Source of the DNA: Gracilariopsis chorda
Lineage: Eukaryota > Rhodophyta > Florideophyceae > Gracilariales > Gracilariaceae
NCBI GenBank assembly: GCA_003194525.1
Contig: NBIV01000297.1
Coordinates: forward strand, 1-64,000
DNA: 64,000 bases
Reading direction: 5' to 3'
Shown: piece after piece, positions 1-64,000 of the stretch
Numbering within the stretch: the stretch's first letter is position 1
Layout of the letters: the number at the start of each line of letters is the position of its first letter
The notes under the pieces: generated by a model
The model's database searches: none
What the model was told of the DNA's origin: nothing
The model's input: only the letters and a program-made list of their open reading frames with translations
Made by a program: the position numbers and the translations under genes

Positions 1-686
1 ACAAATCTGGCTCGCATGGGTACAAATTGTGGGATGATCAGAAAAAGAAAGTAGTTGTGGCCAGGGATGTGATATTTGACGAGTGTTGTGATTCCGATCA
101 GGGTACTAACCACGTCAATGATCACGACTATGCCGAAATTGACATATCAGAAAAGTTGAAATCGAACGACACTCCTATTTTTACGACGCCCAGCCTCCTG
201 CTCAAAATTATCCTCCTGCGCCAGACACTGCACTTGACGATGATTCAGATTGTCATAGTGAGCACACCCAGCTGCTCCTCAGAGTGACCTCGATATAGCA
301 GAACCTCAAACACTCCGAAGATCCACTCTTGAACACAAAACACCTACCTCTTGGTGAGGTGGCACAGCCCTACTCACAGCCAGTGATGACATCCCATCTT
401 CGTATCCGGATGCAGTGTCACGACCAGAGTCCAAAGCATGGATCAAAGCTGTGGACAGTGATTATGAGTCCTTGAAGGAGCATGACACATGAGACTTAGT
501 ACCAAGACCAGCCAACAGCAACGTGATTTCGTCCAAATGGGTATTTGTGCAAAAGTATGAGGTCAGTTCAAGTGGTAAACCAAACAATACAGTACAATTC
601 TTTTGTGGTTTTGTCATGGTTTCCTAAAGTTTTAGGGTGTCGATTTTTTCAGAGACGTATGCGCCCAGTAGTCAAGTTTACATCTA
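1..686 (+). pseudogene. Decayed A-like copia pol fragment (integrase C-terminus to start of RT)
   Basis: This is a remnant of the pol region of a copia element related to family A. Residues from position 27 (WDDQKKKVVVARDV, then DYAEIDIS) match the integrase C-terminal region of A1 at about 14710-14830. The similarity runs on through the acidic linker to a WVFVQKYE match near 540 and ends with an APVVKFTS match at about 660-686, just before the first RT catalytic block. There are many substitutions, in-frame stops (for example the TGA at 490-492) and small gaps, so it codes for nothing. It is the left flank of the B2a LTR. The A-like sequence does not resume to the right of B2a, so this flank was probably joined by recombination or later deletion. 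Confidence 0.8.
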
Positions 687-1514
687 TGTTGATATTAGCA
701 CATGGTCGAGTGCCTGATAGTCTTGGAACATCATGCTGCAGCACTTGGGAACAACGTTTCACATAACAGAAAGCAGTCTTTGAGAGCTGCTTTACAAAAG
801 CGCATATGCGTGTTGTTCTCAAATCCAGCATAAAACGGGCATATAATTGGCTACTGCATATACTCATATGCAATGCATTCGTTTCAAGTGTTGTGCATAG
901 TATGGGTCATGGGTATGGAACTGGCCACTTGGCATAAGGTGAATGGGCATGGTACATAGGAATATGTGTTGCCACGTCTGGTTTTACAGATACATGCAAG
1001 TGTTTCATACGTGCAGTTGTGCAAATAATCACGTGCCATGCATGGAACACACCTAGGGTATCTACATGGATGCGGTGGCATGTGAATTTGTCCTTTGGTA
1101 TAGTCATGACGATGGAAGTAAGTGTTAACACAGTGCTGTCACATGCTGGCAAATTGTTGGCATGTCTGGATCACATGCTGCGCATTGTTGGCTGCTTGGT
1201 TCACTTGGTGTGCCTTGTTGTAATGTGTTGTTGTGTTGTTTATGAATGGGTGTACTTAGCTGTAATCAGTGTGTGCAACCCTTATTGTGTTATGTTTGAC
1301 TATGATTGATAGTATTGGGTGTCCCCACTTAGTGGTGTAGGGTTTTTCTTGTAGTTGTAGTGTGACGTAGAGGTGCTATATAACACGCTGAAGTTCCACT
1401 ACCAAGTAAACTTGCCCCAAGCCTGGCAACCTTCACTCTTTATTTTCTTTCTTTCTTTCCTTTTCATTTCCGCCGAAGCCCAACATCATCTATCAACATC
1501 ATTTCATATCAACA
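687..1514 (+). repeat. 5' LTR of B2a (828 bp)
   Basis: The repeat starts TGTTGATATTAGCAC and ends CATATCAACA, directly followed by the primer site. It carries the shared family-B blocks: a degenerate GCGCATATGCG palindrome near 803, an inverted CCAAT (GATTG) block near 1305, and a TATATAA box at about 1377. It is clearly diverged from its partner LTR at 24358-25159, so the element is old. Confidence 0.85.
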
Positions 1515-2165
1515 GGTTATGGGCCCAGAGCGTCGATATTCGCAGACGTAGCTCCGTTTTAACTTGTTTTATTTTTGCGTGCGTGCGTAAGATCGAGCTG
1601 ATATCACGCAAGAGACCAGCAGTGGTTAACTTGTCAAAGCATATCGCGCTTGTTAGTAACCTCCCTGGGACGTTTCGTATGGATTGAGCACCCTACTCTT
1701 GAAGTGCGCGGAATAGGGCAGGTCGAAGACAATTGCGCCTCGCACCTGGAGAGAGCATTCAGGGTCCAGGGGTTCAACCCTTAGGGGAGCGGAGGTAGTT
1801 TCTCCTGTCAGGGCGCCCGCCTTTACGAAGTCTCATTTTTTTCTTTTCTTTTCCGAGTGCGCTTCAGAGTCACTTGTGAGTTTACTCCGGGCTTCAAGGA
1901 CCCGAACTCCGCCTGTGATTCGCATACGCGACTCGTCCTACTGAGCGTTGAGTCTTTGTTACACGGTCTCCGCTGCCATCCTAGCTGTTGAGTGTCAACA
2001 AATCTCCACTCCAGTATCTTTTTCTTAGAGTGAGATCAGCTACAATTCAGCGGCTTACCGCGATCATTCTCTTCAATTACAGCTGATCGTCGATTCAAGG
2101 CATCGAGTCCCTCACTCTGCTACATTTGTTTTATTTACTTTGGCATTTGAACTCCTTCTGGAACA
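1515..2165 (+). other. B2a primer binding site and untranslated leader
   Basis: GGTTATGGGCCCAG at 1515-1528 directly abuts the LTR and is complementary to the anticodon arm of initiator tRNA-Met, the half-tRNA priming mode known for Drosophila copia. The leader then holds the block shared by all elements here: a CCTGGA...TTCAGG hairpin, GGGTTCAACCC, then GCGGAGGTAGTTTCTCC ending near 1806 and a GCGCCC tail. The short frames inside it have no coding support. Confidence 0.7.
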
Positions 2166-3671
2166 ATTTCTGACTCTGAAGTTGAGTCCGAAACCACCTC
2201 TGGTGTGAAAATTCTACGCTTCCATGGTAAACGTGGTGAAGATTTAACGTTATGGAGACATCGTCTACCGGCTGCATGTAGCATCAAAGGAGTCTGAAAG
2301 GTCGTAATGCCAGGCTCGGAGCGGTCATCCAGTGCTACCACGACGCAGGTGTCGGTCTCAAGTGCTCTGCAGACCACTCCCCGTGTACTTACCAAACGAG
2401 AAAAAGCATGCGCAATCATAATGTGCGCACTTGGAGATGCCCTTCTGCGTGTGGTAATAGACGTCGATGATGACCCTGGGCATATGCTCCAACTTCTTGA
2501 TGCGAAGTATGCATCTAACAGGACAGTGTCACGTATTGCTGTACAGACCCAGCTATTCCGAATGTCGTATAATGGTAAGGATATGTCGGACCATGTCGAC
2601 CAGTTTGCGTCCCTATTCTCGCAGCTAGACCGAGTGGGGAGGGATGCTGCCATTCCCGAATCCCACAAGGCGCCAATGCTGTTAGCTTCTATTGATCCCA
2701 ACTGCTCACTGGTGTCAACGGCTGCGGAACTTCGGAAAAGGACATCTCAAAATTGACATGGGACTACGTGGCCACTACCCTCATAGACGAGTAAAATGCT
2801 CGCCAAATTCATTCAGGCGGTTCTGGTCACAGTTGCAAACGCGTGAAGAGCAGAAGTAAGGGAAGTAGCCGTTCATGTGGACACACCACTTCGTCAATAC
2901 TTACGGCATTGATGGAAGTACATCAGATCCCAACTCAAACAATGACTACAACGGCCGCGCTTATGCTATTGCAGGCAAAAATCGTTATTATTGCAGCTTC
3001 TGTGACAGAGATGGTCACACGCAGGATCGATGTCACATGAATCCTGACAATCCAGACAATCACCTGCCTAAAGCTATCTTGGAGAAACTCAAAAATTGTT
3101 CCAGTCACAAACTCAAGCACTCCGGAAGGTCATCACAAAAGGAATCTAAGATTGAGATCGCTGCAATGTCTGCTAAAAAGTCTGCAGTGGTGCCCCCTGC
3201 ATCTACTTTCATAGAAACCTACGCAGACAGTGGTGCCACATCCCACTTCTTCAGTTACCTTCTGCGTTCGTCCCGAACACATTGGTTGACATACAGCAAA
3301 GGACGATTAAGGTCGCTGACAACACTACAGTCTCCGCTGCACAAAGAGGGGATGTAATACTATCTTTTTCGAAGGCTAACCCAAGGTTGACAGATGTACT
3401 TCTAGTCCCAGATCTTGGATACAACTTGGTTTCTGTAAATCGTATGGCCGATAAAGGCATTCAGTCCCTTTTCTGTGCGAATGAGGTTTTCGTTATACAC
3501 GAAGATGGGTTAGAGATTGGATGTGGGCAACGTGACATGTCCTCTCGTTTGTACATGCTGCCAAATCCAATTGAGCATACCGACTGCGTTTCGCATAGCT
3601 ATGGTGCTCATGCAGTGTTTCTTGATGCTGGGCAAAAATATCCCGCAGGCTGGAGGGCCCCATGTGCTTCA
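2166..3671 (+). pseudogene. B2a gag-protease (non-autonomous copia), broken
   Basis: This is the capsid-like gag plus protease of a copia element. The usual ATG before SDSEVE is ATT at 2166, exactly as in the second copy B2b at 48301. Visible parts are the gag core (HGKRGEDLTLWRHRL, then about 2300-2756), a CX2CX4HX4C zinc knuckle (CSFCDRDGHTQDRC, about 2994-3036), and the aspartic protease motif DSGATSHFF near 3226. Stops and shifts include a TGA near 2296, a shift near 2740 and a shift near 3260. The integrase zinc finger and first catalytic Asp are absent: sequence jumps from the LPNPIE region to an integrase core remnant beyond B3. The reading resumes at 10358 and again at 24164 after two insertions. 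Confidence 0.8.
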
Positions 3672-4544
3672 TGTTGATGTTGGCACATGGTCGAGTGCCT
3701 GATAGCCCTAGGACATCATGATAGACTACTTGGAAACAAAGTTGCATAGAATGATGGGCACTTTTGAGCACCTGCTTTGCAAAAGCGCATATGTGCGTTT
3801 GCTCGAATCCAACGTGAAACGGGCATATGACTGACTACTGCATTTGCCCTTATGCATTCCATGGTTTACAAGTGGTATGCATTGTATGAGTCACAGGCAC
3901 AGCATGGGCCACTTGGCATAATGTGATTGGACCATCTACGTGCAATCTTATGACGCTACATGTGGTTTACAGGAACAAGAAGTTGTTGCAGACGTGTGAT
4001 TATGTGTGCCAGCACGTGCAAGGTAGGTAATGGACTTAGGGTATCGATTTGGATGCAGTGCATGTGAATTTGTGCTTTGTTGTGGTGATGCTGATGAACG
4101 TAAGAGATTACATAGTGCTGTGACATGCTGGCACATTGTTGTAATGGTTCTTTCACTTACCGTGCTTCGTTGCCATGTGCTGGCATAATGTTATACATGG
4201 TTGTAATGAGTTGTCATGGTTGTTTCACCTACCGTGCTTCGTTGGCATGTGCTGGAATAATGTCATGCATGGTTGTAGTGAAACTGTCACCAGTTTGTGC
4301 AACCCTTGTTGTGTTATATTTGAATATGATTGGTAGTACTGGCTGTCCGCACTTATTGGTTAAGGTTTTATTGTAGTTGTAGTGCACTCTAGTGGTGCTA
4401 TATAAGGTGCAGATGTTGCACCTCCAAGTAAACCACCCCAAGGTTGACAACGTTCACCCTTGTTATTGTTTCATTCTTCTTCTCTGACTTCTGTCGAAGC
4501 CCAACTTCAGTTATCATTATCATCAACATCAGTTATCATTCTCA
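3672..4544 (+). repeat. 5' LTR of B3 (873 bp)
   Basis: It begins TGTTGATGTTGGCACATGG and ends CATTCTCA, where the primer site starts. It holds a GCGCATATGTGCG variant of the shared palindrome near 3785, the ATTGGTAGTACTGGCTGTCC core block near 4330 and a CTATATAAGG TATA box near 4399. A pair of direct repeats (TTCACTTACCGTGCTTCGTTG and a near copy) lies at about 4151-4245. Confidence 0.88.
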
Positions 4545-5205
4545 GGTTATGGGCCCAGAGCGTCGACATATTGCAGACGTCGCTCTTACCTAGCTTTCAT
4601 TTATTTTTGCGTGCCCGCGTAAGATCGAGCTGATATCCCGCAAGAGACCAGCAGGGGTAAACTGGCGAAAACATATCGCGCTTGTTAGTAACCTTCCTGG
4701 GACGTTCCCGTACGGATTGAGCACCCTGCTCTTGAAGTGCGCAGAGTAGGGCAGGTCGGAGGAATCGCATCTCGCACCTAGAGAGAGCCAATATGGTCCA
4801 GGGGTTCAACCCTTAGGGTAGCGGAGGTAGTTTCTCCTGTCAGTGCGCCCACTTTTACGAAGCTTCATCTTTTGTTTTATTTTATTTTCCGAGTGCGCTT
4901 CAGAGCCACTTGTGAGTATACCCTGGGCGTCGAGGACCCGAATTCTGCCTGTGATTCGCGAACCAGACGCGTCTGGACGAACGTTGAGACTTGGTTACAC
5001 GGTCTCCTCTGGTGCCCTTGCTGTAGAGTGTTGGCATTCCTCCATTTCAGTATTCATATCTTAGTGTGATCTCAGCTGCAAGTTCTTGGATGACCCTCCG
5101 ATTGAACACTTTCCGTCTCTTGGTAATCGGATTTTGAAAAAGCATTGAGTCCCTCACTCCGCTTAGAAGTAGATATTCATTGGTGTTTCAGCTCCTTCTG
5201 GAAGT
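4545..5205 (+). other. B3 primer binding site and leader
   Basis: The tRNA-iMet anticodon-arm primer site GGTTATGGGCCCAG occupies 4545-4558. The shared leader block follows, with GGGTTCAACCC and GCGGAGGTAGTTTCTCC at about 4803-4838. Just before gag the sequence GGTGTTTCAG/CTCCTTCTGG at about 5181-5200 looks like a 3' splice site. No convincing coding frame lies in between. Confidence 0.65.
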
Positions 5206-8200
5206 ATGTCTGACTCTGAAGTTGATTCTGAAACCAACTCTTGTGTGAAAATCCCACGCTTTCATGGTAAGCGTGGTGAGGACTATACGCTATGGCGACA
5301 TCGACTTCGTGCCACATGTCGCATTAAAAATGTGTGGAATGTAGTGGAATTTACCCTGCATGAGGCATCTAGTGCCACGATGACTCACGATTCAACCTCT
5401 AGTGCTGCTCAAGGCAGTTCCCGACTAATGGCGAAACGCGAAAAAGCATGTGGAATCATCATCTGTGCACTTAGAGATGCCCCACTACGCGTTGTGATGG
5501 ATGCGGATGATGATCCTGGGCGTATGTTGAGAATGCTAGATGCACGTTATGCCTCCAACCGAACAGTTTCTCGTATCGCTGTACAGACCCAACTGTTCCG
5601 AATGTCGTATAATGGGCAAAATATGTCAGAATTTGTGGATCAGTTTGCCTCTTTATTCTCACAATTAGACCGAATGGGAAAGATGCTGCCATTCCAGAGT
5701 CACATAAGGCTCCAATGCTACTAGCCTCTATCGACCCCAACTGCTCACTAGAGTTAACTGCTGCGGCACTCAGGACTAAGGAGATCTCGGAATTGACGCG
5801 GGACTATGTAGCAACTACCCTGATTGATGAGTACAATGCTCTTCAACTTGGTTCTGTCAGTGCCACTCGTGTTCGTATCCGTAAACAGAACCGAGGTCAA
5901 GGTAACGGGCGTTCTATTGGACGTAATAAATTGTCAAATGGGAGCGAGAATGATGGTAATATATCAAATTCCAACTCAAACATTGAGTCCAATGGGTGTG
6001 CTTATGCTGTTGCCCCCAAAAACGGTTTCCATTGCACTTTCTGCGACCAAGATGGCCACACGCAGGACCGATGCCACATTAATCCTGAATCCTGAGAATC
6101 CGGACAACCGTTTACCCAAAGTCATCTTCGACCAACTCAAAGCTGGTTCAGGTGACAAGTCTAAACACTCTGGCAAGTCATCACCAAGGGGATCCAAGAT
6201 TGAGATCGCCGGAATGGGTGTCGAGAAATCTACAGTGCTTCCATCTTTGTGTAAGAGCATGGATACCTATGCGGACAGTTGTGCCACGTCCCATTTCTTT
6301 TGTTCGCTTCTGCGTTTGTGCCCAAAACCTTGGATGACGTATCTCCGAGACGTACTGAACTTGCTGAAAGTACCACGGTCACGGCCACACAACAAGGGGA
6401 TGTTTCACTGCCCTTCGTCGAGGCTGACATCCGATTGAAGGATGTACTACACGTCCCAGATCTTGGATACAACTTATTGTCTGTTGGTCGTATGGCTCAT
6501 AAAGGAATACAGTCGCTGTTCGGCGCAAGTCAGGTTCGCCTTACCCACGAAGAGGGATTTGAAATTGGATGTGGCCAACGAGACACGCACTCTAGGTTGT
6601 ACACGCTGCCATTTCCCATCGAGCACACCAATCACACAAGGCTATTATCCGCAAAAGACCAAGACGTCACAAAGCTGTGGCACCGCCGACTTGCACATAT
6701 GAACCCACGAGACCTTCAAAAGATACAAGAGCAAGTTGATGGAGTGCCAAAGCTGAAGCAGATGGAGGAGGTATGTCGACCATGCGGTCTTGGCAAAGCG
6801 CATAAACTTCCGTTTTTGGGAAAGTTCAAACGATCAAAAGAGATTGGAGACATTGTGCGCTCGGACATCATTGGTCTTCTGCTGCCATCGTTTCCAGATC
6901 GTTTTCAGTATGTGTCTGCGTTTTCGATGACCTCTCTCGATATGCCTTCCTCGGCTTCATGTTGTATAGATCTGAAATTAGGGAAGTGGTTTTGGGTATA
7001 TGGCAGAATCTGCAGCAGTTTGGAGGAGCTCACGTGCTTCTTCAAACTTTGCACTGGGACAATGCAGAGGAGTACATTGCTTTATAAGAAAACGACGCCA
7101 GTGGTCTGCAGGAAACGTCGTTATCACCTCCTTATACACTGGAACATAACGCAATTGCCGAGCGCATCAATCGCACCATGGAAGAAGCTGCTCGACCTTT
7201 GCTGATTCAGGCCAACTTGGCAGAATGCCTATAGCCCTATGCAATCAAATATGTTATTTATATTCGCAACAGAGTTCCGCACTCTACCACAGGCTCGACT
7301 CCATACCTGTTGGTGACTGGTAATAAGCCATCATTGAAGCATGCTAGAGTGTTTGGATGCGAAGAATATGTATTGAAAATGAACCCGGACACCAAGTTCG
7401 AGTCTCATGCACTTGAGGGAATGTACTTGCAGACTCTGGAGCATGGTGTTTACGACCTTCTGGTGACTGGTGACAATGAGATACCTCGAATTGTGAAGTC
7501 CCAGCATGTCACATTTGATGAATCTACATTCCCTGGTGCCCCATACCTCGTAAAATATATGAATGACGAAAGTGCATCAGACGTTGACTATAGTAGCGCT
7601 GGGTATGAGAGCTGTAGTGACAGATCGGATGAGTTTTCACTCGATGAATTCGGAGAACTTAGGTCAGAAGCAGAAACCGATGCACATAATGCACCAGACC
7701 AACCCACAGATACTGTGAATGAGGTTCAAACTCCAAGCATTGACAATGCTGCAAGCGATACCAATTCTGCGGAGGACGCTAACGAGGGTTCTAGTGATAT
7801 TGATGAGTCCAATGTTCATCCCGAACCAGAAACTCGATACTCTCGTCGCAGTCGGCGTGCACCACAGCGCTGGTGGAATAAGGCTGTTGCCGCTACCTCT
7901 CAAGTCGAAGTGACCAGAAGTGACGACCCAACACTTCAGAAGGCATTATCTTCAACTCCATCGGAAAGAGCCCAATGGGAGAGCGCCATTGATGAAGAGC
8001 TCACATCACTAAACGACAAAGGTACTTGGGTTCCAGGTGACTTACCGCAGTCACAGCCTTTACCTACACATGTCATTATTAACGTGAAACGTGATGCACA
8101 CGCCTCAGTGGACTGATTCCGAGCTCGAATCGTAGCAGGAGGGAACCACCGGACATATGGTCAGGATTAGATGGAGACGTATGCACCGGTTGTATCTTTC

Positions 8201-9496
8201 AACTTGGTTTGCATGTTCTTGTAACTTATGCTGTGCATGCAAATGTATGTCGCACAGGTTGACATCAAGACCAAGTTCCTCAATGGAGACCTAAAGAAAG
8301 ACTTTTGGGTAATATCTCCGCATGGTATAACTGGGCTGAATTCGCGTTGTTTTAAACTGGTAAAGGCCATATATGGACTGAAACAAGCTCACCTTGCGTG
8401 GAACACCAAGTTCAGTACTTATATTAAAGGCTTAGGATTTGAAGAACGGCCTAGGGCACCATGCGTGTTCCTGCGCAATTTGACCAGAAATACCTATGCG
8501 TACATCCTGGAATACGTGGACAACCTTCTCATCTTCACGCCAAGTGCTGAAGAACGGTCCCGAATCTTGGAGAAGCTCAAGGCACTGTATGATCTGCGTG
8601 TTGAGGATCGTGTCAGACTCTACCTAGGTGTTGAGTTTACCTGAAAGACAGACTCCAATGGCCAGCTGTTGGGTGTAAAACTTGCACAATCCATGTATAT
8701 CGAAGGGATACTGCGCAGGTGTGGACTGCAGAATTCGAAACCAGCACCGAGCACAATGGTGGAATCTTTCTTTCCTTCACTTGATGTGGAGGAGCATAAA
8801 TTACCATGTGATCTTCAACTGTATCAGCAGATGATCGAGTCTGTGCTGTACTTGGCATTGCGTACGCGTTTGGAAATACTCGCTTCTTTTCTTATACTGG
8901 CGCACTTCCAGAATGCTCCTACTGCATACTGTCATCGGGAAGCCAAACGTGTATTAAGTTATCTACGTGGCACTGGTGATCATTGTTTACTGTACCGCCA
9001 AGGGAGTCTACAATTAAATACTTTTGTAGACTCTGATTTTGCTGGCGATACCACAGATCGCAAGTCTTCGTCTGGGTATTTGATTAAACTTGGCTCCATC
9101 TCATGTATCTATGGTGCCCGTAAGCAATGCTCAGTTGCACTGTCAACTCGTGAGGCCGAGTACTATGCATTGTTAATGGCTGCTCAGTAGATACTCTGGA
9201 TATCACGTGTGCTCAGAGATTGTGGAATAGCAGTTGGTAATAATGTTCCAATCCTCTCAAACAACTGTGCTATTGAGTGGGCTGTTGGTGAACGTTGCCC
9301 TTCTGGGCGTGCGAAGCATATAGACGTCAAGGTACACTTCATCAGGCAACTAGTCAAGAGCACATTGATAACTGTGAACTATGTTCTGAGTGAAGACAAT
9401 GACGCCGACATCCTCACCAAGCCACTTAGCCCTGCCGCTGCACGAGTGATATTGGAACGAGCTGGATTTCATCAGGAACTCGAGGAGGAGTGTTGA
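5206..9496 (+). pseudogene. B3 gag-pol polyprotein, decayed
   Basis: The frame starts at ATG 5206 (MSDSEVDSETNS), the same start as intact B1, and is colinear with B1 to the terminal ELEEEC. Frameshifts occur near 5692, 6090, 6300 and 6910, and several near 7030-7140; in-frame stops lie near 7231, 8116, 8168, 8222, 8641 and 9188. Catalytic residues are also gone: the protease DSGA is DSCA (near 6275) and the RT YVDD is YVDN (near 8515). The gag zinc knuckle (CTFCDQDGHTQDRC), the integrase HHCC (WHRRLAHMN), the RNase H core (VDSDFAGDTTDRKS) and the RAKHIDVK block are still readable. It cannot support its own transposition. Confidence 0.88.
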
Positions 9497-10357
9497 TGTT
9501 GGCACATGGTGGATTGCCTGATAGCCCTGGGACATCATGGTACACTCTTTGGAAACAAATTTGTATATAATGATGGGCACTTTTGAGCACCTGCTTTGCA
9601 AAAGCGCATATGCTCGTGTGTTCGAACCCAACGTGAAATGGGCATATGACTGGCTACTTTATTTGCCCTTATGCATTACATGGTTTACAATGGGTATGCA
9701 TTGTATGAGTCACAGGCACAGCATGGGCCACTTGGCATAATGTGAGTGGACCACCTACGTGCGATCTTATGACGCTACATGTGGTTTACAGGAACAAGAA
9801 GTTGTTGCAGACGTGTGATTGTGTGTTCCAGCATGTGCAAGGTAGGTAATGGACTTAGGGTATCGATTTGGATGCAGTGCCATGTGAATTTTTGCTTTGT
9901 TGTGGATATTCTGATGCACGTAAGAGATTACAAAATCCTGTGACATGCTGGCACATTGTTGTAATGGTTCTTTCACTTACCGTTGCCATGTGCTGGCATA
10001 ATGTTATACATGGTTGTAATGAGTTGTCATGGTTGTTTCACTCACCGTGCTTCGTTAGCATGTGCTGGAATAATGCTATGCATGGTTGTAGTCAACGTTC
10101 ACCAGTTTGTGCAACCCTTATTTTGTTATGTTTAAATATGATTGGTAGTACTGGCTGTCCGCACTTAGTGGTTAGGGTTTTTCTTGTAGTTGTAGTGCAC
10201 TCTAGTGGTGCTATATAAGTTGCAGATGTTGTATCTCCAAGTAAACCACCCCAAGCCTGACAACCTTCTCTCTTGTTATTGTTTCATTCTTCTTCTCTGA
10301 CTTCTGTCGAAGCCCAACTTCAGTTATCATCATCATCAACATCAGGTATCATTCTCA
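9491..10357 (+). repeat. 3' LTR of B3 (867 bp)
   Basis: It starts TGTTGATGTTGGCACATGG right after the purine run GAGGAGGAG and ends ATTCTCA; the target duplication CTTCA follows. It partners the repeat at 3672-4544, with scattered substitutions and small gaps. A CTATATAAG TATA box lies near 10211. Confidence 0.88.
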
Positions 10358-10633
10358 CTTCATCAGAATATTGGAGGAGCACATGTGCATATTCAGAACT
10401 TCCATACAAACAATGCTGAAGAGTACATTGCTCTACAAGACCCAACTGCGAATGGTCTGCAGGGAATGATTTTCTAACCCCCCTACACCGCAGACCATAA
10501 TGCCATTGCCGAGCGCATCAATCGCACAATGGAAGAAGCTGCTCGAGCTTTGCTGATTCAGGCACACTGGCAAGAATGGCTATGGCCGTATGCATTGAAA
10601 TATGATATTTGTATATGTGATAGACCTCTCCAC
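10358..10633 (+). pseudogene. B2a integrase-core remnant between B3 and A1
   Basis: This is the continuation of B2a after the B3 insertion; 10358-10362 is the duplicated CTTCA. It encodes a short piece of the integrase core with the second Asp region (NNAEEYIAL, near 10408) and the Glu helix (IAERINRTMEEAAR, near 10503). A TAA near 10477 breaks it. It matches 49800-50090 in B2b and stops at TCCAC, the target site of A1. Confidence 0.8.
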
Positions 10634-11412
10634 TGTTGGCAGTAGTACCTGTGCTGTCACTGAAAACCAAATGTTCCGGGGAGCATGGGCTGTTTTAGAG
10701 GGTACCTCTGCAAAAGCGCATATGCGCGTGTGCGCGAACCCAACGTGAAACTGGCTTCTGATTGGCTACTGCAAATGTACATATGCAACGTGGTGCGTAC
10801 AAGTGGTATGGCATAACTGGATCGGTTGGACACACCCACGTGTCCAGCTACTACAGTGGTCACAGTGTACGTTGTGTGCAGGGGGTACTGGTGAAGTGGT
10901 TGACACCTGGTACAAGTGGTACAGTAGTGGTTGGTACAATGGTAAGGTGCGCATGCACTGTCAACAGGTTTACACATGCACGGGTATATTGATGACGTGG
11001 GTGTTGTGTGCATTGCCACATGATGACATGGCACTAACACCACAGGTTACGTGCCGACTTACCGTGACGTGTTGACTTACCGTGATGTGTTGGCATGTGC
11101 TGGCGTGTGTTGGAGTCGTGAATTTGTGCCTTGTCATGGTCATGTGTATGCACGTAACTATTACAGAACATTGGTGCGTTGGTGTGCGTTGGTGTAATGA
11201 GGTTGTGCTGAGCTGGCTATGTCATGTTAGATGATGATTGGTAGTATTGAGTGTCCCTGCTTAGTGGTTTAGGTTTTACTTGTAGTTGGTGTTCCCGCGC
11301 AATTCGAGTTTAGAGTGGTATATAAGATGTGCCTGAAGGACCTCCAAGTAAATCCAAGCCAGAGCTGGCGAACTTCCCTTCCATCCCCTCAACTTCCTTT
11401 CAACTTTCAACA
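10634..11412 (+). repeat. 5' LTR of A1 (779 bp)
   Basis: It begins TGTTGGCAGTAGTACC and ends TTTCAACA. The perfect 12-bp palindrome GCGCATATGCGC lies at 10716-10727, with a second CATATG about 60 bp downstream. An inverted CCAAT block (ATGATTGGTAGTATTGAG) lies near 11230 and the TATA box TATATAAG at 11319-11326, so transcription likely starts near 11350. The 3' LTR matches it nearly base for base. Confidence 0.93.
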
Positions 11413-12637
11413 GGTTATGGGCCCAGCCCCGCTGACCGCTGCCGCTATCCCTTTCCGTATCGTTCGTCTGTCGCCGCTCTCCCTCACCGCCGTTCATCCG
11501 TTTCGCTGTTGTTGCGTCTTTCGTCGTTGCGTCGGGTGTCTTGATCCCATTGTTGGTCGGTGTTGGTCATTCTCCTTTGGTTTGCGTTCCTCCCTGAGGG
11601 CGTTGTGGTGGTAGTGGTTCGACGTTTACTTGCTATCGTTGTTCAGTTGGGCCTCCGTTGTTGCCCGTGTTGTCGATCGCTATCTACTTTGTGTGTGACA
11701 CTCCCTCTATCTTGTGTTTTGGGATCCCCGAGTCGTTCGTCGGGTCGTATCCGTGAGGTCGAGTCGGTCTAGTTTCGAAGTCTGGGCTCCGTGATCGTGT
11801 GCTCAGCAGTTGTTTGTTTTTCGTGTTTCTTAATCATCATCTGGTGTCCAGTGCGACGAGCGGTTGATCCGGGTTACTTTGGGTGATTCCAGGTATCCGG
11901 GGACGTGAGCCTGGCGGCTTGAACCAAAGCGGGTGTACTGTCGAGCGGCTTCCCACCGGTCCATTTGGACAGATAACGGTGACGGTCGTTAAGACCTGGT
12001 AAGTTCAGCGGGTGCATCTGTGGACGGGGTGCCGTGGCGTACTGCGCTGGTGCGGGTGATTGAATTATTTGTTTTGATCCTGACTGCGTGTCGGGATTCT
12101 TGGGCTGTTGCGAAGGTATTCCATAACGAGCTTTTGATCCGTGCATCTGACCCTTGGGCGTTTGTGCGGGGAGGCGACGTGACGTAGGCTGACCTCCTTC
12201 TTAGGATCAGGCCGCGTGTGACCTTAAGTGGTTGCGCGTTAGCAGCGTACTTTGGTTGCCATAGTAGCTTCAGTTGCGAGGTCGCGCAAGTTCTTGCAAG
12301 AGGCCAGAGAGGGTTATACTTGGTGAAGGCATATCTTGGGTCATTAACCATCCTCTGGAAGCCTCGTAGAGAGCGACGCATCTTCTCCTTAGACGTAGGA
12401 GAGGGAAGACAGAAGAAGACGTCTTGTACCCGGAGCATCTCCGGGGGCCAGGGGTCCGACACCCTAGGGTAGCGGAGGTAGTTTCTCCCGTCAGTGCGCC
12501 CGAATTTGAAGTTTTGTTGTTGTTGTTGTTGTTGTCGTTGTTTTTGTTGTTATTGTTGTCGTTGTTGCCATTTTTGTACTACTTAAGTGCCGTAGGTCTT
12601 TCATCGCACCTGTGCTGTTTGTTGACATCTACCAAGC
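11413..12637 (+). other. A1 primer binding site and long leader
   Basis: GGTTATGGGCCCAG at 11413-11426 is the initiator tRNA-Met half-tRNA primer site. The 1.2-kb leader has no supported gene. Near its end are a perfect hairpin CCCGGAG-CAT-CTCCGGG (12429-12445), GGGT/ACCC arms (12452-12464), GGAG/CTCC arms (12474-12488), and an imperfect GTT microsatellite (about 12511-12569). Frames in the leader, including a 157-codon antisense one, are also present in A2, but only because the whole leader is nearly identical there. Confidence 0.7.
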
Positions 12638-15600
12638 ATGGATTCATTCGGTGGCATCAAGATTGAAAAGTTGGGCGAGGATAACTTCCATGTATGGAAG
12701 CAAAAGGTTGAGTTGCTGCTTGCACTCAAGGACCTCGATGACCATCCTGAATCAACCAGGCCTACGGACGATGACGAGTTGTCAGCATGGAAGAAGAAAG
12801 ACGCCAAGGCCAGGGCTGTTATTGGTCTCAGCATCAGTGATGAGCATTTGGACCATGTGAGGGATACCGAGAATGCTGCGGAAATGTGGAATGCCATTTG
12901 CGATGTGTTCCAGCGTAAAACGCTGCTCAACCGAATCAATGCAAGACGTGCCTTCTACACAGCCAAGATGCGAGATGATGAGAAAATGTTACACTTCATC
13001 AATCGTGTTCGTCATCTTGCATCGGATCTGAAGAGCATGGACGTAGTGGTTGAGGAGGAAGACATCGCTATGGCAATCCTATGTGGGCTACCAGACCGCT
13101 TCGAACACCTCATTGTCGCTATTGACACCACGATTGGTGATCGTAAACTCGATTTAGAGTTTGTGAAGAGTCGTTTGCTGCAAGAGGAACAGCGAATGAA
13201 CGATCGTGCCAAGGAGGAGTCCGGAAGTGACACGGCTTTGGTCGGTGCGCAGTCACGAAAGAAGTCCATGGTGTGCTACTACTGTGGTAAGAAGGGGCAT
13301 ATCCAGAGAAACTGTTTCAAGAGACAACGTGACGAAGCTAGCAAAGAGCAGAGTGCTGCCGCAAACCCAGCTGTGCAGACCAATCTCGGCAACGAGAAAC
13401 GAGGATGTGACAGTGACTCTGACTTTGTTTGTCTCATTGCGACAGGTTCTGTGGAAGAAAGTATCAGTGACTGGATCATTGACTCTGGTGCCACCGCCCA
13501 TATGACGTATGAAGAGTCCATGTTTGACAGTTATAGCAAAAGAGAGTCTGCCGGTGTGAGTATCGGCAATGACTCGAAGCTGGAGTCTCTTGGTCATGGC
13601 AGTGTCCACCTCGATCTCGCTGTTGAAGGGCGTAAGAGCAAGTGCCGGTTGGGTGAAGTAGTGCACGTACCGAATCTAAGGTATCATCTGCTGTCAGTAT
13701 CTGCGATGTGTGACCTGGGTGCGCGAGTGGTGTTTGACAAAACCAAAGTATGTGTATACAAAGGCAACACCATGATCGCCCAGGGCCGTCGCATCAAAGG
13801 ACTGTACTACCTATGTACCGCGATTGAAGTACCAGAAGACATGGACAACGCACTTGTGACTGACCTGTCACTATGGCATGCTCGAATGGCTCATGTGAAT
13901 GTGGATGGTATCAAACATATGGCTCGTAACGGTGTTGTGTCAGGGCTGAATGTGGACTTGAATCAATCGATGGATGTGTGTGACTCTTGTGTAGTGGGAA
14001 AATCTACACGTGCTGCAACTCCCAAGCAAGGGGGGGAACGGGCTTTGCACCCATTGGAACTAGTGCATTCGGACATTTGTGGTCCAATCCAAGTAGGTTC
14101 CTTGGGAGGTTCACGCTACTTCGTCACATTCATCGATGATCACTCCCGTTTTTGCTTCTTGTACATGCTCAAGACCAAGGATGAGGTGTTCCACGTGTTC
14201 GTGAAGTGGCTCAAGATGGTTCAAAATCAGAGTGACCGACATGTGAAAACCATCACCGCACGTGAGTCTGTGCTACATGCGTTACGCACAGACAATGCTG
14301 GTGAATATGTGTCAAAGAAGTTTTCACAAGAGCTTGAACGTCACGGTATTGAACATCAGCGAACGGTGCCTTACAATCCACATCAGAATGGTCTGGCCGA
14401 ACGGTTCAACCGAACACTCATGGACTTGGTGAGATCGATGCTGCATCACAAGAAACTGCCAAAGAGCTTCTGGGCTGAAGCATTGAACGTTGCAGTGTAT
14501 GTGCGCAATCGAGTCACCTGCAAGGCCCTTCCGAGTGACGTGACACCACTCGAGATGTGGAGTGGATATGAACCTGACTTGAGCAATCTGCGTGTGTTCG
14601 GTAGCCGGTGCTGGTACAAAGTGGTGGACCACAAGCTGAAGAAGCTGGAGCAACGTGCCGTGGAGGCGATCTTTATTGGGTACACATCTGGATCGAACGG
14701 TTATAAACTGTGGGATGCGCAAAAGAAGAAGGTGGTTGTGTCGAGAGATGTGAGGTTTGACGAATGTAGTGGTTCAGATCAAGGTACTGACCACGTTGAT
14801 GATGACGACTATGCTGAGATCGACATCTCGGACAAGTCGAAATCAAACATCACCTCCACCTCTACTAAACCCACCGATGCTGCCCAAGTTGAAACCGCTG
14901 CACCAGATACTCCACCAGAAGAAGCTTCAGGCAGTGGCCATGATGAGCCCACAGCTGAGACAGAAGTTGAGCCAGATGTACCAGATCCACCACCACTTCG
15001 GAGATCCACTCGTGAGCGTAGAGCGCCTACCTCGTGGTGGCGCGGAACTGCCCTACTCACTGCCAGTGATGACGTCCCATCCTCATACTCCGATGCAGTG
15101 TCACGTCCTGATTCAAAAGCGTGGACCAAGGCCATGAACAGTGAGTACGAGTCTCTGATGGAGCATGACACATGGGAGTTAGTGCCAAGGCCAGCTGACA
15201 GCAACGTGATATCATCCAAGTGGGTATTTGTGCAAAAATATGAGGCTGGCGACAACGATGAACCGACAGTGAGGTACAAGGCTCGTGTGGTGGCTCGAGG
15301 GTTTCTGCAGATCGAAGGTGTAGACTTCTCCGAGACGTATGCACCAGTGGTCAAATTCACATCCATTAGAATGATTCTGTCCATTGTAGCAGTGCAGGAC
15401 TATCATCTGCACCAGATGGATGTGAAGACTGCATTCTTGAATGGCGACCTGGAAGAGACTGTGTACATGGAGCAGCCGGACGGATTCATCAAACCTGGGA
15501 ACGAGGACTTGGTATGCCTTCTCAAGAAAGCCATCTATGGGCTACGACAGGCATCAAGGCAGTGGTTTGCAAAGATGTACTTGTTCCTCGTGGGTTGGAT

Positions 15601-15972
15601 GGGTCTGAAGCCAAACGTCGCAGACGAGTGCGTCTACACCGGAGAGGTACTGGGAGCGCTTGTGATCATTGCTCTTTATGTGGACGACTTGCTCATTGCG
15701 AGTCCAAGTATGGAGACAATGAATCGCGTAAAGCGTGAACTGTCAAAACGTTTTCAGATGAAGGATCTCAGTGAAGCGCGCATGGTACTTGGGTTCGAGA
15801 TCCATCGTGATCGATCCAAAAGACAGCTGTACCTGACACAGTCTGCATACACGCGTAAGGTCTTAGAACGTTTTGGCATGTTGCAATGCAAACCAATGGA
15901 CACTCCCATGGACTCCGGTGCTGACCTCACTAAGGTAGAAGAGCCTCTGACGAACATCCCGTATCGCCAGGT
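12638..15972 (+). CDS. A1 gag-pol polyprotein, N-terminal part up to the B1 insertion
   Basis: This is a copia gag-pol in one frame starting MDSFGGIKIEKLGEDNFHVW. In order it has the gag (UBN2-like) domain at residues 1-200, the CX2CX4HX4C zinc knuckle CYYCGKKGHIQRNC (about 211-225), protease DSGATAHM (about 282), the integrase zinc finger (WHARMAHVN...CDSC) and the core Asp residues VHSDICGP and RTDNAGEY with Glu in GLAERFNRT, then RT with MDVKTAFLNGDL and LYVDDLLIA. The frame is open to the insertion point after PYRQV; B1 starts at 15973, so translation would run a few codons into its LTR and stop. The missing RNase H part lies at 22669-23364. No other lesion is visible; A2 carries the same protein uninterrupted. 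Confidence 0.93.
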
Positions 15973-16783
15973 TGTTGATGTTAGCACGTAGTCGAGTGCC
16001 GGGTAGTACTGGGACATCATGGTGCAACACTTGAAAACAAAGTTTCATATAACGGAGGGCTGTTTTTGGGACCTGCTTTACAAAAGCGCATATGCGTGTG
16101 TTCTCAAACCCAACGTGAAACGGGCATATGATTGGCTACTGCAAACACTCATATGCAACGTATTGGTTACAAGTGTTATGCATTCTATGGGCTCTTGGCA
16201 CGGAACTGGCCACTTGGCATAAGGTGAATGGGTATGGTACTGAAGAATATGTGTGGCTACATGTGGTTTACAGGTATATGGAAGTGTGTCATGTGTGCGG
16301 TTGTGCAAGCAGGCACGTGCCATGCACGCAACACACCTAGGGTATGTACTTGGATGCGGTGGCATGTGTATTTGTGCTTTGTCATTGTCATGATGATGCG
16401 AGTAAGTGTTTATACAGTGCTGCAACATGCTGGCACATTGTTGGCGTGTCCGGTTCACTTATTGTGCGTTGCTGGCTACTTGGTTCACTTGGTCTGCATT
16501 GTTGTAATGTGTTGTTATGTTGTTATGCATGGTTGTACTTGGCTGTAATCAGTGTGTGCAACCCTTATTGTGTTATGTTTGTTTATGATTGGTAGTATTG
16601 GGTGTCCCCACTTAGTGGTATAGGGTTTTCTTGTAGTTGTAGTGTGACGTAGAGGTGCTATATAACACGCTGAAGTTGCACTACCAAGTAAACTCGCCCC
16701 AAGACTGGCAACCTTCACTGCTTCTTTTTCTTCTTTCTTTGTTCTACAGATGCGCCGTAGCCCAACTAACATTACCAACATCA
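15973..16783 (+). repeat. 5' LTR of B1 (811 bp)
   Basis: It starts TGTTGATGTTAGCACGTAG and ends CCAACATCA. It holds the GCGCATATGCG block near 16086, the ATGATTGGTAGTATTGGGTG block near 16585 and a TATATAA box at 16659-16665. It appears identical to 21858-22668. Confidence 0.95.
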
Positions 16784-17576
16784 GGTTATGGGCCCAGAGC
16801 GTCGATTCTTTGCAGACGTCGCGCTTTACTAATTCTTTTATTTGCGTTCTACGAAGCTGTTCTTGCGAGAAGTTTTGCGTATCTTGTGGAGGTACAGTTG
16901 TTGTGGTGAAAGTAGGCAAAGCGTTCAGAGACCCCTTCTCTGGTAAGCCGACCTGCGCCTGTTCCGATCCCTGCATCTGTGCTTCAGCGCACAAGGAAGA
17001 CCGCGCTATTTTCCTGCAAGTGTCTAGCAGGGGTTAACTGGTGAACGCTTATCGCGACAGCTACTAACCTCCCTGGGACGACACGTAGGGATTATAAAGC
17101 CCCTCGTTCTGAAGTGCGCAGAACAGGGTAGGTCACGAAGAATTTCGTACCTCACCTGGAGAGAGTTACCAGGGTCCAGGGGTTCAACCCTTAGGGTAGC
17201 GGAGGTAGTTTCTCCCGTCAGTGCGCCCGCTTTTACGAAGTTAGTTTCCTTTCCGAGTGTGCTTCAGAGCTGCTCGTGAGTATACTCCAGGCGTCGAGAA
17301 CCCGAAATCCGCCTGTGATTCGCGTACCAGACGCGTCTGGACGAGCGTTGAGACTTGGTTACACGGTCTCCGCTGGCGCCCTCGCTGTTAAGTGTTGAGT
17401 ATAATCCACTCCAGCATCACCCACATAGTGTGACATCCGCTATCAGTCCAAAGCTGTACCGCCAAAACAGCCCTCTCGTCTATTCTGATAGCGATTCTAA
17501 GCATCGAGTCCCTCACTCTGCTTCATTTTCGTACCTTGTTTGTTCTAATTTCGGTTACTGAAGTCGTTCTGGAACC
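16784..17576 (+). other. B1 primer binding site and leader
   Basis: The primer site GGTTATGGGCCCAG is at 16784-16797. The shared structured block lies at about 17155-17235: CCTGG...CCAGG arms, GGGTTCAACCC and GCGGAGGTAGTTTCTCC. The stretch before the ATG (TTGTTCTAATTTCGGTTACTGAAG, about 17539-17562) resembles a branch point and splice acceptor. Confidence 0.68.
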
Positions 17577-20500
17577 ATGTCAGACTCCGAAGTTGAGTCA
17601 GAAACCACTTCTGGTGTGAAGATCCCGCGCTTCCACGGTAAGCGGGGAGAAGATTACACCCTATGGAGACACCGTCTACGTGCTGCATGTCGTATTAAAG
17701 GTGTCTGGAATGTCGTTATGTCAAGTTCGGAGGAGTCATCTAGTGGAATAATGACACAAGCGTCTGGTTCTAGTGCTACCCAGACACCCTCCCGTACACT
17801 CGCAAAGCGCGAAAAGGCATGTGCAATCATCATTTGTGCACTTGGTGATGCCCCGTTGCGTGTAGTTATGGATGTGGATGATGACCCCGGTCGCATGCTT
17901 CAACTACTTGATGCGCGATATGCCTCAAACAGGACAGTGTCTCGTATAGCCGTGCAGACTCAGCTGTTCAGAATGTCGTATAATGGCCAAAACATGTCCG
18001 AATTCGTGGACCAGTTTGCCTCTCTGTTCTCGCAGCTGGACCGCATGGGCAAAGATGCCGCCATACCAGAGTCTCACAAGGCACCTATGCTTCTGGCATC
18101 TATTGACCCCAACTGCTCATTGGAATCAACTGCAGCAGCACTGAGGACCAAGGAGATCTCGGAACTGACCTGGGACTATGTAGCAACAACCCTAATTGAT
18201 GAATATAATGCTCGTCAAATGGGGTCAAGCAGTTCTGGTAGAGGGCGCAATCGCAAGAAGAACAAGAACAGGGGTGGTTCCCGTATTAGCGGACACAGCA
18301 AATTATCAAATGGTATTGAGAATGATGGTAACGCATCAGATTCAACCACTGTGAACGACCCCACTGGTCGTGCATATGCTGCTGGAAACAAAAATGGGTA
18401 CCACTGCACCTTTTGTGACCGCGATGGACACACCCAGGACCGTTGTCACATGAATCCGGACAATCCTGACAACCATTTACCACAAGCTATCTTGGATCAG
18501 CTAAGGCTAAATGCAGTCGAAAAGCCTAAACGTTCCGCCAAGTCATCGCTGAAAGCATCCAAGGTTGAGATTGCTGGAGTCGCAGGTGAAAAGTCATCAG
18601 TGGTACCACCGGTTAATGAGTGCATTGACACATATGCAGACAGTGGCGCTACGTCTCATTTCTTTTGTTCGGTGTCGGCGTTCGTCCCAACCACAATGTT
18701 CGACATACCACATAGGACAATTGAACTAGCTGACAACACCACGGTCACTGCCACGCAACAAGGAGATGTGGTATTACCGTTTGTGGATGTCAATCTTAGG
18801 TTGTCTAATGTGCTGCTCGTTCCGAATCTTGGATATAACCTAGTTTCTGTAGGGCGGTTGGCTGACAAAGGTATCCACTCACTGTTTTGTGATAAGGAAG
18901 TACGCCTACAACACGAAGATGGGTTTGAGGTCGGGCATGGGACTCGTCATCATCGCTCCCGTTTATACACCCTGCCAAACCCAATCGACCATACGGACAC
19001 ATCCACGGTGCTTGCTGCTACCGACGAGCGCACTAGTTCATTGTGGCACCGCCGACTGGCACATATGAATGAACATGACCTTCAAAGAGTTCATGCTCAC
19101 GTCGACGGTGTACCAAACATCAAGGGCATGGAGGAGGTATGTCGACCATGCCGCCTTGCCAAGGCGCATAAACTGCCATTTCAGGGCAAGTTTGAACGAG
19201 CCAAGCAGGTTGGGGACGTGGTGCACTCGGACATTATCGGTCCGTTGGTGCCATCATTCCCCGACCGATTCCGGTATGCATCCGGATTTGTCGATGATCA
19301 CTCACGATATGCAGTCCTTGGGTTCATGGTGCACAGAACTGAGATCAGCGAAGTGTTCTTGGGAGTAAAGCAGAAGCTCAAACAGCTTGGAGGAGAGCAT
19401 GTGCTTATTCGAAAACTGCACTCTGACAACGCAGAAGAGTATATTGCTTTGCAACACAATCCCGACAATGGTCTTCAGGAGGTATCGTTTTCTCCTCCGT
19501 ATACCCCACAACACAATGCTATTGCGGAGCGCATCAATCGCACTATGGGGGAAGCTGCCCGAGCTTTGCTGATTCAAGCAAGTTTACCAGACTGTTTGTG
19601 GCCATATGCACTGAAACATGTGATTTATATTCGCAATAGAGTGCCCCATTCCACCACTGGCGTGACCCCGTATGTGTTGGTCACTGACAATAGGCCTTCT
19701 TTGAAGTATATCAAAGTATTTGGATGTGCCGCATATGTATTAAAAATGAACCCGGGCACCAAGTTCGAGTCTCGTGCACTTGAGGGAGTGTACTTGCAGA
19801 CTCTTGAGCATGGTGTTTACGAGGTCCTAATATCGGGTGACGACGATATTCCTCGAATAGTAAGGTCGCGTCATGTCACCTTTGATGAATCTAGGTTCCC
19901 TGGTGTACCGTATCTAAGCAATTATATGGATGACGAGAGTGCATCAGATGCGACTTATAGTTCTGAGGATGATGTAGGCTCCACCAGCTCTGAAGAATTT
20001 TATGTTGACGATGTTGCGGACGTCATTTCAGAATCCGAAAATGGCAGCATAGACCATTCTGGGGCACCTGTAAACGTGACTGCTAACTCTGCACCACCAG
20101 ATATTGTTACTGATGACCACAATTCCGGCAACGAAGAGGGGTCAGAGAGTGATGCAGAGAACATTGAACAAGCAAATCTCGACTCTGAGTCACAGTCACG
20201 CTATCCTCGTCGCACTAGGCGTGCACCACAACGCTGGTGGCATATGGCTGGCGCGGCCAAATCGGAGGTTAAGGTTACCACGAGTGATGATCCCACACTC
20301 AAGGAAGCACTCTCCGCACCCCCAACTGAAAGAGAGCAATGGCTACATGCTATCGATGAGGAGTTCACATCCTTGGAAGACAAGGCTACATGGGTTGCGG
20401 ATGACTCACCAAAGTCTGCGCCTCTATCAACGCATGTCATTCTGAAGGTGAAACGTGACGCAGACAACTCCGTTGACCGATTTCGAGCTCGAATAGTGGC

Positions 20501-21863
20501 TGGAGGCAACCACCAGACATATGGTCAGGACTACTTAGAGACGTACGCACCAGTCGTTTCGTTCAACTTGGTTCGCATGTTCCTGTACCTGATATTGTGC
20601 ATGCAGATGTTTGTTGCACAGGTGGATATTAAAACCGCATTCCTGAACGGTGACCTCAAGGAAGACGTTTGGGTGTTGTCACCGCGTGGCATTCCTGGTC
20701 TCAAGTCACGATGCTATAAACTGCTAAAGGCTATATATGGGCTTAAGCAGGCTCATCTGGCATGGCATACGAAGTTCAGCACAGACATTAAAGGCATAGG
20801 TTTTGAAGAATTACCCAGTGCACCATGTGTCTTCAGGCGCAAATTAGCCGGTAACACATACGCATACATCTTGGTATACGTAGATGACCTTCTTATATTT
20901 ACGCCAACTGCTGAACAACGTTCCCACATAGTGGAGGAGCTCAAGTCTCTGTATGACCTACGTGTTGAGACTCGTATCAGAATGTATCTTGGTGTTGAAT
21001 TAACCTGGAACATGGACTCCAATGGCCAACTGTTAGGTGTAAAACTAGCACAGCCGCTGTATGTCAGTGGCATGTTACGTCGGTTTGGACTGGAATGTAG
21101 CAAGCCTGCACGAAGCCCAATGGTAGAATCTTTCTTTTCCTCGCTTGATGTGGAGGAGGACAAGTCCCCATTTGAAGTCCAGTTGTATCAGCAGATGATC
21201 GGGTCTCTGCTGTACCTGGCATTACGGACACGTTTGGACATATTGGCACCCGTACTTATCCTAGCGCGCTTTCAGAAAGCACCAACTCGGTATTGTCATC
21301 GAGCGGTGAAGCGCGTGCTAAGGTATTTACGTGGCACTACTCACCATGGACTTGTTTATCAACCTGGTAACCTGCTGCTCAATGGTTATGTAGACTCTGA
21401 TTACGCTGGTGACACCACTGATCGCAAGTCTTTGTCTGGCTTTATGATCAAACTTGGGTCATGTGCTTGTTTCTACGGTGCGCGTAAGCAGGCGTCAGTG
21501 GCATTGTCTACAGGCGAGTCCGAGTATTACGCATTAGTGATGGCAAGTCAAGAGCTAATGTGGATATCTCGAGTACTTGAGGAATGTGGAATACCGGTTA
21601 ATGAGAGTACTCCACTACGCTCAGACAACCAGTGTGCGATTGAATGGGCCATTGGTGAGCGTTGCCCCTCCGGACGTGCCAAACACATTGACGTGAAGAT
21701 ACACTTTATCCGGGACTTGGTCAAAAGCAAGGTGATAACTGTGGAATATGTGGCAAGTGAGGACAATGATGCTGACATACTCACTAAACCACTTAGTCCT
21801 GCTATGGCACAGTTGATCATGGATAGGGTTGGTCTGACCCAGGAACTCGAGGAGGAGTGTTGA
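17577..21863 (+). CDS. B1 Ty1/copia gag-pol polyprotein, 1428 aa, intact
   Basis: This is a single-frame polyprotein giving capsid and all enzymes for retrotransposition. The start ATG is the first in frame after the leader and opens MSDSEVESETTSGVKIPRF. Domains: gag core about 15-220; basic SRGRNRKKNKN stretch about 236-250; zinc knuckle CTFCDRDGHTQDRC about 276-289; aspartic protease ADSGATSHFF about 354; integrase HHCC zinc finger (WHRRLAHMN...CRPC) about 490-524; integrase catalytic Asp in VHSDIIGP (about 550), Asp in HSDNAEEY (about 615) and Glu in IAERINRT (about 650); RT with VDIKTAFLNGDL (about 1015) and YVDDLLIF (about 1101); RNase H with YVDSDYAGDTTDRKS (about 1270) and STGESEYYAL; end ELEEEC. 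The length is normal for plant-type copia polyproteins. The codons for ELEEEC overlap the polypurine tract. I see no lesion. Confidence 0.96.
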   Translation: MSDSEVESETTSGVKIPRFHGKRGEDYTLWRHRLRAACRIKGVWNVVMSSSEESSSGIMTQASGSSATQTPSRTLAKREKACAIIICALGDAPLRVVMDVDDDPGRMLQLLDARYASNRTVSRIAVQTQLFRMSYNGQNMSEFVDQFASLFSQLDRMGKDAAIPESHKAPMLLASIDPNCSLESTAAALRTKEISELTWDYVATTLIDEYNARQMGSSSSGRGRNRKKNKNRGGSRISGHSKLSNGIENDGNASDSTTVNDPTGRAYAAGNKNGYHCTFCDRDGHTQDRCHMNPDNPDNHLPQAILDQLRLNAVEKPKRSAKSSLKASKVEIAGVAGEKSSVVPPVNECIDTYADSGATSHFFCSVSAFVPTTMFDIPHRTIELADNTTVTATQQGDVVLPFVDVNLRLSNVLLVPNLGYNLVSVGRLADKGIHSLFCDKEVRLQHEDGFEVGHGTRHHRSRLYTLPNPIDHTDTSTVLAATDERTSSLWHRRLAHMNEHDLQRVHAHVDGVPNIKGMEEVCRPCRLAKAHKLPFQGKFERAKQVGDVVHSDIIGPLVPSFPDRFRYASGFVDDHSRYAVLGFMVHRTEISEVFLGVKQKLKQLGGEHVLIRKLHSDNAEEYIALQHNPDNGLQEVSFSPPYTPQHNAIAERINRTMGEAARALLIQASLPDCLWPYALKHVIYIRNRVPHSTTGVTPYVLVTDNRPSLKYIKVFGCAAYVLKMNPGTKFESRALEGVYLQTLEHGVYEVLISGDDDIPRIVRSRHVTFDESRFPGVPYLSNYMDDESASDATYSSEDDVGSTSSEEFYVDDVADVISESENGSIDHSGAPVNVTANSAPPDIVTDDHNSGNEEGSESDAENIEQANLDSESQSRYPRRTRRAPQRWWHMAGAAKSEVKVTTSDDPTLKEALSAPPTEREQWLHAIDEEFTSLEDKATWVADDSPKSAPLSTHVILKVKRDADNSVDRFRARIVAGGNHQTYGQDYLETYAPVVSFNLVRMFLYLILCMQMFVAQVDIKTAFLNGDLKEDVWVLSPRGIPGLKSRCYKLLKAIYGLKQAHLAWHTKFSTDIKGIGFEELPSAPCVFRRKLAGNTYAYILVYVDDLLIFTPTAEQRSHIVEELKSLYDLRVETRIRMYLGVELTWNMDSNGQLLGVKLAQPLYVSGMLRRFGLECSKPARSPMVESFFSSLDVEEDKSPFEVQLYQQMIGSLLYLALRTRLDILAPVLILARFQKAPTRYCHRAVKRVLRYLRGTTHHGLVYQPGNLLLNGYVDSDYAGDTTDRKSLSGFMIKLGSCACFYGARKQASVALSTGESEYYALVMASQELMWISRVLEECGIPVNESTPLRSDNQCAIEWAIGERCPSGRAKHIDVKIHFIRDLVKSKVITVEYVASEDNDADILTKPLSPAMAQLIMDRVGLTQELEEEC

Positions 21864-22668
21864 TGTTAGCACGTAGTCGAGTGCCGGGTAGTACTGGGAC
21901 ATCATGGTGCAACACTTGAAAACAAAGTTTCATATAACGGAGGGCTGTTTTTGGGACCTGCTTTACAAAAGCGCATATGCGTGTGTTCTCAAACCCAACG
22001 TGAAACGGGCATATGATTGGCTACTGCAAACACTCATATGCAACGTATTGGTTACAAGTGTTATGCATTCTATGGGCTCTTGGCACGGAACTGGCCACTT
22101 GGCATAAGGTGAATGGGTATGGTACTGAAGAATATGTGTGGCTACATGTGGTTTACAGGTATATGGAAGTGTGTCATGTGTGCGGTTGTGCAAGCAGGCA
22201 CGTGCCATGCACGCAACACACCTAGGGTATGTACTTGGATGCGGTGGCATGTGTATTTGTGCTTTGTCATTGTCATGATGATGCGAGTAAGTGTTTATAC
22301 AGTGCTGCAACATGCTGGCACATTGTTGGCGTGTCCGGTTCACTTATTGTGCGTTGCTGGCTACTTGGTTCACTTGGTCTGCATTGTTGTAATGTGTTGT
22401 TATGTTGTTATGCATGGTTGTACTTGGCTGTAATCAGTGTGTGCAACCCTTATTGTGTTATGTTTGTTTATGATTGGTAGTATTGGGTGTCCCCACTTAG
22501 TGGTATAGGGTTTTCTTGTAGTTGTAGTGTGACGTAGAGGTGCTATATAACACGCTGAAGTTGCACTACCAAGTAAACTCGCCCCAAGACTGGCAACCTT
22601 CACTGCTTCTTTTTCTTCTTTCTTTGTTCTACAGATGCGCCGTAGCCCAACTAACATTACCAACATCA
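21858..22668 (+). repeat. 3' LTR of B1 (811 bp)
   Basis: It begins TGTTGATG inside the stop-codon region of gag-pol, directly after the purine tract GAGGAGGAG, and ends ACATCA. The duplicated target CAGGT follows at 22669. By eye it is identical to the 5' LTR. Confidence 0.95.
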
Positions 22669-23364
22669 CAGGTGATCGGTTGTCTGATGTATCTCTCTGT
22701 TGGCACTCGACCGGACATCTCGTTTGCAGTGTCCAAGCTAGCCAAGTATGTCGAGAAACCTGGAGAGACTCATTGGAAAGCGGTCAAGCGTGTTCTGCGT
22801 TACCTCTATGGCACTCGCTCCCTCGGACTTACTTATGGCACCACGACTGATACTCAGCTGTATGGATACGTAGACTCTGACTGGGCAGGTGATACATCCA
22901 ACCGCAAGTCCACCAGTGGGTATGTGTTCATGATGTGCGGTGCTCCTGTGTCTTGGAGCTCGCGCCAACAGGAAGTAGTTGCATTGTCTAGCGCTGAGGC
23001 TGAGTATGTGAGTCTGTGCAGTGGGACGAAGGAAGCGATCTGGCTGAGACGACTGTGGAGTGGCATTGGCAACGCAAGTGGACTACACGTGGATGAGTCA
23101 GTGACGCTAATGGTTGAGCCCACAACTGTGTACGTGGACAACCAAGGTTGCATCGACCTTGCTCGAAATGGAGTTGTGAACAAGCGTACTAAGCACATTG
23201 ATATTCGCTTTCACTTCACCAGAGAGGCTCTACGCGACAAAGCCGTCCAGTTGCAGTACTGTTCCACGGAAGACATGGTTGCCGATATGCTGACGAAAGC
23301 GCTCGGTCGAGTTAAGCTGGCAAGGTTCCGCGGTGACTGTGGCTTGCTCCCCTTAGACCTTTGA
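22669..23364 (+). CDS. A1 gag-pol, C-terminal RT thumb and RNase H part
   Basis: This is the remainder of the A1 polyprotein, resuming with the duplicated CAGGT and QVIGCLMYLSVGTRPDIS. It encodes the end of RT and the RNase H domain: YVDSDWAGDTSNRKSTSGY with catalytic Asp residues (near 22866), LSSAEAEYVSL (near 22987), YVDNQGCIDLARN (near 23130) and RTKHIDIRFHF (near 23188). It ends LLPLDL at TGA 23362. Alone it has no start of its own; separation from its N-terminal part by B1 inactivates A1. Confidence 0.92.
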   Translation, partial: QVIGCLMYLSVGTRPDISFAVSKLAKYVEKPGETHWKAVKRVLRYLYGTRSLGLTYGTTTDTQLYGYVDSDWAGDTSNRKSTSGYVFMMCGAPVSWSSRQQEVVALSSAEAEYVSLCSGTKEAIWLRRLWSGIGNASGLHVDESVTLMVEPTTVYVDNQGCIDLARNGVVNKRTKHIDIRFHFTREALRDKAVQLQYCSTEDMVADMLTKALGRVKLARFRGDCGLLPLDL

Positions 23365-23384
23365 AGTCAGTGACAGAAGGGGGG

Positions 23385-24163
23385 TGTTGGCAGTAGTACC
23401 TGTGCTGTCACTGAAAACCAAATGTTCCGGGGAGCATGGGCTGTTTTAGAGGGTACCTCTGCAAAAGCGCATATGCGCGTGTGCGCGAACCCAACGTGAA
23501 ACTGGCTTCTGATTGGTTACTGCAAATGTACATATGCAACGTGGTGCGTACAAGTGGTATGGCATAACTGGATCGGTTGGACACACCCACGTGTCCAGCT
23601 ACTACAGTGGTCACAGTGTACGTTGTGTGCAGGGGGTACTGGTGAAGTGGTTGACACCTGGTACAAGTGGTACAGTAGTGGTTGGTACAATGGTAAGGTG
23701 CGCATGCACTGTCAACAGGTTTACACATGCACGGGTATATTGATGACGTGGGTGTTGTGTGCATTGCCACATGATGACATGGCACTAACACCACAGGTTA
23801 CGTGCCGACTTACCGTGACGTGTTGACTTACCGTGATGTGTTGGCATGTGCTGGCGTGTGTTGGAGTCGTGAATTTGTGCCTTGTCATGGTCATGTGTAT
23901 GCACGTAACTATTACAGAACATTGGTGCGTTGGTGTGCGTTGGTGTAATGAGGTTGTGCTGAGCTGGCTATGTCATGTTAGATGATGATTGGTAGTATTG
24001 AGTGTCCCTGCTTAGTGGTTTAGGTTTTACTTGTAGTTGGTGTTCCCGCGCAATTCGAGTTTAGAGTGGTATATAAGATGTGCCTGAAGGACCTCCAAGT
24101 AAATCCAAGCCAGAGCTGGCGAACTTCCCTTCCATCCCCTCAACTTCCTTTCAACTTTCAACA
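23385..24163 (+). repeat. 3' LTR of A1 (779 bp)
   Basis: It starts TGTTGGCAGTAGTACC after the polypurine tract AGAAGGGGGG (23375-23384), ends TTTCAACA, and is followed by target duplication TCCAC. It is nearly identical to 10634-11412. Confidence 0.94.
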
Positions 24164-24357
24164 TCCACTCTACCAAAGAACTGAATCTACACCTTTTGGT
24201 GGGTGATGGTAAGCCGTCATTGAAATATGCTAAAGCGTTTCGATGCGCAACATATGTATTGAAAATGAGCCCAGACACCAAGTTCGAGTCTCGTGCACTT
24301 GAGGGAGTGTACTGGCAGACTCTGGAGCATCGTACTTCCCAGGACCTCGAGGAGGAG
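24164..24357 (+). pseudogene. B2a pol tail after A1
   Basis: This is the end of the B2a coding region. It begins with duplicated TCCAC and gives KYAKAFRCATYVLKMSP and LEGVYWQTLEH, the integrase C-terminal region. It then jumps directly to DLEEEC, the very end of copia pol in family B. The whole RT and RNase H region is missing, with the same junction as in B2b near 50240-50265. Confidence 0.85.
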
Positions 24358-25159
24358 TGCTCATGTTAGCACATGGTCAAGTGCCTGGGAGTCCTGGGAC
24401 ATCATAATGCAGCACTTGGAAACAAAGTTTCATTTACCGGAGGGATGTTTTTAAGAGCCTCTTTGCAAAAGTGCATATGCGTTTATTTTCAAACCCAACG
24501 AGAAACGGGCATATGATTGGCTACTGCATATGCTCATATGCGATGCATTGGTCTCAAGTGTTTTGCATCGTATGGGTCGTGGGCATGGAACTGGCCACTT
24601 CGCATAAGGTGAACGGGCATGGTACTTAGGAATAGGTGTTGCTACGTCTGGTTTACAGATACATGCAGGTGTTGCATACGTGCCATGCACAGAACAAACC
24701 TAGGGTATGTACATGCATGCGGTGGCATGTGAATTTGTCCTTTGGCATAGTCATGACGATGGAAGTAAGTGTTTACACAGTGCTGTCACATGCTGGCACA
24801 TTGTTAGCATGTCTAGTTTACTTGTTGCGCATTGTTGGCTGCTTGGTTCACTTGGCTTTTGTTGTTGTAATTTGTTGTTATGTTGTTATGCATGGGTGTA
24901 CATAGCTGTAATCAGTGTGTGCAAACCTTATTTTGTTATGTCTGATTATGATTGGTAGTATTGGGTGTCCCCACCTAGTGTTGTAGGGTTTTCTTGTAGT
25001 GGTACTTCGAAGTAGGTATGCTATATAAGACTCTGAAGTCGCAGTACCAAGTAAACTCGCCCCAAGCCTGACAACCTTCACTGTTTATTTTCTTTATTTC
25101 TTCCCTTTTCATTTCCGTCGAAGCCCAACGTCATCTATCAACATCATTTCATATTAACA
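24358..25159 (+). repeat. 3' LTR of B2a (802 bp)
   Basis: The first bases are TGCTCATGTTAGC, a mutated form of TGTTGATGTTAGC, right after the GAGGAGGAG tract. It ends CATATTAACA. A TATATAAG box lies near 25022. The next base begins unrelated antisense B4 sequence, and no target duplication matches the left side of B2a at 682-686. Confidence 0.83.
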
Positions 25160-26580
25160 GTCCATACGGGCGATTGGGTTGGGCAAAGTGTATAAACCGG
25201 AGCGATGATGACGAGACCCATGTCCGACCTCAAAGCCATCTTCATGTTGTAGGCGTACCTACTGATCACGGAACAGTGATTGGATACCCTGGTCAGCTAA
25301 ACAACCCACAGAAACTAAGTTATATCCAAGATTCGGAGCAAGCAGTACTTCAGACCACCTGAGGTTCACATCAAAGAAGGGTAGTATGACATCTCCTTGT
25401 TGGGTGACAGTGACAATGGTGTTGTCCGCTAGTTCAATTGTCTTATCTGGTTTTTCAATCAGTGTGTTTGAAACGAAATCAGATACAGAACAGAAGAAAT
25501 GAGAGGTAGACCCACTTTCTGCAAATGTGCCGATGCAATCAATAACCGGCGGTACCACTGATGACTTCTCACTTCTAACTCCAGCAATCTCAATCTTGGA
25601 CGCTTTCCATGATGACTTTCCGGAGCGCTTGGGCTTTTCGACTGAGTTGAACTTCAGCTAATCCAAGATCGAATGTGGCAAGTGGTTGTCAGGGATTTCT
25701 GGATTCATGTGACAGCGTTCTTTAGTGTGTCCATCGCGCTCATAAAAGGTGCAATAGTACCCGTTTTTGCTTCCAGCAGCATATGCACGACTAGTGGGGT
25801 CACTAATTGTTGCTGAATCTGATGCATTACCATCATTTTCGTTACCATTTGATGATTTTCTGTGTCCACTTATACGGGCACCACCCCCGTTCCTGTTCTT
25901 CTTGCGACTGCGAACTCTCCCAGAACTGAATGAACCCATTTGGCGGGCATTGTATTCATCAATCAGGGTTGTCGCCACGTAGTCCCATGTGAATTCTGAA
26001 ATCTTCATGGTCCTAAGTGCTGCTGCAGTTGACTCCAATGAGCAGCTGGGGTCAATAGATGCCAGAAGAGTGGGTGCCTTGTGAGATTCTGGTATAGCGG
26101 CATCCTTGCCCATGCGCTCCAGCTGCGAGAAAAAAGAGGAAAACTTGTCCACATACTCGGACAAGTTTTGGCCGTTATACGACATTCTGAACAGCTGCGT
26201 TTCCACTGCTATACGAGACACTGTTCTGTTTGATGCATATCGCGCATCAAGTAGCTGAAGCATGCGACCGGGGTCATCATCCACATCCAAGCTACACGCA
26301 GTGGGGCATCGCCAAGTGCACAAATGATGATTGCACATGCCTTTTTGCGCTTTGCAACTATACAGGAGAAGGTCTGGGTAGCACTAGAACCAGACGCTTG
26401 TGTCATTATAGCACTGGATGAGTCCTCCGAACTTGACATGAGAACATTCCAGACACCTTTCATTTAACAAGCCGCACGTAGACGGTGTCGCCAGATGGTT
26501 TAATCTTCGCCTGGCTTACCGTGGAAGCGCGGGATCTTCACACCAGAAGTGGATCCTGCCTCAACTTCGGAGTCTGACAT
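25160..26580 (-). pseudogene. B4a gag-protease half-element, antisense, decayed
   Basis: Read on the minus strand this is the first part of a family B gag-pol closest to B1. ATG at 26580-26578 opens SDSEVE; the gag core is at about 26460-25980; the zinc knuckle CTFYERDGHTKERC at about 25763-25722 has lost its second Cys (Tyr instead); the protease region near 25520 has ESGSTSHFF, so the catalytic Asp of DSGA is Glu. There are stops near 26500 and 26465, a frameshift near 26290 and a stop near 25660. It breaks off within the LYTLPNP region at 25160, next to the B2a LTR. The missing integrase-to-RNase H part resembles what is found in B4b at 43920-46825. Confidence 0.82.
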
Positions 26581-26958
26581 GGTTCCAGAAGGAGTTCAGT
26601 AACCAAAATAGGAACAAATAATCCACGGAAATGAAGCAAAGTGAGGGACTCGATGCATAGAATCGTTATCAGAATAAACAAAAGAGCTGTTCGAGAGGTG
26701 CAGCTTTGGCCTGATAGCGGATGTCACACTATGAGGGTGATACTGGAGTGGAGTATTCTCAACACTCAACAGCTAGGGGGCCAGCGGAGATCGTGTAACC
26801 AAGTCTCAACGCTCGTCCAGATGCGTCTGGTACGCGAATTACAGGCAGAGTTTGGGTCCTCGACGCCCGGAGTATACTCACAAGTGGCTCTGAAGCGCAC
26901 TGGGAAAAGAAAATAAAAGATGAAAATTCGTAAAAGCGGGCCCATTGACAGGAGAAAC
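26581..26958 (-). other. B4a leader, part proximal to gag
   Basis: This is antisense leader sequence of B4a, colinear with 17200-17576 of B1, including the CCCTCACTCTGC and GAGCGTTGAGAC-like stretches. It stops at GAAAC (26954-26958), the target of B5; the rest of the leader continues at 42084. No gene is seen. Confidence 0.7.
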
Positions 26959-27750
26959 TGTTGACATTGGCACATGGTCGAATGCCTAGAAGCCCTAGAA
27001 CTTCATGGTAGACTACTTGGAAACAAAGTTGCATATAACGATGGGCACTTTTGAGCACCCCCGTTGCAAAAGCGCATATGCGCGTGTGCTCGAAGCCAAC
27101 GTGAAACGGGCTTATGATTGGCTACTGCAATTGCCCATATTCATTACGTGGTTTAGAAGTGGTGTACATTGTATGGATCATAGGCACAGCATGGGCCACT
27201 TGGCATAATGTGAATGGACAATGTACATGAGATTCTGTGTGGCTACACTGGTTTACAGGGACATCACGTTGTGGCAGACATGTTATTGTGTGTGCCAGCA
27301 CGTGCACTGCACGATACGGACTTAGGTTATCGATATGGATACAGTGTCATGTGAACTTGTGCATTGTCATGGTCATGATGACGCAAGTAAGTCATTATAC
27401 AGGGCTGTGACATGCTGGCATATTGTTGTCATGGTTGTTTCACTTACCGTGCTTCGTTGGCATGTGCTGGAATAATTTTATGCATGTTTGTAGTGAACTT
27501 TCACCAGTCTGTGCAGCCCTTATTGTGTTATGTTTGAATCTGATTGGTAGTACTGGCTGTCCGCACTTAGTGGTTAGGGTTTTTCTTGTAGCTGTAGTGA
27601 ACTCTATTGATGCTATATAAGATGCAGATGTTTCATCTCCAAGTAAACCACCCCAAGGCTGACCACCTTCACTCTTGTTTTTACTTCTTTCTTTCTTTCT
27701 CATTTCAGTCAAAGCCCAACTTCATCTATCACCTTCATTAATCATCATGA
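26959..27750 (+). repeat. 5' LTR of B5 (792 bp)
   Basis: It starts TGTTGACATTGGCACATGG and ends ATCATCATGA, with the terminal CA changed to GA. A GCGCATATGCGCG palindrome block lies near 27072 and a TATATAAG box near 27613. It is closest to the B3 LTR. Confidence 0.87.
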
Positions 27751-28463
27751 GGTTATGGGCCCAGAGCGTCAACATATTGCAGACGTCGCTCTTGTTTAAC
27801 TTTCTTTTGTTTTTGTGTTGCGCATATTGTGGAGACCTAGTTGCAGAACTGAAAGTAGGCAAAGCGTTCAGGGACTTGAATCTGGTAAACCGACCTGCGC
27901 CTGTTCAGATCCCTGTTTCTTTGGTTTCAGCGCACAAAGATCGGGCTAGTTTCCTGCAAGAGTCCAGCAGGGGTTAACTGGTGAAAGCATAGCGCTCTTG
28001 TAACTAACCTCCCTGGGACGTTTCGTACGGATTGAGCACCCTGCTCTTGAAGTGCGCAGAGTAGGGCAGGTCGAAAAAAATCGCACCTCGCACCTGGAGA
28101 GAGCATGGAGGGTCCGGGGGTCCAACCCTTAGGGTAGCGGAGGTAGTTTCTCCTGTCAGTGCGCCCGATTTGACGAAGTTTCATCTCTTGCTTTCGTTTC
28201 CGAGTGTGCTTCAGAGCTGCTCGTGAGGCCACTCCGGGTGCAGAAGACCCGAACTCTACCTGTGATTCGCGTACCAGACGCGTCTGGACAAGCGTTGAGA
28301 CTTGTTCATACTGTCTCCGCTGGCACCCTTCCTATTGAGGGTTGAGATTACTCCACTGCAGTATTCATTTCTTAGTTTGATCTCAGCCACAAAGTTTGGC
28401 TGATCATCCGATTCAACACATTCCCTCTCTTGGAAATCGGTTTCCGAAAAGCATTGAGTCCCT
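27751..28463 (+). other. B5 primer binding site and leader
   Basis: The primer site GGTTATGGGCCCAG is at 27751-27764. The shared block with GCGGAGGTAGTTTCTCC is at about 28137-28152. The leader is cut at TCCCT (28459-28463), where the solo A-like LTR is inserted, and resumes at 29241 for about 55 bases before gag. Confidence 0.68.
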
Positions 28464-29240
28464 TGTTGGAAAAGTACCTGTTCTGTCCCTGAAAACCAAA
28501 TGCTCTGGGGAGCATGGGCTGTTTTGGAGGGTGCCGCTGGAAAAGTGCATATGCGTCGCTGTGCAAACTCAACGTGAATCTGGCTTGTGATTGGCTACTG
28601 CAAATACACATATGCACTGTAGTGCGTACAAGTGGTAGTGCACAAGTGGGTTAGATTGGCACACCCACGTGTCCAGCTAGTACAGTGCACACAGTGTACA
28701 GGGCACCTATCAATGATAGTTGGACACAGTGCACATGTGGTACAGCAGTGGTACCTTGGTGAGCAGTATGGGTATTGTCATCAGGTTGACAGGTACACCA
28801 AGTGGTTAATGACGTGTGAGTTGATACACTTACAGGTACACGTGATGTGGTGAATTACTGTGACGTGCATGGATGAATTTGGATGCGTTGGCATGCATTG
28901 GCATGTGAATGTGTTATGTGTTGTGAATTTGTGCTTTGTCATGGTTGTGTGCAGGCACGTAACTTATGGTGCCGTGTTGGCGCGTTATTGTTTGGAGTTG
29001 ATGTAAGGTATCATGAGTTAGTGCTAGCGTGGCTGTGTTATGTTACCTGCTGATTGGTAGTATTGAGTGTCCCCAGCTACTGGTTTAGGTTTCAGTTGAA
29101 GTCGAAGTTGCGACTAAGATGAAGTTAGAGTTCTGTATAAGTTGTGATTGTAGAACATCCAAGTAAATCGGAGCTAGAGCTGACGAAATGTTTTTTGCAT
29201 TCCCCTACCTTTTCTTTCCCTTCCGCTTCAATCTCTATCA
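28464..29240 (+). repeat. Solo LTR of an A-related family (777 bp)
   Basis: It starts TGTTGGAAAAGTACCTG and ends CTCTATCA. It is flanked by TCCCT (28459-28463) and TCCCG (29241-29245), a 5-bp target duplication with one mismatch. It shares with the A LTRs the CTGAAAACCAAATG block, the AAAGTGCATATGCG block and the GATTGGTAGTATTGAGTGTCC core, but is well diverged. No internal region is attached, so it is a recombination product (solo LTR). Confidence 0.88.
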
Positions 29241-32200
29241 TCCCGCACTCTGCTTCGCAACATATATTCGTTGGATTTTCAGCTCCTTCTGGAACTATAT
29301 CTGACTCCGAAGTTGAGACTGAAACAAATTCCGGTGAGAAAATCCCACGCTTTCATGGTAAGCGTGGTGAGGATTATACATTATGGCGACATCGACTTCG
29401 TGCAGCGTGTCGCATTGAAGGTGTCTGGAATGTAGTGGTGTCAACTCTGGATGAGTTATCGACTGCTACAGTGACTGGTCATTCAACTTCCAGTGCTGCT
29501 CCCAGCAGTTCCCGACTCATGGCAGAACGCGAAAAGGCATGTGCAATCATCATTTGTGCACTTGGATATGCGCCCCTACGCATTGTCATGGATGTGGACG
29601 ATGATCCTGGCGGGATGCTGAAACTATTAGAAGCACGTTATGCATCGAATGGAACGGTATCTCGTATCGCTGTACAGACTTGACTGTTCCGATTGTCGTA
29701 TAAAGGCCAAAATATATCGGAATATGTGGACCAGTTTGCCACATTATTCTCACAATTGGACCGAATGAGGAAGGATGCTGCCATTCCAGAGTCTCATAAG
29801 GCTCCAACGCTGTTGGCTTCTATTAACCCCAACTGCTCACTAGAGTCAACTGCTGCGGCACTTAGGACGAAGGAGATCTCGAAACTATCGTAGGACTATG
29901 TGGCAACTACTTTGATTGACGAGTGTACCGCTCGTCTACTTGGATCTGCCAGTTTCAGTCGTGGTTTTAACCACAAAAAGAACCAAGGTAAGGGCAATGG
30001 CTGTCAATTTGCACCCAACAAAATGTCAAATAATGACGAACATGATGGTGACGCATCAGATTCCAACTCTAATTTCGAGTCCAATGGGCGTGCTAATGCT
30101 GTGGCCAGTAAAACCTGTTATCTTTGCACCTTTTGCGACCACGATGGACGTATGCAGGAACGATGCCACATGAACCCTGAAAATACGGAGAACCGTTTAC
30201 CGAAAGTCATCTTGGACCAACTCAAAGCTAGTTCTACTGACCAGTCTAAACCCTCTGGGAAAGCCGCAAGAAGAGAATCCAAGATCGAGATCGCCGGAAT
30301 GGATGTCGAGAAGTCTACGGTGCCCCCATCTGCGTCTAATGGATTGAAAACTTATGCGGACAGCGGAGCCACCTCCCATTTCTTTTGTTCCGCATCTGCG
30401 TTTGTACCCAACACATTGGTTGATGTATCTGAGAGGTTTATTGAGCTTGCTGACAACACCACGGTAACGGCCACTCAACAAGGAGATGTTTCACTGCCCT
30501 TCGTCGAGGCTAACCTGTGATTCACAGATGTACTGCTCGTACCAGATCTTGGATACAAGTTGGTATCTGTTGGTCGTATCGCCGATAAAGGCATTCTATT
30601 CATGTTCGGTGAAAGTGAGGTTCGCCTCACACATGAAGAAGTGTTTGAAATTGGATGTGTTCAACGAGACCTAATCTATAGGTTGTACAGGCTGCCACGT
30701 CCAATCGAGCGTACCGGTCACACAACGCTCCTATCTTCCAAAGACTTAGACCTCATAAAGCAGTTGCACCGCCAACTTGCACATATGAACCCACGAGACC
30801 TTCAAAAGGTACAGGAGCAAGTCGATGGAGTCCCAAAGCTAAAGAAGATGGAGGAAGCATGTCGGCCGTGTTGACTGGGCAACGCGCAAAGACTTCCATT
30901 TTTGGGAAAGTTTAAACGAGCAAAAGAGGTTGGACACATTTTGGACTGGGACATCCTTGGTCCTTTGCGCCCATCGTTTCCTGATCATTTTCAATATGCG
31001 TCTGCGTTCATCGATGACCAGTCCCAGTATGCTCTGCTCGGCTTCATGTTGCATAGATCTGAGATCGGTGATGTGTTGGTGGGGATACGGCAGAAGCTCC
31101 AGCAGCTTGGAAGAGGGAATGTGCTTGTTCAGAATTTGCACTCCGACAATGCAGAAGAGTACATTGCACTACAAGAGAACCCTGCCAATGATATGCAGGG
31201 AACGTCATTCTCACCTCTTTATACTCCCGAACATAACGCCATTGCCCAGCGCATCAACCGCACTATGGAAGAAGCGGCTCGAGCTTTGCTGATTCAGGCC
31301 AACTTACCAGAATGCTTATGGCCATATGCATTAAATTACGTTATATATGTTCGCAAAAGATTTCCACACTCTAACACCGGCTCGGCTCCGTACCTATTAG
31401 TGTCTGGTAATAAGCCGTCGTTGAAGTACTTTAGAGTGTTTGGATGCGCAGCGTATGTATTGAAAATGAACCCAGACACTAAGTTCTAGTCTCGTGCACT
31501 TGAGGGAGTGTACTTGCAGACTCTACAGCATAGTGTTTACGAGGTTCTGATCACTGATGACTGTGGGAGTTCGTGAATTGTGAGGTCCCGGAATGTCAAT
31601 TTTGATGAATCCACGTTCCCTGGAGCACCATATTTCACAAATTACACGGATGAAGAGAGTGCATCAGACATCGACTATAGTAGCGATGGGTACGACAGCC
31701 GTAGTGAAAGCTCAGATGAGTTCTCACTTCATAGTGTCGAAGAACTTCGGTCTGTCCCGGAAAACTGGTAAAACAGATGCACCGGGTCATCCTGCAGAAA
31801 CTGTGAATGATGTTCAAATTCCAGTTTTAGACCCTGCTGCTAGTGACACTGGTGATGGCAAGGACAGCGACAATGATTCTAGTGATATTGGTGAGTCAAA
31901 TGTTCAGCCTGGACTAGGCTCCAGGTACCTTCGTCGAAATCGGCGTGCACCACAACGTTGGTGGCATTTGGCCGGTGCTGCTACTTCTCAAGTCGAGGTG
32001 ACCACCAGTGAAAACCAAACAATTCAGGAGGCATTGTCCTCAACTCCATCAGAAAGAGCGCAATGGGAGAGCGCTATTGATGAAGAGCTCGCATCACTTA
32101 ATGACAAAGGTACTTGGGTTGCGGATGACTCACCGCAGTCACAGCTGCTACCTACACATGTCATTCTTAAGGTGAAACGTGATGCAAATGCTGCAGTAGA

Positions 32201-32455
32201 CCGATTCCGAGCTTGTATCGTAGCAGGAGGAAACCACCAGATATATGGTCAGGATTATATGGAAACCTATGCACCAGTTGTGTCTTTCAACTTGGTTTGC
32301 ATGTTCCTGTACATTATGCTATGCATGCAAATGTATATCGCACAGATTGACATTAGGACTGCATTCCTGAATGGTGACCTGAAGGAAGACGTTTGGTTAA
32401 TGTCTCTACGTGGTATCCCTGGACTGAAGTCACGATGCTAAAAACTGCTAAAGGC
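29241..32455 (+). pseudogene. B5 gag-protease-integrase-RT start, decayed
   Basis: The leader remnant TTTTCAGCTCCTTCTGG runs up to gag. The start codon is ATA at 29297 instead of ATG. Readable parts are gag (HGKRGEDYTLWRHRL), a mutated zinc knuckle CTFCDHDGRMQERC near 30126 whose His is Arg, protease ADSGATSHFF near 30356, integrase core HSDNAEEY near 31140 and IAQRINRT near 31241 (the catalytic-region Glu replaced in the E-R motif, Gln instead), and RT IDIRTAFLNGDL near 32344. In-frame stops lie near 29681, 29891, 30518, 30872, 31487 and 31574. It is cut at AAGGC by A2, and RT resumes at 39333. Confidence 0.86.
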
Positions 32456-33261
32456 TGTTGAAAGTTGAAAGAAAGTTGAGGGGATGGAAGGGAAGTTCGC
32501 CAGCTCTGGCTTGGATTTACTTGGAGGTCCTTCAGGCACATCTTATATACCACTCTAAACTCGAATTGCGCGGGAACACCAACTACAAGTAAAACCTAAA
32601 CCACTAAGCAGGGACACTCAATACTACCAATCATCATCTAACATGACATAGCCAGCTCAGCACAACCTCATTACACCAACGCACACCAACGCACCAATGT
32701 TCTGTAATAGTTACGTGCATACACATGACCATGACAAGGCACAAATTCACGACTCCAACACACGCCAGCACATGCCAACACATCACGGTAAGGCAACACG
32801 TCACGGTAAGTCGGCACGTAACCTGTGGCGTTAGTGCCATGTCATCATGTGGCAATGCACACAACACCCACGTCATCAATATACCCGTGCATGTGTAAAC
32901 CTGTTGACAGTGCATGCGCACCTTACCATTGTACCAACCACTGCTGTACCACTTGTACCAGGTGTCAACCACGTACCACTTGTACCAGGGGTCAACCACT
33001 TCATCAGTATCCCCTGCACACAACGTACACTGTGACCACTGTAGTAGCTGGACACGTGGGTGTGTCCAACCGATCCAGTTATGCCATACCACTTGTACGC
33101 ACCACGTTGCATATGTACATTTGCAGTAGCCAATCAGAAGCCAGTTTCACGTTGGGTTCGCGCACACGCGCATATGCGCTTTTGCAGAGGTACCCTCTAA
33201 AACAGCCCATGCTCCCCGGAACATTTGGTTTTCAGTGACAGCACAGGTACTACTGCCAACA
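32456..33261 (-). repeat. 3' LTR of A2 (806 bp)
   Basis: On the minus strand it starts TGTTGGCAGT at 33261 and ends TTTCAACA at 32456. It contains two tandem 27-bp units at 32946-32972 and 32973-32999, differing at one base, that are single-copy in the A1 LTRs. The polypurine tract AGAGGGGGGGT lies just outside at about 33262-33271. Confidence 0.94.
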
Positions 33262-33281
33262 CCCCCCCTCTGTCACTGACT

Positions 33282-36200
33282 TCAAAGGTCTAAGGGGAGC
33301 AAGCCACAGTCACCGCGGAACCTTGCCAGCTTAACTCGACCGAGCGCTTTCGTCAGCATATCGGCAACCATGTCTTCCGTGGAGCAGTACTGCAACTGGA
33401 CGGCTTTGTCGCGTAGAGCCTCTCTGGTGAAGTGAAAGCGAATATCAATGTGCTTAGTACGCTTGTTCACAACTCCATTTCGAGCAAGGTCGATGCAACC
33501 TTGGTTGTCCACGTACACAGTTGTGGGCTCAACCATTAGCGTCACTGACTCATCCACGTGTAGTCCACTTGCGTTGCCAATGCCACTCCACAGTCGTCTC
33601 AGCCAGATCGCTTCCTTCGTCCCACTGCACAGACTCACATACTCAGCCTCAGCGCTAGACAATGCAACTACTTCCTGTTGGCGCGAGCTCCAAGACACAG
33701 GAGCACCGCACATCATGAACACGTACCCACTGGTGGACTTGCGGTTGGATGTATCACCTGCCCAGTCAGAGTCTACGTATCCATACAGCTGAGTATCAGT
33801 CGTGGTGCCATAAGTAAGTCCGAAGGAGCGAGTGCCATTGAGGTAACGCAGAACACGCTTGACCGCTTTCCAATGAGTCTCTCCAGGTTTCTCGACATAC
33901 TTGGCTAGCTTGGACACTGCAAACGAGATGTCCGGTCGAGTGCCAACAGAGAGATACATCAGACAACCGATCACCTGGCGATACGGGAGGTTCGTCAGAG
34001 GCTCTTCTACCTTAGTGAGGTCAGCACCGGAGTCCATGGGAGTGTCCATTGGTTTGCACTGCAACATGCCAAAACGTTCTAAGACCTTACGCGTGTATGC
34101 AGACTGTGTCAGGTACAGCTGTCTTTTGGATCGATCACGATGGATCTCGAACCCAAGTACCATGCGCGCTTCACTGAGATCCTTCATCTGAAAACGTTTT
34201 GACAGTTCACGCTTTACGCGATTCATTGTCTCCATACTTGGACTCGCAATGAGCAAGTCGTCCACATAAAGAGCAATGATCACAAGCGCTCCCAGTACCT
34301 CTCCGGTGTAGACGCACTCGTCTGCGACGTTTGGCTTCAGACTCATCCAACCAACGAGGAACAAGTACATCTTTGCAAACCACTGCCTTGATGCCTGTCG
34401 TAGCCCATAGATGGCTTTCTTGAGAAGGCATACCAAGTCCTCGTTCCCAGGTTTGATGAATCCGTCCGGCTGCTCCATGTACACAGTCTCTTCCAGGTCG
34501 CCATTTAAGAATGCAGTCTTCACATCCATCTGGTGCAGATGATAGTCCTGCACTGCTACAATGGACAGAATCATTCTAATGGATGTGAATTTGACCACTG
34601 GTGCATACGTCTCGGAGAAGTCTACACCTTCGATCTGCAGAAACCCTCGAGCCACCACACGAGCCTTGTACCTCACTGTCGGTTCATCGTTGTCGCCAGC
34701 CTCATATTTTTGCACAAATACCCACTTGGATGATATCACGTTGCTGTCAGCTGGCCTTGGCACTAACTCCCATGTGTCATGCTCCATCAGAGACTCGTAC
34801 TCACTGTTCATGGCCTTGGTCCACGCTTTTGAATCAGGACGTGACACCGCATCGGAGTATGAGGATGGGACGTCATCACTGGCAGTGAGTAGGGCAGTGC
34901 CGCGCCACCACGAGGTAGGCGCTCTACGCTCACGAGTGGATCTCCGAAGTGGTGGTGGATCTGGTACATCTGGCTCAACTTCTGTCTCAGCTGTGGGCTC
35001 ATCGTGGTCACTGCCTGAAGCTTCTTCTGGTGGAGTATCTGGTGCAGCGGGTTCAACTTGGGCAGCATCGGTGGGTTTAGTAGAGGTGGAGGTGATGTTT
35101 GATTTCGGCTTGTCCGAGATGTCGATCTCAGCATAGTCGTCATCATCAACGTGGTCAGTACCTTGATCTGAACCACTACATTCGTCAAACCTCACATCTC
35201 TCGACACAACCACCTTCTTCTTTTGCGCATCCCACAGTTTATAACCGTTCGATCCAGTTGTGTACCCAATAAAGATCGCCTCCACGGCACGTTGCTCCAG
35301 CTTCTTCAGCTTGTGGTCCACCACTTTGTACCAGCACCGGCTACCGAACACACGCAGATTGCTCAAGTCAGGTTCATATCCACTCCACATCTCGAGTGGT
35401 GTCACGTCACTCGGAAGGGCCTTGCAGGTGACTCGATTGCGCACATACACTGCAACGTTCAATGCTTCAGCCCAGAAGCTCTTTGGCAGTTTCTTGTGAT
35501 GCAGCATCGATCTCACCAAGTCCATGAGTGTTCGGTTGAACCGTTCGGCCAGACCATTCTGATGTGGATTGTAAGGCACCGTTCGCTGATGTTCAATACC
35601 GTGACGTTCAAGCTCTTGTGAAAACTTCTTTGACACATATTCACCAGCATTGTCTGTGCGTAACGCATGTAGCACAGACTCACGTGCGGTGATGGTTTTC
35701 ACATGTCGGTCACTCTGATTTTGAACCATCTTGAGCCACTTCACGAACACGTGGAACACCTCATCCTTGGTCTTGAGCATGTACAAGAAGCAAAAACGGG
35801 AGTGATCATCGATGAAGGTGACGAAGTAGCGTGAACCTCCCAAGGAACCTACTTGGATTGGACCACAAATGTCCGAATGCACTAGGTCCAATGGGTGCAA
35901 AGCCCGTTCCCCCCCTTGCTTGGGAGTTGGAGCACGTGTAGATTTTCCCACTACACAAGAGTCACACACATCCATCGATTGATTCAAGTCCACATTCAGC
36001 CCTGACACAACACCGTTACGAGCCATATGTTTGATACCATCCACATTCAAATGAGCCATTCGAGCATGCCATAGTGACAGGTCAGTCACAAGTGCGTTGT
36101 CCATGTCTTCTGGTACTTCAATCGCGGTACATAGGTAGTACAGTCCTTTGATGCGACGGCCCTGGGCGATCATGGTGTTGCCTTTGTATACACATACTTT

Positions 36201-37307
36201 GGTTTTGTCAAACACCACTCGCGCACCCAGGTCACACATCGCAGATACTGACAGCAGATGATACCTTAAATTCGGTACGTGCACTACTTCACCCAACCGG
36301 CACTTGCTCTTACGCCCTTCAACAGCGAGATCGAGGTGGACACTGCCATGACCAAGAGACTCCAGCTTCGAGTCATTGCCGATACTCACACCGGCAGACT
36401 CTCTTTTGCTATAACTGTCAAACATGGACTCGTCATACGTCATATGGGCGGTGGCACCAGAGTCAATGATCCAGTCACTGATACTTTCTTCCACAGAACC
36501 TGTCGCAATGAGACAAACAAAGTCAGAGTCACTGTCACATCCTCGTTTCTCGTTGCCGAGATTGGTCTGCACAGCTGGGTTTGCGGCAGCACTCTGCTCT
36601 TTGCTAGCTTCGTCACGTTGTCTCTTGAAACAGTTTCTCTGGATATGCCCCTTCTTACCACAGTAGTAGCACACCATGGACTTCTTTCGTGACTGCGCAC
36701 CGACCAAAGCCGTGTCACTTCCGGACTCCTCCTTGGCACGATCGTTCATTCGCTGTTCCTCTTGCAGCAAACGACTCTTCACAAACTCTAAATCGAGTTT
36801 ACGATCACTAATCGTGGTGTCAATAGCGACAATGAGGTGTTCGAAGCGGTCTGGTAGCCCACATAGGATTGCCATAGCGATGTCTTCCTCCTCAACCACT
36901 ACGTCCATGCTCTTCAGATCCGATGCAAGATGACGAACACGATTGATGAAGTGTAACATTTTCTCATCATCTCGCATCTTGGCTGTGTAGAAGGCACGTC
37001 TTGCATTGATTCGGTTGAGCAGCGTTTTACGCTGGAAAACATCGCAAATGGCTTTCCACATTTCCGCAGCATTCTCGGTATCCCTCACATGGTCCAAATG
37101 CTCATCACTGATGCTGAGACCAATAACAGCCCTGGCCTTGGCGTCTTTCTTCTTCCATGCTGACAACTCGTCATCGTCCGTAGGCCTGGTTGATTCAAGA
37201 TGGTCATCGAGGTCCTTGAGTGCAAGCAGCAACTCAACCTTTTGCTTCCATACATGGAAGTTATCCTCGCCCAACTTTTCAATCTTGATGCCACCGAATG
37301 AATCCAT
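33282..37307 (-). CDS. A2 Ty1/copia gag-pol polyprotein, 1341 aa, intact
   Basis: This is a one-frame gag-pol read from ATG 37307-37305 to the stop at 33282. It opens MDSFGGIKIEKLGEDNFHVW and ends LLPLDL. Domains: gag about 1-200; zinc knuckle CYYCGKKGHIQRNC about 211-225; protease DSGATAHM about 282; integrase zinc finger WHARMAHLN...CDSC about 411-449; integrase Asp residues in VHSDICGP (about 477) and RTDNAGEY (about 550) and Glu in GLAERFNRT (about 586); an acidic, Pro-rich linker about 720-800; RT MDVKTAFLNGDL about 927 and YVDDLLIA about 1014; RNase H YVDSDWAGDTSNRKS about 1177. All catalytic residues are present. It is almost identical to the A1 halves, with scattered substitutions. 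It is a distinct lineage from B1: gag and C-terminus are unalike. Confidence 0.96.
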   Translation of the reverse strand: MDSFGGIKIEKLGEDNFHVWKQKVELLLALKDLDDHLESTRPTDDDELSAWKKKDAKARAVIGLSISDEHLDHVRDTENAAEMWKAICDVFQRKTLLNRINARRAFYTAKMRDDEKMLHFINRVRHLASDLKSMDVVVEEEDIAMAILCGLPDRFEHLIVAIDTTISDRKLDLEFVKSRLLQEEQRMNDRAKEESGSDTALVGAQSRKKSMVCYYCGKKGHIQRNCFKRQRDEASKEQSAAANPAVQTNLGNEKRGCDSDSDFVCLIATGSVEESISDWIIDSGATAHMTYDESMFDSYSKRESAGVSIGNDSKLESLGHGSVHLDLAVEGRKSKCRLGEVVHVPNLRYHLLSVSAMCDLGARVVFDKTKVCVYKGNTMIAQGRRIKGLYYLCTAIEVPEDMDNALVTDLSLWHARMAHLNVDGIKHMARNGVVSGLNVDLNQSMDVCDSCVVGKSTRAPTPKQGGERALHPLDLVHSDICGPIQVGSLGGSRYFVTFIDDHSRFCFLYMLKTKDEVFHVFVKWLKMVQNQSDRHVKTITARESVLHALRTDNAGEYVSKKFSQELERHGIEHQRTVPYNPHQNGLAERFNRTLMDLVRSMLHHKKLPKSFWAEALNVAVYVRNRVTCKALPSDVTPLEMWSGYEPDLSNLRVFGSRCWYKVVDHKLKKLEQRAVEAIFIGYTTGSNGYKLWDAQKKKVVVSRDVRFDECSGSDQGTDHVDDDDYAEIDISDKPKSNITSTSTKPTDAAQVEPAAPDTPPEEASGSDHDEPTAETEVEPDVPDPPPLRRSTRERRAPTSWWRGTALLTASDDVPSSYSDAVSRPDSKAWTKAMNSEYESLMEHDTWELVPRPADSNVISSKWVFVQKYEAGDNDEPTVRYKARVVARGFLQIEGVDFSETYAPVVKFTSIRMILSIVAVQDYHLHQMDVKTAFLNGDLEETVYMEQPDGFIKPGNEDLVCLLKKAIYGLRQASRQWFAKMYLFLVGWMSLKPNVADECVYTGEVLGALVIIALYVDDLLIASPSMETMNRVKRELSKRFQMKDLSEARMVLGFEIHRDRSKRQLYLTQSAYTRKVLERFGMLQCKPMDTPMDSGADLTKVEEPLTNLPYRQVIGCLMYLSVGTRPDISFAVSKLAKYVEKPGETHWKAVKRVLRYLNGTRSFGLTYGTTTDTQLYGYVDSDWAGDTSNRKSTSGYVFMMCGAPVSWSSRQQEVVALSSAEAEYVSLCSGTKEAIWLRRLWSGIGNASGLHVDESVTLMVEPTTVYVDNQGCIDLARNGVVNKRTKHIDIRFHFTREALRDKAVQLQYCSTEDMVADMLTKALGRVKLARFRGDCGLLPLDL

Positions 37308-38526
37308 GCTTGGTAGATGTCAACAAACAGCACAGGTGCGATGAAAGACCTACGGCACTTAAGAAGTACAAAAATGGCAACAACGACAACAATAACAACA
37401 AAAACAACGACAACAACAACAACAAAACTTCAAATTCGGGCGCACTGACGGGAGAAACTACCTCCGCTACCCTAGGGTGTCGGAACCCTGGCCCCCGGAG
37501 ATGCTCCGGGTACAAGACGTCTTCTTCTGTCTTCCCTCTCCTACGTCTAAGGAGAAGATGCGTCGCTCTCTACGAGGCTTCCAGAGGATGGTTAATGACC
37601 CAAGATATGCCTTCACCAAGTATAACCCTCTCTGGCCTCTTGCAAGAACTTGCGCGACCTCGCAACTGAAGCTACTATGGCAACCAAAGTACGCTGCTAA
37701 CGCGCAACCACTTAAGGTCACACGCGGCCTGATCCTAAGAAGGAGGTCAGCCTACGCCACGTCGCCTCCCCGCACAAACGCCCAAGGGTCAGATGCACGG
37801 ATCAAAAGCTCGTTATGGAATACCTTCGCAACAGCCCAAGAATCCCGACACGCAGTCAGGATCAAAACAAATAATTCAATCACCCGCACCAGCGCAGTAC
37901 GCCACGGCACCCCGTCCACAGATGCACCCGCTGAACTTACCAGGTCTTAACGACCGTCACCGTTATCTGTCCAAATGGACCGGTGGGAAGCCGCTCGACA
38001 GTACACCCGCTTTGGTTCAAGCCGCCAGGCTCACGTCCCCGGATACCTGGAATCACCCAAAGTAACCCGGATCAACCGCTCGTCGCACTGGACACCAGAT
38101 GATGATTAAGAAACACGAAAAACAAACAACTGCTGAGCACACGATCACGGAGCCCAGACTTCGAAACTAGACCGACTCGACCTCACGGATACGACCCGAC
38201 AAACGACTCGGGGATCCTAAAACACAAGATAGAGGGAGTGTCACACACAAAGTAGATAGCGATCGACAACACGGGCAACAACGGAGGCCCAACTCAACAA
38301 CGATAGGAAGTAAACGTCGAACCACTACCACCACAACGCCCTCAGGGAGGAACGCAAACCCAAGGAGAATGACCAACACCGACCAACAATGGGATCAAGA
38401 CACCCGACGCAACGACGAAAGAGGCAACAACAGCGAAACGGATGAACGGCGGTGAGGGAGAGCGGCGACAGACGAACGATGCGGAAAGGGATAGCGGCAG
38501 CGGTCAGCGGGGCTGGGCCCATAACC
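37308..38526 (-). other. A2 leader and primer binding site
   Basis: On the minus strand the primer site complement CTGGGCCCATAACC sits at 38513-38526 beside the LTR. Closer to gag are the imperfect GTT repeat (about 37376-37428) and the structured block (about 37445-37510), including the hairpin CCCGGAG-CAT-CTCCGGG. The leader is nearly identical to the A1 leader. No gene is supported. Confidence 0.7.
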
Positions 38527-39332
38527 TGTTGAAAGTTGAAAGAAAGTTGAGGGGATGGAAGGGAAGTTCGCCAGCTCTGGCTTGGATTTACTTGGAGGTC
38601 CTTCAGGCACATCTTATATACCACTCTAAACTCGAATTGCGCGGGAACACCAACTACAAGTAAAACCTAAACCACTAAGCAGGGACACTCAATACTACCA
38701 ATCATCATCTAACATGACATAGCCAGCTCAGCACAACCTCATTACACCAACGCACACCAACGCACCAATGTTCTGTAATAGTTACGTGCATACACATGAC
38801 CATGACAAGGCACAAATTCACGACTCCAACACACGCCAGCACATGCCAACACATCACGGTAAGGCAACACGTCACGGTAAGTCGGCACGTAACCTGTGGC
38901 GCTAGTGCCATGTCATCATGTGGCAATGCACACAACACCCACGTCATCAATATACCCGTGCATGTGTAAACCTGTTGACAGTGCATGCGCACCTTACCAT
39001 TGTACCAACCACTGCTGTACCACTTGTACCAGGTGTCAACCACGTACCACTTGTACCAGGGGTCAACCACTTCATCAGTATCCCCGGCACACAACGTACA
39101 CTGTGACCACTGTAGTAGCTGGACACGTGGGTGTGTCCAACCGATCCAGTTATGCCATACCACTTGTACGCACCACGTTGCATATGTACATTTGCAGTAG
39201 CCAATCAGAAGCCAGTTTCACGTTGGGTTCGCGCACACGCGCATATGCGCTTTTGCAGAGGTACCCTCTAAAACAGCCCATGCTCCCCGGAACATTTGGT
39301 TTTCAGTGACAGCACAGGTACTACTGCCAACA
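38527..39332 (-). repeat. 5' LTR of A2 (806 bp)
   Basis: On the minus strand it starts TGTTGGCAGT at 39332 and ends TTTCAACA at 38527. The TATA box TATATAAG lies at 38620-38613 and the GCGCATATGCGC palindrome near 39239-39250. The tandem 27-bp units are at 39017-39043 and 39044-39070. Confidence 0.94.
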
Positions 39333-39850
39333 AAGGCTATATATGGACTCAAGCAGGCTCACCCTGCGTGGCACACCAAGTTCAGTACTGATATTAAAGG
39401 CTCAGGATTTGAATAATTGCCTAGTGCTCCATGTGTGTTTTGACGGAAGTTGAACAGTAACATCTATGCGTACATCCTGGTATACGTGGACGGCCTGTTC
39501 ATCTTTAAGCCAAGTGATGAAGAACGGTCCCAAATCTTGGAGGAACTCAAAACATTGTATGACCTGCGGGTTGAAGATCGTGTAACACTCTACCTAGGTG
39601 TTGAGTTTACCTTGAAGATGGACTCCAATGGGCAGCTGCTGGGTTTAAAACTCGCACAACCCATATATTTCGAAGGGATACTGTGCAGGTTTGGACGGCA
39701 GAATTCGAAACCAGCAACAAGCCCTATGGTGGAATCGTTCTTCACTTCACTTGATGTGGAAGAGGACAAATCACCTCGTGATGTTCAATTGTAACAGCAG
39801 GTTATCGGGTCTCTGCTGTACTTGGCATTACGTACGCGTTTGGACATTTT
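39333..39850 (+). pseudogene. B5 RT remainder
   Basis: B5 RT continues from the duplicated AAGGC with AIYGLKQAHPAWH. The catalytic YVDD is YVDG (near 39484), so RT is inactive, and stops are present (near 39414, 39440 and 39792). The sequence ends at ATTTT, the target site of the solo LTR. It is colinear with B1 at about 20727-21250. Confidence 0.85.
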
Positions 39851-40674
39851 TGTTGATGTTAGCACATGTTCCAGTGCCTAGTAGTCATGGGACATCATGG
39901 TTGCAGCCCTTGCAAACAAAGTTTCATATAACGGAGGTTGTTTTTGAGAGCTGCTTTGCAAAACCGCATATGCATGTGTTCTCAAACCCAACGTGAAACG
40001 GGCATATGATTGGCTGCTGCATATACTCATATGCAATGCATTGTTTACAAGTGTTGTGCATCGTATGGGTTATGCGCATGGAACTGGCCACTTGGCATAA
40101 GGTGAATGGGCATGGTACTTAGGAATATGTGTGGCTACATCTGGTTTACAGGTACGTACAGGTGTTGCATAGGTGTAGTTGTGCAAGTAAGCACGTGCAA
40201 TGCACGCAATACACCTAGGATATGTACATGGATGCAGTGGCATGTGAATTTGTGCTTGTCATAGTCATGATGATGCAAGTAAGTGTTTACACAGTGCTGC
40301 CTCATGCTAGCACATTGTTGGCATGTCTGGTTCACTTGTTGCCCATTGTTTACTGCTTGGTTCACTTGGTTTGCGTGGTTGTCATGTGTTGTAATGTTGT
40401 TATGCATGGTGGTACTAAGATGTAATCAGTGGGTGCAACCCTTATTGTGTTATGTTTGATTATGATTGGTAATATTGGGTGTCCCCACCTAATGGTGTAG
40501 GTTTTTCTTATAGTGGTAGTCCAAACTAGAGGTGCTATAAAAGACTGCTAAGTCACAGTCCCAAGTAAACTCGCCCCCAAGCCTTGCAACCTACACTCTT
40601 CATTTTCATTCTTTCTTTCCCTTTCATTTCCGTCGAAGCCCAACATCATCTATCAACATCATTTCATATCAAAA
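39851..40674 (+). repeat. Solo LTR of B2 family (824 bp)
   Basis: It starts TGTTGATGTTAGCACATG and ends CATATCAAAA, where CAACA has become CAAAA. It is flanked by ATTTT at 39846-39850 and 40675-40679. The length and sequence match the LTRs of B2a and B2b. No internal sequence is attached. Confidence 0.9.
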
Positions 40675-41292
40675 ATTTTGGCTCCTGTTCCTATACTGGC
40701 GCGCTTCCAGAATGCTCCTACTGCATACTGCCATCGAGCAGTCAAACGTGTGTTACGATACCTACGTGGTACTGGTGATCATGGTTTAGTGTACCGGCAT
40801 GGACGTCTATGTGTAAATGCTTTTGTAGACTCTGATTTCGCGGGTGATACCACAGGTCGTAAGTCTTTGTCTGGGTATTTGATTAAACTTGGCTCCAGCT
40901 CATATTTCGTTGGTGCTCGTAAGCAATGCTTGGTTGCACTGTCTACTGGTGAGGCCGAGTACTGTGCATCGGTAATGGCGGCTGAAGAGATACTTTGGAT
41001 ATCACGTGTTCTGAGGGAGTGTGGAATCGCAGTTGATAACAGTGTTCCAATCCTTTTGGACAATCAATGTGCTATTTAATGGGCTGTTGGTAAACGTTGC
41101 CTTTCTGTTCGTGCGAAGCATGTAGATGTCAAGGTGCAATTCATAAGGCAATTGGTCAAGAACAAACTCATATCTGTGAAGTATTTTGCCAGTGAAGACA
41201 ATGATGCAGACATCGTCACCAAGCTACTTAGCCCTGTGGCCGCACGATTGGTACTGGAAGGAGTGGGAATTCACCAGGAACTCGAGGAGGAG
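40675..41292 (+). pseudogene. B5 RT end and RNase H
   Basis: This is the final part of B5 pol, resuming after the solo LTR with APVPILARFQNAPTAYCH. RNase H motifs are FVDSDFAGDTTGRKS (near 40828) and LSTGEAEYCA (near 40940). A TAA near 41077 replaces the codon after NQCAI. The frame ends in ELEEEC beside the purine tract GAGGAGGAG at the 3' LTR. Confidence 0.86.
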
Positions 41293-42083
41293 TGTTGATG
41301 TTGGTGCATGGTCGAATGCCTAGAAGCCCTACGACTTCATGGTAGACTACTTGGAAACAGAGTTGCATATAACGATGGGCACTTTTGAGCACCCACGTTG
41401 CAAAAGCGCATATGTGCGTGTGCTCGAAACCAACTTGAAACGGGCTTATGATTGGCTACTGCATTTGCCCATATGCGTTACATGGTTTACAAGTGGTATA
41501 TATTGTATCGTTGGTAGCCACAGCATGGGCCACTTGGCATGATGTGGATGTACACTTTACATGAGATTCTGTGTGGCTACACTGGTTTACAGGGACATCA
41601 CGTTGCGGCAAACGTGTGATTGTGTGTGCCAGCACGTGGACCGCACGCTATGGACTTAGGTTATTGATATGGATACAGTTCATGTGAGCTTGTGCATTGT
41701 CATGGTCATGATGACGCAAGTAAGCCATTATACAGGGCTGTGACATGCTGGCATATTGTTGTCATGGTTGTCTCACTTACCGTGTTTCGTTGGCATGTGC
41801 TGGAATAATGTTATGCATGATTGTAATGAACTTTCACCAGTCTGTGCAGCTCTTATTGTGTTATGTTTGAATCTGATTGGTAGTACTGGCTGTCCGCACT
41901 TAGTGGTTAGGGTTTTTCTTGTAGCTGTAGTGAACTCTATTGATGCTATATAAGATGCAGATGTTTCATCTCCAAGTAAACCACCCCAAGGCTGACAACC
42001 TTCACTCTTGTTTTTACTTCTTTCTTTCTTTCTCATTTGAGTCGAAGCCCAACTTCATCTACCACCTTCCTTTATCATCATCA
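41293..42083 (+). repeat. 3' LTR of B5 (791 bp)
   Basis: It starts TGTTGATGTTGGTGCATGG and ends ATCATCATCA, followed by the duplicated target GAAAC. It pairs with 26959-27750 and is moderately diverged from it. A TATATAAG box lies near 41946. Confidence 0.88.
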
Positions 42084-42370
42084 GAAACTACCTCCGCTAC
42101 CCTAAGGGTTGAACATCTGGACCCTGGATGCTCTCTCCAGGTGCGATGTGCGATTTTCTTCGACTTGCCCTACTCCACGCACTTCAGGAGTAGGGTGCTC
42201 AATCCGTATGAAACGTCCCAGGGAGGTTACTAACAAGTGCGATATGCTTTCATCAGTTAACCCCTGCTGGTCTCTTGCGGGATATCAGCTCGATCTTAAG
42301 CGCGCACGCCAAAAAAAAAAAGGTGATACGGAGCGACGTCTGCAAGTATCGATGCTCTGCGCCCATAACC
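42084..42370 (-). other. B4 leader (LTR-proximal part) and primer binding site
   Basis: This is the rest of the antisense B4 leader after B5. It contains the complement of the shared block (GAAACTACCTCCGCTACCC at the left edge) and the CCTGGA hairpin (about 42122-42142). The primer site complement CTGCGCCCATAACC at 42357-42370 has one change from the consensus. Confidence 0.75.
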
Positions 42371-43919
42371 TGTTGATATGAAATGATGTTGATAGATGAT
42401 GTTGGGTTTGACGGAAATGAAAGGGAAAGAAAAAAAAAATAATGAGGGAAGGTTGCCAGGCTTAGGGGCGAGTTGTGGCAACGCACGTGGGTTATGAAAA
42501 CAAAAGAGAAGAAAGAAAGGGAGGAATAAGAAACAAGCAACTAAAAAAAGAAAGGTTGTCAGCCTTAGTCGACCAGTTTAGTCGACAGCAGGCAAATCCA
42601 ATCTACATATACCCTACTACACACACTTCGTCGTCACAGCAAGCGACGGCAGTGGTTTCACCCTTACACTACACGTAATTCGTGTGTGCAGGTGGACAAG
42701 AAAAGAGCGAACAATCTAGAGGGTCACAATTTCAAATAACTAAATCAATCAATGCGGCAAATCCGCTGCCAGTCCCTTGATCTCGAAGCAGCTCTAAAAA
42801 ATCAACAACTTCCATCCTGGCAATCCAACCCCTCAGCCCAGCCCACAAACGCACATTGTCCCTAATCTCCCAATACAGCTCCCATTCGCATCTTCAGCAT
42901 TGCAGCACAACCGTCTACTGCGCACACACTTGGACCAAGCACATTGCTCCACTTGTGCATATCCGCAATCCAGTACCATACACTCCATAACAATTGTACG
43001 GTATACAATGCATATAGCATTTTTCAGTAGCCGATCACATTGCCGTTTCCCGTTGGGTTTGAGCAGAGGCGCATCTGCGCTTTTGGAGCGATGGGCTCCA
43101 AAAGTGCGTATCGTCCCCTGAAAGTTTGGTTTTGGACCAAGCTGAGACCTTCTGTGGGGGTTGGCCAGGCACTCGACAACTTCTAGACTTCAACACGAGT
43201 TTACTTGGTACTGCGAATTCAGAGTCTTATATAGCATCTCTGGTTCGCACTACCAATACAAGAAAACCCTACACCAATAAGTGAGGACACCCAATATTAC
43301 CAATCATAATCAAACCTAATACAATAAGGGTTGCACACACTGATTACAGCTAATTACAACCATGCATAACAACAAAACAACACATTACAACAACGCACAC
43401 CAAATGAACCAAGCAGCCAACAATGCGCAACAAGTGAACCAGACATGCCAACAATGTGCCAGCATGTGACAGCACTGTGTAAACATTTACTTGCATCATC
43501 ATCATTATGACAAAGCACAAATTCACATGCCATCGTATCCATGCACATAACCTAGGTGTGTTGCGTGCATGGCACATGCTTACGTGCACAACTGCACCTA
43601 TTCAACACCTGCATGTACCTGTAACCCAGATGTAGCCACACATATTCTTAAGTACCATGCCCATTCACCTTATGTCAAAGGCCCGGTTCCATGCCCATCA
43701 CCCCTAGGATGCACAACACTTGTAACCAATGCATTGCATATGAGGACATGCAGTAACCAATCATATACCCATTTCACGTTGGAATTGAGAACACACGCAT
43801 ATGCGCTTTTGCAAAGCAGCTCTCAGAAACAGCCCTCCGTTATATGAAACTTTGTTTCCAAGTGCTGCACCATGATGTCCCAGGACTACTAGGCACTCGA
43901 CCATGTGCTAGCATCAACA
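42371..43919 (-). repeat. B4 LTR, split by solo LTR D
   Basis: This is a family B LTR on the minus strand, running from TGTTGATGCTAGCACATGG at 43919 to CATATCAACA at 42371. The 722-bp solo LTR D plus its 5-bp duplication interrupts it, leaving about 822 bp. A leader lies on one side (42084-42370) and pol on the other (43920 on), so a single LTR joins the 3' end of one B4 internal region to the 5' end of another. Confidence 0.83.
42474..43195 (-). repeat. Solo LTR of family D (722 bp)
   Basis: It is flanked by CGAGT at 42469-42473 and 43196-43200. On the minus strand it runs TGTTGAAGTCTAGAAG to GTTGCCACA. It shares only a few modules with the A and B LTRs: a CCAAAACCAAACTTTC block, the palindrome-like GCGCATCTGCGC at 43069-43080 and the CAAACCCAACGGGAAACGG block. 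Elsewhere it is unlike them. No internal region is seen in the window. Confidence 0.82.
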
Positions 43920-46825
43920 CTCCTCCTTGAGTTCATGGTTTAGACCAATTCGATCCAAGATCAATTGCGTCATAGCAGGACTAAGTGGCTTAGTGAGTAT
44001 GTCAGCATCGTTGTCCTCACTTTACAGATATTCCACACTTTTCAGCATGCTTTTGACCAAGTCCCGGATAAAGTGTATCTTCACGTCAATGTGTTTGGCA
44101 CGTCCAGAGAGGCAACGCTCACCAATGGCCCACTCAATCGCACATTGGTTGTCTGAGCGTAGTGGAGTACTATCATTAACCAATAATCCACATTCTCCAA
44201 GTACTCGAGATATCCAAATTAGCTCTTGACTTGCCATCACTAATTCGTAGTACTCAGACTCGCCTGTGGACAATGCCACCGATGCCTTCTTATGGGCACC
44301 GTAGAAACAAACACATGACCCAAGTTTGATCATAAATCCAGACAAAGACTTCCGATCAGTGGTAGCACCTGCGTAATCAGGGTCAACATAACCATGCAGC
44401 AGGAGATTCCCAGAGTGATACACAAGTCCATGGTGAGTAGTGCCACGTAGATACCTCAGAACGTGCTTCACCGCTCGATGACAATATCGAGTTGGGGCTT
44501 TCTGGAAGCGTGCTAAGATAAGTACAGGTGCCAATATGTCCGAACGGGTGCGTAATGCCAGGTACAGCAGAGACCCGATCATCTGCTGATGCAACTGGAC
44601 TTCATACGGTGACTTATCCTCCTCCACATCAAGTGAAGAAAAAAAGGATTCCACTATTGGGCTCCGTGAAGGCTTGCTATAATCAAGTCCAAACCGCCGT
44701 AACATGCCACTGACATACAACGGCTGTGCAAATTTCACACCTAGCATTTGGCCATGGGAGTTCATGTTCCAGGTTAACTCAACACCAAGATACATTCTGA
44801 CACGAGTCTCAACGCGTAGGTCATACAACGACTTGAGCTCCTCCAATATCTGAGAACGTTGTTCGGCACTAGGCGTAAATATGAGAAGGTCATCCACGTA
44901 TACCAGGATGTATGCATAAGTGTCAGCAGGTAACTTGGGCCTGAAAACATATGGTGCACTGGGTACTTCTTCAAAACCTATGCCTTTAATGTCTGTGCTC
45001 AACTTCATATGCCATGCCAGATGAGCCTGCTTAAGCCCGTTTATAGCCTTTAGCAGTTTGTAGCATTGTGATTTGTAACCAGTAATGCCACGCGGTGACA
45101 TGTCCCACACTTCTTCCTTGAGATCACCATTAAGGAATGCTGTCTTTATGTCAACCTGGGCAACAAACATCTACAAGCACAACATCAAGTACAAGAACAT
45201 GCGAACCAAATTGAACGAAAGAACTGGTGCATAGTTCTCTAAGTAGTCCTCACCATATGTCTGGTGGTTGCCTCCAGCTACTATTTGAGGTCTAAATCGG
45301 TCAACGGAGTCGTCTGCATCACGTTTCACGTTCAGTAGGACATGCGTTGGTAGGGGCTTGGACTTTGGTGAGTCATCCACAACCCATGTACCCTTGTCTT
45401 CTAAAGATGTCAACTCGTCGTCAATAGCGTGCAGCCATTTCTCTCTTTCAGTTGGGGTTGCAGACAGTGCTTCTATGAGTGAGGGATCATCAGTCGTGGT
45501 AACCTCAACCTCAGATTTGGCCGTGCCGGCCATATGCCACCAGCGTTGTAGTGCACGCCTGTTGCGACGAGGATAGCGTGACTGTGACTCAGAGTCATCA
45601 TTTACTTGTTCAATGTCACCTTCATCGCCTTTGAACCCCTCTTCATCACTAGAACTGTGCTCGGCATCATCAATGTTTGATGTTGCAGGGTCAACCATCA
45701 TGTCTGTAGCTGCCTCAGGATGGTCTAAGGTACCATTTTCTGAGGTTGACATGACGTCCTCAACATCGTCAACAGAGAACTCATCCGAGCTGTTGGCATC
45801 CATATCATCCTCAAAACTATAAGTATAATCTGATGTACTCTCGTTATCCATATAGTTGCTAAGATATGGGGCACCGGGGAACCTAGACTCATCAAAGGTG
45901 ACATGACGTGGTCGTACTACTCGAGGAATATGGTCGTCATCACTAACTAGAACCTCGTAAACACCATGCTCAAGAGTCTGCAAGTACACTCCCTCAAGTG
46001 CACGAGACCCGAGCTTGGTGCCCGGATTCATTTTTAATACGTATGCAGCACATCCGAATACTCTGATATACGTCAAAGAAGGCCTACTTTCAGTCAGTAG
46101 GACATACGGAGTCACGCCAGTCGTGGAGTGCGGCACTCTATTGCGAACATAAATCACATGTTTTTGTGCGTAGGACAACAAACATTCTGGAAGATTGGCT
46201 TCAATGAGCAAAGCTCGGGTAGCTTCAACCATAGTGCGATTGATGCGCTCTGCAGTAGCGTTATGTTCTGGGGTATACGGTGGAGAAAAAGATACCTCCT
46301 GGAGACAATTCTTGGGATTATTTTGCAAGGCAATGTACTTGTTTGCGTTGTCAGAATGCAGTTTTCGAATAAGCACATGCTCTCCTCCAAGCTGTTTGAG
46401 CTTCTGCCTCACACCAAGGAACACTTCAGTGATCTCACACCTTTGCATCATGAACCCAAGTCTTGCGTATCGCGAATGATCATCCACAAATCCAGACATA
46501 TAGCGAAATCGGTCTGGGAATGATGGCACTAACGGATCCATATTGTCTGAGTGCACAATTTCCCCAACGTGCTTGGTTCGTATAAACTTGCCCAGAAATG
46601 GCAGCTTATGTGCCGTGCCAAGGCGACATAAACGACATATCTCCTCCATACACTTGATCTTTGGGACTCCGTAGACATGGTCGTGAACCTGTTGAAGGGC
46701 AGGCTCATTCATATGTGCCAAGGGGCGATGCCACAATGAACTTGTGTGGTCGTCCGTTGCATTAAGCATTTTGGATATGTCCGTATGGGCAAATGGGTTA
46801 GGCAAAGTGTATAAACCGGAGCGAT
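43920..46825 (-). pseudogene. B4b pol half-element (integrase to RNase H), antisense
   Basis: Read from 46825 leftward this is the second part of a B1-like gag-pol. It starts in the LYTLPNPFAHTD region and continues through the integrase zinc finger (WHRPLAHMN, with the usual Arg changed), Asp residues in VHSDNMDP and HSDNANKY, Glu in TAERINRT, RT VDIKTAFLNGDL (about 45155) and YVDDLLIF (about 44900), RNase H YVDPDYAGATTDRKS (about 44390, second Asp of DSD kept but Ser changed to Pro) and RAKHIDVK. Only two in-frame stops are visible: TAG at 45173-45171 where B1 has CAG, and TAA near 44024. It ends just before the LTR with the purine tract. It is interrupted on the right by B2b. Confidence 0.86.
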
Positions 46826-47650
46826 TGTTAATGTTAGCACATGGTCGAGTGCCTGGTAGTCCTGGGACATCATGGTGCAGCACTTGGAAACAAAGTTTCA
46901 TATAACGGAGGGCTGTTTCTGAGAGCTGCTTTGCAAAAGCGCATATGCGTGTGTTCTCAATTCCAACGTGAAATGGGTATATGATTGGTTACTGCATGTC
47001 CTCATATGCAATGCATTGGTTACAAGTGTTGTGCATCCTATGGGTGATGGGCATAAAACTGGGCATCTGGCATAAGGTGAATGGGCATGGTACTTAAGAA
47101 TATGTGTGGCTACATCTGGTTTACATGTACATGCAGGTGTTAAATAGGTGCAGTTGTGCACGTAAGCACGTGCCATGCACGCAAAACACCTAGGGTATGT
47201 ACATGGATGCAGTGGCATGTGAATTTGTGCTTTGTCATAATGATGCTGATGCAAGTAAATATTTACACAGTGCTGTCACATGCTGGCACATTGTTGGCAT
47301 GTCTGGTTCACTTGTTGCGCATTTTTGGCTGCTTGGTTCACTTGGTGTGCGTGGTTGTAATGTGTTGTAATGTTGTTATGCCTGGTTGTACTAAGTTGTA
47401 ATCAGTGTGTGCAACCCTTTTTGTGTTATGTTTGATTATTATTGGTAGTATTGGGTGTCCCCACTTAGTGGTGTAGGGTTTTCTTGTAGTGGTAGTGCGA
47501 ACTAGAGGTGCTATATAAGACTCAGAAGTTGCAGTACCAAGTAAGCTCACCCCCAAGCCTGGCAACCTTCACTCTTTATTTTCTTTCTTTCTTTCCTTTT
47601 CATTTCCGCCGAAGCCCAACATCATCTACCAACATCATTTCATATCAACC
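46826..47650 (+). repeat. 5' LTR of B2b (825 bp)
   Basis: It starts TGTTAATGTTAGCACATGG and ends CATATCAACC, the terminal CA being CC. It holds a GCGCATATGCGTG block near 46940 and a TATATAAG box near 47512. It resembles the LTRs of B2a and the solo LTR at 39851. Confidence 0.87.
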
Positions 47651-48300
47651 GGTTATGGGCCCAGAGCGTCGATATTTGCAGACGTAGCTCCGTGTCAACT
47701 TGTTTTATTTTTGCGTGCGTGCGTAAGATCGAGCTGATATCACGCAAGAGACCAGTAGTGGTTAACTTGTGAAAGCATATCGCGCTTAATAGTAACCTCC
47801 CTGGGACGTTTCGTATGGATTGAGCACCCTACCCTTGAAGTGCGCGGAGTAGGGCAGGTCGAAGACAATCGCGCCTCGCACCTGGAGAGAGCATCCAGGG
47901 TCCAGGGGTTCAACCCTTAGTGGAGCAGAGGTAGTTTCTCCTGTCATTGCGCCCGGTTTTACGAAGTTTCATCTCTTATTTTCTTTTCCGAGTGCGCTTC
48001 AGAGCCACTTTTGAGTTTACTCCGGGCTTCAAGGACCCGAACTCCGCCTGTGATTCGCATACGGGACTCGTCCTACTGAGCGTTGAGTCTTTGGTACACG
48101 GTCTCCGCTCTCATCCTAGCTGTTGAGTGTCAACAAATCTCCACTCCAGTATCTTTTTCTTAGAGTGAGATCATCTACAATTCAGCGGCTTACCGCGATC
48201 ATTCTCTTCAATTACAGCTGATCGTCGATTCAAGGCATCGAGTCCCTCACTCTGCTACATTTGTTTTATTTACTTTGGCATTTGAACTCCTTCTGGAACA
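47651..48300 (+). other. B2b primer binding site and leader
   Basis: The primer site GGTTATGGGCCCAG is at 47651-47664. The shared block runs at about 47880-47955, with the stem CCTGGA...TCCAGG, GGGTTCAACCC and GAGGTAGTTTCTCC. It is nearly colinear with the B2a leader at 1515-2165. No gene is seen. Confidence 0.7.
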
Positions 48301-50267
48301 ATTTCTGACTCTGAAGTTGAGTCCGAAACCACCTCTGGTGTGAAAATTCTACGCTTCCATGGTAAACGTGGTGAAGATTTTACGTTATGGAGACATCGTC
48401 TACCGGCTGCATATCGCATCAAAGGAGTCTGGAATGTCGTAATGCCAGGCTCGGAGCGGTCATCCAGTGCTACCAAGACGCAGGTGTCGGTCTCAAGTGC
48501 TCTGCAGACCACTCCCCGTGTAGGTACCAAACGAGAAAAAGCATGCGCAATCATAATGTGCGCACTTGGAGATGCCTTTCTGCGTGTGGTAATAGACATC
48601 GATGATGACCCTGGGCATATGCTCCAACTTCTTGATGCGAAGTATGCATCTAACAGGACAGTGTCACGTATTGCGCTACAGACCCAGCTATTCCAAATGT
48701 CGTATAATGGTAAGGATATGTCGGATCATGTCGACCAGTTTGCGTCCCTATTCTCACAGCTAGATCGAATGGGGAGGGATGCTGCCATTCCCGAATCCCA
48801 CAAGGCGCCAATGCTGTTAGCTTCTATTGATCCCAACTTCTCACTGGTGTCAACGGCTGCGGAACTTCGGAAAAAGGACATCTCGGAATTGACATGGGAC
48901 TACGTGGCCACTACCCTCATAGACGAGTACAATGCTCGCCAAATTCATTCAGGCGGTTGTGGTCACAGTTGCAAACGCGTGAAGAGCAGAAGTAAGGGAA
49001 TTAGCCGTTCATGTGGACACACCACTTCGTCAATATTTACGGCATTGATGGAAGTACATCAGATCCCAACTCAAACAATGACTAAAATGGCCGCGCTTAT
49101 GCTATTGCAGGCAAAAATCGTTATCATTGCAGCTTCTGTGACAGAGATGGTCACACGCAGGACCGATATCACATGAATCCTGACAATTCAGACAATTACC
49201 TGCCTAAAGCTATCTTTGAGAAACTCAAAACTAGTTCCAGTCACAAACTAAAGCACTCCCGAAGGTCATCACAAAAGGAATCTAAGATTGAGATCGCTGC
49301 AATGTCTGCTGAAAAGTCTGCAGTGGTGCCCCCTGCATCTACCTTCATAGACACCTACGCAGACAGTGGTGCCACATCCCACTTCTTCACTTGTGCTTCT
49401 GCATTCGTCCCGAACACATTGGTTGATATACAGCAAAGGACGATTAAGGTCGCTGACAACACTACGGTTTTCGCTACACAAAAAGGGGATGTAATACTCC
49501 CCTTTTCGGAGGCTACCGTCAGGTTGACAGATGTACTTCTAGTCCCAGATCTTGGATACAACTTGGTTTCTGTAAATCGTATGGCCGATAAAGGCATTCA
49601 GTCCCTTTTCTGTGCGAATGAGGTTTGCGTTATACACGAAGATGGGTTAGAGATTGGATGTGGGCAACGTGACATGTCCTCTCGTTTGTACACGCTGCCA
49701 AATCCAATTGAGCAAAACGACTGCGTTTCGCATAGCTGTGATGTTGGTGCAGTGTTTCCTGATGTTGGGCGAAATCTCCCGCAGGTTGGAGGAGCGCACG
49801 TGTTACATCAGAATGTTGGAGGAGCGCATGAGCATATTCAGAATTTGCATGCAAACAATGCCGAAGAGTACATTGCTCTCCAAGAACGAACCAAAAATGG
49901 TCTGCAGGGAATGATATTCTCACCTCTCTACACCCCAGACCGTAATGCCATTGCCGAGCGCATCAATCGCACAATGGAAGAAGCTGCTCGAGGGTTGCTG
50001 ATCAAGACAAACTGGAAAGAATGCCTAGGGCCATATGCATTGAAATATGATATTTGTATATGCAATACATCTCTTCACTCTACCACAGATCTGAATCTAT
50101 ACCTTTTGGTGGGTGGTGGTAACCAGGGGTTGGAGTATGCTAAACCGTTGGGATGCGCAGCATATATATTGAAAATGAACCGAGACACCAAGTTCGAGTC
50201 TCGTGAACTTGAGGAAGTGTACTTGCAGACTCTGGAGCATGGTGCTTCCTAAGAACTCGAGGAGTAG
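48301..50267 (+). pseudogene. B2b gag-protease-mini-integrase, non-autonomous copia
   Basis: This is the second copy of the deletion-derived B2 coding region, better preserved than B2a. The start position is ATT (48301), as in B2a. Gag is open from 48340 to about 49050, with a frameshift near 49060-49170. The zinc knuckle is damaged (final Cys codon TGT is now TAT, near 49167). Protease ADSGATSHFF is at about 49362. After LPNPIEQ (near 49700) about 45 codons of unalignable sequence replace the integrase zinc finger and first Asp; then come HANNAEEYIAL (second Asp replaced by Asn) and IAERINRT. LQTLEHG is followed directly by ELEE and a stop, so RT and RNase H are wholly absent. A direct repeat GTTGGAGGAGCGCA lies at about 49786 and 49816. 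Confidence 0.86.
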
Positions 50268-50606
50268 TGTTGATGTTAGCACATGGTCGAGTGCCTGGTA
50301 TTCGTGGGACATCATGGTGCAGCACTTGGAAACAAAGTTTCATATAACGGAGGGCTGTTTTTTAGAGCTGCTTTACAAAACTGCATATGCATGTGTTCTC
50401 AAACCCAACGTGAAACGGGCATATGATTGGCTGCTGCATATACTCATATGCAATATATTGTTTACAATTGTTGTGCATCCTATGGGTGATGGGTATGGAA
50501 CTGGGCATTTGGCATAAGGTGAATGGGCATGGTACTTAGGAATATGTGTGGCTACATCTGGTTTAAAGGTACATGCAGGTGTTGCATAGGTCCAGTTGTG
50601 CAAGTA
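50268..50606 (+). repeat. 3' LTR of B2b, first 339 bp
   Basis: It starts TGTTGATGTTAGCACATGG after the tract GAGGAGTAG. It aligns with the 5' LTR of B2b for 339 bp, up to GTTGTGCAAGTA, and then stops at the TIR of the large DNA element. Confidence 0.88.
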
Positions 50607-50676
50607 GGCCCCTTGTGAACAAAAATGGTTGCCCACGTATGCCCAATAAATGGACGACTAATGGCCAAAACTATCT
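50607..50676 (+). repeat. Left terminal inverted repeat of the DNA element
   Basis: The sequence opens GGCCCCTTGTGAACA, followed by TGGTTGCCCA and CCCAATAAATGGACGAC. The reverse complement of 63632-63701 opens GGCCCCTATGAACA, followed by TGGTTCTGGGCC and GCCAATAAATGCTCGAC. The match is imperfect but ordered and confined to the ends. Confidence 0.75.
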
Positions 50677-51542
50677 TGTAAAATTATGACATTATATGTC
50701 CCAACGATGGGCGAGAATTATCCAAAAGAAGGACAAAGATTATGGGCGACAAATGGTCACATTCAGCATGCCGAATGAATTCCTGTATGGGGAAACGATC
50801 AGTCCGAAGTAAATCTCCCAATACAGCCCACAACTTTGGCAAAATTGGAACAATATCAGGACGAATTGATGTCCATACATGTCCTGAATTGTACATTTGT
50901 ACTACGCATGGGTCGTTTATGGGCCTCATTGTAGGGATCACTTATATGACCCATTGTTGGACAAAACAAGTACAATTAAGGCACCTGAACAGAGCCCTCA
51001 TTGTGGCCCAATTAAGCTCTGAATCGGTACTTAGCAGCATTCTTCTCGTAGTCATTACAAGTACAAAACACGGTCTTTTTGGGGTCGAATTATGGCCCCA
51101 ATGGTACTATATTTTGGACTAAATGACATCCTTTTTTGCTCGCAATCAGTGCTCAACAAGAACAAAGAAAGGACTTCAAAAGTGTTCTATTATTATCTAA
51201 TCTCCATCCATGGCATGGTAGGATGACTATAGTTTCCTCGGAACAATACACGTAGTAGCAACACATATGAACGCAGAGACAACAAAGAACTTGTCGCCCC
51301 CAGCAGAACCAGAAGTAGCACGGAGATCGGTCCAGCGCTATCGTACGAACGCCACCGTGGCCACCGCATCATTGGGTAATGGTAGACTTGAATGTGTAGT
51401 GGTGAGAGAAGATATTTGAGAAGGATATTAGAGAACTTCAGAGATCTTGCCTTTTTGGTGTTCGCAGGGTACTGAACACTTACTTGGTCTCGAATTTATG
51501 TGGAAGAGCGCGGGTAATGCTGGTTGAATATTGACGATTCCT
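50677..51542 (+). other. Left subterminal region with repeated GGGC/GGCC motifs
   Basis: No gene is seen. Short motifs recur in both orientations: ATGGGCGA at 50707-50714 and 50742-50749, ATGGGCCTC at 50919-50927, and TGGCC, GGCCC or TGACCCATTG forms between 50660 and 51100. Arrays of short subterminal motifs are typical of CACTA elements, where the accessory protein binds, but I have not counted them statistically. Confidence 0.5.
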
Positions 51543-53258
51543 TCACTTACGATGGGCCGCAGGGCTTGGATGGGGACGCGCCATGGATTTGTTCAAAAGA
51601 GTCTTTCCAGAACGTTTCTGAGAATTCTTTCTCGACATATTGCTCTGAACGTTCTGTGTTTTCTGCTGCAATTGCGAGGTAGAAACCAGTCCAGTGCTAG
51701 TACTTCCTTCTTTGGTTTTCAAGAACGTGCCACGGGAAGGATTAGTAGTGGCAAGAGACACCTGTTTCCTACGCTTAACTCGCTCTCGCTCCCCGACTTG
51801 TGGGCAGTGTCGATGCTTTCCGGTCTTCTTCGGCTGTTTGTTAGAAACAGTAGCTCGTGAATGCGGAGGCGCACGTACTTCATTTTCGTCATCATTCTCC
51901 GATCGTTCCTCCAATGAATCAACTTCCTTGCCGATGAGGCTGCTTCTCTACGGCTGTTGCTGAACAGCTGCAGCTCGCATGGCGCGCGGATGTTGAAGTA
52001 TCACTTCGTCGTCATGCTCCGATTCCGCTTCATCCTCCGAATTACCTACATCAGTGAAGCCCTTCTTCTTTGGCTGCTTCTGAGCACTAGTTTTTCGCTG
52101 TCGCGGACGTAAAAACATCTCTTCATTGTCATCATTCCTACATTCTTCTTCCGATGCCTCTGATTGATGCACCTGTTTGCTGCCGAGAATGACATTGTTC
52201 CTCTTTTTCCACCTCCTCTCGCGTTCATTGCCGTGATTAATTAGGGAAAGCAGCGAAAAACCATTCTGAGGAGGTTCAGAACTATCATCATCGTGTTCTT
52301 CTGAACTGGTGTTGTTGGAATCGCTGTGACCTGCGTGTTCGATTTCGAAAACATTTTCGACATAACTATGCTCGAATAGGTTTCGAACCTCTGATATTTG
52401 CCCGGAATGCATTTTACCTGAAGGATGTCCCTCATCCGCAATGTCAACTATCGCTTGAACTTCCTGATCCTCATTTGCTGCCAACAATTTCCCTCTCTGA
52501 GGTGTCGCTCTTTTTCCTCCAGGGCGGTCGACATCATACCTCGCTTCAACGAAATACTGCGGCCTTTCTGTCTGCTTTGTACTCGTTTGAGGCTCCAAAC
52601 AATCCTCTGCATTCTGAATGCGAACCTGTTCATCACGTTATGCAGCCTTTGCTCGTCTTTTGGAGGCCTCGGCAGCAGCCTTCTTATCCCTCTGAATTGC
52701 TTCCTTGATGAATTTGTTCATGACTCAACCACTTTGTGCAGCTGCTAAGACAGGGTACAGTTCAACCACCTTCTGTTTCAGTTGTATAAGCTGCGAAGGA
52801 AACTTTCTCCTGACTGAACTATAGGTGCGAGTACCGCGTTCCACACCCAATCGATGATACAAGAAGGGGCGAATATCGTCCTTAACGGAGTTTGCCATTG
52901 CAGTGTAGATTGGAAAGTCATCCTGCATCGCGTTTGAGTCGCGTCGCATCCGTTCTCGATACAAACGGTTGAAAAGTGCTCGTGCGGAAACTGTGGTGCC
53001 AGTGGGAACGCCTGGTCGGGCTGACGCTTTTATTCGCCTCTTCATTGATGCAGTTGGAATCATTACAGAGTTTGGCGGAAGCTCCCTTTCTCCAAGAGCG
53101 TCAATGTCCGAATGAACAATATCGCCTTTTGAACGAACGACACCTTCACCTGCGGTTAGTGGCTGATTGGGCGCATGGGAAGAAAGCGCAAGTGCAGCCG
53201 ATGGCACAGTGTGCATGGCGCTGTCCGCAGTCACACGTTGCAGAGTTCTGGTACTCAT
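51543..53258 (-). pseudogene. Charged-repeat protein gene, one frame with three in-frame stops
   Basis: Read leftward from ATG 53258, a single frame continues about 570 codons to the TGA at 51543-51545, interrupted by TGA (52727-52725), TAA (52640-52638) and TAG (51950-51948). The coding character continues across each stop without a shift. The N-terminal part (about residues 85-175) is a compact domain: SARALFNRLYRERMRR, then DDIRPFLYHRLGVERG and QLKQKVVELYPVL. A Lys/Ala-rich helix (KEAIQRDKKAAAEASKRR) follows, then an acidic middle. The C-terminal third has three degenerate repeats of about 35 residues: NDDNEEMFLRPRQRKTSAQK, EHDDEVILQHPRAMRAAAVQ, ENDDENEVRAPPHSRATVS. I do not recognise the family. 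It is divergent from the transposase with about 510 bp between starts, the place of an accessory TnpA-like gene, though no similarity to TnpA is claimed. Confidence 0.65.
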
Positions 53259-53768
53259 GCTAAATGCACACAGGAACCAAGAAAGGATTTGTAGTTATTA
53301 GGAAACCGCGTCATGCAGGAATGCATTTGGTGCAAAAGAATATGGAGAGCACACTTACTCTTTGTAAAAACGATGAACTTCTCAGGAAGGCCGTTTTACC
53401 TGTGACGAACGGTACGAAGAAGTACGTCAGCTGTAGGCTAATGCTTCGCCGCAGATGAAGGAAAGGGGATAGGAACGGAATGAAGTATTTCAGATGCAGA
53501 GACCGGGGATGTGAGACTCGTTCCAAAAAGTTCCAGAGAGCTAAGGATGCCAAAATACCGCAAGCATGTGAACAGAAAAGATATAAGTGAAGTGAAAAGT
53601 ACGTGTTGCCCGAAACTTTTGCTGTTTTCAAATCTTAGAATAAATTCTTCCCAGATTGTTGTATCTCCGCGGTGGCAGTTTGCATCTTCTTAATTCGCAG
53701 AATGAGTACTAGGCGTTTGCCTTCTTCATTCCGCATCATATAACCATATCGTTCTGCAGCACTGTGAT
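53259..53768. other. Divergent intergenic region between the accessory and transposase genes
   Basis: About 510 bp separates the two divergent starts. Short frames occur on both strands but none looks coding. It probably holds both promoters; I see no clear TATA pair. The transposase may have an upstream exon here that cannot be recognised. Confidence 0.35.
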
Positions 53769-56671
53769 ATGGGGAGAGGAAGAAAGAGATACCGATGGGA
53801 AATACCACTGCAAGGTAGGCAATTGCTTTTTGAACATGATCATGCTGAGGAGGAAGGTAGGTTTTCCTCAGAGAATAGATATGGGGAGGGAGCTCAAAAG
53901 CGAGCACGCAAGTGTCCGGTCGAGAGAGATACTTCTCTTGGTAGAGAAGAAGAAAGGGCATATCCAGATGTAGTGCCCCAGAAAAAAGATTCTCAACAAC
54001 CTTGTTATGAAATTAAAACTTCATCACAACAATCTGAATTCCTGCAAGAACCTGATGAAAACGAGAGTGTAAAGATTCATCTCGAGTACGGAGACTGTCA
54101 TAATGGAGATTACTCTCTCAAGAAGGCTACTGCATCTGATGAGAACGGTATAAATGGTCCTGATCTCCAACAGTGTGCTAGTGTAACACTGGAACAGCAA
54201 CTTGGCCAATCCTTCGAAGTACCACCACTTTCACCAGTCTTTGGGATACATTCCTTATTTCCAGCGTTTTCGGATCACGCTGAACACTCCATAGAGCTTT
54301 CAACACACTCAACGGAAGCTACCAAATCTCCAATTCAAGAAGAATATGAAAGTTTGGCTGGTTTCATATACAATGCAGTAGTTCCCAATGAGTCCCAGAG
54401 AGCCATTGAAAGACTGTTGAAAGTGGCACCGATATCCTCGCCGTTTTCTTACAGAAGCCTTATATCGTATGCGTTTCGTAAGGCTCATGTCGAGAAATCG
54501 TTCGTAAGAATGTGTCGTAGAGGACATGTTGCTTGTTTGGGACGACTGGAATCCGTACCCAAATGCCCCTGCTGCGATTGCTCTCTCGCGAAAAGTCCTC
54601 AAAAATATTGGTTCATGAAACCACCATCAGCCCTGAAAGCGCTTTTCCGTGTTCCTGATTCCTTTCGTGCAATAATGGAAGGGTTTCTGAGAGCAAAGAA
54701 CTCAATTTCCAACAGTCGATCTGAAGTTGAGGAGCATGATTATTATCATGGCTCAATGTTTCAAACACAGCACAGTGCACTTCTGGAAAAGTTTACGCCA
54801 CACGGCAACGACCTCTTCATTTTCCTCACGCTGTCCTCAGATGGATTTGAATGCTCTCAGAACTGCAAGGGAGAACCCATCTTGTGCTGGCCAGTCATCT
54901 CCACCATTCTAAAATTTGCCCCTCACGAAAGAAGCCGAGCGTCAAACTGCTTATTCCACAGCGTTAGTCCTTCAAAGCATGACCTGCAATACTTTGATAC
55001 CTTCATGACGGACATAGTTTCGGACCTGAAGGAGTTAGAGAAAGGAATAATGACACTCTGCCATGATGGAAACATAAGAAAAGTGCACGCTTTTGTTCGG
55101 TACTTTATAGCAGATTGGCCAGCTCCATCGAAAGTTTTGGGTTACGTTGGTCACACAGCGAAACTGTTTTGTCGATTTTGCATGAAGAAAAGAGTGTACA
55201 TGAATGAAACACGGTGCCTTTGTGCTGTACCGAAACCAATTGCTTCTGAAGCAAGTTCTACCGAGAAGAAGTTCATACCGAAGCGGTGAAATCATAAGAA
55301 ACGAATGTGGACACAAGAGATTGGCGTCAGGTGTTAGATCAATATGGAGAGATCTGAGTTCCAGCAACATCGAAGAGAGCGCAAAACGACGACTGATTAA
55401 CGATTCAGGGATCAAAAGGCCTTCCTGCTTATCAAAACTGCTGATGGATTCTGTCTTCTCCTCTCCGTACGATGTCATGCACTTGGTTCTTGAGATGGAC
55501 TAAACAAGTTCTCATACTTCTTACATGCAGTCACCGAAGACACACCAAGCTCGAACAAACTCCAAGGTACTGCATACCGGTCAGCTTTATGGAAAGGATA
55601 AACAAATCTTTGGATATCTGTGTCCATGGGATACCAAACTCTTCGGGAAGAGCTCCGCTTTCTCTTCAAAATGTGTCTCGATACAACGCCGAAGACCTGA
55701 AGCGCCACGCAGAACTGTATCTTCTTCCGTTTTTTCATCGTTTCAAAGTAGAAACACAGATTATCAACCTTTGGAATAAGACAAAACATTTGGTGGACCT
55801 ACGCTTCACTTTCAATTGTGATGACACGTTCGTTAAGCATCTCCAAAACGTGGTGGAAGAATGCTATGCAAGATTAGTGATGCTCTTTTGCGCAAACAAG
55901 CATGATTCATATTGTCTTACTCCTACCACGCATTCCCTACTGCACTTGCCCGAGCTTCTCAACGAATGCGGTCCCCTCCCAATCACTTCCCAGTTTCTTG
56001 TAGAAAGACGTTTAGGGGAAATAGGCAGACGAGTTCAGCAGACATCCAATATTCCGTCACACATCTTTCACAAAAACTTCAAATTGTTTGCTCTGAAAGT
56101 GGCCAACGGAGGAAGATCATTCACAGACATTTTTGAGGAATCACGTTTATATCCAAAGGCTGCTGTAAGTCGTATCAGTGGTTCTGAGAGCGCATCAGAA
56201 TATCACACCGGCACAAAAGGTCATGGAGCTGGGACAAAGTACCAGAAGCTGACCAAGGAGTAAAAGAAAGGAGTACGGTATTTTCTGGCAGAAAACTTTC
56301 CAGATGAGAAAGATGTTGCCAACATAGTATCCTTGAAGCAGTTCAGACGGGCAAAATTGAGTAGAGGTGCCGACAAATTGGTAATTGAAACCGTCGATTG
56401 TCACCCTGTGCGATCTCAACTCTCTTCCATACAAGCACAAGCACGGCAAAGGTACTGCATCGCTGCTCATTTCTCTACAGAAATATCTTCGCAGTCCGAG
56501 GATACATCTGATCCAGGAGCATTGAACAAGGTGTGGAATTTGTATTATGGTTCCATTCAAAAACTTGTCGAGGTTGTATTCCAACTTTCACGGTTGAGAG
56601 TAGCTGCTGTGTACACAGATGTTAAATGGCAGCATAGCATGGTAGAGGATCACATGCTCGACCTTGTGTAA
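53769..56671 (+). pseudogene. Tnp2-type (CACTA superfamily-like) transposase, decayed
   Basis: This is the DDE-type enzyme expected to cut and join the TIR ends. The first frame, MGRGRKRYRWEI, is open for 506 codons. After a charged N-terminus come a Cys cluster typical of Tnp2 proteins (MCRRGHVACLG about residue 248, KCPCCDC about 266), the core LSSDGFEC (about 355) with WPVISTILKFAPHERSRASN, and DWPAPSKVLGYVGHTAKLFC (about 449-468). At about 55289 the frame shifts by one; the second frame gives SSPYDVMHLVLEM (near 55462-55500), the conserved Asp-Met-His block. A second shift near 55500 leads to TKQVLILLT..., ERINKSLD and a DUF4218-like stretch (TTHSLLHLPELLNECGPLPI near 55920). A TAA at 56261-56263 interrupts the C-terminus, and reading continues in frame to 56671. 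Introns are an alternative to frameshifts, but no good GT-AG pair restores the frame. Confidence 0.78.
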
Positions 56672-58103
56672 ACAGATAAAAAGGGCCACGGAATGAAGAC
56701 GACTGAGCATGCGAGCTGTATTCAGAGAGTAATTGGCTTCCTTGACATTGAAGGGCGGAGGTACTATCTTGATCAATATCGCAATGATACCAAGATTGGA
56801 AGAAAGTCCAATCTGCAAGGATGTATGAAACCATGATAAGTAATGAAATCATCCCAACGATTTTAACCAACACAATCTCATAATGCTGTAACAAGGGTTA
56901 TTAGATATGACACACATGTGAGATATGTAGAGGAAAGTAAAACAAGCGATAATGGAAATGAACGATAACAGAACTTGCGCAATGAACAAGTGAGTCACAT
57001 GTTTGAGTGCTTCTGCGTTGTACCTATGATCTTCTTCTTTGCTTCCCACACAAAGATCAGGATCTCCATTTTCGCCTTTTGAAAAATGAAACGATTATGC
57101 ACAGCAACGAAGACAACGATATCATCGGAAATATGACGCCAGTTGTAGATTTGAAGTCGATGTATGATACGAGGAGTTGATGAAGAAGCGCAGTTCCAGC
57201 TGCTCGCAGGCCAAGAATTGCAACGTCATAGACACTGCAAAGGGAACTGTAGCAGTAGATGCGTACTGGTGAATACGGTGCAGAACCCTGTGTCTGTGTA
57301 TAGGACTGAAAAACTTGGTCGCACAATGCTTGCGCGCATCCACGGACGGAGATTAACCTTTGTCGTACACGTTAGCATTGCATGGAGTACCTTATGGGGC
57401 TCTGGAGATTGTCTTGTAAGACGTTAAGTAGGTGGAAGAACCCTTCATTATAAAAAAAGCTTCTGATCTCAGCAAAGTGTTCCCAGCTACGCATTGAATT
57501 CTCGCTTTCCTGAAAGAAAAATTTCATAGGGAACCATAATTGCAGCACATTTATGCTCTTTGATGTCAGCGATGCTTTTCCTTGGAGGTCGTTGAGGTTT
57601 GTTGGATTTCACTGCCTATAATGCCCAGCATGAGTACTTCACTCCACCAAAATTGGGTCCAATGAGGCCTACCAACATCTTGTTACCGAAGCAGTTCATG
57701 AAAACATGAATAAGGTATCATTCCCGTGCTCAGTTCAATCCATGCACGATGGTTGTAGAAGCTCACATCTAGATAGCTCATGATGGGTAACAAGTTAGGG
57801 TGGTTTCTGTACAAGCTCTGACTTCAAATTATTAAACTCTGTTTCGCGGATTTGCAGCACTGTGCGTTTGAGAGTTTCAGCGGTTGCATAGCTCCCACAG
57901 ATGCCACCGGCCCCATCACAGCCATTACTTGACAACGCATATGACCTATGCTCTGTGCTAGCCAAACGGTACATTGATCTGTACGATCGAAGATGTATAG
58001 CATTCCGTGCAACAGCGAGAGCGAAAGTGAGACATACATGCCAAGCATTGCAGAGCTGACCAGAACTGTATCACATTCCGAAGCGTTGGTTTGGCGCATA
58101 GTG
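56672..58103 (-). pseudogene. Degenerate hydrophobic segment, possibly a captured membrane-protein gene
   Basis: On the minus strand several broken frames in succession encode hydrophobic stretches: SSAMLGMYVSLSLSLLHGML (about 58057-57998), GTALLHQLLVSYIDF then GVIFPMISLSSLLCIIVSFF followed by KRRK (about 57200-57070), and LFIAQVLLSFISIIACFTFL (about 56990-56930). Between them lie polar segments such as SENSMRSWEHFAEIRSF. This looks like a multi-spanning membrane protein broken by shifts or introns. I do not recognise the family. It lies downstream of and convergent with the transposase. Confidence 0.35.
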
Positions 58104-58854
58104 AAACTGCGGGCACGTTCCTAGTAGTTTCGTCCGATTAGCAATTCGGAAGAGACTGTCATTCGTTAATCAAATCTTAATTCATGACAACGATGCGCTG
58201 TGATTATTGCTGCAGAGCGTGTGCATCTGTGACCAACGATACCAGATACGCTCTTGTTCCAGAACTTATTGATTTCGCTGTAGAGTTTTTATCCGTGCCG
58301 CGGACATCAAGCAAGGACATCAAGCAAGAATTTCTTTGAATATTGCAACCGCGCAATGACCAAACTGTATTACGGTAAGTATGAACGAAACACCTGGACA
58401 GTTTGTTTCCATCCATCTTTGGTCTTGCTCGAAGTCCCCCTGTGTGTTGCAGTGGGTTCTTGGTGTCGCTTCGTAGTGTGCAACGAGTGCAGAGGGGGTC
58501 CCTGCCCTAGACTATTTCCTATTTCAATGCACTATGCCATCTTGGCATTGAGAACAGAAGCGGCCCGGGTAGTAAAAGTAGAAGAAGCGATTCATTATGA
58601 ATGAAGTGATGGCGGTTACGCTTGCTTCAGTTGGACGTACTCCTGATACATGTGCTATCATGGATATTTGTGAAGTTGCAGCATTGCACTCCAACATTGT
58701 GCTGACGCCCTGCCCGCCACACGAACATGAATACAGGGCGAAAATTTGTACACGTTTTGGTTCCTGTCACAGACTTTGTGGCAGGAACCATATCGGTCTC
58801 GCACACGTCTAGCTTCGTCATCTCAAATCGTGAACGTTTCCGACAAACGCGTCA
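58104..58854. other. Non-coding stretch with a strong hairpin
   Basis: No convincing gene is seen on either strand. The main feature is a near-perfect inverted repeat at 58758-58790, described separately. Short frames here lack domain-like content. Confidence 0.4.
58758..58790. repeat. Inverted repeat with 14-bp arms
   Basis: TGGTTCCTGTCACA at 58758-58771 pairs with TGTGGCAGGAACCA at 58777-58790, one mismatch (a G-U pair in RNA), with a 5-base loop. No T run follows it on either strand. Its role is unknown. Confidence 0.75.
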
Positions 58855-59620
58855 GTGGAACCAGCGATTTTTGGCCTCGAAAAACTGAAGCGCTTTGGTG
58901 CGTGTAGTACACTAGCAACAAATTTCGAAATGGCCTCCAATGAAGAGAAGCGTTCTCATTTCGAGATCATGCTGCCCCAAAGCGTCCAATATCCGCTGAA
59001 CAAAGTGTGGCTTCCAGGAAATGCTGAAGTTCTTGTTGTGAATGCAGTCCTACCGAACAATCGAAATAATGATGCTGACTCCGAAGTAGTCCATACTGTT
59101 TCCGAGAAGCAGGGAAAAGTTGCAAAACCAACGGCGAGTGGTCTCAGTGCCTCAATTCGGAAGGCGTTATAGAGAGAGAGGCAATAACCGTGCCAATGAA
59201 AATGAAAAGAACAGAAGTAGATACAGAAAGGCGGTTTTCAATGAGTCTCAGATAGAGAGAAAAAGACGCATGGCTAAACTCAGAGCTCGATATGCTCATA
59301 AGCTTAGCAATTTAGAAATTGATGAGCAATCAGAAGACAATACATGGTCCAAAGGTTCACAGAGTTCTGCAACAAACACGGAGAGTTCGAAAAGTAGTAG
59401 CCAATACTCGTCTCATTCTGAACTATCGCTTATTACAAACGGTGTGAGCGAATTAGAAGGATCTGTTACAAGTCAATCCAGTCGAGCTGAACAATGTGTA
59501 GAAGCCACTGATCGTGATCCGGATGATGAAATCAAGCAGTATGTGTACGAAATTAGAGTTGAAATGAAAGTTCTAAAGAACTACATCCACTATTTGAACC
59601 CGGTGGATAAGTTACCTTAG
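58855..59620 (+). pseudogene. Basic/Ser-rich hypothetical protein, two overlapping frames
   Basis: The first frame (MASNEEKRSHFEIMLPQSV at 58930 on) is open to the TAG at 59170. A second frame, open before that, continues to 59620. The likely single protein shifts from SGLSASIRK to RERGNNRANENEKN near 59160. It has an Arg/Lys-rich stretch (ERKRRMAKLRARYAHK, about 59260-59310), a long Ser-rich linker and a C-terminal helix with coiled-coil spacing (DDEIKQYVYEIRVEMKVLK). I do not recognise a family. Such basic-plus-coiled-coil layouts would fit a DNA-binding accessory protein of the element, but that is inference. Confidence 0.45.
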
Positions 59621-62087
59621 AATTCCATGGTCTTGCGAATTTGAAAAGAAACTAGACAAGCACAAATATCTAATGAAGACGATTCCGGCGGTCAGATAGC
59701 TTCGGCAAACCAGTCATAAATCTTTAGTAGTTAATCAAGTTCACTCTCACTTTTGTTAATATCGAAAGCGCTTGCCCGTTCAATCGTTCCACCGTTCTTC
59801 GCTCTACCTTCCGCAAAGGCTATGAGAAACCTTCGATGTGCTGCATTCCTCCGTTGTAAGAACTGCATCATGTTGTCCCGTACTACCTTCCACTGGCATA
59901 GCACGAGCTAAAGCTGACGCCGACGGCGACCAGCGCATCTGTTTCGCCTTTGCCCTTCTGAAATGGTGCCATTGTGCTTCCGTTGCACTATGCACTACAC
60001 TCATAACATAGCATAAATAGATACATCTTTCTCCAAATTGTTTGTTCTATATGTGTGCTTGGCCTGTACATCCTTAACAGAGTTGGTAAGGCTCCACAAC
60101 AACGCGTAATTTCTCGCCTTGACGACCGAGGTATTAGTTATATACTTCAATTCCTTGACCGTACTGCGGCCAATCGCCACACCAAGTCGATCGGAGTGCA
60201 CGGCTTCCATGATGCCGACCAGTCTCATTCGCATCGGTTCGACAGCATGCGGATTAACAATCTTATACAGCTATCCTTACAACTCCAGAAAGCAACGAAC
60301 GGCCCACGACTGGCCAGCAGGCTTGAAGATCAACGTAAACGACCCCCTATGCTTTGCTAGCCACGCAGTGGCAGCCAGCCAGTCGAAGTCAGCAGTAGAA
60401 TGCGACACGACAATATCAAGGTCTCTCGGTACCAATGCGCCACTTTCCGTGGTTTGCTTTGTGCGTTGAACGCGGCGCGAGAGCGGCAGAACATACGAAT
60501 GTAATGTGTGGTCCGTGGCGCATGATTGCAAGTAGATGAAGCGCGGTTGTTGAAACGAGTATTGCACGAGGGGCTTTATGAGACGGGCTTTTAGAGCTGG
60601 GGCGGCGGTGAAGGCCTAGCGGAAGCGCGTTTTGTCGCGCACAAAGCGTAGTGACGTGCGTTGCAGACGCGCCCGTAAGATTGCGATGGCGCTGCGAGCG
60701 TGGTGAATATGAGCGCATGGTGGTGAGTGTTATATCTGGTAGCGATGGATCTAGTGATTGAGAGCGCTTACACGTGGACCGGCAGTGTTGCACATCCACT
60801 GTGTTTTGCTCGGAGATTGTGCATGTTTTACTCTTCACCACAGTCCCGCAGCTTATCCGTCTACAGAAAATCAACGATGCGCTTGTCATGGTCGACAACG
60901 TCGCTGTAGACCAGCGGAGGCAAGTGAGGCTGATGATGCTTTCTGAGATCACAGATCGGAAGGCGAGCAGTTCTTTCTGGCTCGCAGAGCACTGACTATT
61001 CCTTGATGGGAGGAGATGGGCTGCGCTTCATGTACATTGCATCTTTTGTATCCCGGTTTGTGGTAGCATTCAGAAGTGCATTGTCTGCCATCTGCAGAAA
61101 AACAGGTAAACCTACCCAGCATGAAAATAGTCGTCTGCCATACGCTACATCTTGGGACTTTTGTCTGGCTTCAACTTGGGAGCATGAGAAGTATGTCAAG
61201 GGCAGCCAATACAAGTTCAAGGTGAAAAAGAACGAAAGTGTGCTCTCGTACCAGCTAGAGATCGAAAGAAGCTGACCCAGAAAAAGCGTGCGGTTTCTCA
61301 AATTGGTCAAGTCATCTCGATTGACGAAGGCAGCGCCGTAGCAAAGCCGACTGAGAACTCTCATCCTGCAATAGTGATAATGGTATCATTTCAAGTTTAT
61401 CTCCATATAGAGCCTAGCGATTGCCCACAGACTAGTTGCCAGGAAGGGGAGCGCGAAGAATGAGAATATCATCGGTTCTCGTTGGACATCAACGCCGGCC
61501 GAGCTTTGCAGTGCATACGTGCCAATGAGAGTTCAAGAGTTCACCACGTGCGGCGCGTCCACGGTGCGTATCTAAGCGTATCTTAAGGCCAACGCAAGGA
61601 GCAAGTGCAAGCGCGTCAGCGCACATGTGCGCTGTATGGATACAACTCTCTCCACTCTCGTATCGTCCGCAGGCATATTGTATCCGTCTATAGAGCTGCC
61701 AATTACAGCGTGCGTGCCACCGGCTGGAGTTCACAAGCACTGAACAATGTCCTGCATCTCAAATGTAATGATGCATAGCCGATCCGTCTTGTTCGGACAT
61801 CTGAGCTTGTTTTGCGCGGGACTTCAACATATTGCTCCAGCCCACCGCGAGAACACGTCAAGGTTACACTATCTCCAAGCAGTCTACGGCGCTCGTCTCG
61901 ACTTGTATTTTTTGTGGCTGGTAGAAAAGCGTCTTTACCACACCTAGGCTTAGTCGTTTTCTCGACAAGATTTCGACGAGTTTTTAACTCTGCAGTATAA
62001 GACACACACCCGCTCCTGAATCGTGTTGGTACGGTATGCTTCATTTACTGTTGCCTTACTTTCCTACCTGCTGACTATCGCCCAGAT
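59621..62087. other. Stretch without a supportable gene
   Basis: About 2.5 kb in which I find no gene I can defend. Several frames of 60-180 codons occur on both strands. A minus-strand stretch near 60460-60320 (PRDLDIVVSHSTADFDWLA, then GSFTLIFKPAG) has a protein-like look but no continuous frame. A plus-strand frame at 61003-61275 (MMGGDGLRFMYIASFVS) is similarly unsupported. It may contain introns or decayed exons of captured genes. Confidence 0.4.
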
Positions 62088-63390
62088 ATGTCGTCGCTTG
62101 CGGCACCGCCGCCAGCGTTGGATTTGTCTTTTTTCAATCTGTCGTACCACATTCCGCCGAAGCACACACTCCGAAGCAAAAACTCGGCACGCGACTTACA
62201 TTAAAGACGCTCTCACAGCCAACCCAGATTCTGCATTCCATCTTCGGCTTTGTGAGCTCATTTCAATCGCTAGCTATCTTGGGCCCTTCTGGTTCAGACA
62301 TTACCAGCTTGCTCAATCTGCTTACGGGGCGCAGCAAACAACCTCCACGCAGTGGCCATAGTTTGTTTGCTGAAAGGCAAAGGGTTGCAGACACAAAACG
62401 GCACATAGGCTATGCTATGCAGGATGAATTCATCTTCTCTAACCTAACAGTCTGCGAGACTGTTTCGCTCACCGCCGCACTACGTTTTTCGCACCTGTCG
62501 TCCGCAGAGAGACACCTACTCATATAAAATGCCATGTAATGTTTGAGAGTGCCCAACTGCCAGCATAGTCGCATCGGCGATCAGAAATTAGACAAGGGCA
62601 TCTCTGGTGGTGTGTGGAACCGTTTTACCATTGTCAATGAATTGCTTCACAATCCGTCAATCTTGTTTACAGACGAATGAACTTCTGGTATAGACTCAAT
62701 CTCGGCGTATACTGTAACTGCTGAAAACTCAGTCGTGAGGAACAAAATATTATTGCCACCATTCACCAGCCAGCAAGCAGTATCTTCGTTATGTTTAATA
62801 ATGTCGTGTTTCTTGCCGCTCGTCCCGTTACGTGCTTTGGTCCACCAGATCGTGTCATATTCTATTTAGAATCGGTTAGATTTCCTTTTCCATCACAATC
62901 GTACAATCCTAGCAATTTTGTTCTGGAACTCGTTATTGATGACGGAGCAGCGGATGATGAAAAGGAACAAGGCAGCAGCTCGTCCGATGAGCCAACTCTT
63001 TGCCCACAACAACACGTAATTTGTACCTGGGAAACTAGTGCGCCCGAACTTGTACCAGTACTTATGCACCAATCTCGTACACTGGCAAGGAAACGAATTA
63101 GGCCACAGGAGGGCATAGCACTACCAGTGCCGCAATATGATAATCCGTCAGTCCAGCCCACAGAATAAGGCAATTCTTCTTCTGATGGAAAACCACAAGG
63201 GGCTCCACTCGATCATCGATCAGCCCCAAAGGCTCGTCTCGCACGAATCAGGTGGTCGATCTCTAATCGGTACCTTGATGTAACTTGGAGACATGCCAAA
63301 TACGACATCAAACAAATATCCGACAGATTGGTTGTCACAAGTTAGAGTTCTTGCTGTTCGAGCTATTAGCCACAAGCGAATAGGTTGTGT
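62088..63390 (+). pseudogene. ABCG half-transporter, N-terminal nucleotide-binding domain fragment
   Basis: This is a decayed copy of the first part of an ABC subfamily G gene, whose normal product exports lipophilic substrates across membranes. ATG at 62088 opens MSSLAAPPPALDLSFFNLSY, matching the start of the ABCG nucleotide-binding domain. After a TAA and a shift near 62190 the next frame has SLAILGPSGSDITSLLNLL (62270 on): Walker A, canonically GPSGSGKT, has DI for GK and so lost the ATP-binding Lys. The Q-loop YAMQDEFIF (near 62412) is kept. The signature is ISGGVWNR instead of ISGGERKR (near 62602). Walker B and D-loop read LFTDE-stop-TSGIDS, with TGA at 62678-62680 for the Pro. The H-loop IHQPAS is intact (62761). 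NPSNFVLELV (near 62910) matches the end of the domain. WLSQVRVLAVRAIS (near 63325) resembles the entry to the first membrane helix; all six helices are missing. Confidence 0.82.
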
Positions 63391-63631
63391 GCATATACTG
63401 CTGATACCTACCGGACATGCGTCTAGACGGCGGCCATATTGACAAAAAACGGTACTAATCTCCGTGAGACCGAGAAGCGGGCAAAATGTTACTTTACAGC
63501 ACAATAACGGCAGCTTCCTGGCCGTTTGAAATCGGTTGACCTCCCAACCGACATTTTCTGTCCCAATTAAAAAACTCTAAATAATTATTTCGTGCAACAA
63601 GGCCATCGCGTGGCCATGTTTCGGTACCGAC
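63391..63631. other. Right subterminal region of the DNA element
   Basis: No gene is seen. GGCC-containing motifs recur (GGCCATATTG near 63431, GGCCGTTTG near 63521, GGCCATCGCGTGGCCATG near 63601), mirroring the left subterminal region. Confidence 0.45.
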
Positions 63632-63701
63632 AGTCAATTGTCGAGCATTTATTGGCCCTTTACAGTACCTATCTGGCCCAGAACCACTGTTCATAGGGGC
63701 C
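63632..63701 (-). repeat. Right terminal inverted repeat of the DNA element
   Basis: On the minus strand it opens GGCCCCTATGAACAGTGG and later has GGGCCAATAAATG and CTCGACAA, in the order seen at the left end. LTR sequence resumes on the plus strand with GGTGCCATGCACGC at 63702. Confidence 0.75.
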
Positions 63702-64000
63702 GGTGCCATGCACGCAGCAAACCTAGGGTATGTACATGGATGTGGTGGCATTTGTGCTTTGTCATTGTCATGATGATGCGAGGAAGTGCTTATACAGTGC
63801 TGCAGCATGCTGGCACATTGTTGGCATGTCCGGTTCACTTATTGTGCGTTGTTGGCTGCTTGGTTCACTTGGTTCGCATTGTTGTAATGTGTTGTTATGT
63901 TGTTATGCATGGTTGTACATAGCTGTAATCAGTGTGTGCAACCCTTATTGTGTTATGTTTGACTATGATTGATAGTATTGGGTGTCCCCACTTAGTGGTA
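63702..64000 (+). repeat. LTR continuation to the right of the DNA element (runs off the window)
   Basis: This corresponds to LTR positions from about 345 onward: GTGCCATGCACGCA, CATGCTGGCACATTGTTGG and the GATAGTATTGGGTGTCCCC core block. About 180 bp more would complete the LTR. Its detail (GCGAGGAAGTGCTTATACAG, GTCCGGTTCACTTATTG) is closer to the B1 LTR than to B2, whereas the left half at 50268-50606 is B2-like. Confidence 0.8.

Follow-up and report, generated by a model that had tools for sequence, protein, structure and literature searches.

DNA transposons of the CMC (CACTA-Mirage-Chapaev) group are defined by a Tnp2-type domain and target duplications of 2-5 bp. The superfamily, which comprises CACTA/EnSpm, Mirage, Chapaev and Plavaka, is usually recognised by CAC...GTG ends. 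As outlined in PMC4079192, Chapaev makes a 3- to 4-bp target duplication and its ends are invariably CAC/GTG. In the outline of PMC12730594, CA..TG ends are usual for the CMC clade; PlavakaA has TGT..ACA ends with 2-bp duplications, and PlavakaB has CATCA..TGATG ends with 2-3 bp duplications. Pack-TYPE elements are sketched in PMC8903248 as non-autonomous elements, which carry and duplicate gene pieces between inverted repeats.

Here we describe an element in a window of 64,000 nucleotides of the red alga Gracilariopsis chorda (contig NBIV01000297.1, positions 1 to 64,000). An earlier note on this DNA had read it as a gene-capturing Pack-type CACTA element holding a fragment of an ABCG transporter gene. 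We consider it probable that it is a decayed CMC transposon with CCC...GGG ends and a 4-bp target duplication, lying in an LTR, and that a 2.7-kb piece bearing the ABCG fragment was added later.

Results

Both ends of the element are present in at least five copies within one genome, C9, C79, C28, C5 and C297, the last being the window copy. The genome search that the earlier note had called for thus yielded five copies and, in addition, a 175-bp miniature element with like ends, and the recovery of both ends in all five bears out the claim that the inverted ends define a unit. In their longest BLAST matches the copies show 93.8-96.6% identity. The common element, as seen in the copies without the 2.7-kb stretch, is about 10.37 kb with nested insertions set aside; the window copy (50611..63698, plus strand) is 13,088 bp including its insert. 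Alignment of the five copies gives the true termini as CCCTGTGAAC...GTTCATAGGG. The ends had been read as GGCCCCT at 50607 and 63701; because GGCC is flank, they lie at 50611 and 63698 instead. The left terminal repeat (50611..50624, plus strand) is CCTTGTGAACAAAA in the window copy and CCCTGTGAACAAAA in the other four, and the right one (63684..63698, minus strand) is CCACTGTTCATAGGG as read on the plus strand. The element and its four companion copies are all decayed, and the best explanation is a once autonomous member of the CMC group of cut-and-paste DNA transposons. Against this reading, the bare end-motif word occurs just 1.5 times as often as its reversed control (69 vs 46).

Exact 4-bp target duplications flank three of the five copies (GTAA, TTAC and AATG) and the miniature element (TGAC), the miniature counted being the one with both ends read. 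An exact duplication at four of six sites has a chance of about 3.5e-9, given 1/256 per site. The flanks of C79 (GATC/AATC) agree at three of four positions. Those of the window copy form an imperfect duplication and are unmatched: GGCC at 50607..50610, placed by the five-copy comparison, and GCCG at 63699..63702, placed by comparing interrupted with empty LTRs. The LTR breaks off at about 50609 and picks up again at about 63703, at one and the same LTR position, as had been reported, and uninterrupted versions of that LTR exist in the same contig. The element inserted into an LTR belonging to an old copia-like array. The piggyBac transposons also have CCC...GGG ends, with a TTAA target duplication. 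Membership of that group was rejected, as the duplications here are GTAA, TTAC, AATG and TGAC and none of the Pfam hits is to a piggyBac domain.

The Tnp2-type transposase gene (53769..56836, plus strand) is broken in the window copy. Its domain (Transposase_21, PF02992; window 53706-55286) exceeds the Pfam cut-off with E 3.7e-7, and that of the C9 copy does so with E 1.7e-12, which upholds the original identification. The lesions of the window copy are two deletions of 2 bp, near 55.23 and near 55.49 kb, and stops at 56261 and 56669, the second of which C79 has as well. The C9 transposase displays the motifs SSD, ADWPA, CRFC, HSILH and VER, and similar motifs are found in C215 and C81. With the catalytic acidic residues assigned among these motifs as we presume them to be, the protein has the CMC pattern of D, D and E, the last two of which enclose C(2)C and H(3-4)H. 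In Pfam, the C9 transposase matches Plavaka next best after Tnp2 (PF18759, E 3.1e-8, above the cut-off); the window copy scores below the cut-off for it (E 0.0005). Genome-wide there are 48 matches to PF02992, 47 of them over the cut-off. Searches of a large protein set found no relative of the transposase at E<=0.001, although Pfam recognises the domain.

The divergent second gene had also been seen correctly. ORF1 (51546..53259, minus strand, a position inferred from C9) is broken in the window copy, and in C9 it is open over 571 aa on the minus strand, divergent from the transposase. A third small ORF of about 240 codons (58930..59655, plus strand, its end inferred from C9) is likewise broken in the window copy. 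Neither ORF1 nor the third ORF has a Pfam match over the cut-off. Positions 59680-60760, towards the right side of the common element, match the five copies only, and other host DNA within this interval was rejected on that ground. The subterminal regions (left 50611..51110, right 63589..63698) contain ATGGCC-type motifs. In C9, ATGGCC occurs on either strand five times in the first 500 bp, twice in the last 110 bp and once in the intervening 9,763 bp, and the motif clusters noticed earlier are thereby confirmed at both ends. Tnp2 may bind these subterminal clusters and then cut at the CCC/GGG ends, and the ORF1 protein is perhaps a second binding protein.

The CCCTGTGAACA end recurs next to a second transposase, that of the C215 family, which is 44% identical. 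This points to a distinct lineage within the known superfamily. The earlier suspicion of such a lineage is strengthened by the five copies, the 4-bp duplications, and the second transposase family and miniature element with like ends. No transposon-related title was among the papers listed for CCCTGTGAAC, and among those listed for red-alga CACTA/EnSpm, none describes a CCC...GGG lineage in its title or at the start of its abstract.

A 2.7-kb stretch (60772..63488) exists in the window copy and is absent from the other four. It is bordered by the words TTAC at 60768-60771 and 63489-63492, and the corresponding site in the other four copies is GCGC-TTAA-TT(T/C)ACAGC. The stretch contains 1.3 kb of unknown DNA and a decayed ABCG gene, of which the first ~430 codons are present. 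The degenerate hydrophobic segment that the earlier note had listed without a position was not recovered, and two reading frames at the left edge of the stretch have no Pfam match over the cut-off. A DNA-level search of the genome turned up the stretch, and its upstream 1.3 kb, nowhere else, and the insert was therefore ruled out as a repeat family.

The ABCG half-transporter relic (62088..63406, plus strand) runs from the start codon to about residue 430 and covers the nucleotide-binding domain and linker. The 5' fragment that had been described does exist (PF00005, E 2.6e-6, over the cut-off), while its assignment as a component of the unit fails, the other four copies being without it. A second ABCG piece matches PF19055 below the cut-off (E 0.0033). 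Compared with its relatives, the relic has four in-frame stops and three frame changes. It is nearer to an Agarophyton gene than to the paralogue of its own genome, grouping with Agarophyton chilense P0004 and the near-identical P0003 with bootstrap 99. The ABCG gene at C263 in its own genome has amino-acid identities of 55, 41 and 50% to it in three pieces. Recent capture from the C263 gene was rejected on account of these identities and the Agarophyton grouping, and the suggested search for the parental gene, made at the DNA level, found no such locus in the genome.

The relic is altered at 24 of 95 sites invariant among 25 relatives, where 8.8% would be expected under 4% neutral decay (P 1.8e-6). 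It has decayed beyond what the element copy explains and appears to predate its arrival in the window copy. Part of this decay may reflect fast evolution of the parent gene instead of neutral decay, and the four stop codons by themselves fit about 8% decay, not 12%.

Private substitutions number 142 in C9, 159 in C79, 184 in C28, 186 in C5 and 399 in C297, the last corresponding to 3.9% of about 10.35 kb. Any pair of copies shares at most six substitutions. Such star-like relations are better explained by one insertion, on the long branch of C297, than by a single loss common to the other four. Hypermutation of the RIP or CpG kind was rejected as the origin of this branch: 199 of the 399 changes are transitions, and of the 134 changes that are C>T or G>A, 42 lie in CG context, proportions much as in the other copies.

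The TTAC...TTAC junction suits a 2.7-kb deletion in the common ancestor of the remaining copies as well as it suits an insertion. The lineage could then have carried the ABCG piece from an old gene capture, the ancestor of the other four losing it by deletion between the TTAC words, which form a perfect 4-bp microhomology on either side. C297 is the most divergent copy and the decay of the relic exceeds that of its carrier, as this history would have it. We nevertheless judge it unlikely. The piece is found in no copy other than the window copy, and the excess changes of C297 look derived: at Tnp2 amino-acid sites where C297 differs, the outgroup C215 sides with the other four at 21, with C297 at 3 and with neither at 24. 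The private density in C297 is 3.7% at noncoding and 4.1% at nonsynonymous positions; the former not being above the latter, little room is left for a separate stem to the other four. No element close enough to reveal the ancestral state of the noncoding insert site was found. On the favoured history, a 2.7-kb genomic piece with an already decaying ABCG gene start would have arrived later, about 0.2 kb inside the right end.

The arriving piece might itself be a small mobile element carrying the gene piece. A short direct repeat, TTA(C), stands at each edge, and a 3-bp duplication TTA would leave putative CA..TG ends, as PMC12730594 outlines for the clade. Yet CA..TG alone is weak, having been noticed after the fact; inverted repeats of at least 12 bp are absent from the insert ends, with none found by eye either, and neither the whole insert nor its upstream 1.3 kb was found elsewhere in the genome. 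This origin too is improbable. The insert is better regarded as a probable secondary insertion, not captured during transposition.

Discussion

The comparison with the other copies is what exposed the ABCG piece as an addition, and the striking claim of gene capture gives way to the plainer one that a gene piece was added to one copy. Capture by the transposon is not supported, because the piece lies in a separate stretch confined to the window copy.

The present lineage adds unusual ends and an unusual target-duplication length to its superfamily. As that superfamily is usually recognised by its CAC...GTG termini, CACTA-keyed searches would miss a CCC...GGG lineage in red algae. The chances seem to us evenly balanced that red algae possess a CMC branch whose transposase recognises CCC...GGG ends, cuts there and makes 4-bp duplications, and which comprises two or more autonomous families, C9-type and C215 among them, with miniatures, and is separate from the genome's other Tnp2 groups, the transposase tree being one of in-genome sequences only.

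Like Pack-CACTA and Pack-TYPE elements, the window element has a gene fragment, from the ABCG start codon to residue ~430, between its inverted repeats. Unlike them, it has its own transposase gene, though broken, and the fragment is in one of five copies, with no other DNA-level copy found to show duplication along with the element. The relic also predates its stay in the window copy by the decay estimate. That the transposon captured the fragment and moved with it is thus very unlikely.

The element resembles Chapaev in the length of its target duplication and differs from it in lacking CAC/GTG ends, the Pfam hits here being Tnp2 and Plavaka. Of the fungal Plavaka elements, neither PlavakaA nor PlavakaB fits in ends or duplication length. 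With CACTA/EnSpm it shares the Tnp2 domain (PF02992), a second gene, subterminal motif clusters and a short target duplication, whereas its ends are CCCT...AGGG, not CAC...GTG, and its duplication is 4 bp.

Copies, Ends and Target Site of the Element

The host genome assembly (91.3 Mb in 1,081 contigs, with the window on contig C297) was searched with both ends of the Tnp2-type element. The left 70 bases found five genomic places, and the right 122 bases found five places on the same contigs; five is a lower bound, the number of copies being at least this. The copies measure 13,088 bp in the window (C297 copy, 50611–63698), 10,373 bp on C9, 10,370 bp on C79, 17,340 bp on C28 and 19,532 bp on C5. 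The left end is CCCTGTGAACAAAA in four of the five copies and CCTTGTGAACAAAA in the window copy. The right end is CCACTGTTCATAGGG in four copies, and that of C79 is altered, yet retains TTCATAGGG. Exact 4-bp pairs flank three of the five copies (C9 GTAA/GTAA, C5 TTAC/TTAC, C28 AATG/AATG), and the pairs are inexact in C79 (GATC/AATC) and C297 (GGCC/GCCG). Because the ends and flanks of five copies were compared, the terminus GGCCCCT read in the earlier note is seen to include flanking sequence.

An LTR-type repeat split in two surrounds the window copy; its homology ends at 50609 on the left and resumes at 63703 on the right, and unbroken versions lie elsewhere on C297, for example around 40192, 47167, 22199 and 16314. 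Frames upstream encode parts of copia-type gag and pol (PF14223, PF22936). On both strands of C297, fragments of the flanking LTR-type repeat are found again with about 67–94% identity, and the window (1–64000) together with C297 up to 82000 is a graveyard of copia-like repeats around the element.

Three of the five copies harbor large insertions near one end. The C28 copy contains a nested LTR retrotransposon in its left subterminal region (element positions about 121–7085), with LTRs of about 170 bp that are 97.6% alike. In the same region of the C5 copy is a nested 9.2-kb stretch (about 199–9362), with frames that appear from their sequence to be reverse-transcriptase-like and otherwise mobile-element-like.

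Coding Content and Decay of the Copies

The C9 transposase matches Transposase_21/Tnp2 in Pfam with an E value of 1.7e-12, followed by Plavaka as second best (3.1e-8). Neither ORF1 (minus strand, 571 residues open in C9) nor the small plus-strand ORF3 has a Pfam match over the cut-off. Of the ATGGCC words in C9, five lie within the first 500 bp, two within the last 110 bp and one in the intervening 9,763 bp.

Tnp2 stop codons are present in all five copies, that at codon 969 being common to C79 and C297, and frame-shifting indels are found in C297 and C79. With the neutral ratio of nonsynonymous to synonymous changes taken as about 3:1, the private Tnp2 changes are near neutral, at 89:22 in C297 and 146:55 for the other four copies summed, the lowest being 32:18 in C9. 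The stops in every copy and the near-neutral ratios indicate that all five copies are dead. In the five-copy alignment the window copy carries 399 private substitutions against 142–186 in the others, about 2.4-fold, and small indels are hardly more numerous.

The ABCG Relic is Confined to the Window Copy

The sole large extra stretch of the C297 copy in the alignment is 60772–63488. The other four copies read GCGC-TTAA-TT(T/C)ACAGC at this site, and TTAC borders the stretch on either side, a possible duplication here being either TTA (3 bp) or TTAC (4 bp). Its ends lack an inverted repeat of at least 12 bp, and the genome search found no second copy of the whole stretch or its upstream part. 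The earlier note had proposed a Pack-type, gene-capturing CACTA element; gene capture by the element is not supported, the ABCG stretch being missing from the other four copies.

The alternative to an insertion in C297 is a loss common to the other four copies. The five copies are related as a near star. At the amino-acid differences of C297, the transposase of C215, another Tnp2 family of this genome, agrees with the other four at 21, with C297 at 3 and with neither at 24; for C81, a further family, the counts are 15, 0 and 30. The control, with the other four copies summed, gives 40:8 (neither 36) for C215 and 29:3 (neither 46) for C81. The private density is 3.7% (s.e. 0.3) in noncoding sequence versus 4.1% (s.e. 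0.4) at nonsynonymous sites. These counts and densities leave little stem for a common loss. Insertion in C297 is favored, but not proved, by these comparisons.

Within the stretch, a decayed relic opens with a start codon at 62088 and can be aligned with ABCG half-transporters as far as about 63406. In three main pieces the relic shows 62, 49 and 67% identity with the Agarophyton chilense protein P0004, versus 55, 41 and 50% with the paralogue of the host genome, the ABCG gene on C263. The best named relatives of this C263 gene are from A. chilense (60% identity) and Chondrus crispus (54%), which points to a florideophyte red alga as the probable host. In a tree of the relic and 34 sequences chosen from 120 listed, the relic groups with the A. 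chilense proteins P0003 and P0004 (bootstrap 99; 35 sequences). The closer identity to P0004 and this grouping suggest that the parent gene is absent from the G. chorda assembly.

The relic is altered at 24 of 95 sites invariant in its 25 best relatives, and the control gives 0–1 of 95–96 in each of 12 relatives tested; with the best 7 and best 4 relatives the counts are 50 of 171 and 89 of 259. A simulated neutral decay of 4% altered 8.8% of residues, and the observed 25% requires about 12% decay in the simulation. The four stop codons of the relic fit about 8%, and the element copy has 3.9% private changes. Since the decay of the relic exceeds that of the element copy, part of it predates arrival in the element, provided that the relic's parent was not an exceptionally fast-evolving gene.

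A Second Family and Short Elements

Genome-wide, the end motif CCCTRTGAACA is present 69 times and its reversed control 46 times, so the bare word says little. Five of 48 Tnp2 matches (C9, C28, C5, C297 and C215) have the motif facing inward no more than 9 kb away, the C79 transposase being outside the 48; none was seen within 9 kb of the other 43, where about 0.3 is expected by chance. The test took in the 12 Tnp2 loci on contigs with the motif. Besides the five, C162 has it at a distance of 15.5 kb and C154 at 20.0 kb. The C215 transposase is 44% identical to the five-copy family over the main stretch, and a tree built from 28 of those 48 Tnp2 domains groups it with that family (bootstrap 99). 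The left end of C215 is CCCTGTGAACAAAAG, and ATGGC recurs there five times over 210 bp. In the separate family of C81 and C248, two copies have identical domains and open frames of 1148 and 779 residues; this family was possibly active recently.

A miniature element of 175 bp (C138:85888–86062) has the ends CCCTATGAACA...TGTTCATAGGG with exact TGAC on both sides. A genome search using 174 of its bases recovered the element itself plus a single partial relative on C99 (82% over 61 bases). The C99 sequence starts CCCTATGAAAG, and the 251 bases inspected there contain no right end to match. C101:231164 starts CCCTGTGATCAAAA, and the sequences inspected at three further motif sites (C38, C77 and C513) revealed no clear paired element.

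Comparison with Known Systems

The wider clade is described as having mostly CA..TG ends and 2–5 bp duplications (PMC12730594), Plavaka ends are TGT..ACA or CATCA..TGATG (PMC12730594), and Chapaev has CAC/GTG ends with a 3–4 bp duplication (PMC4079192). Against these descriptions, the lineage of the window element is alike in transposase and duplication range, but its ends differ. By its transposase the lineage is a member of the superfamily, and its termini place it outside CACTA and Chapaev as these are defined by their ends. By analogy, the element would work in the CACTA-type manner. The window element is of an ordinary type, and its ends are unusual.
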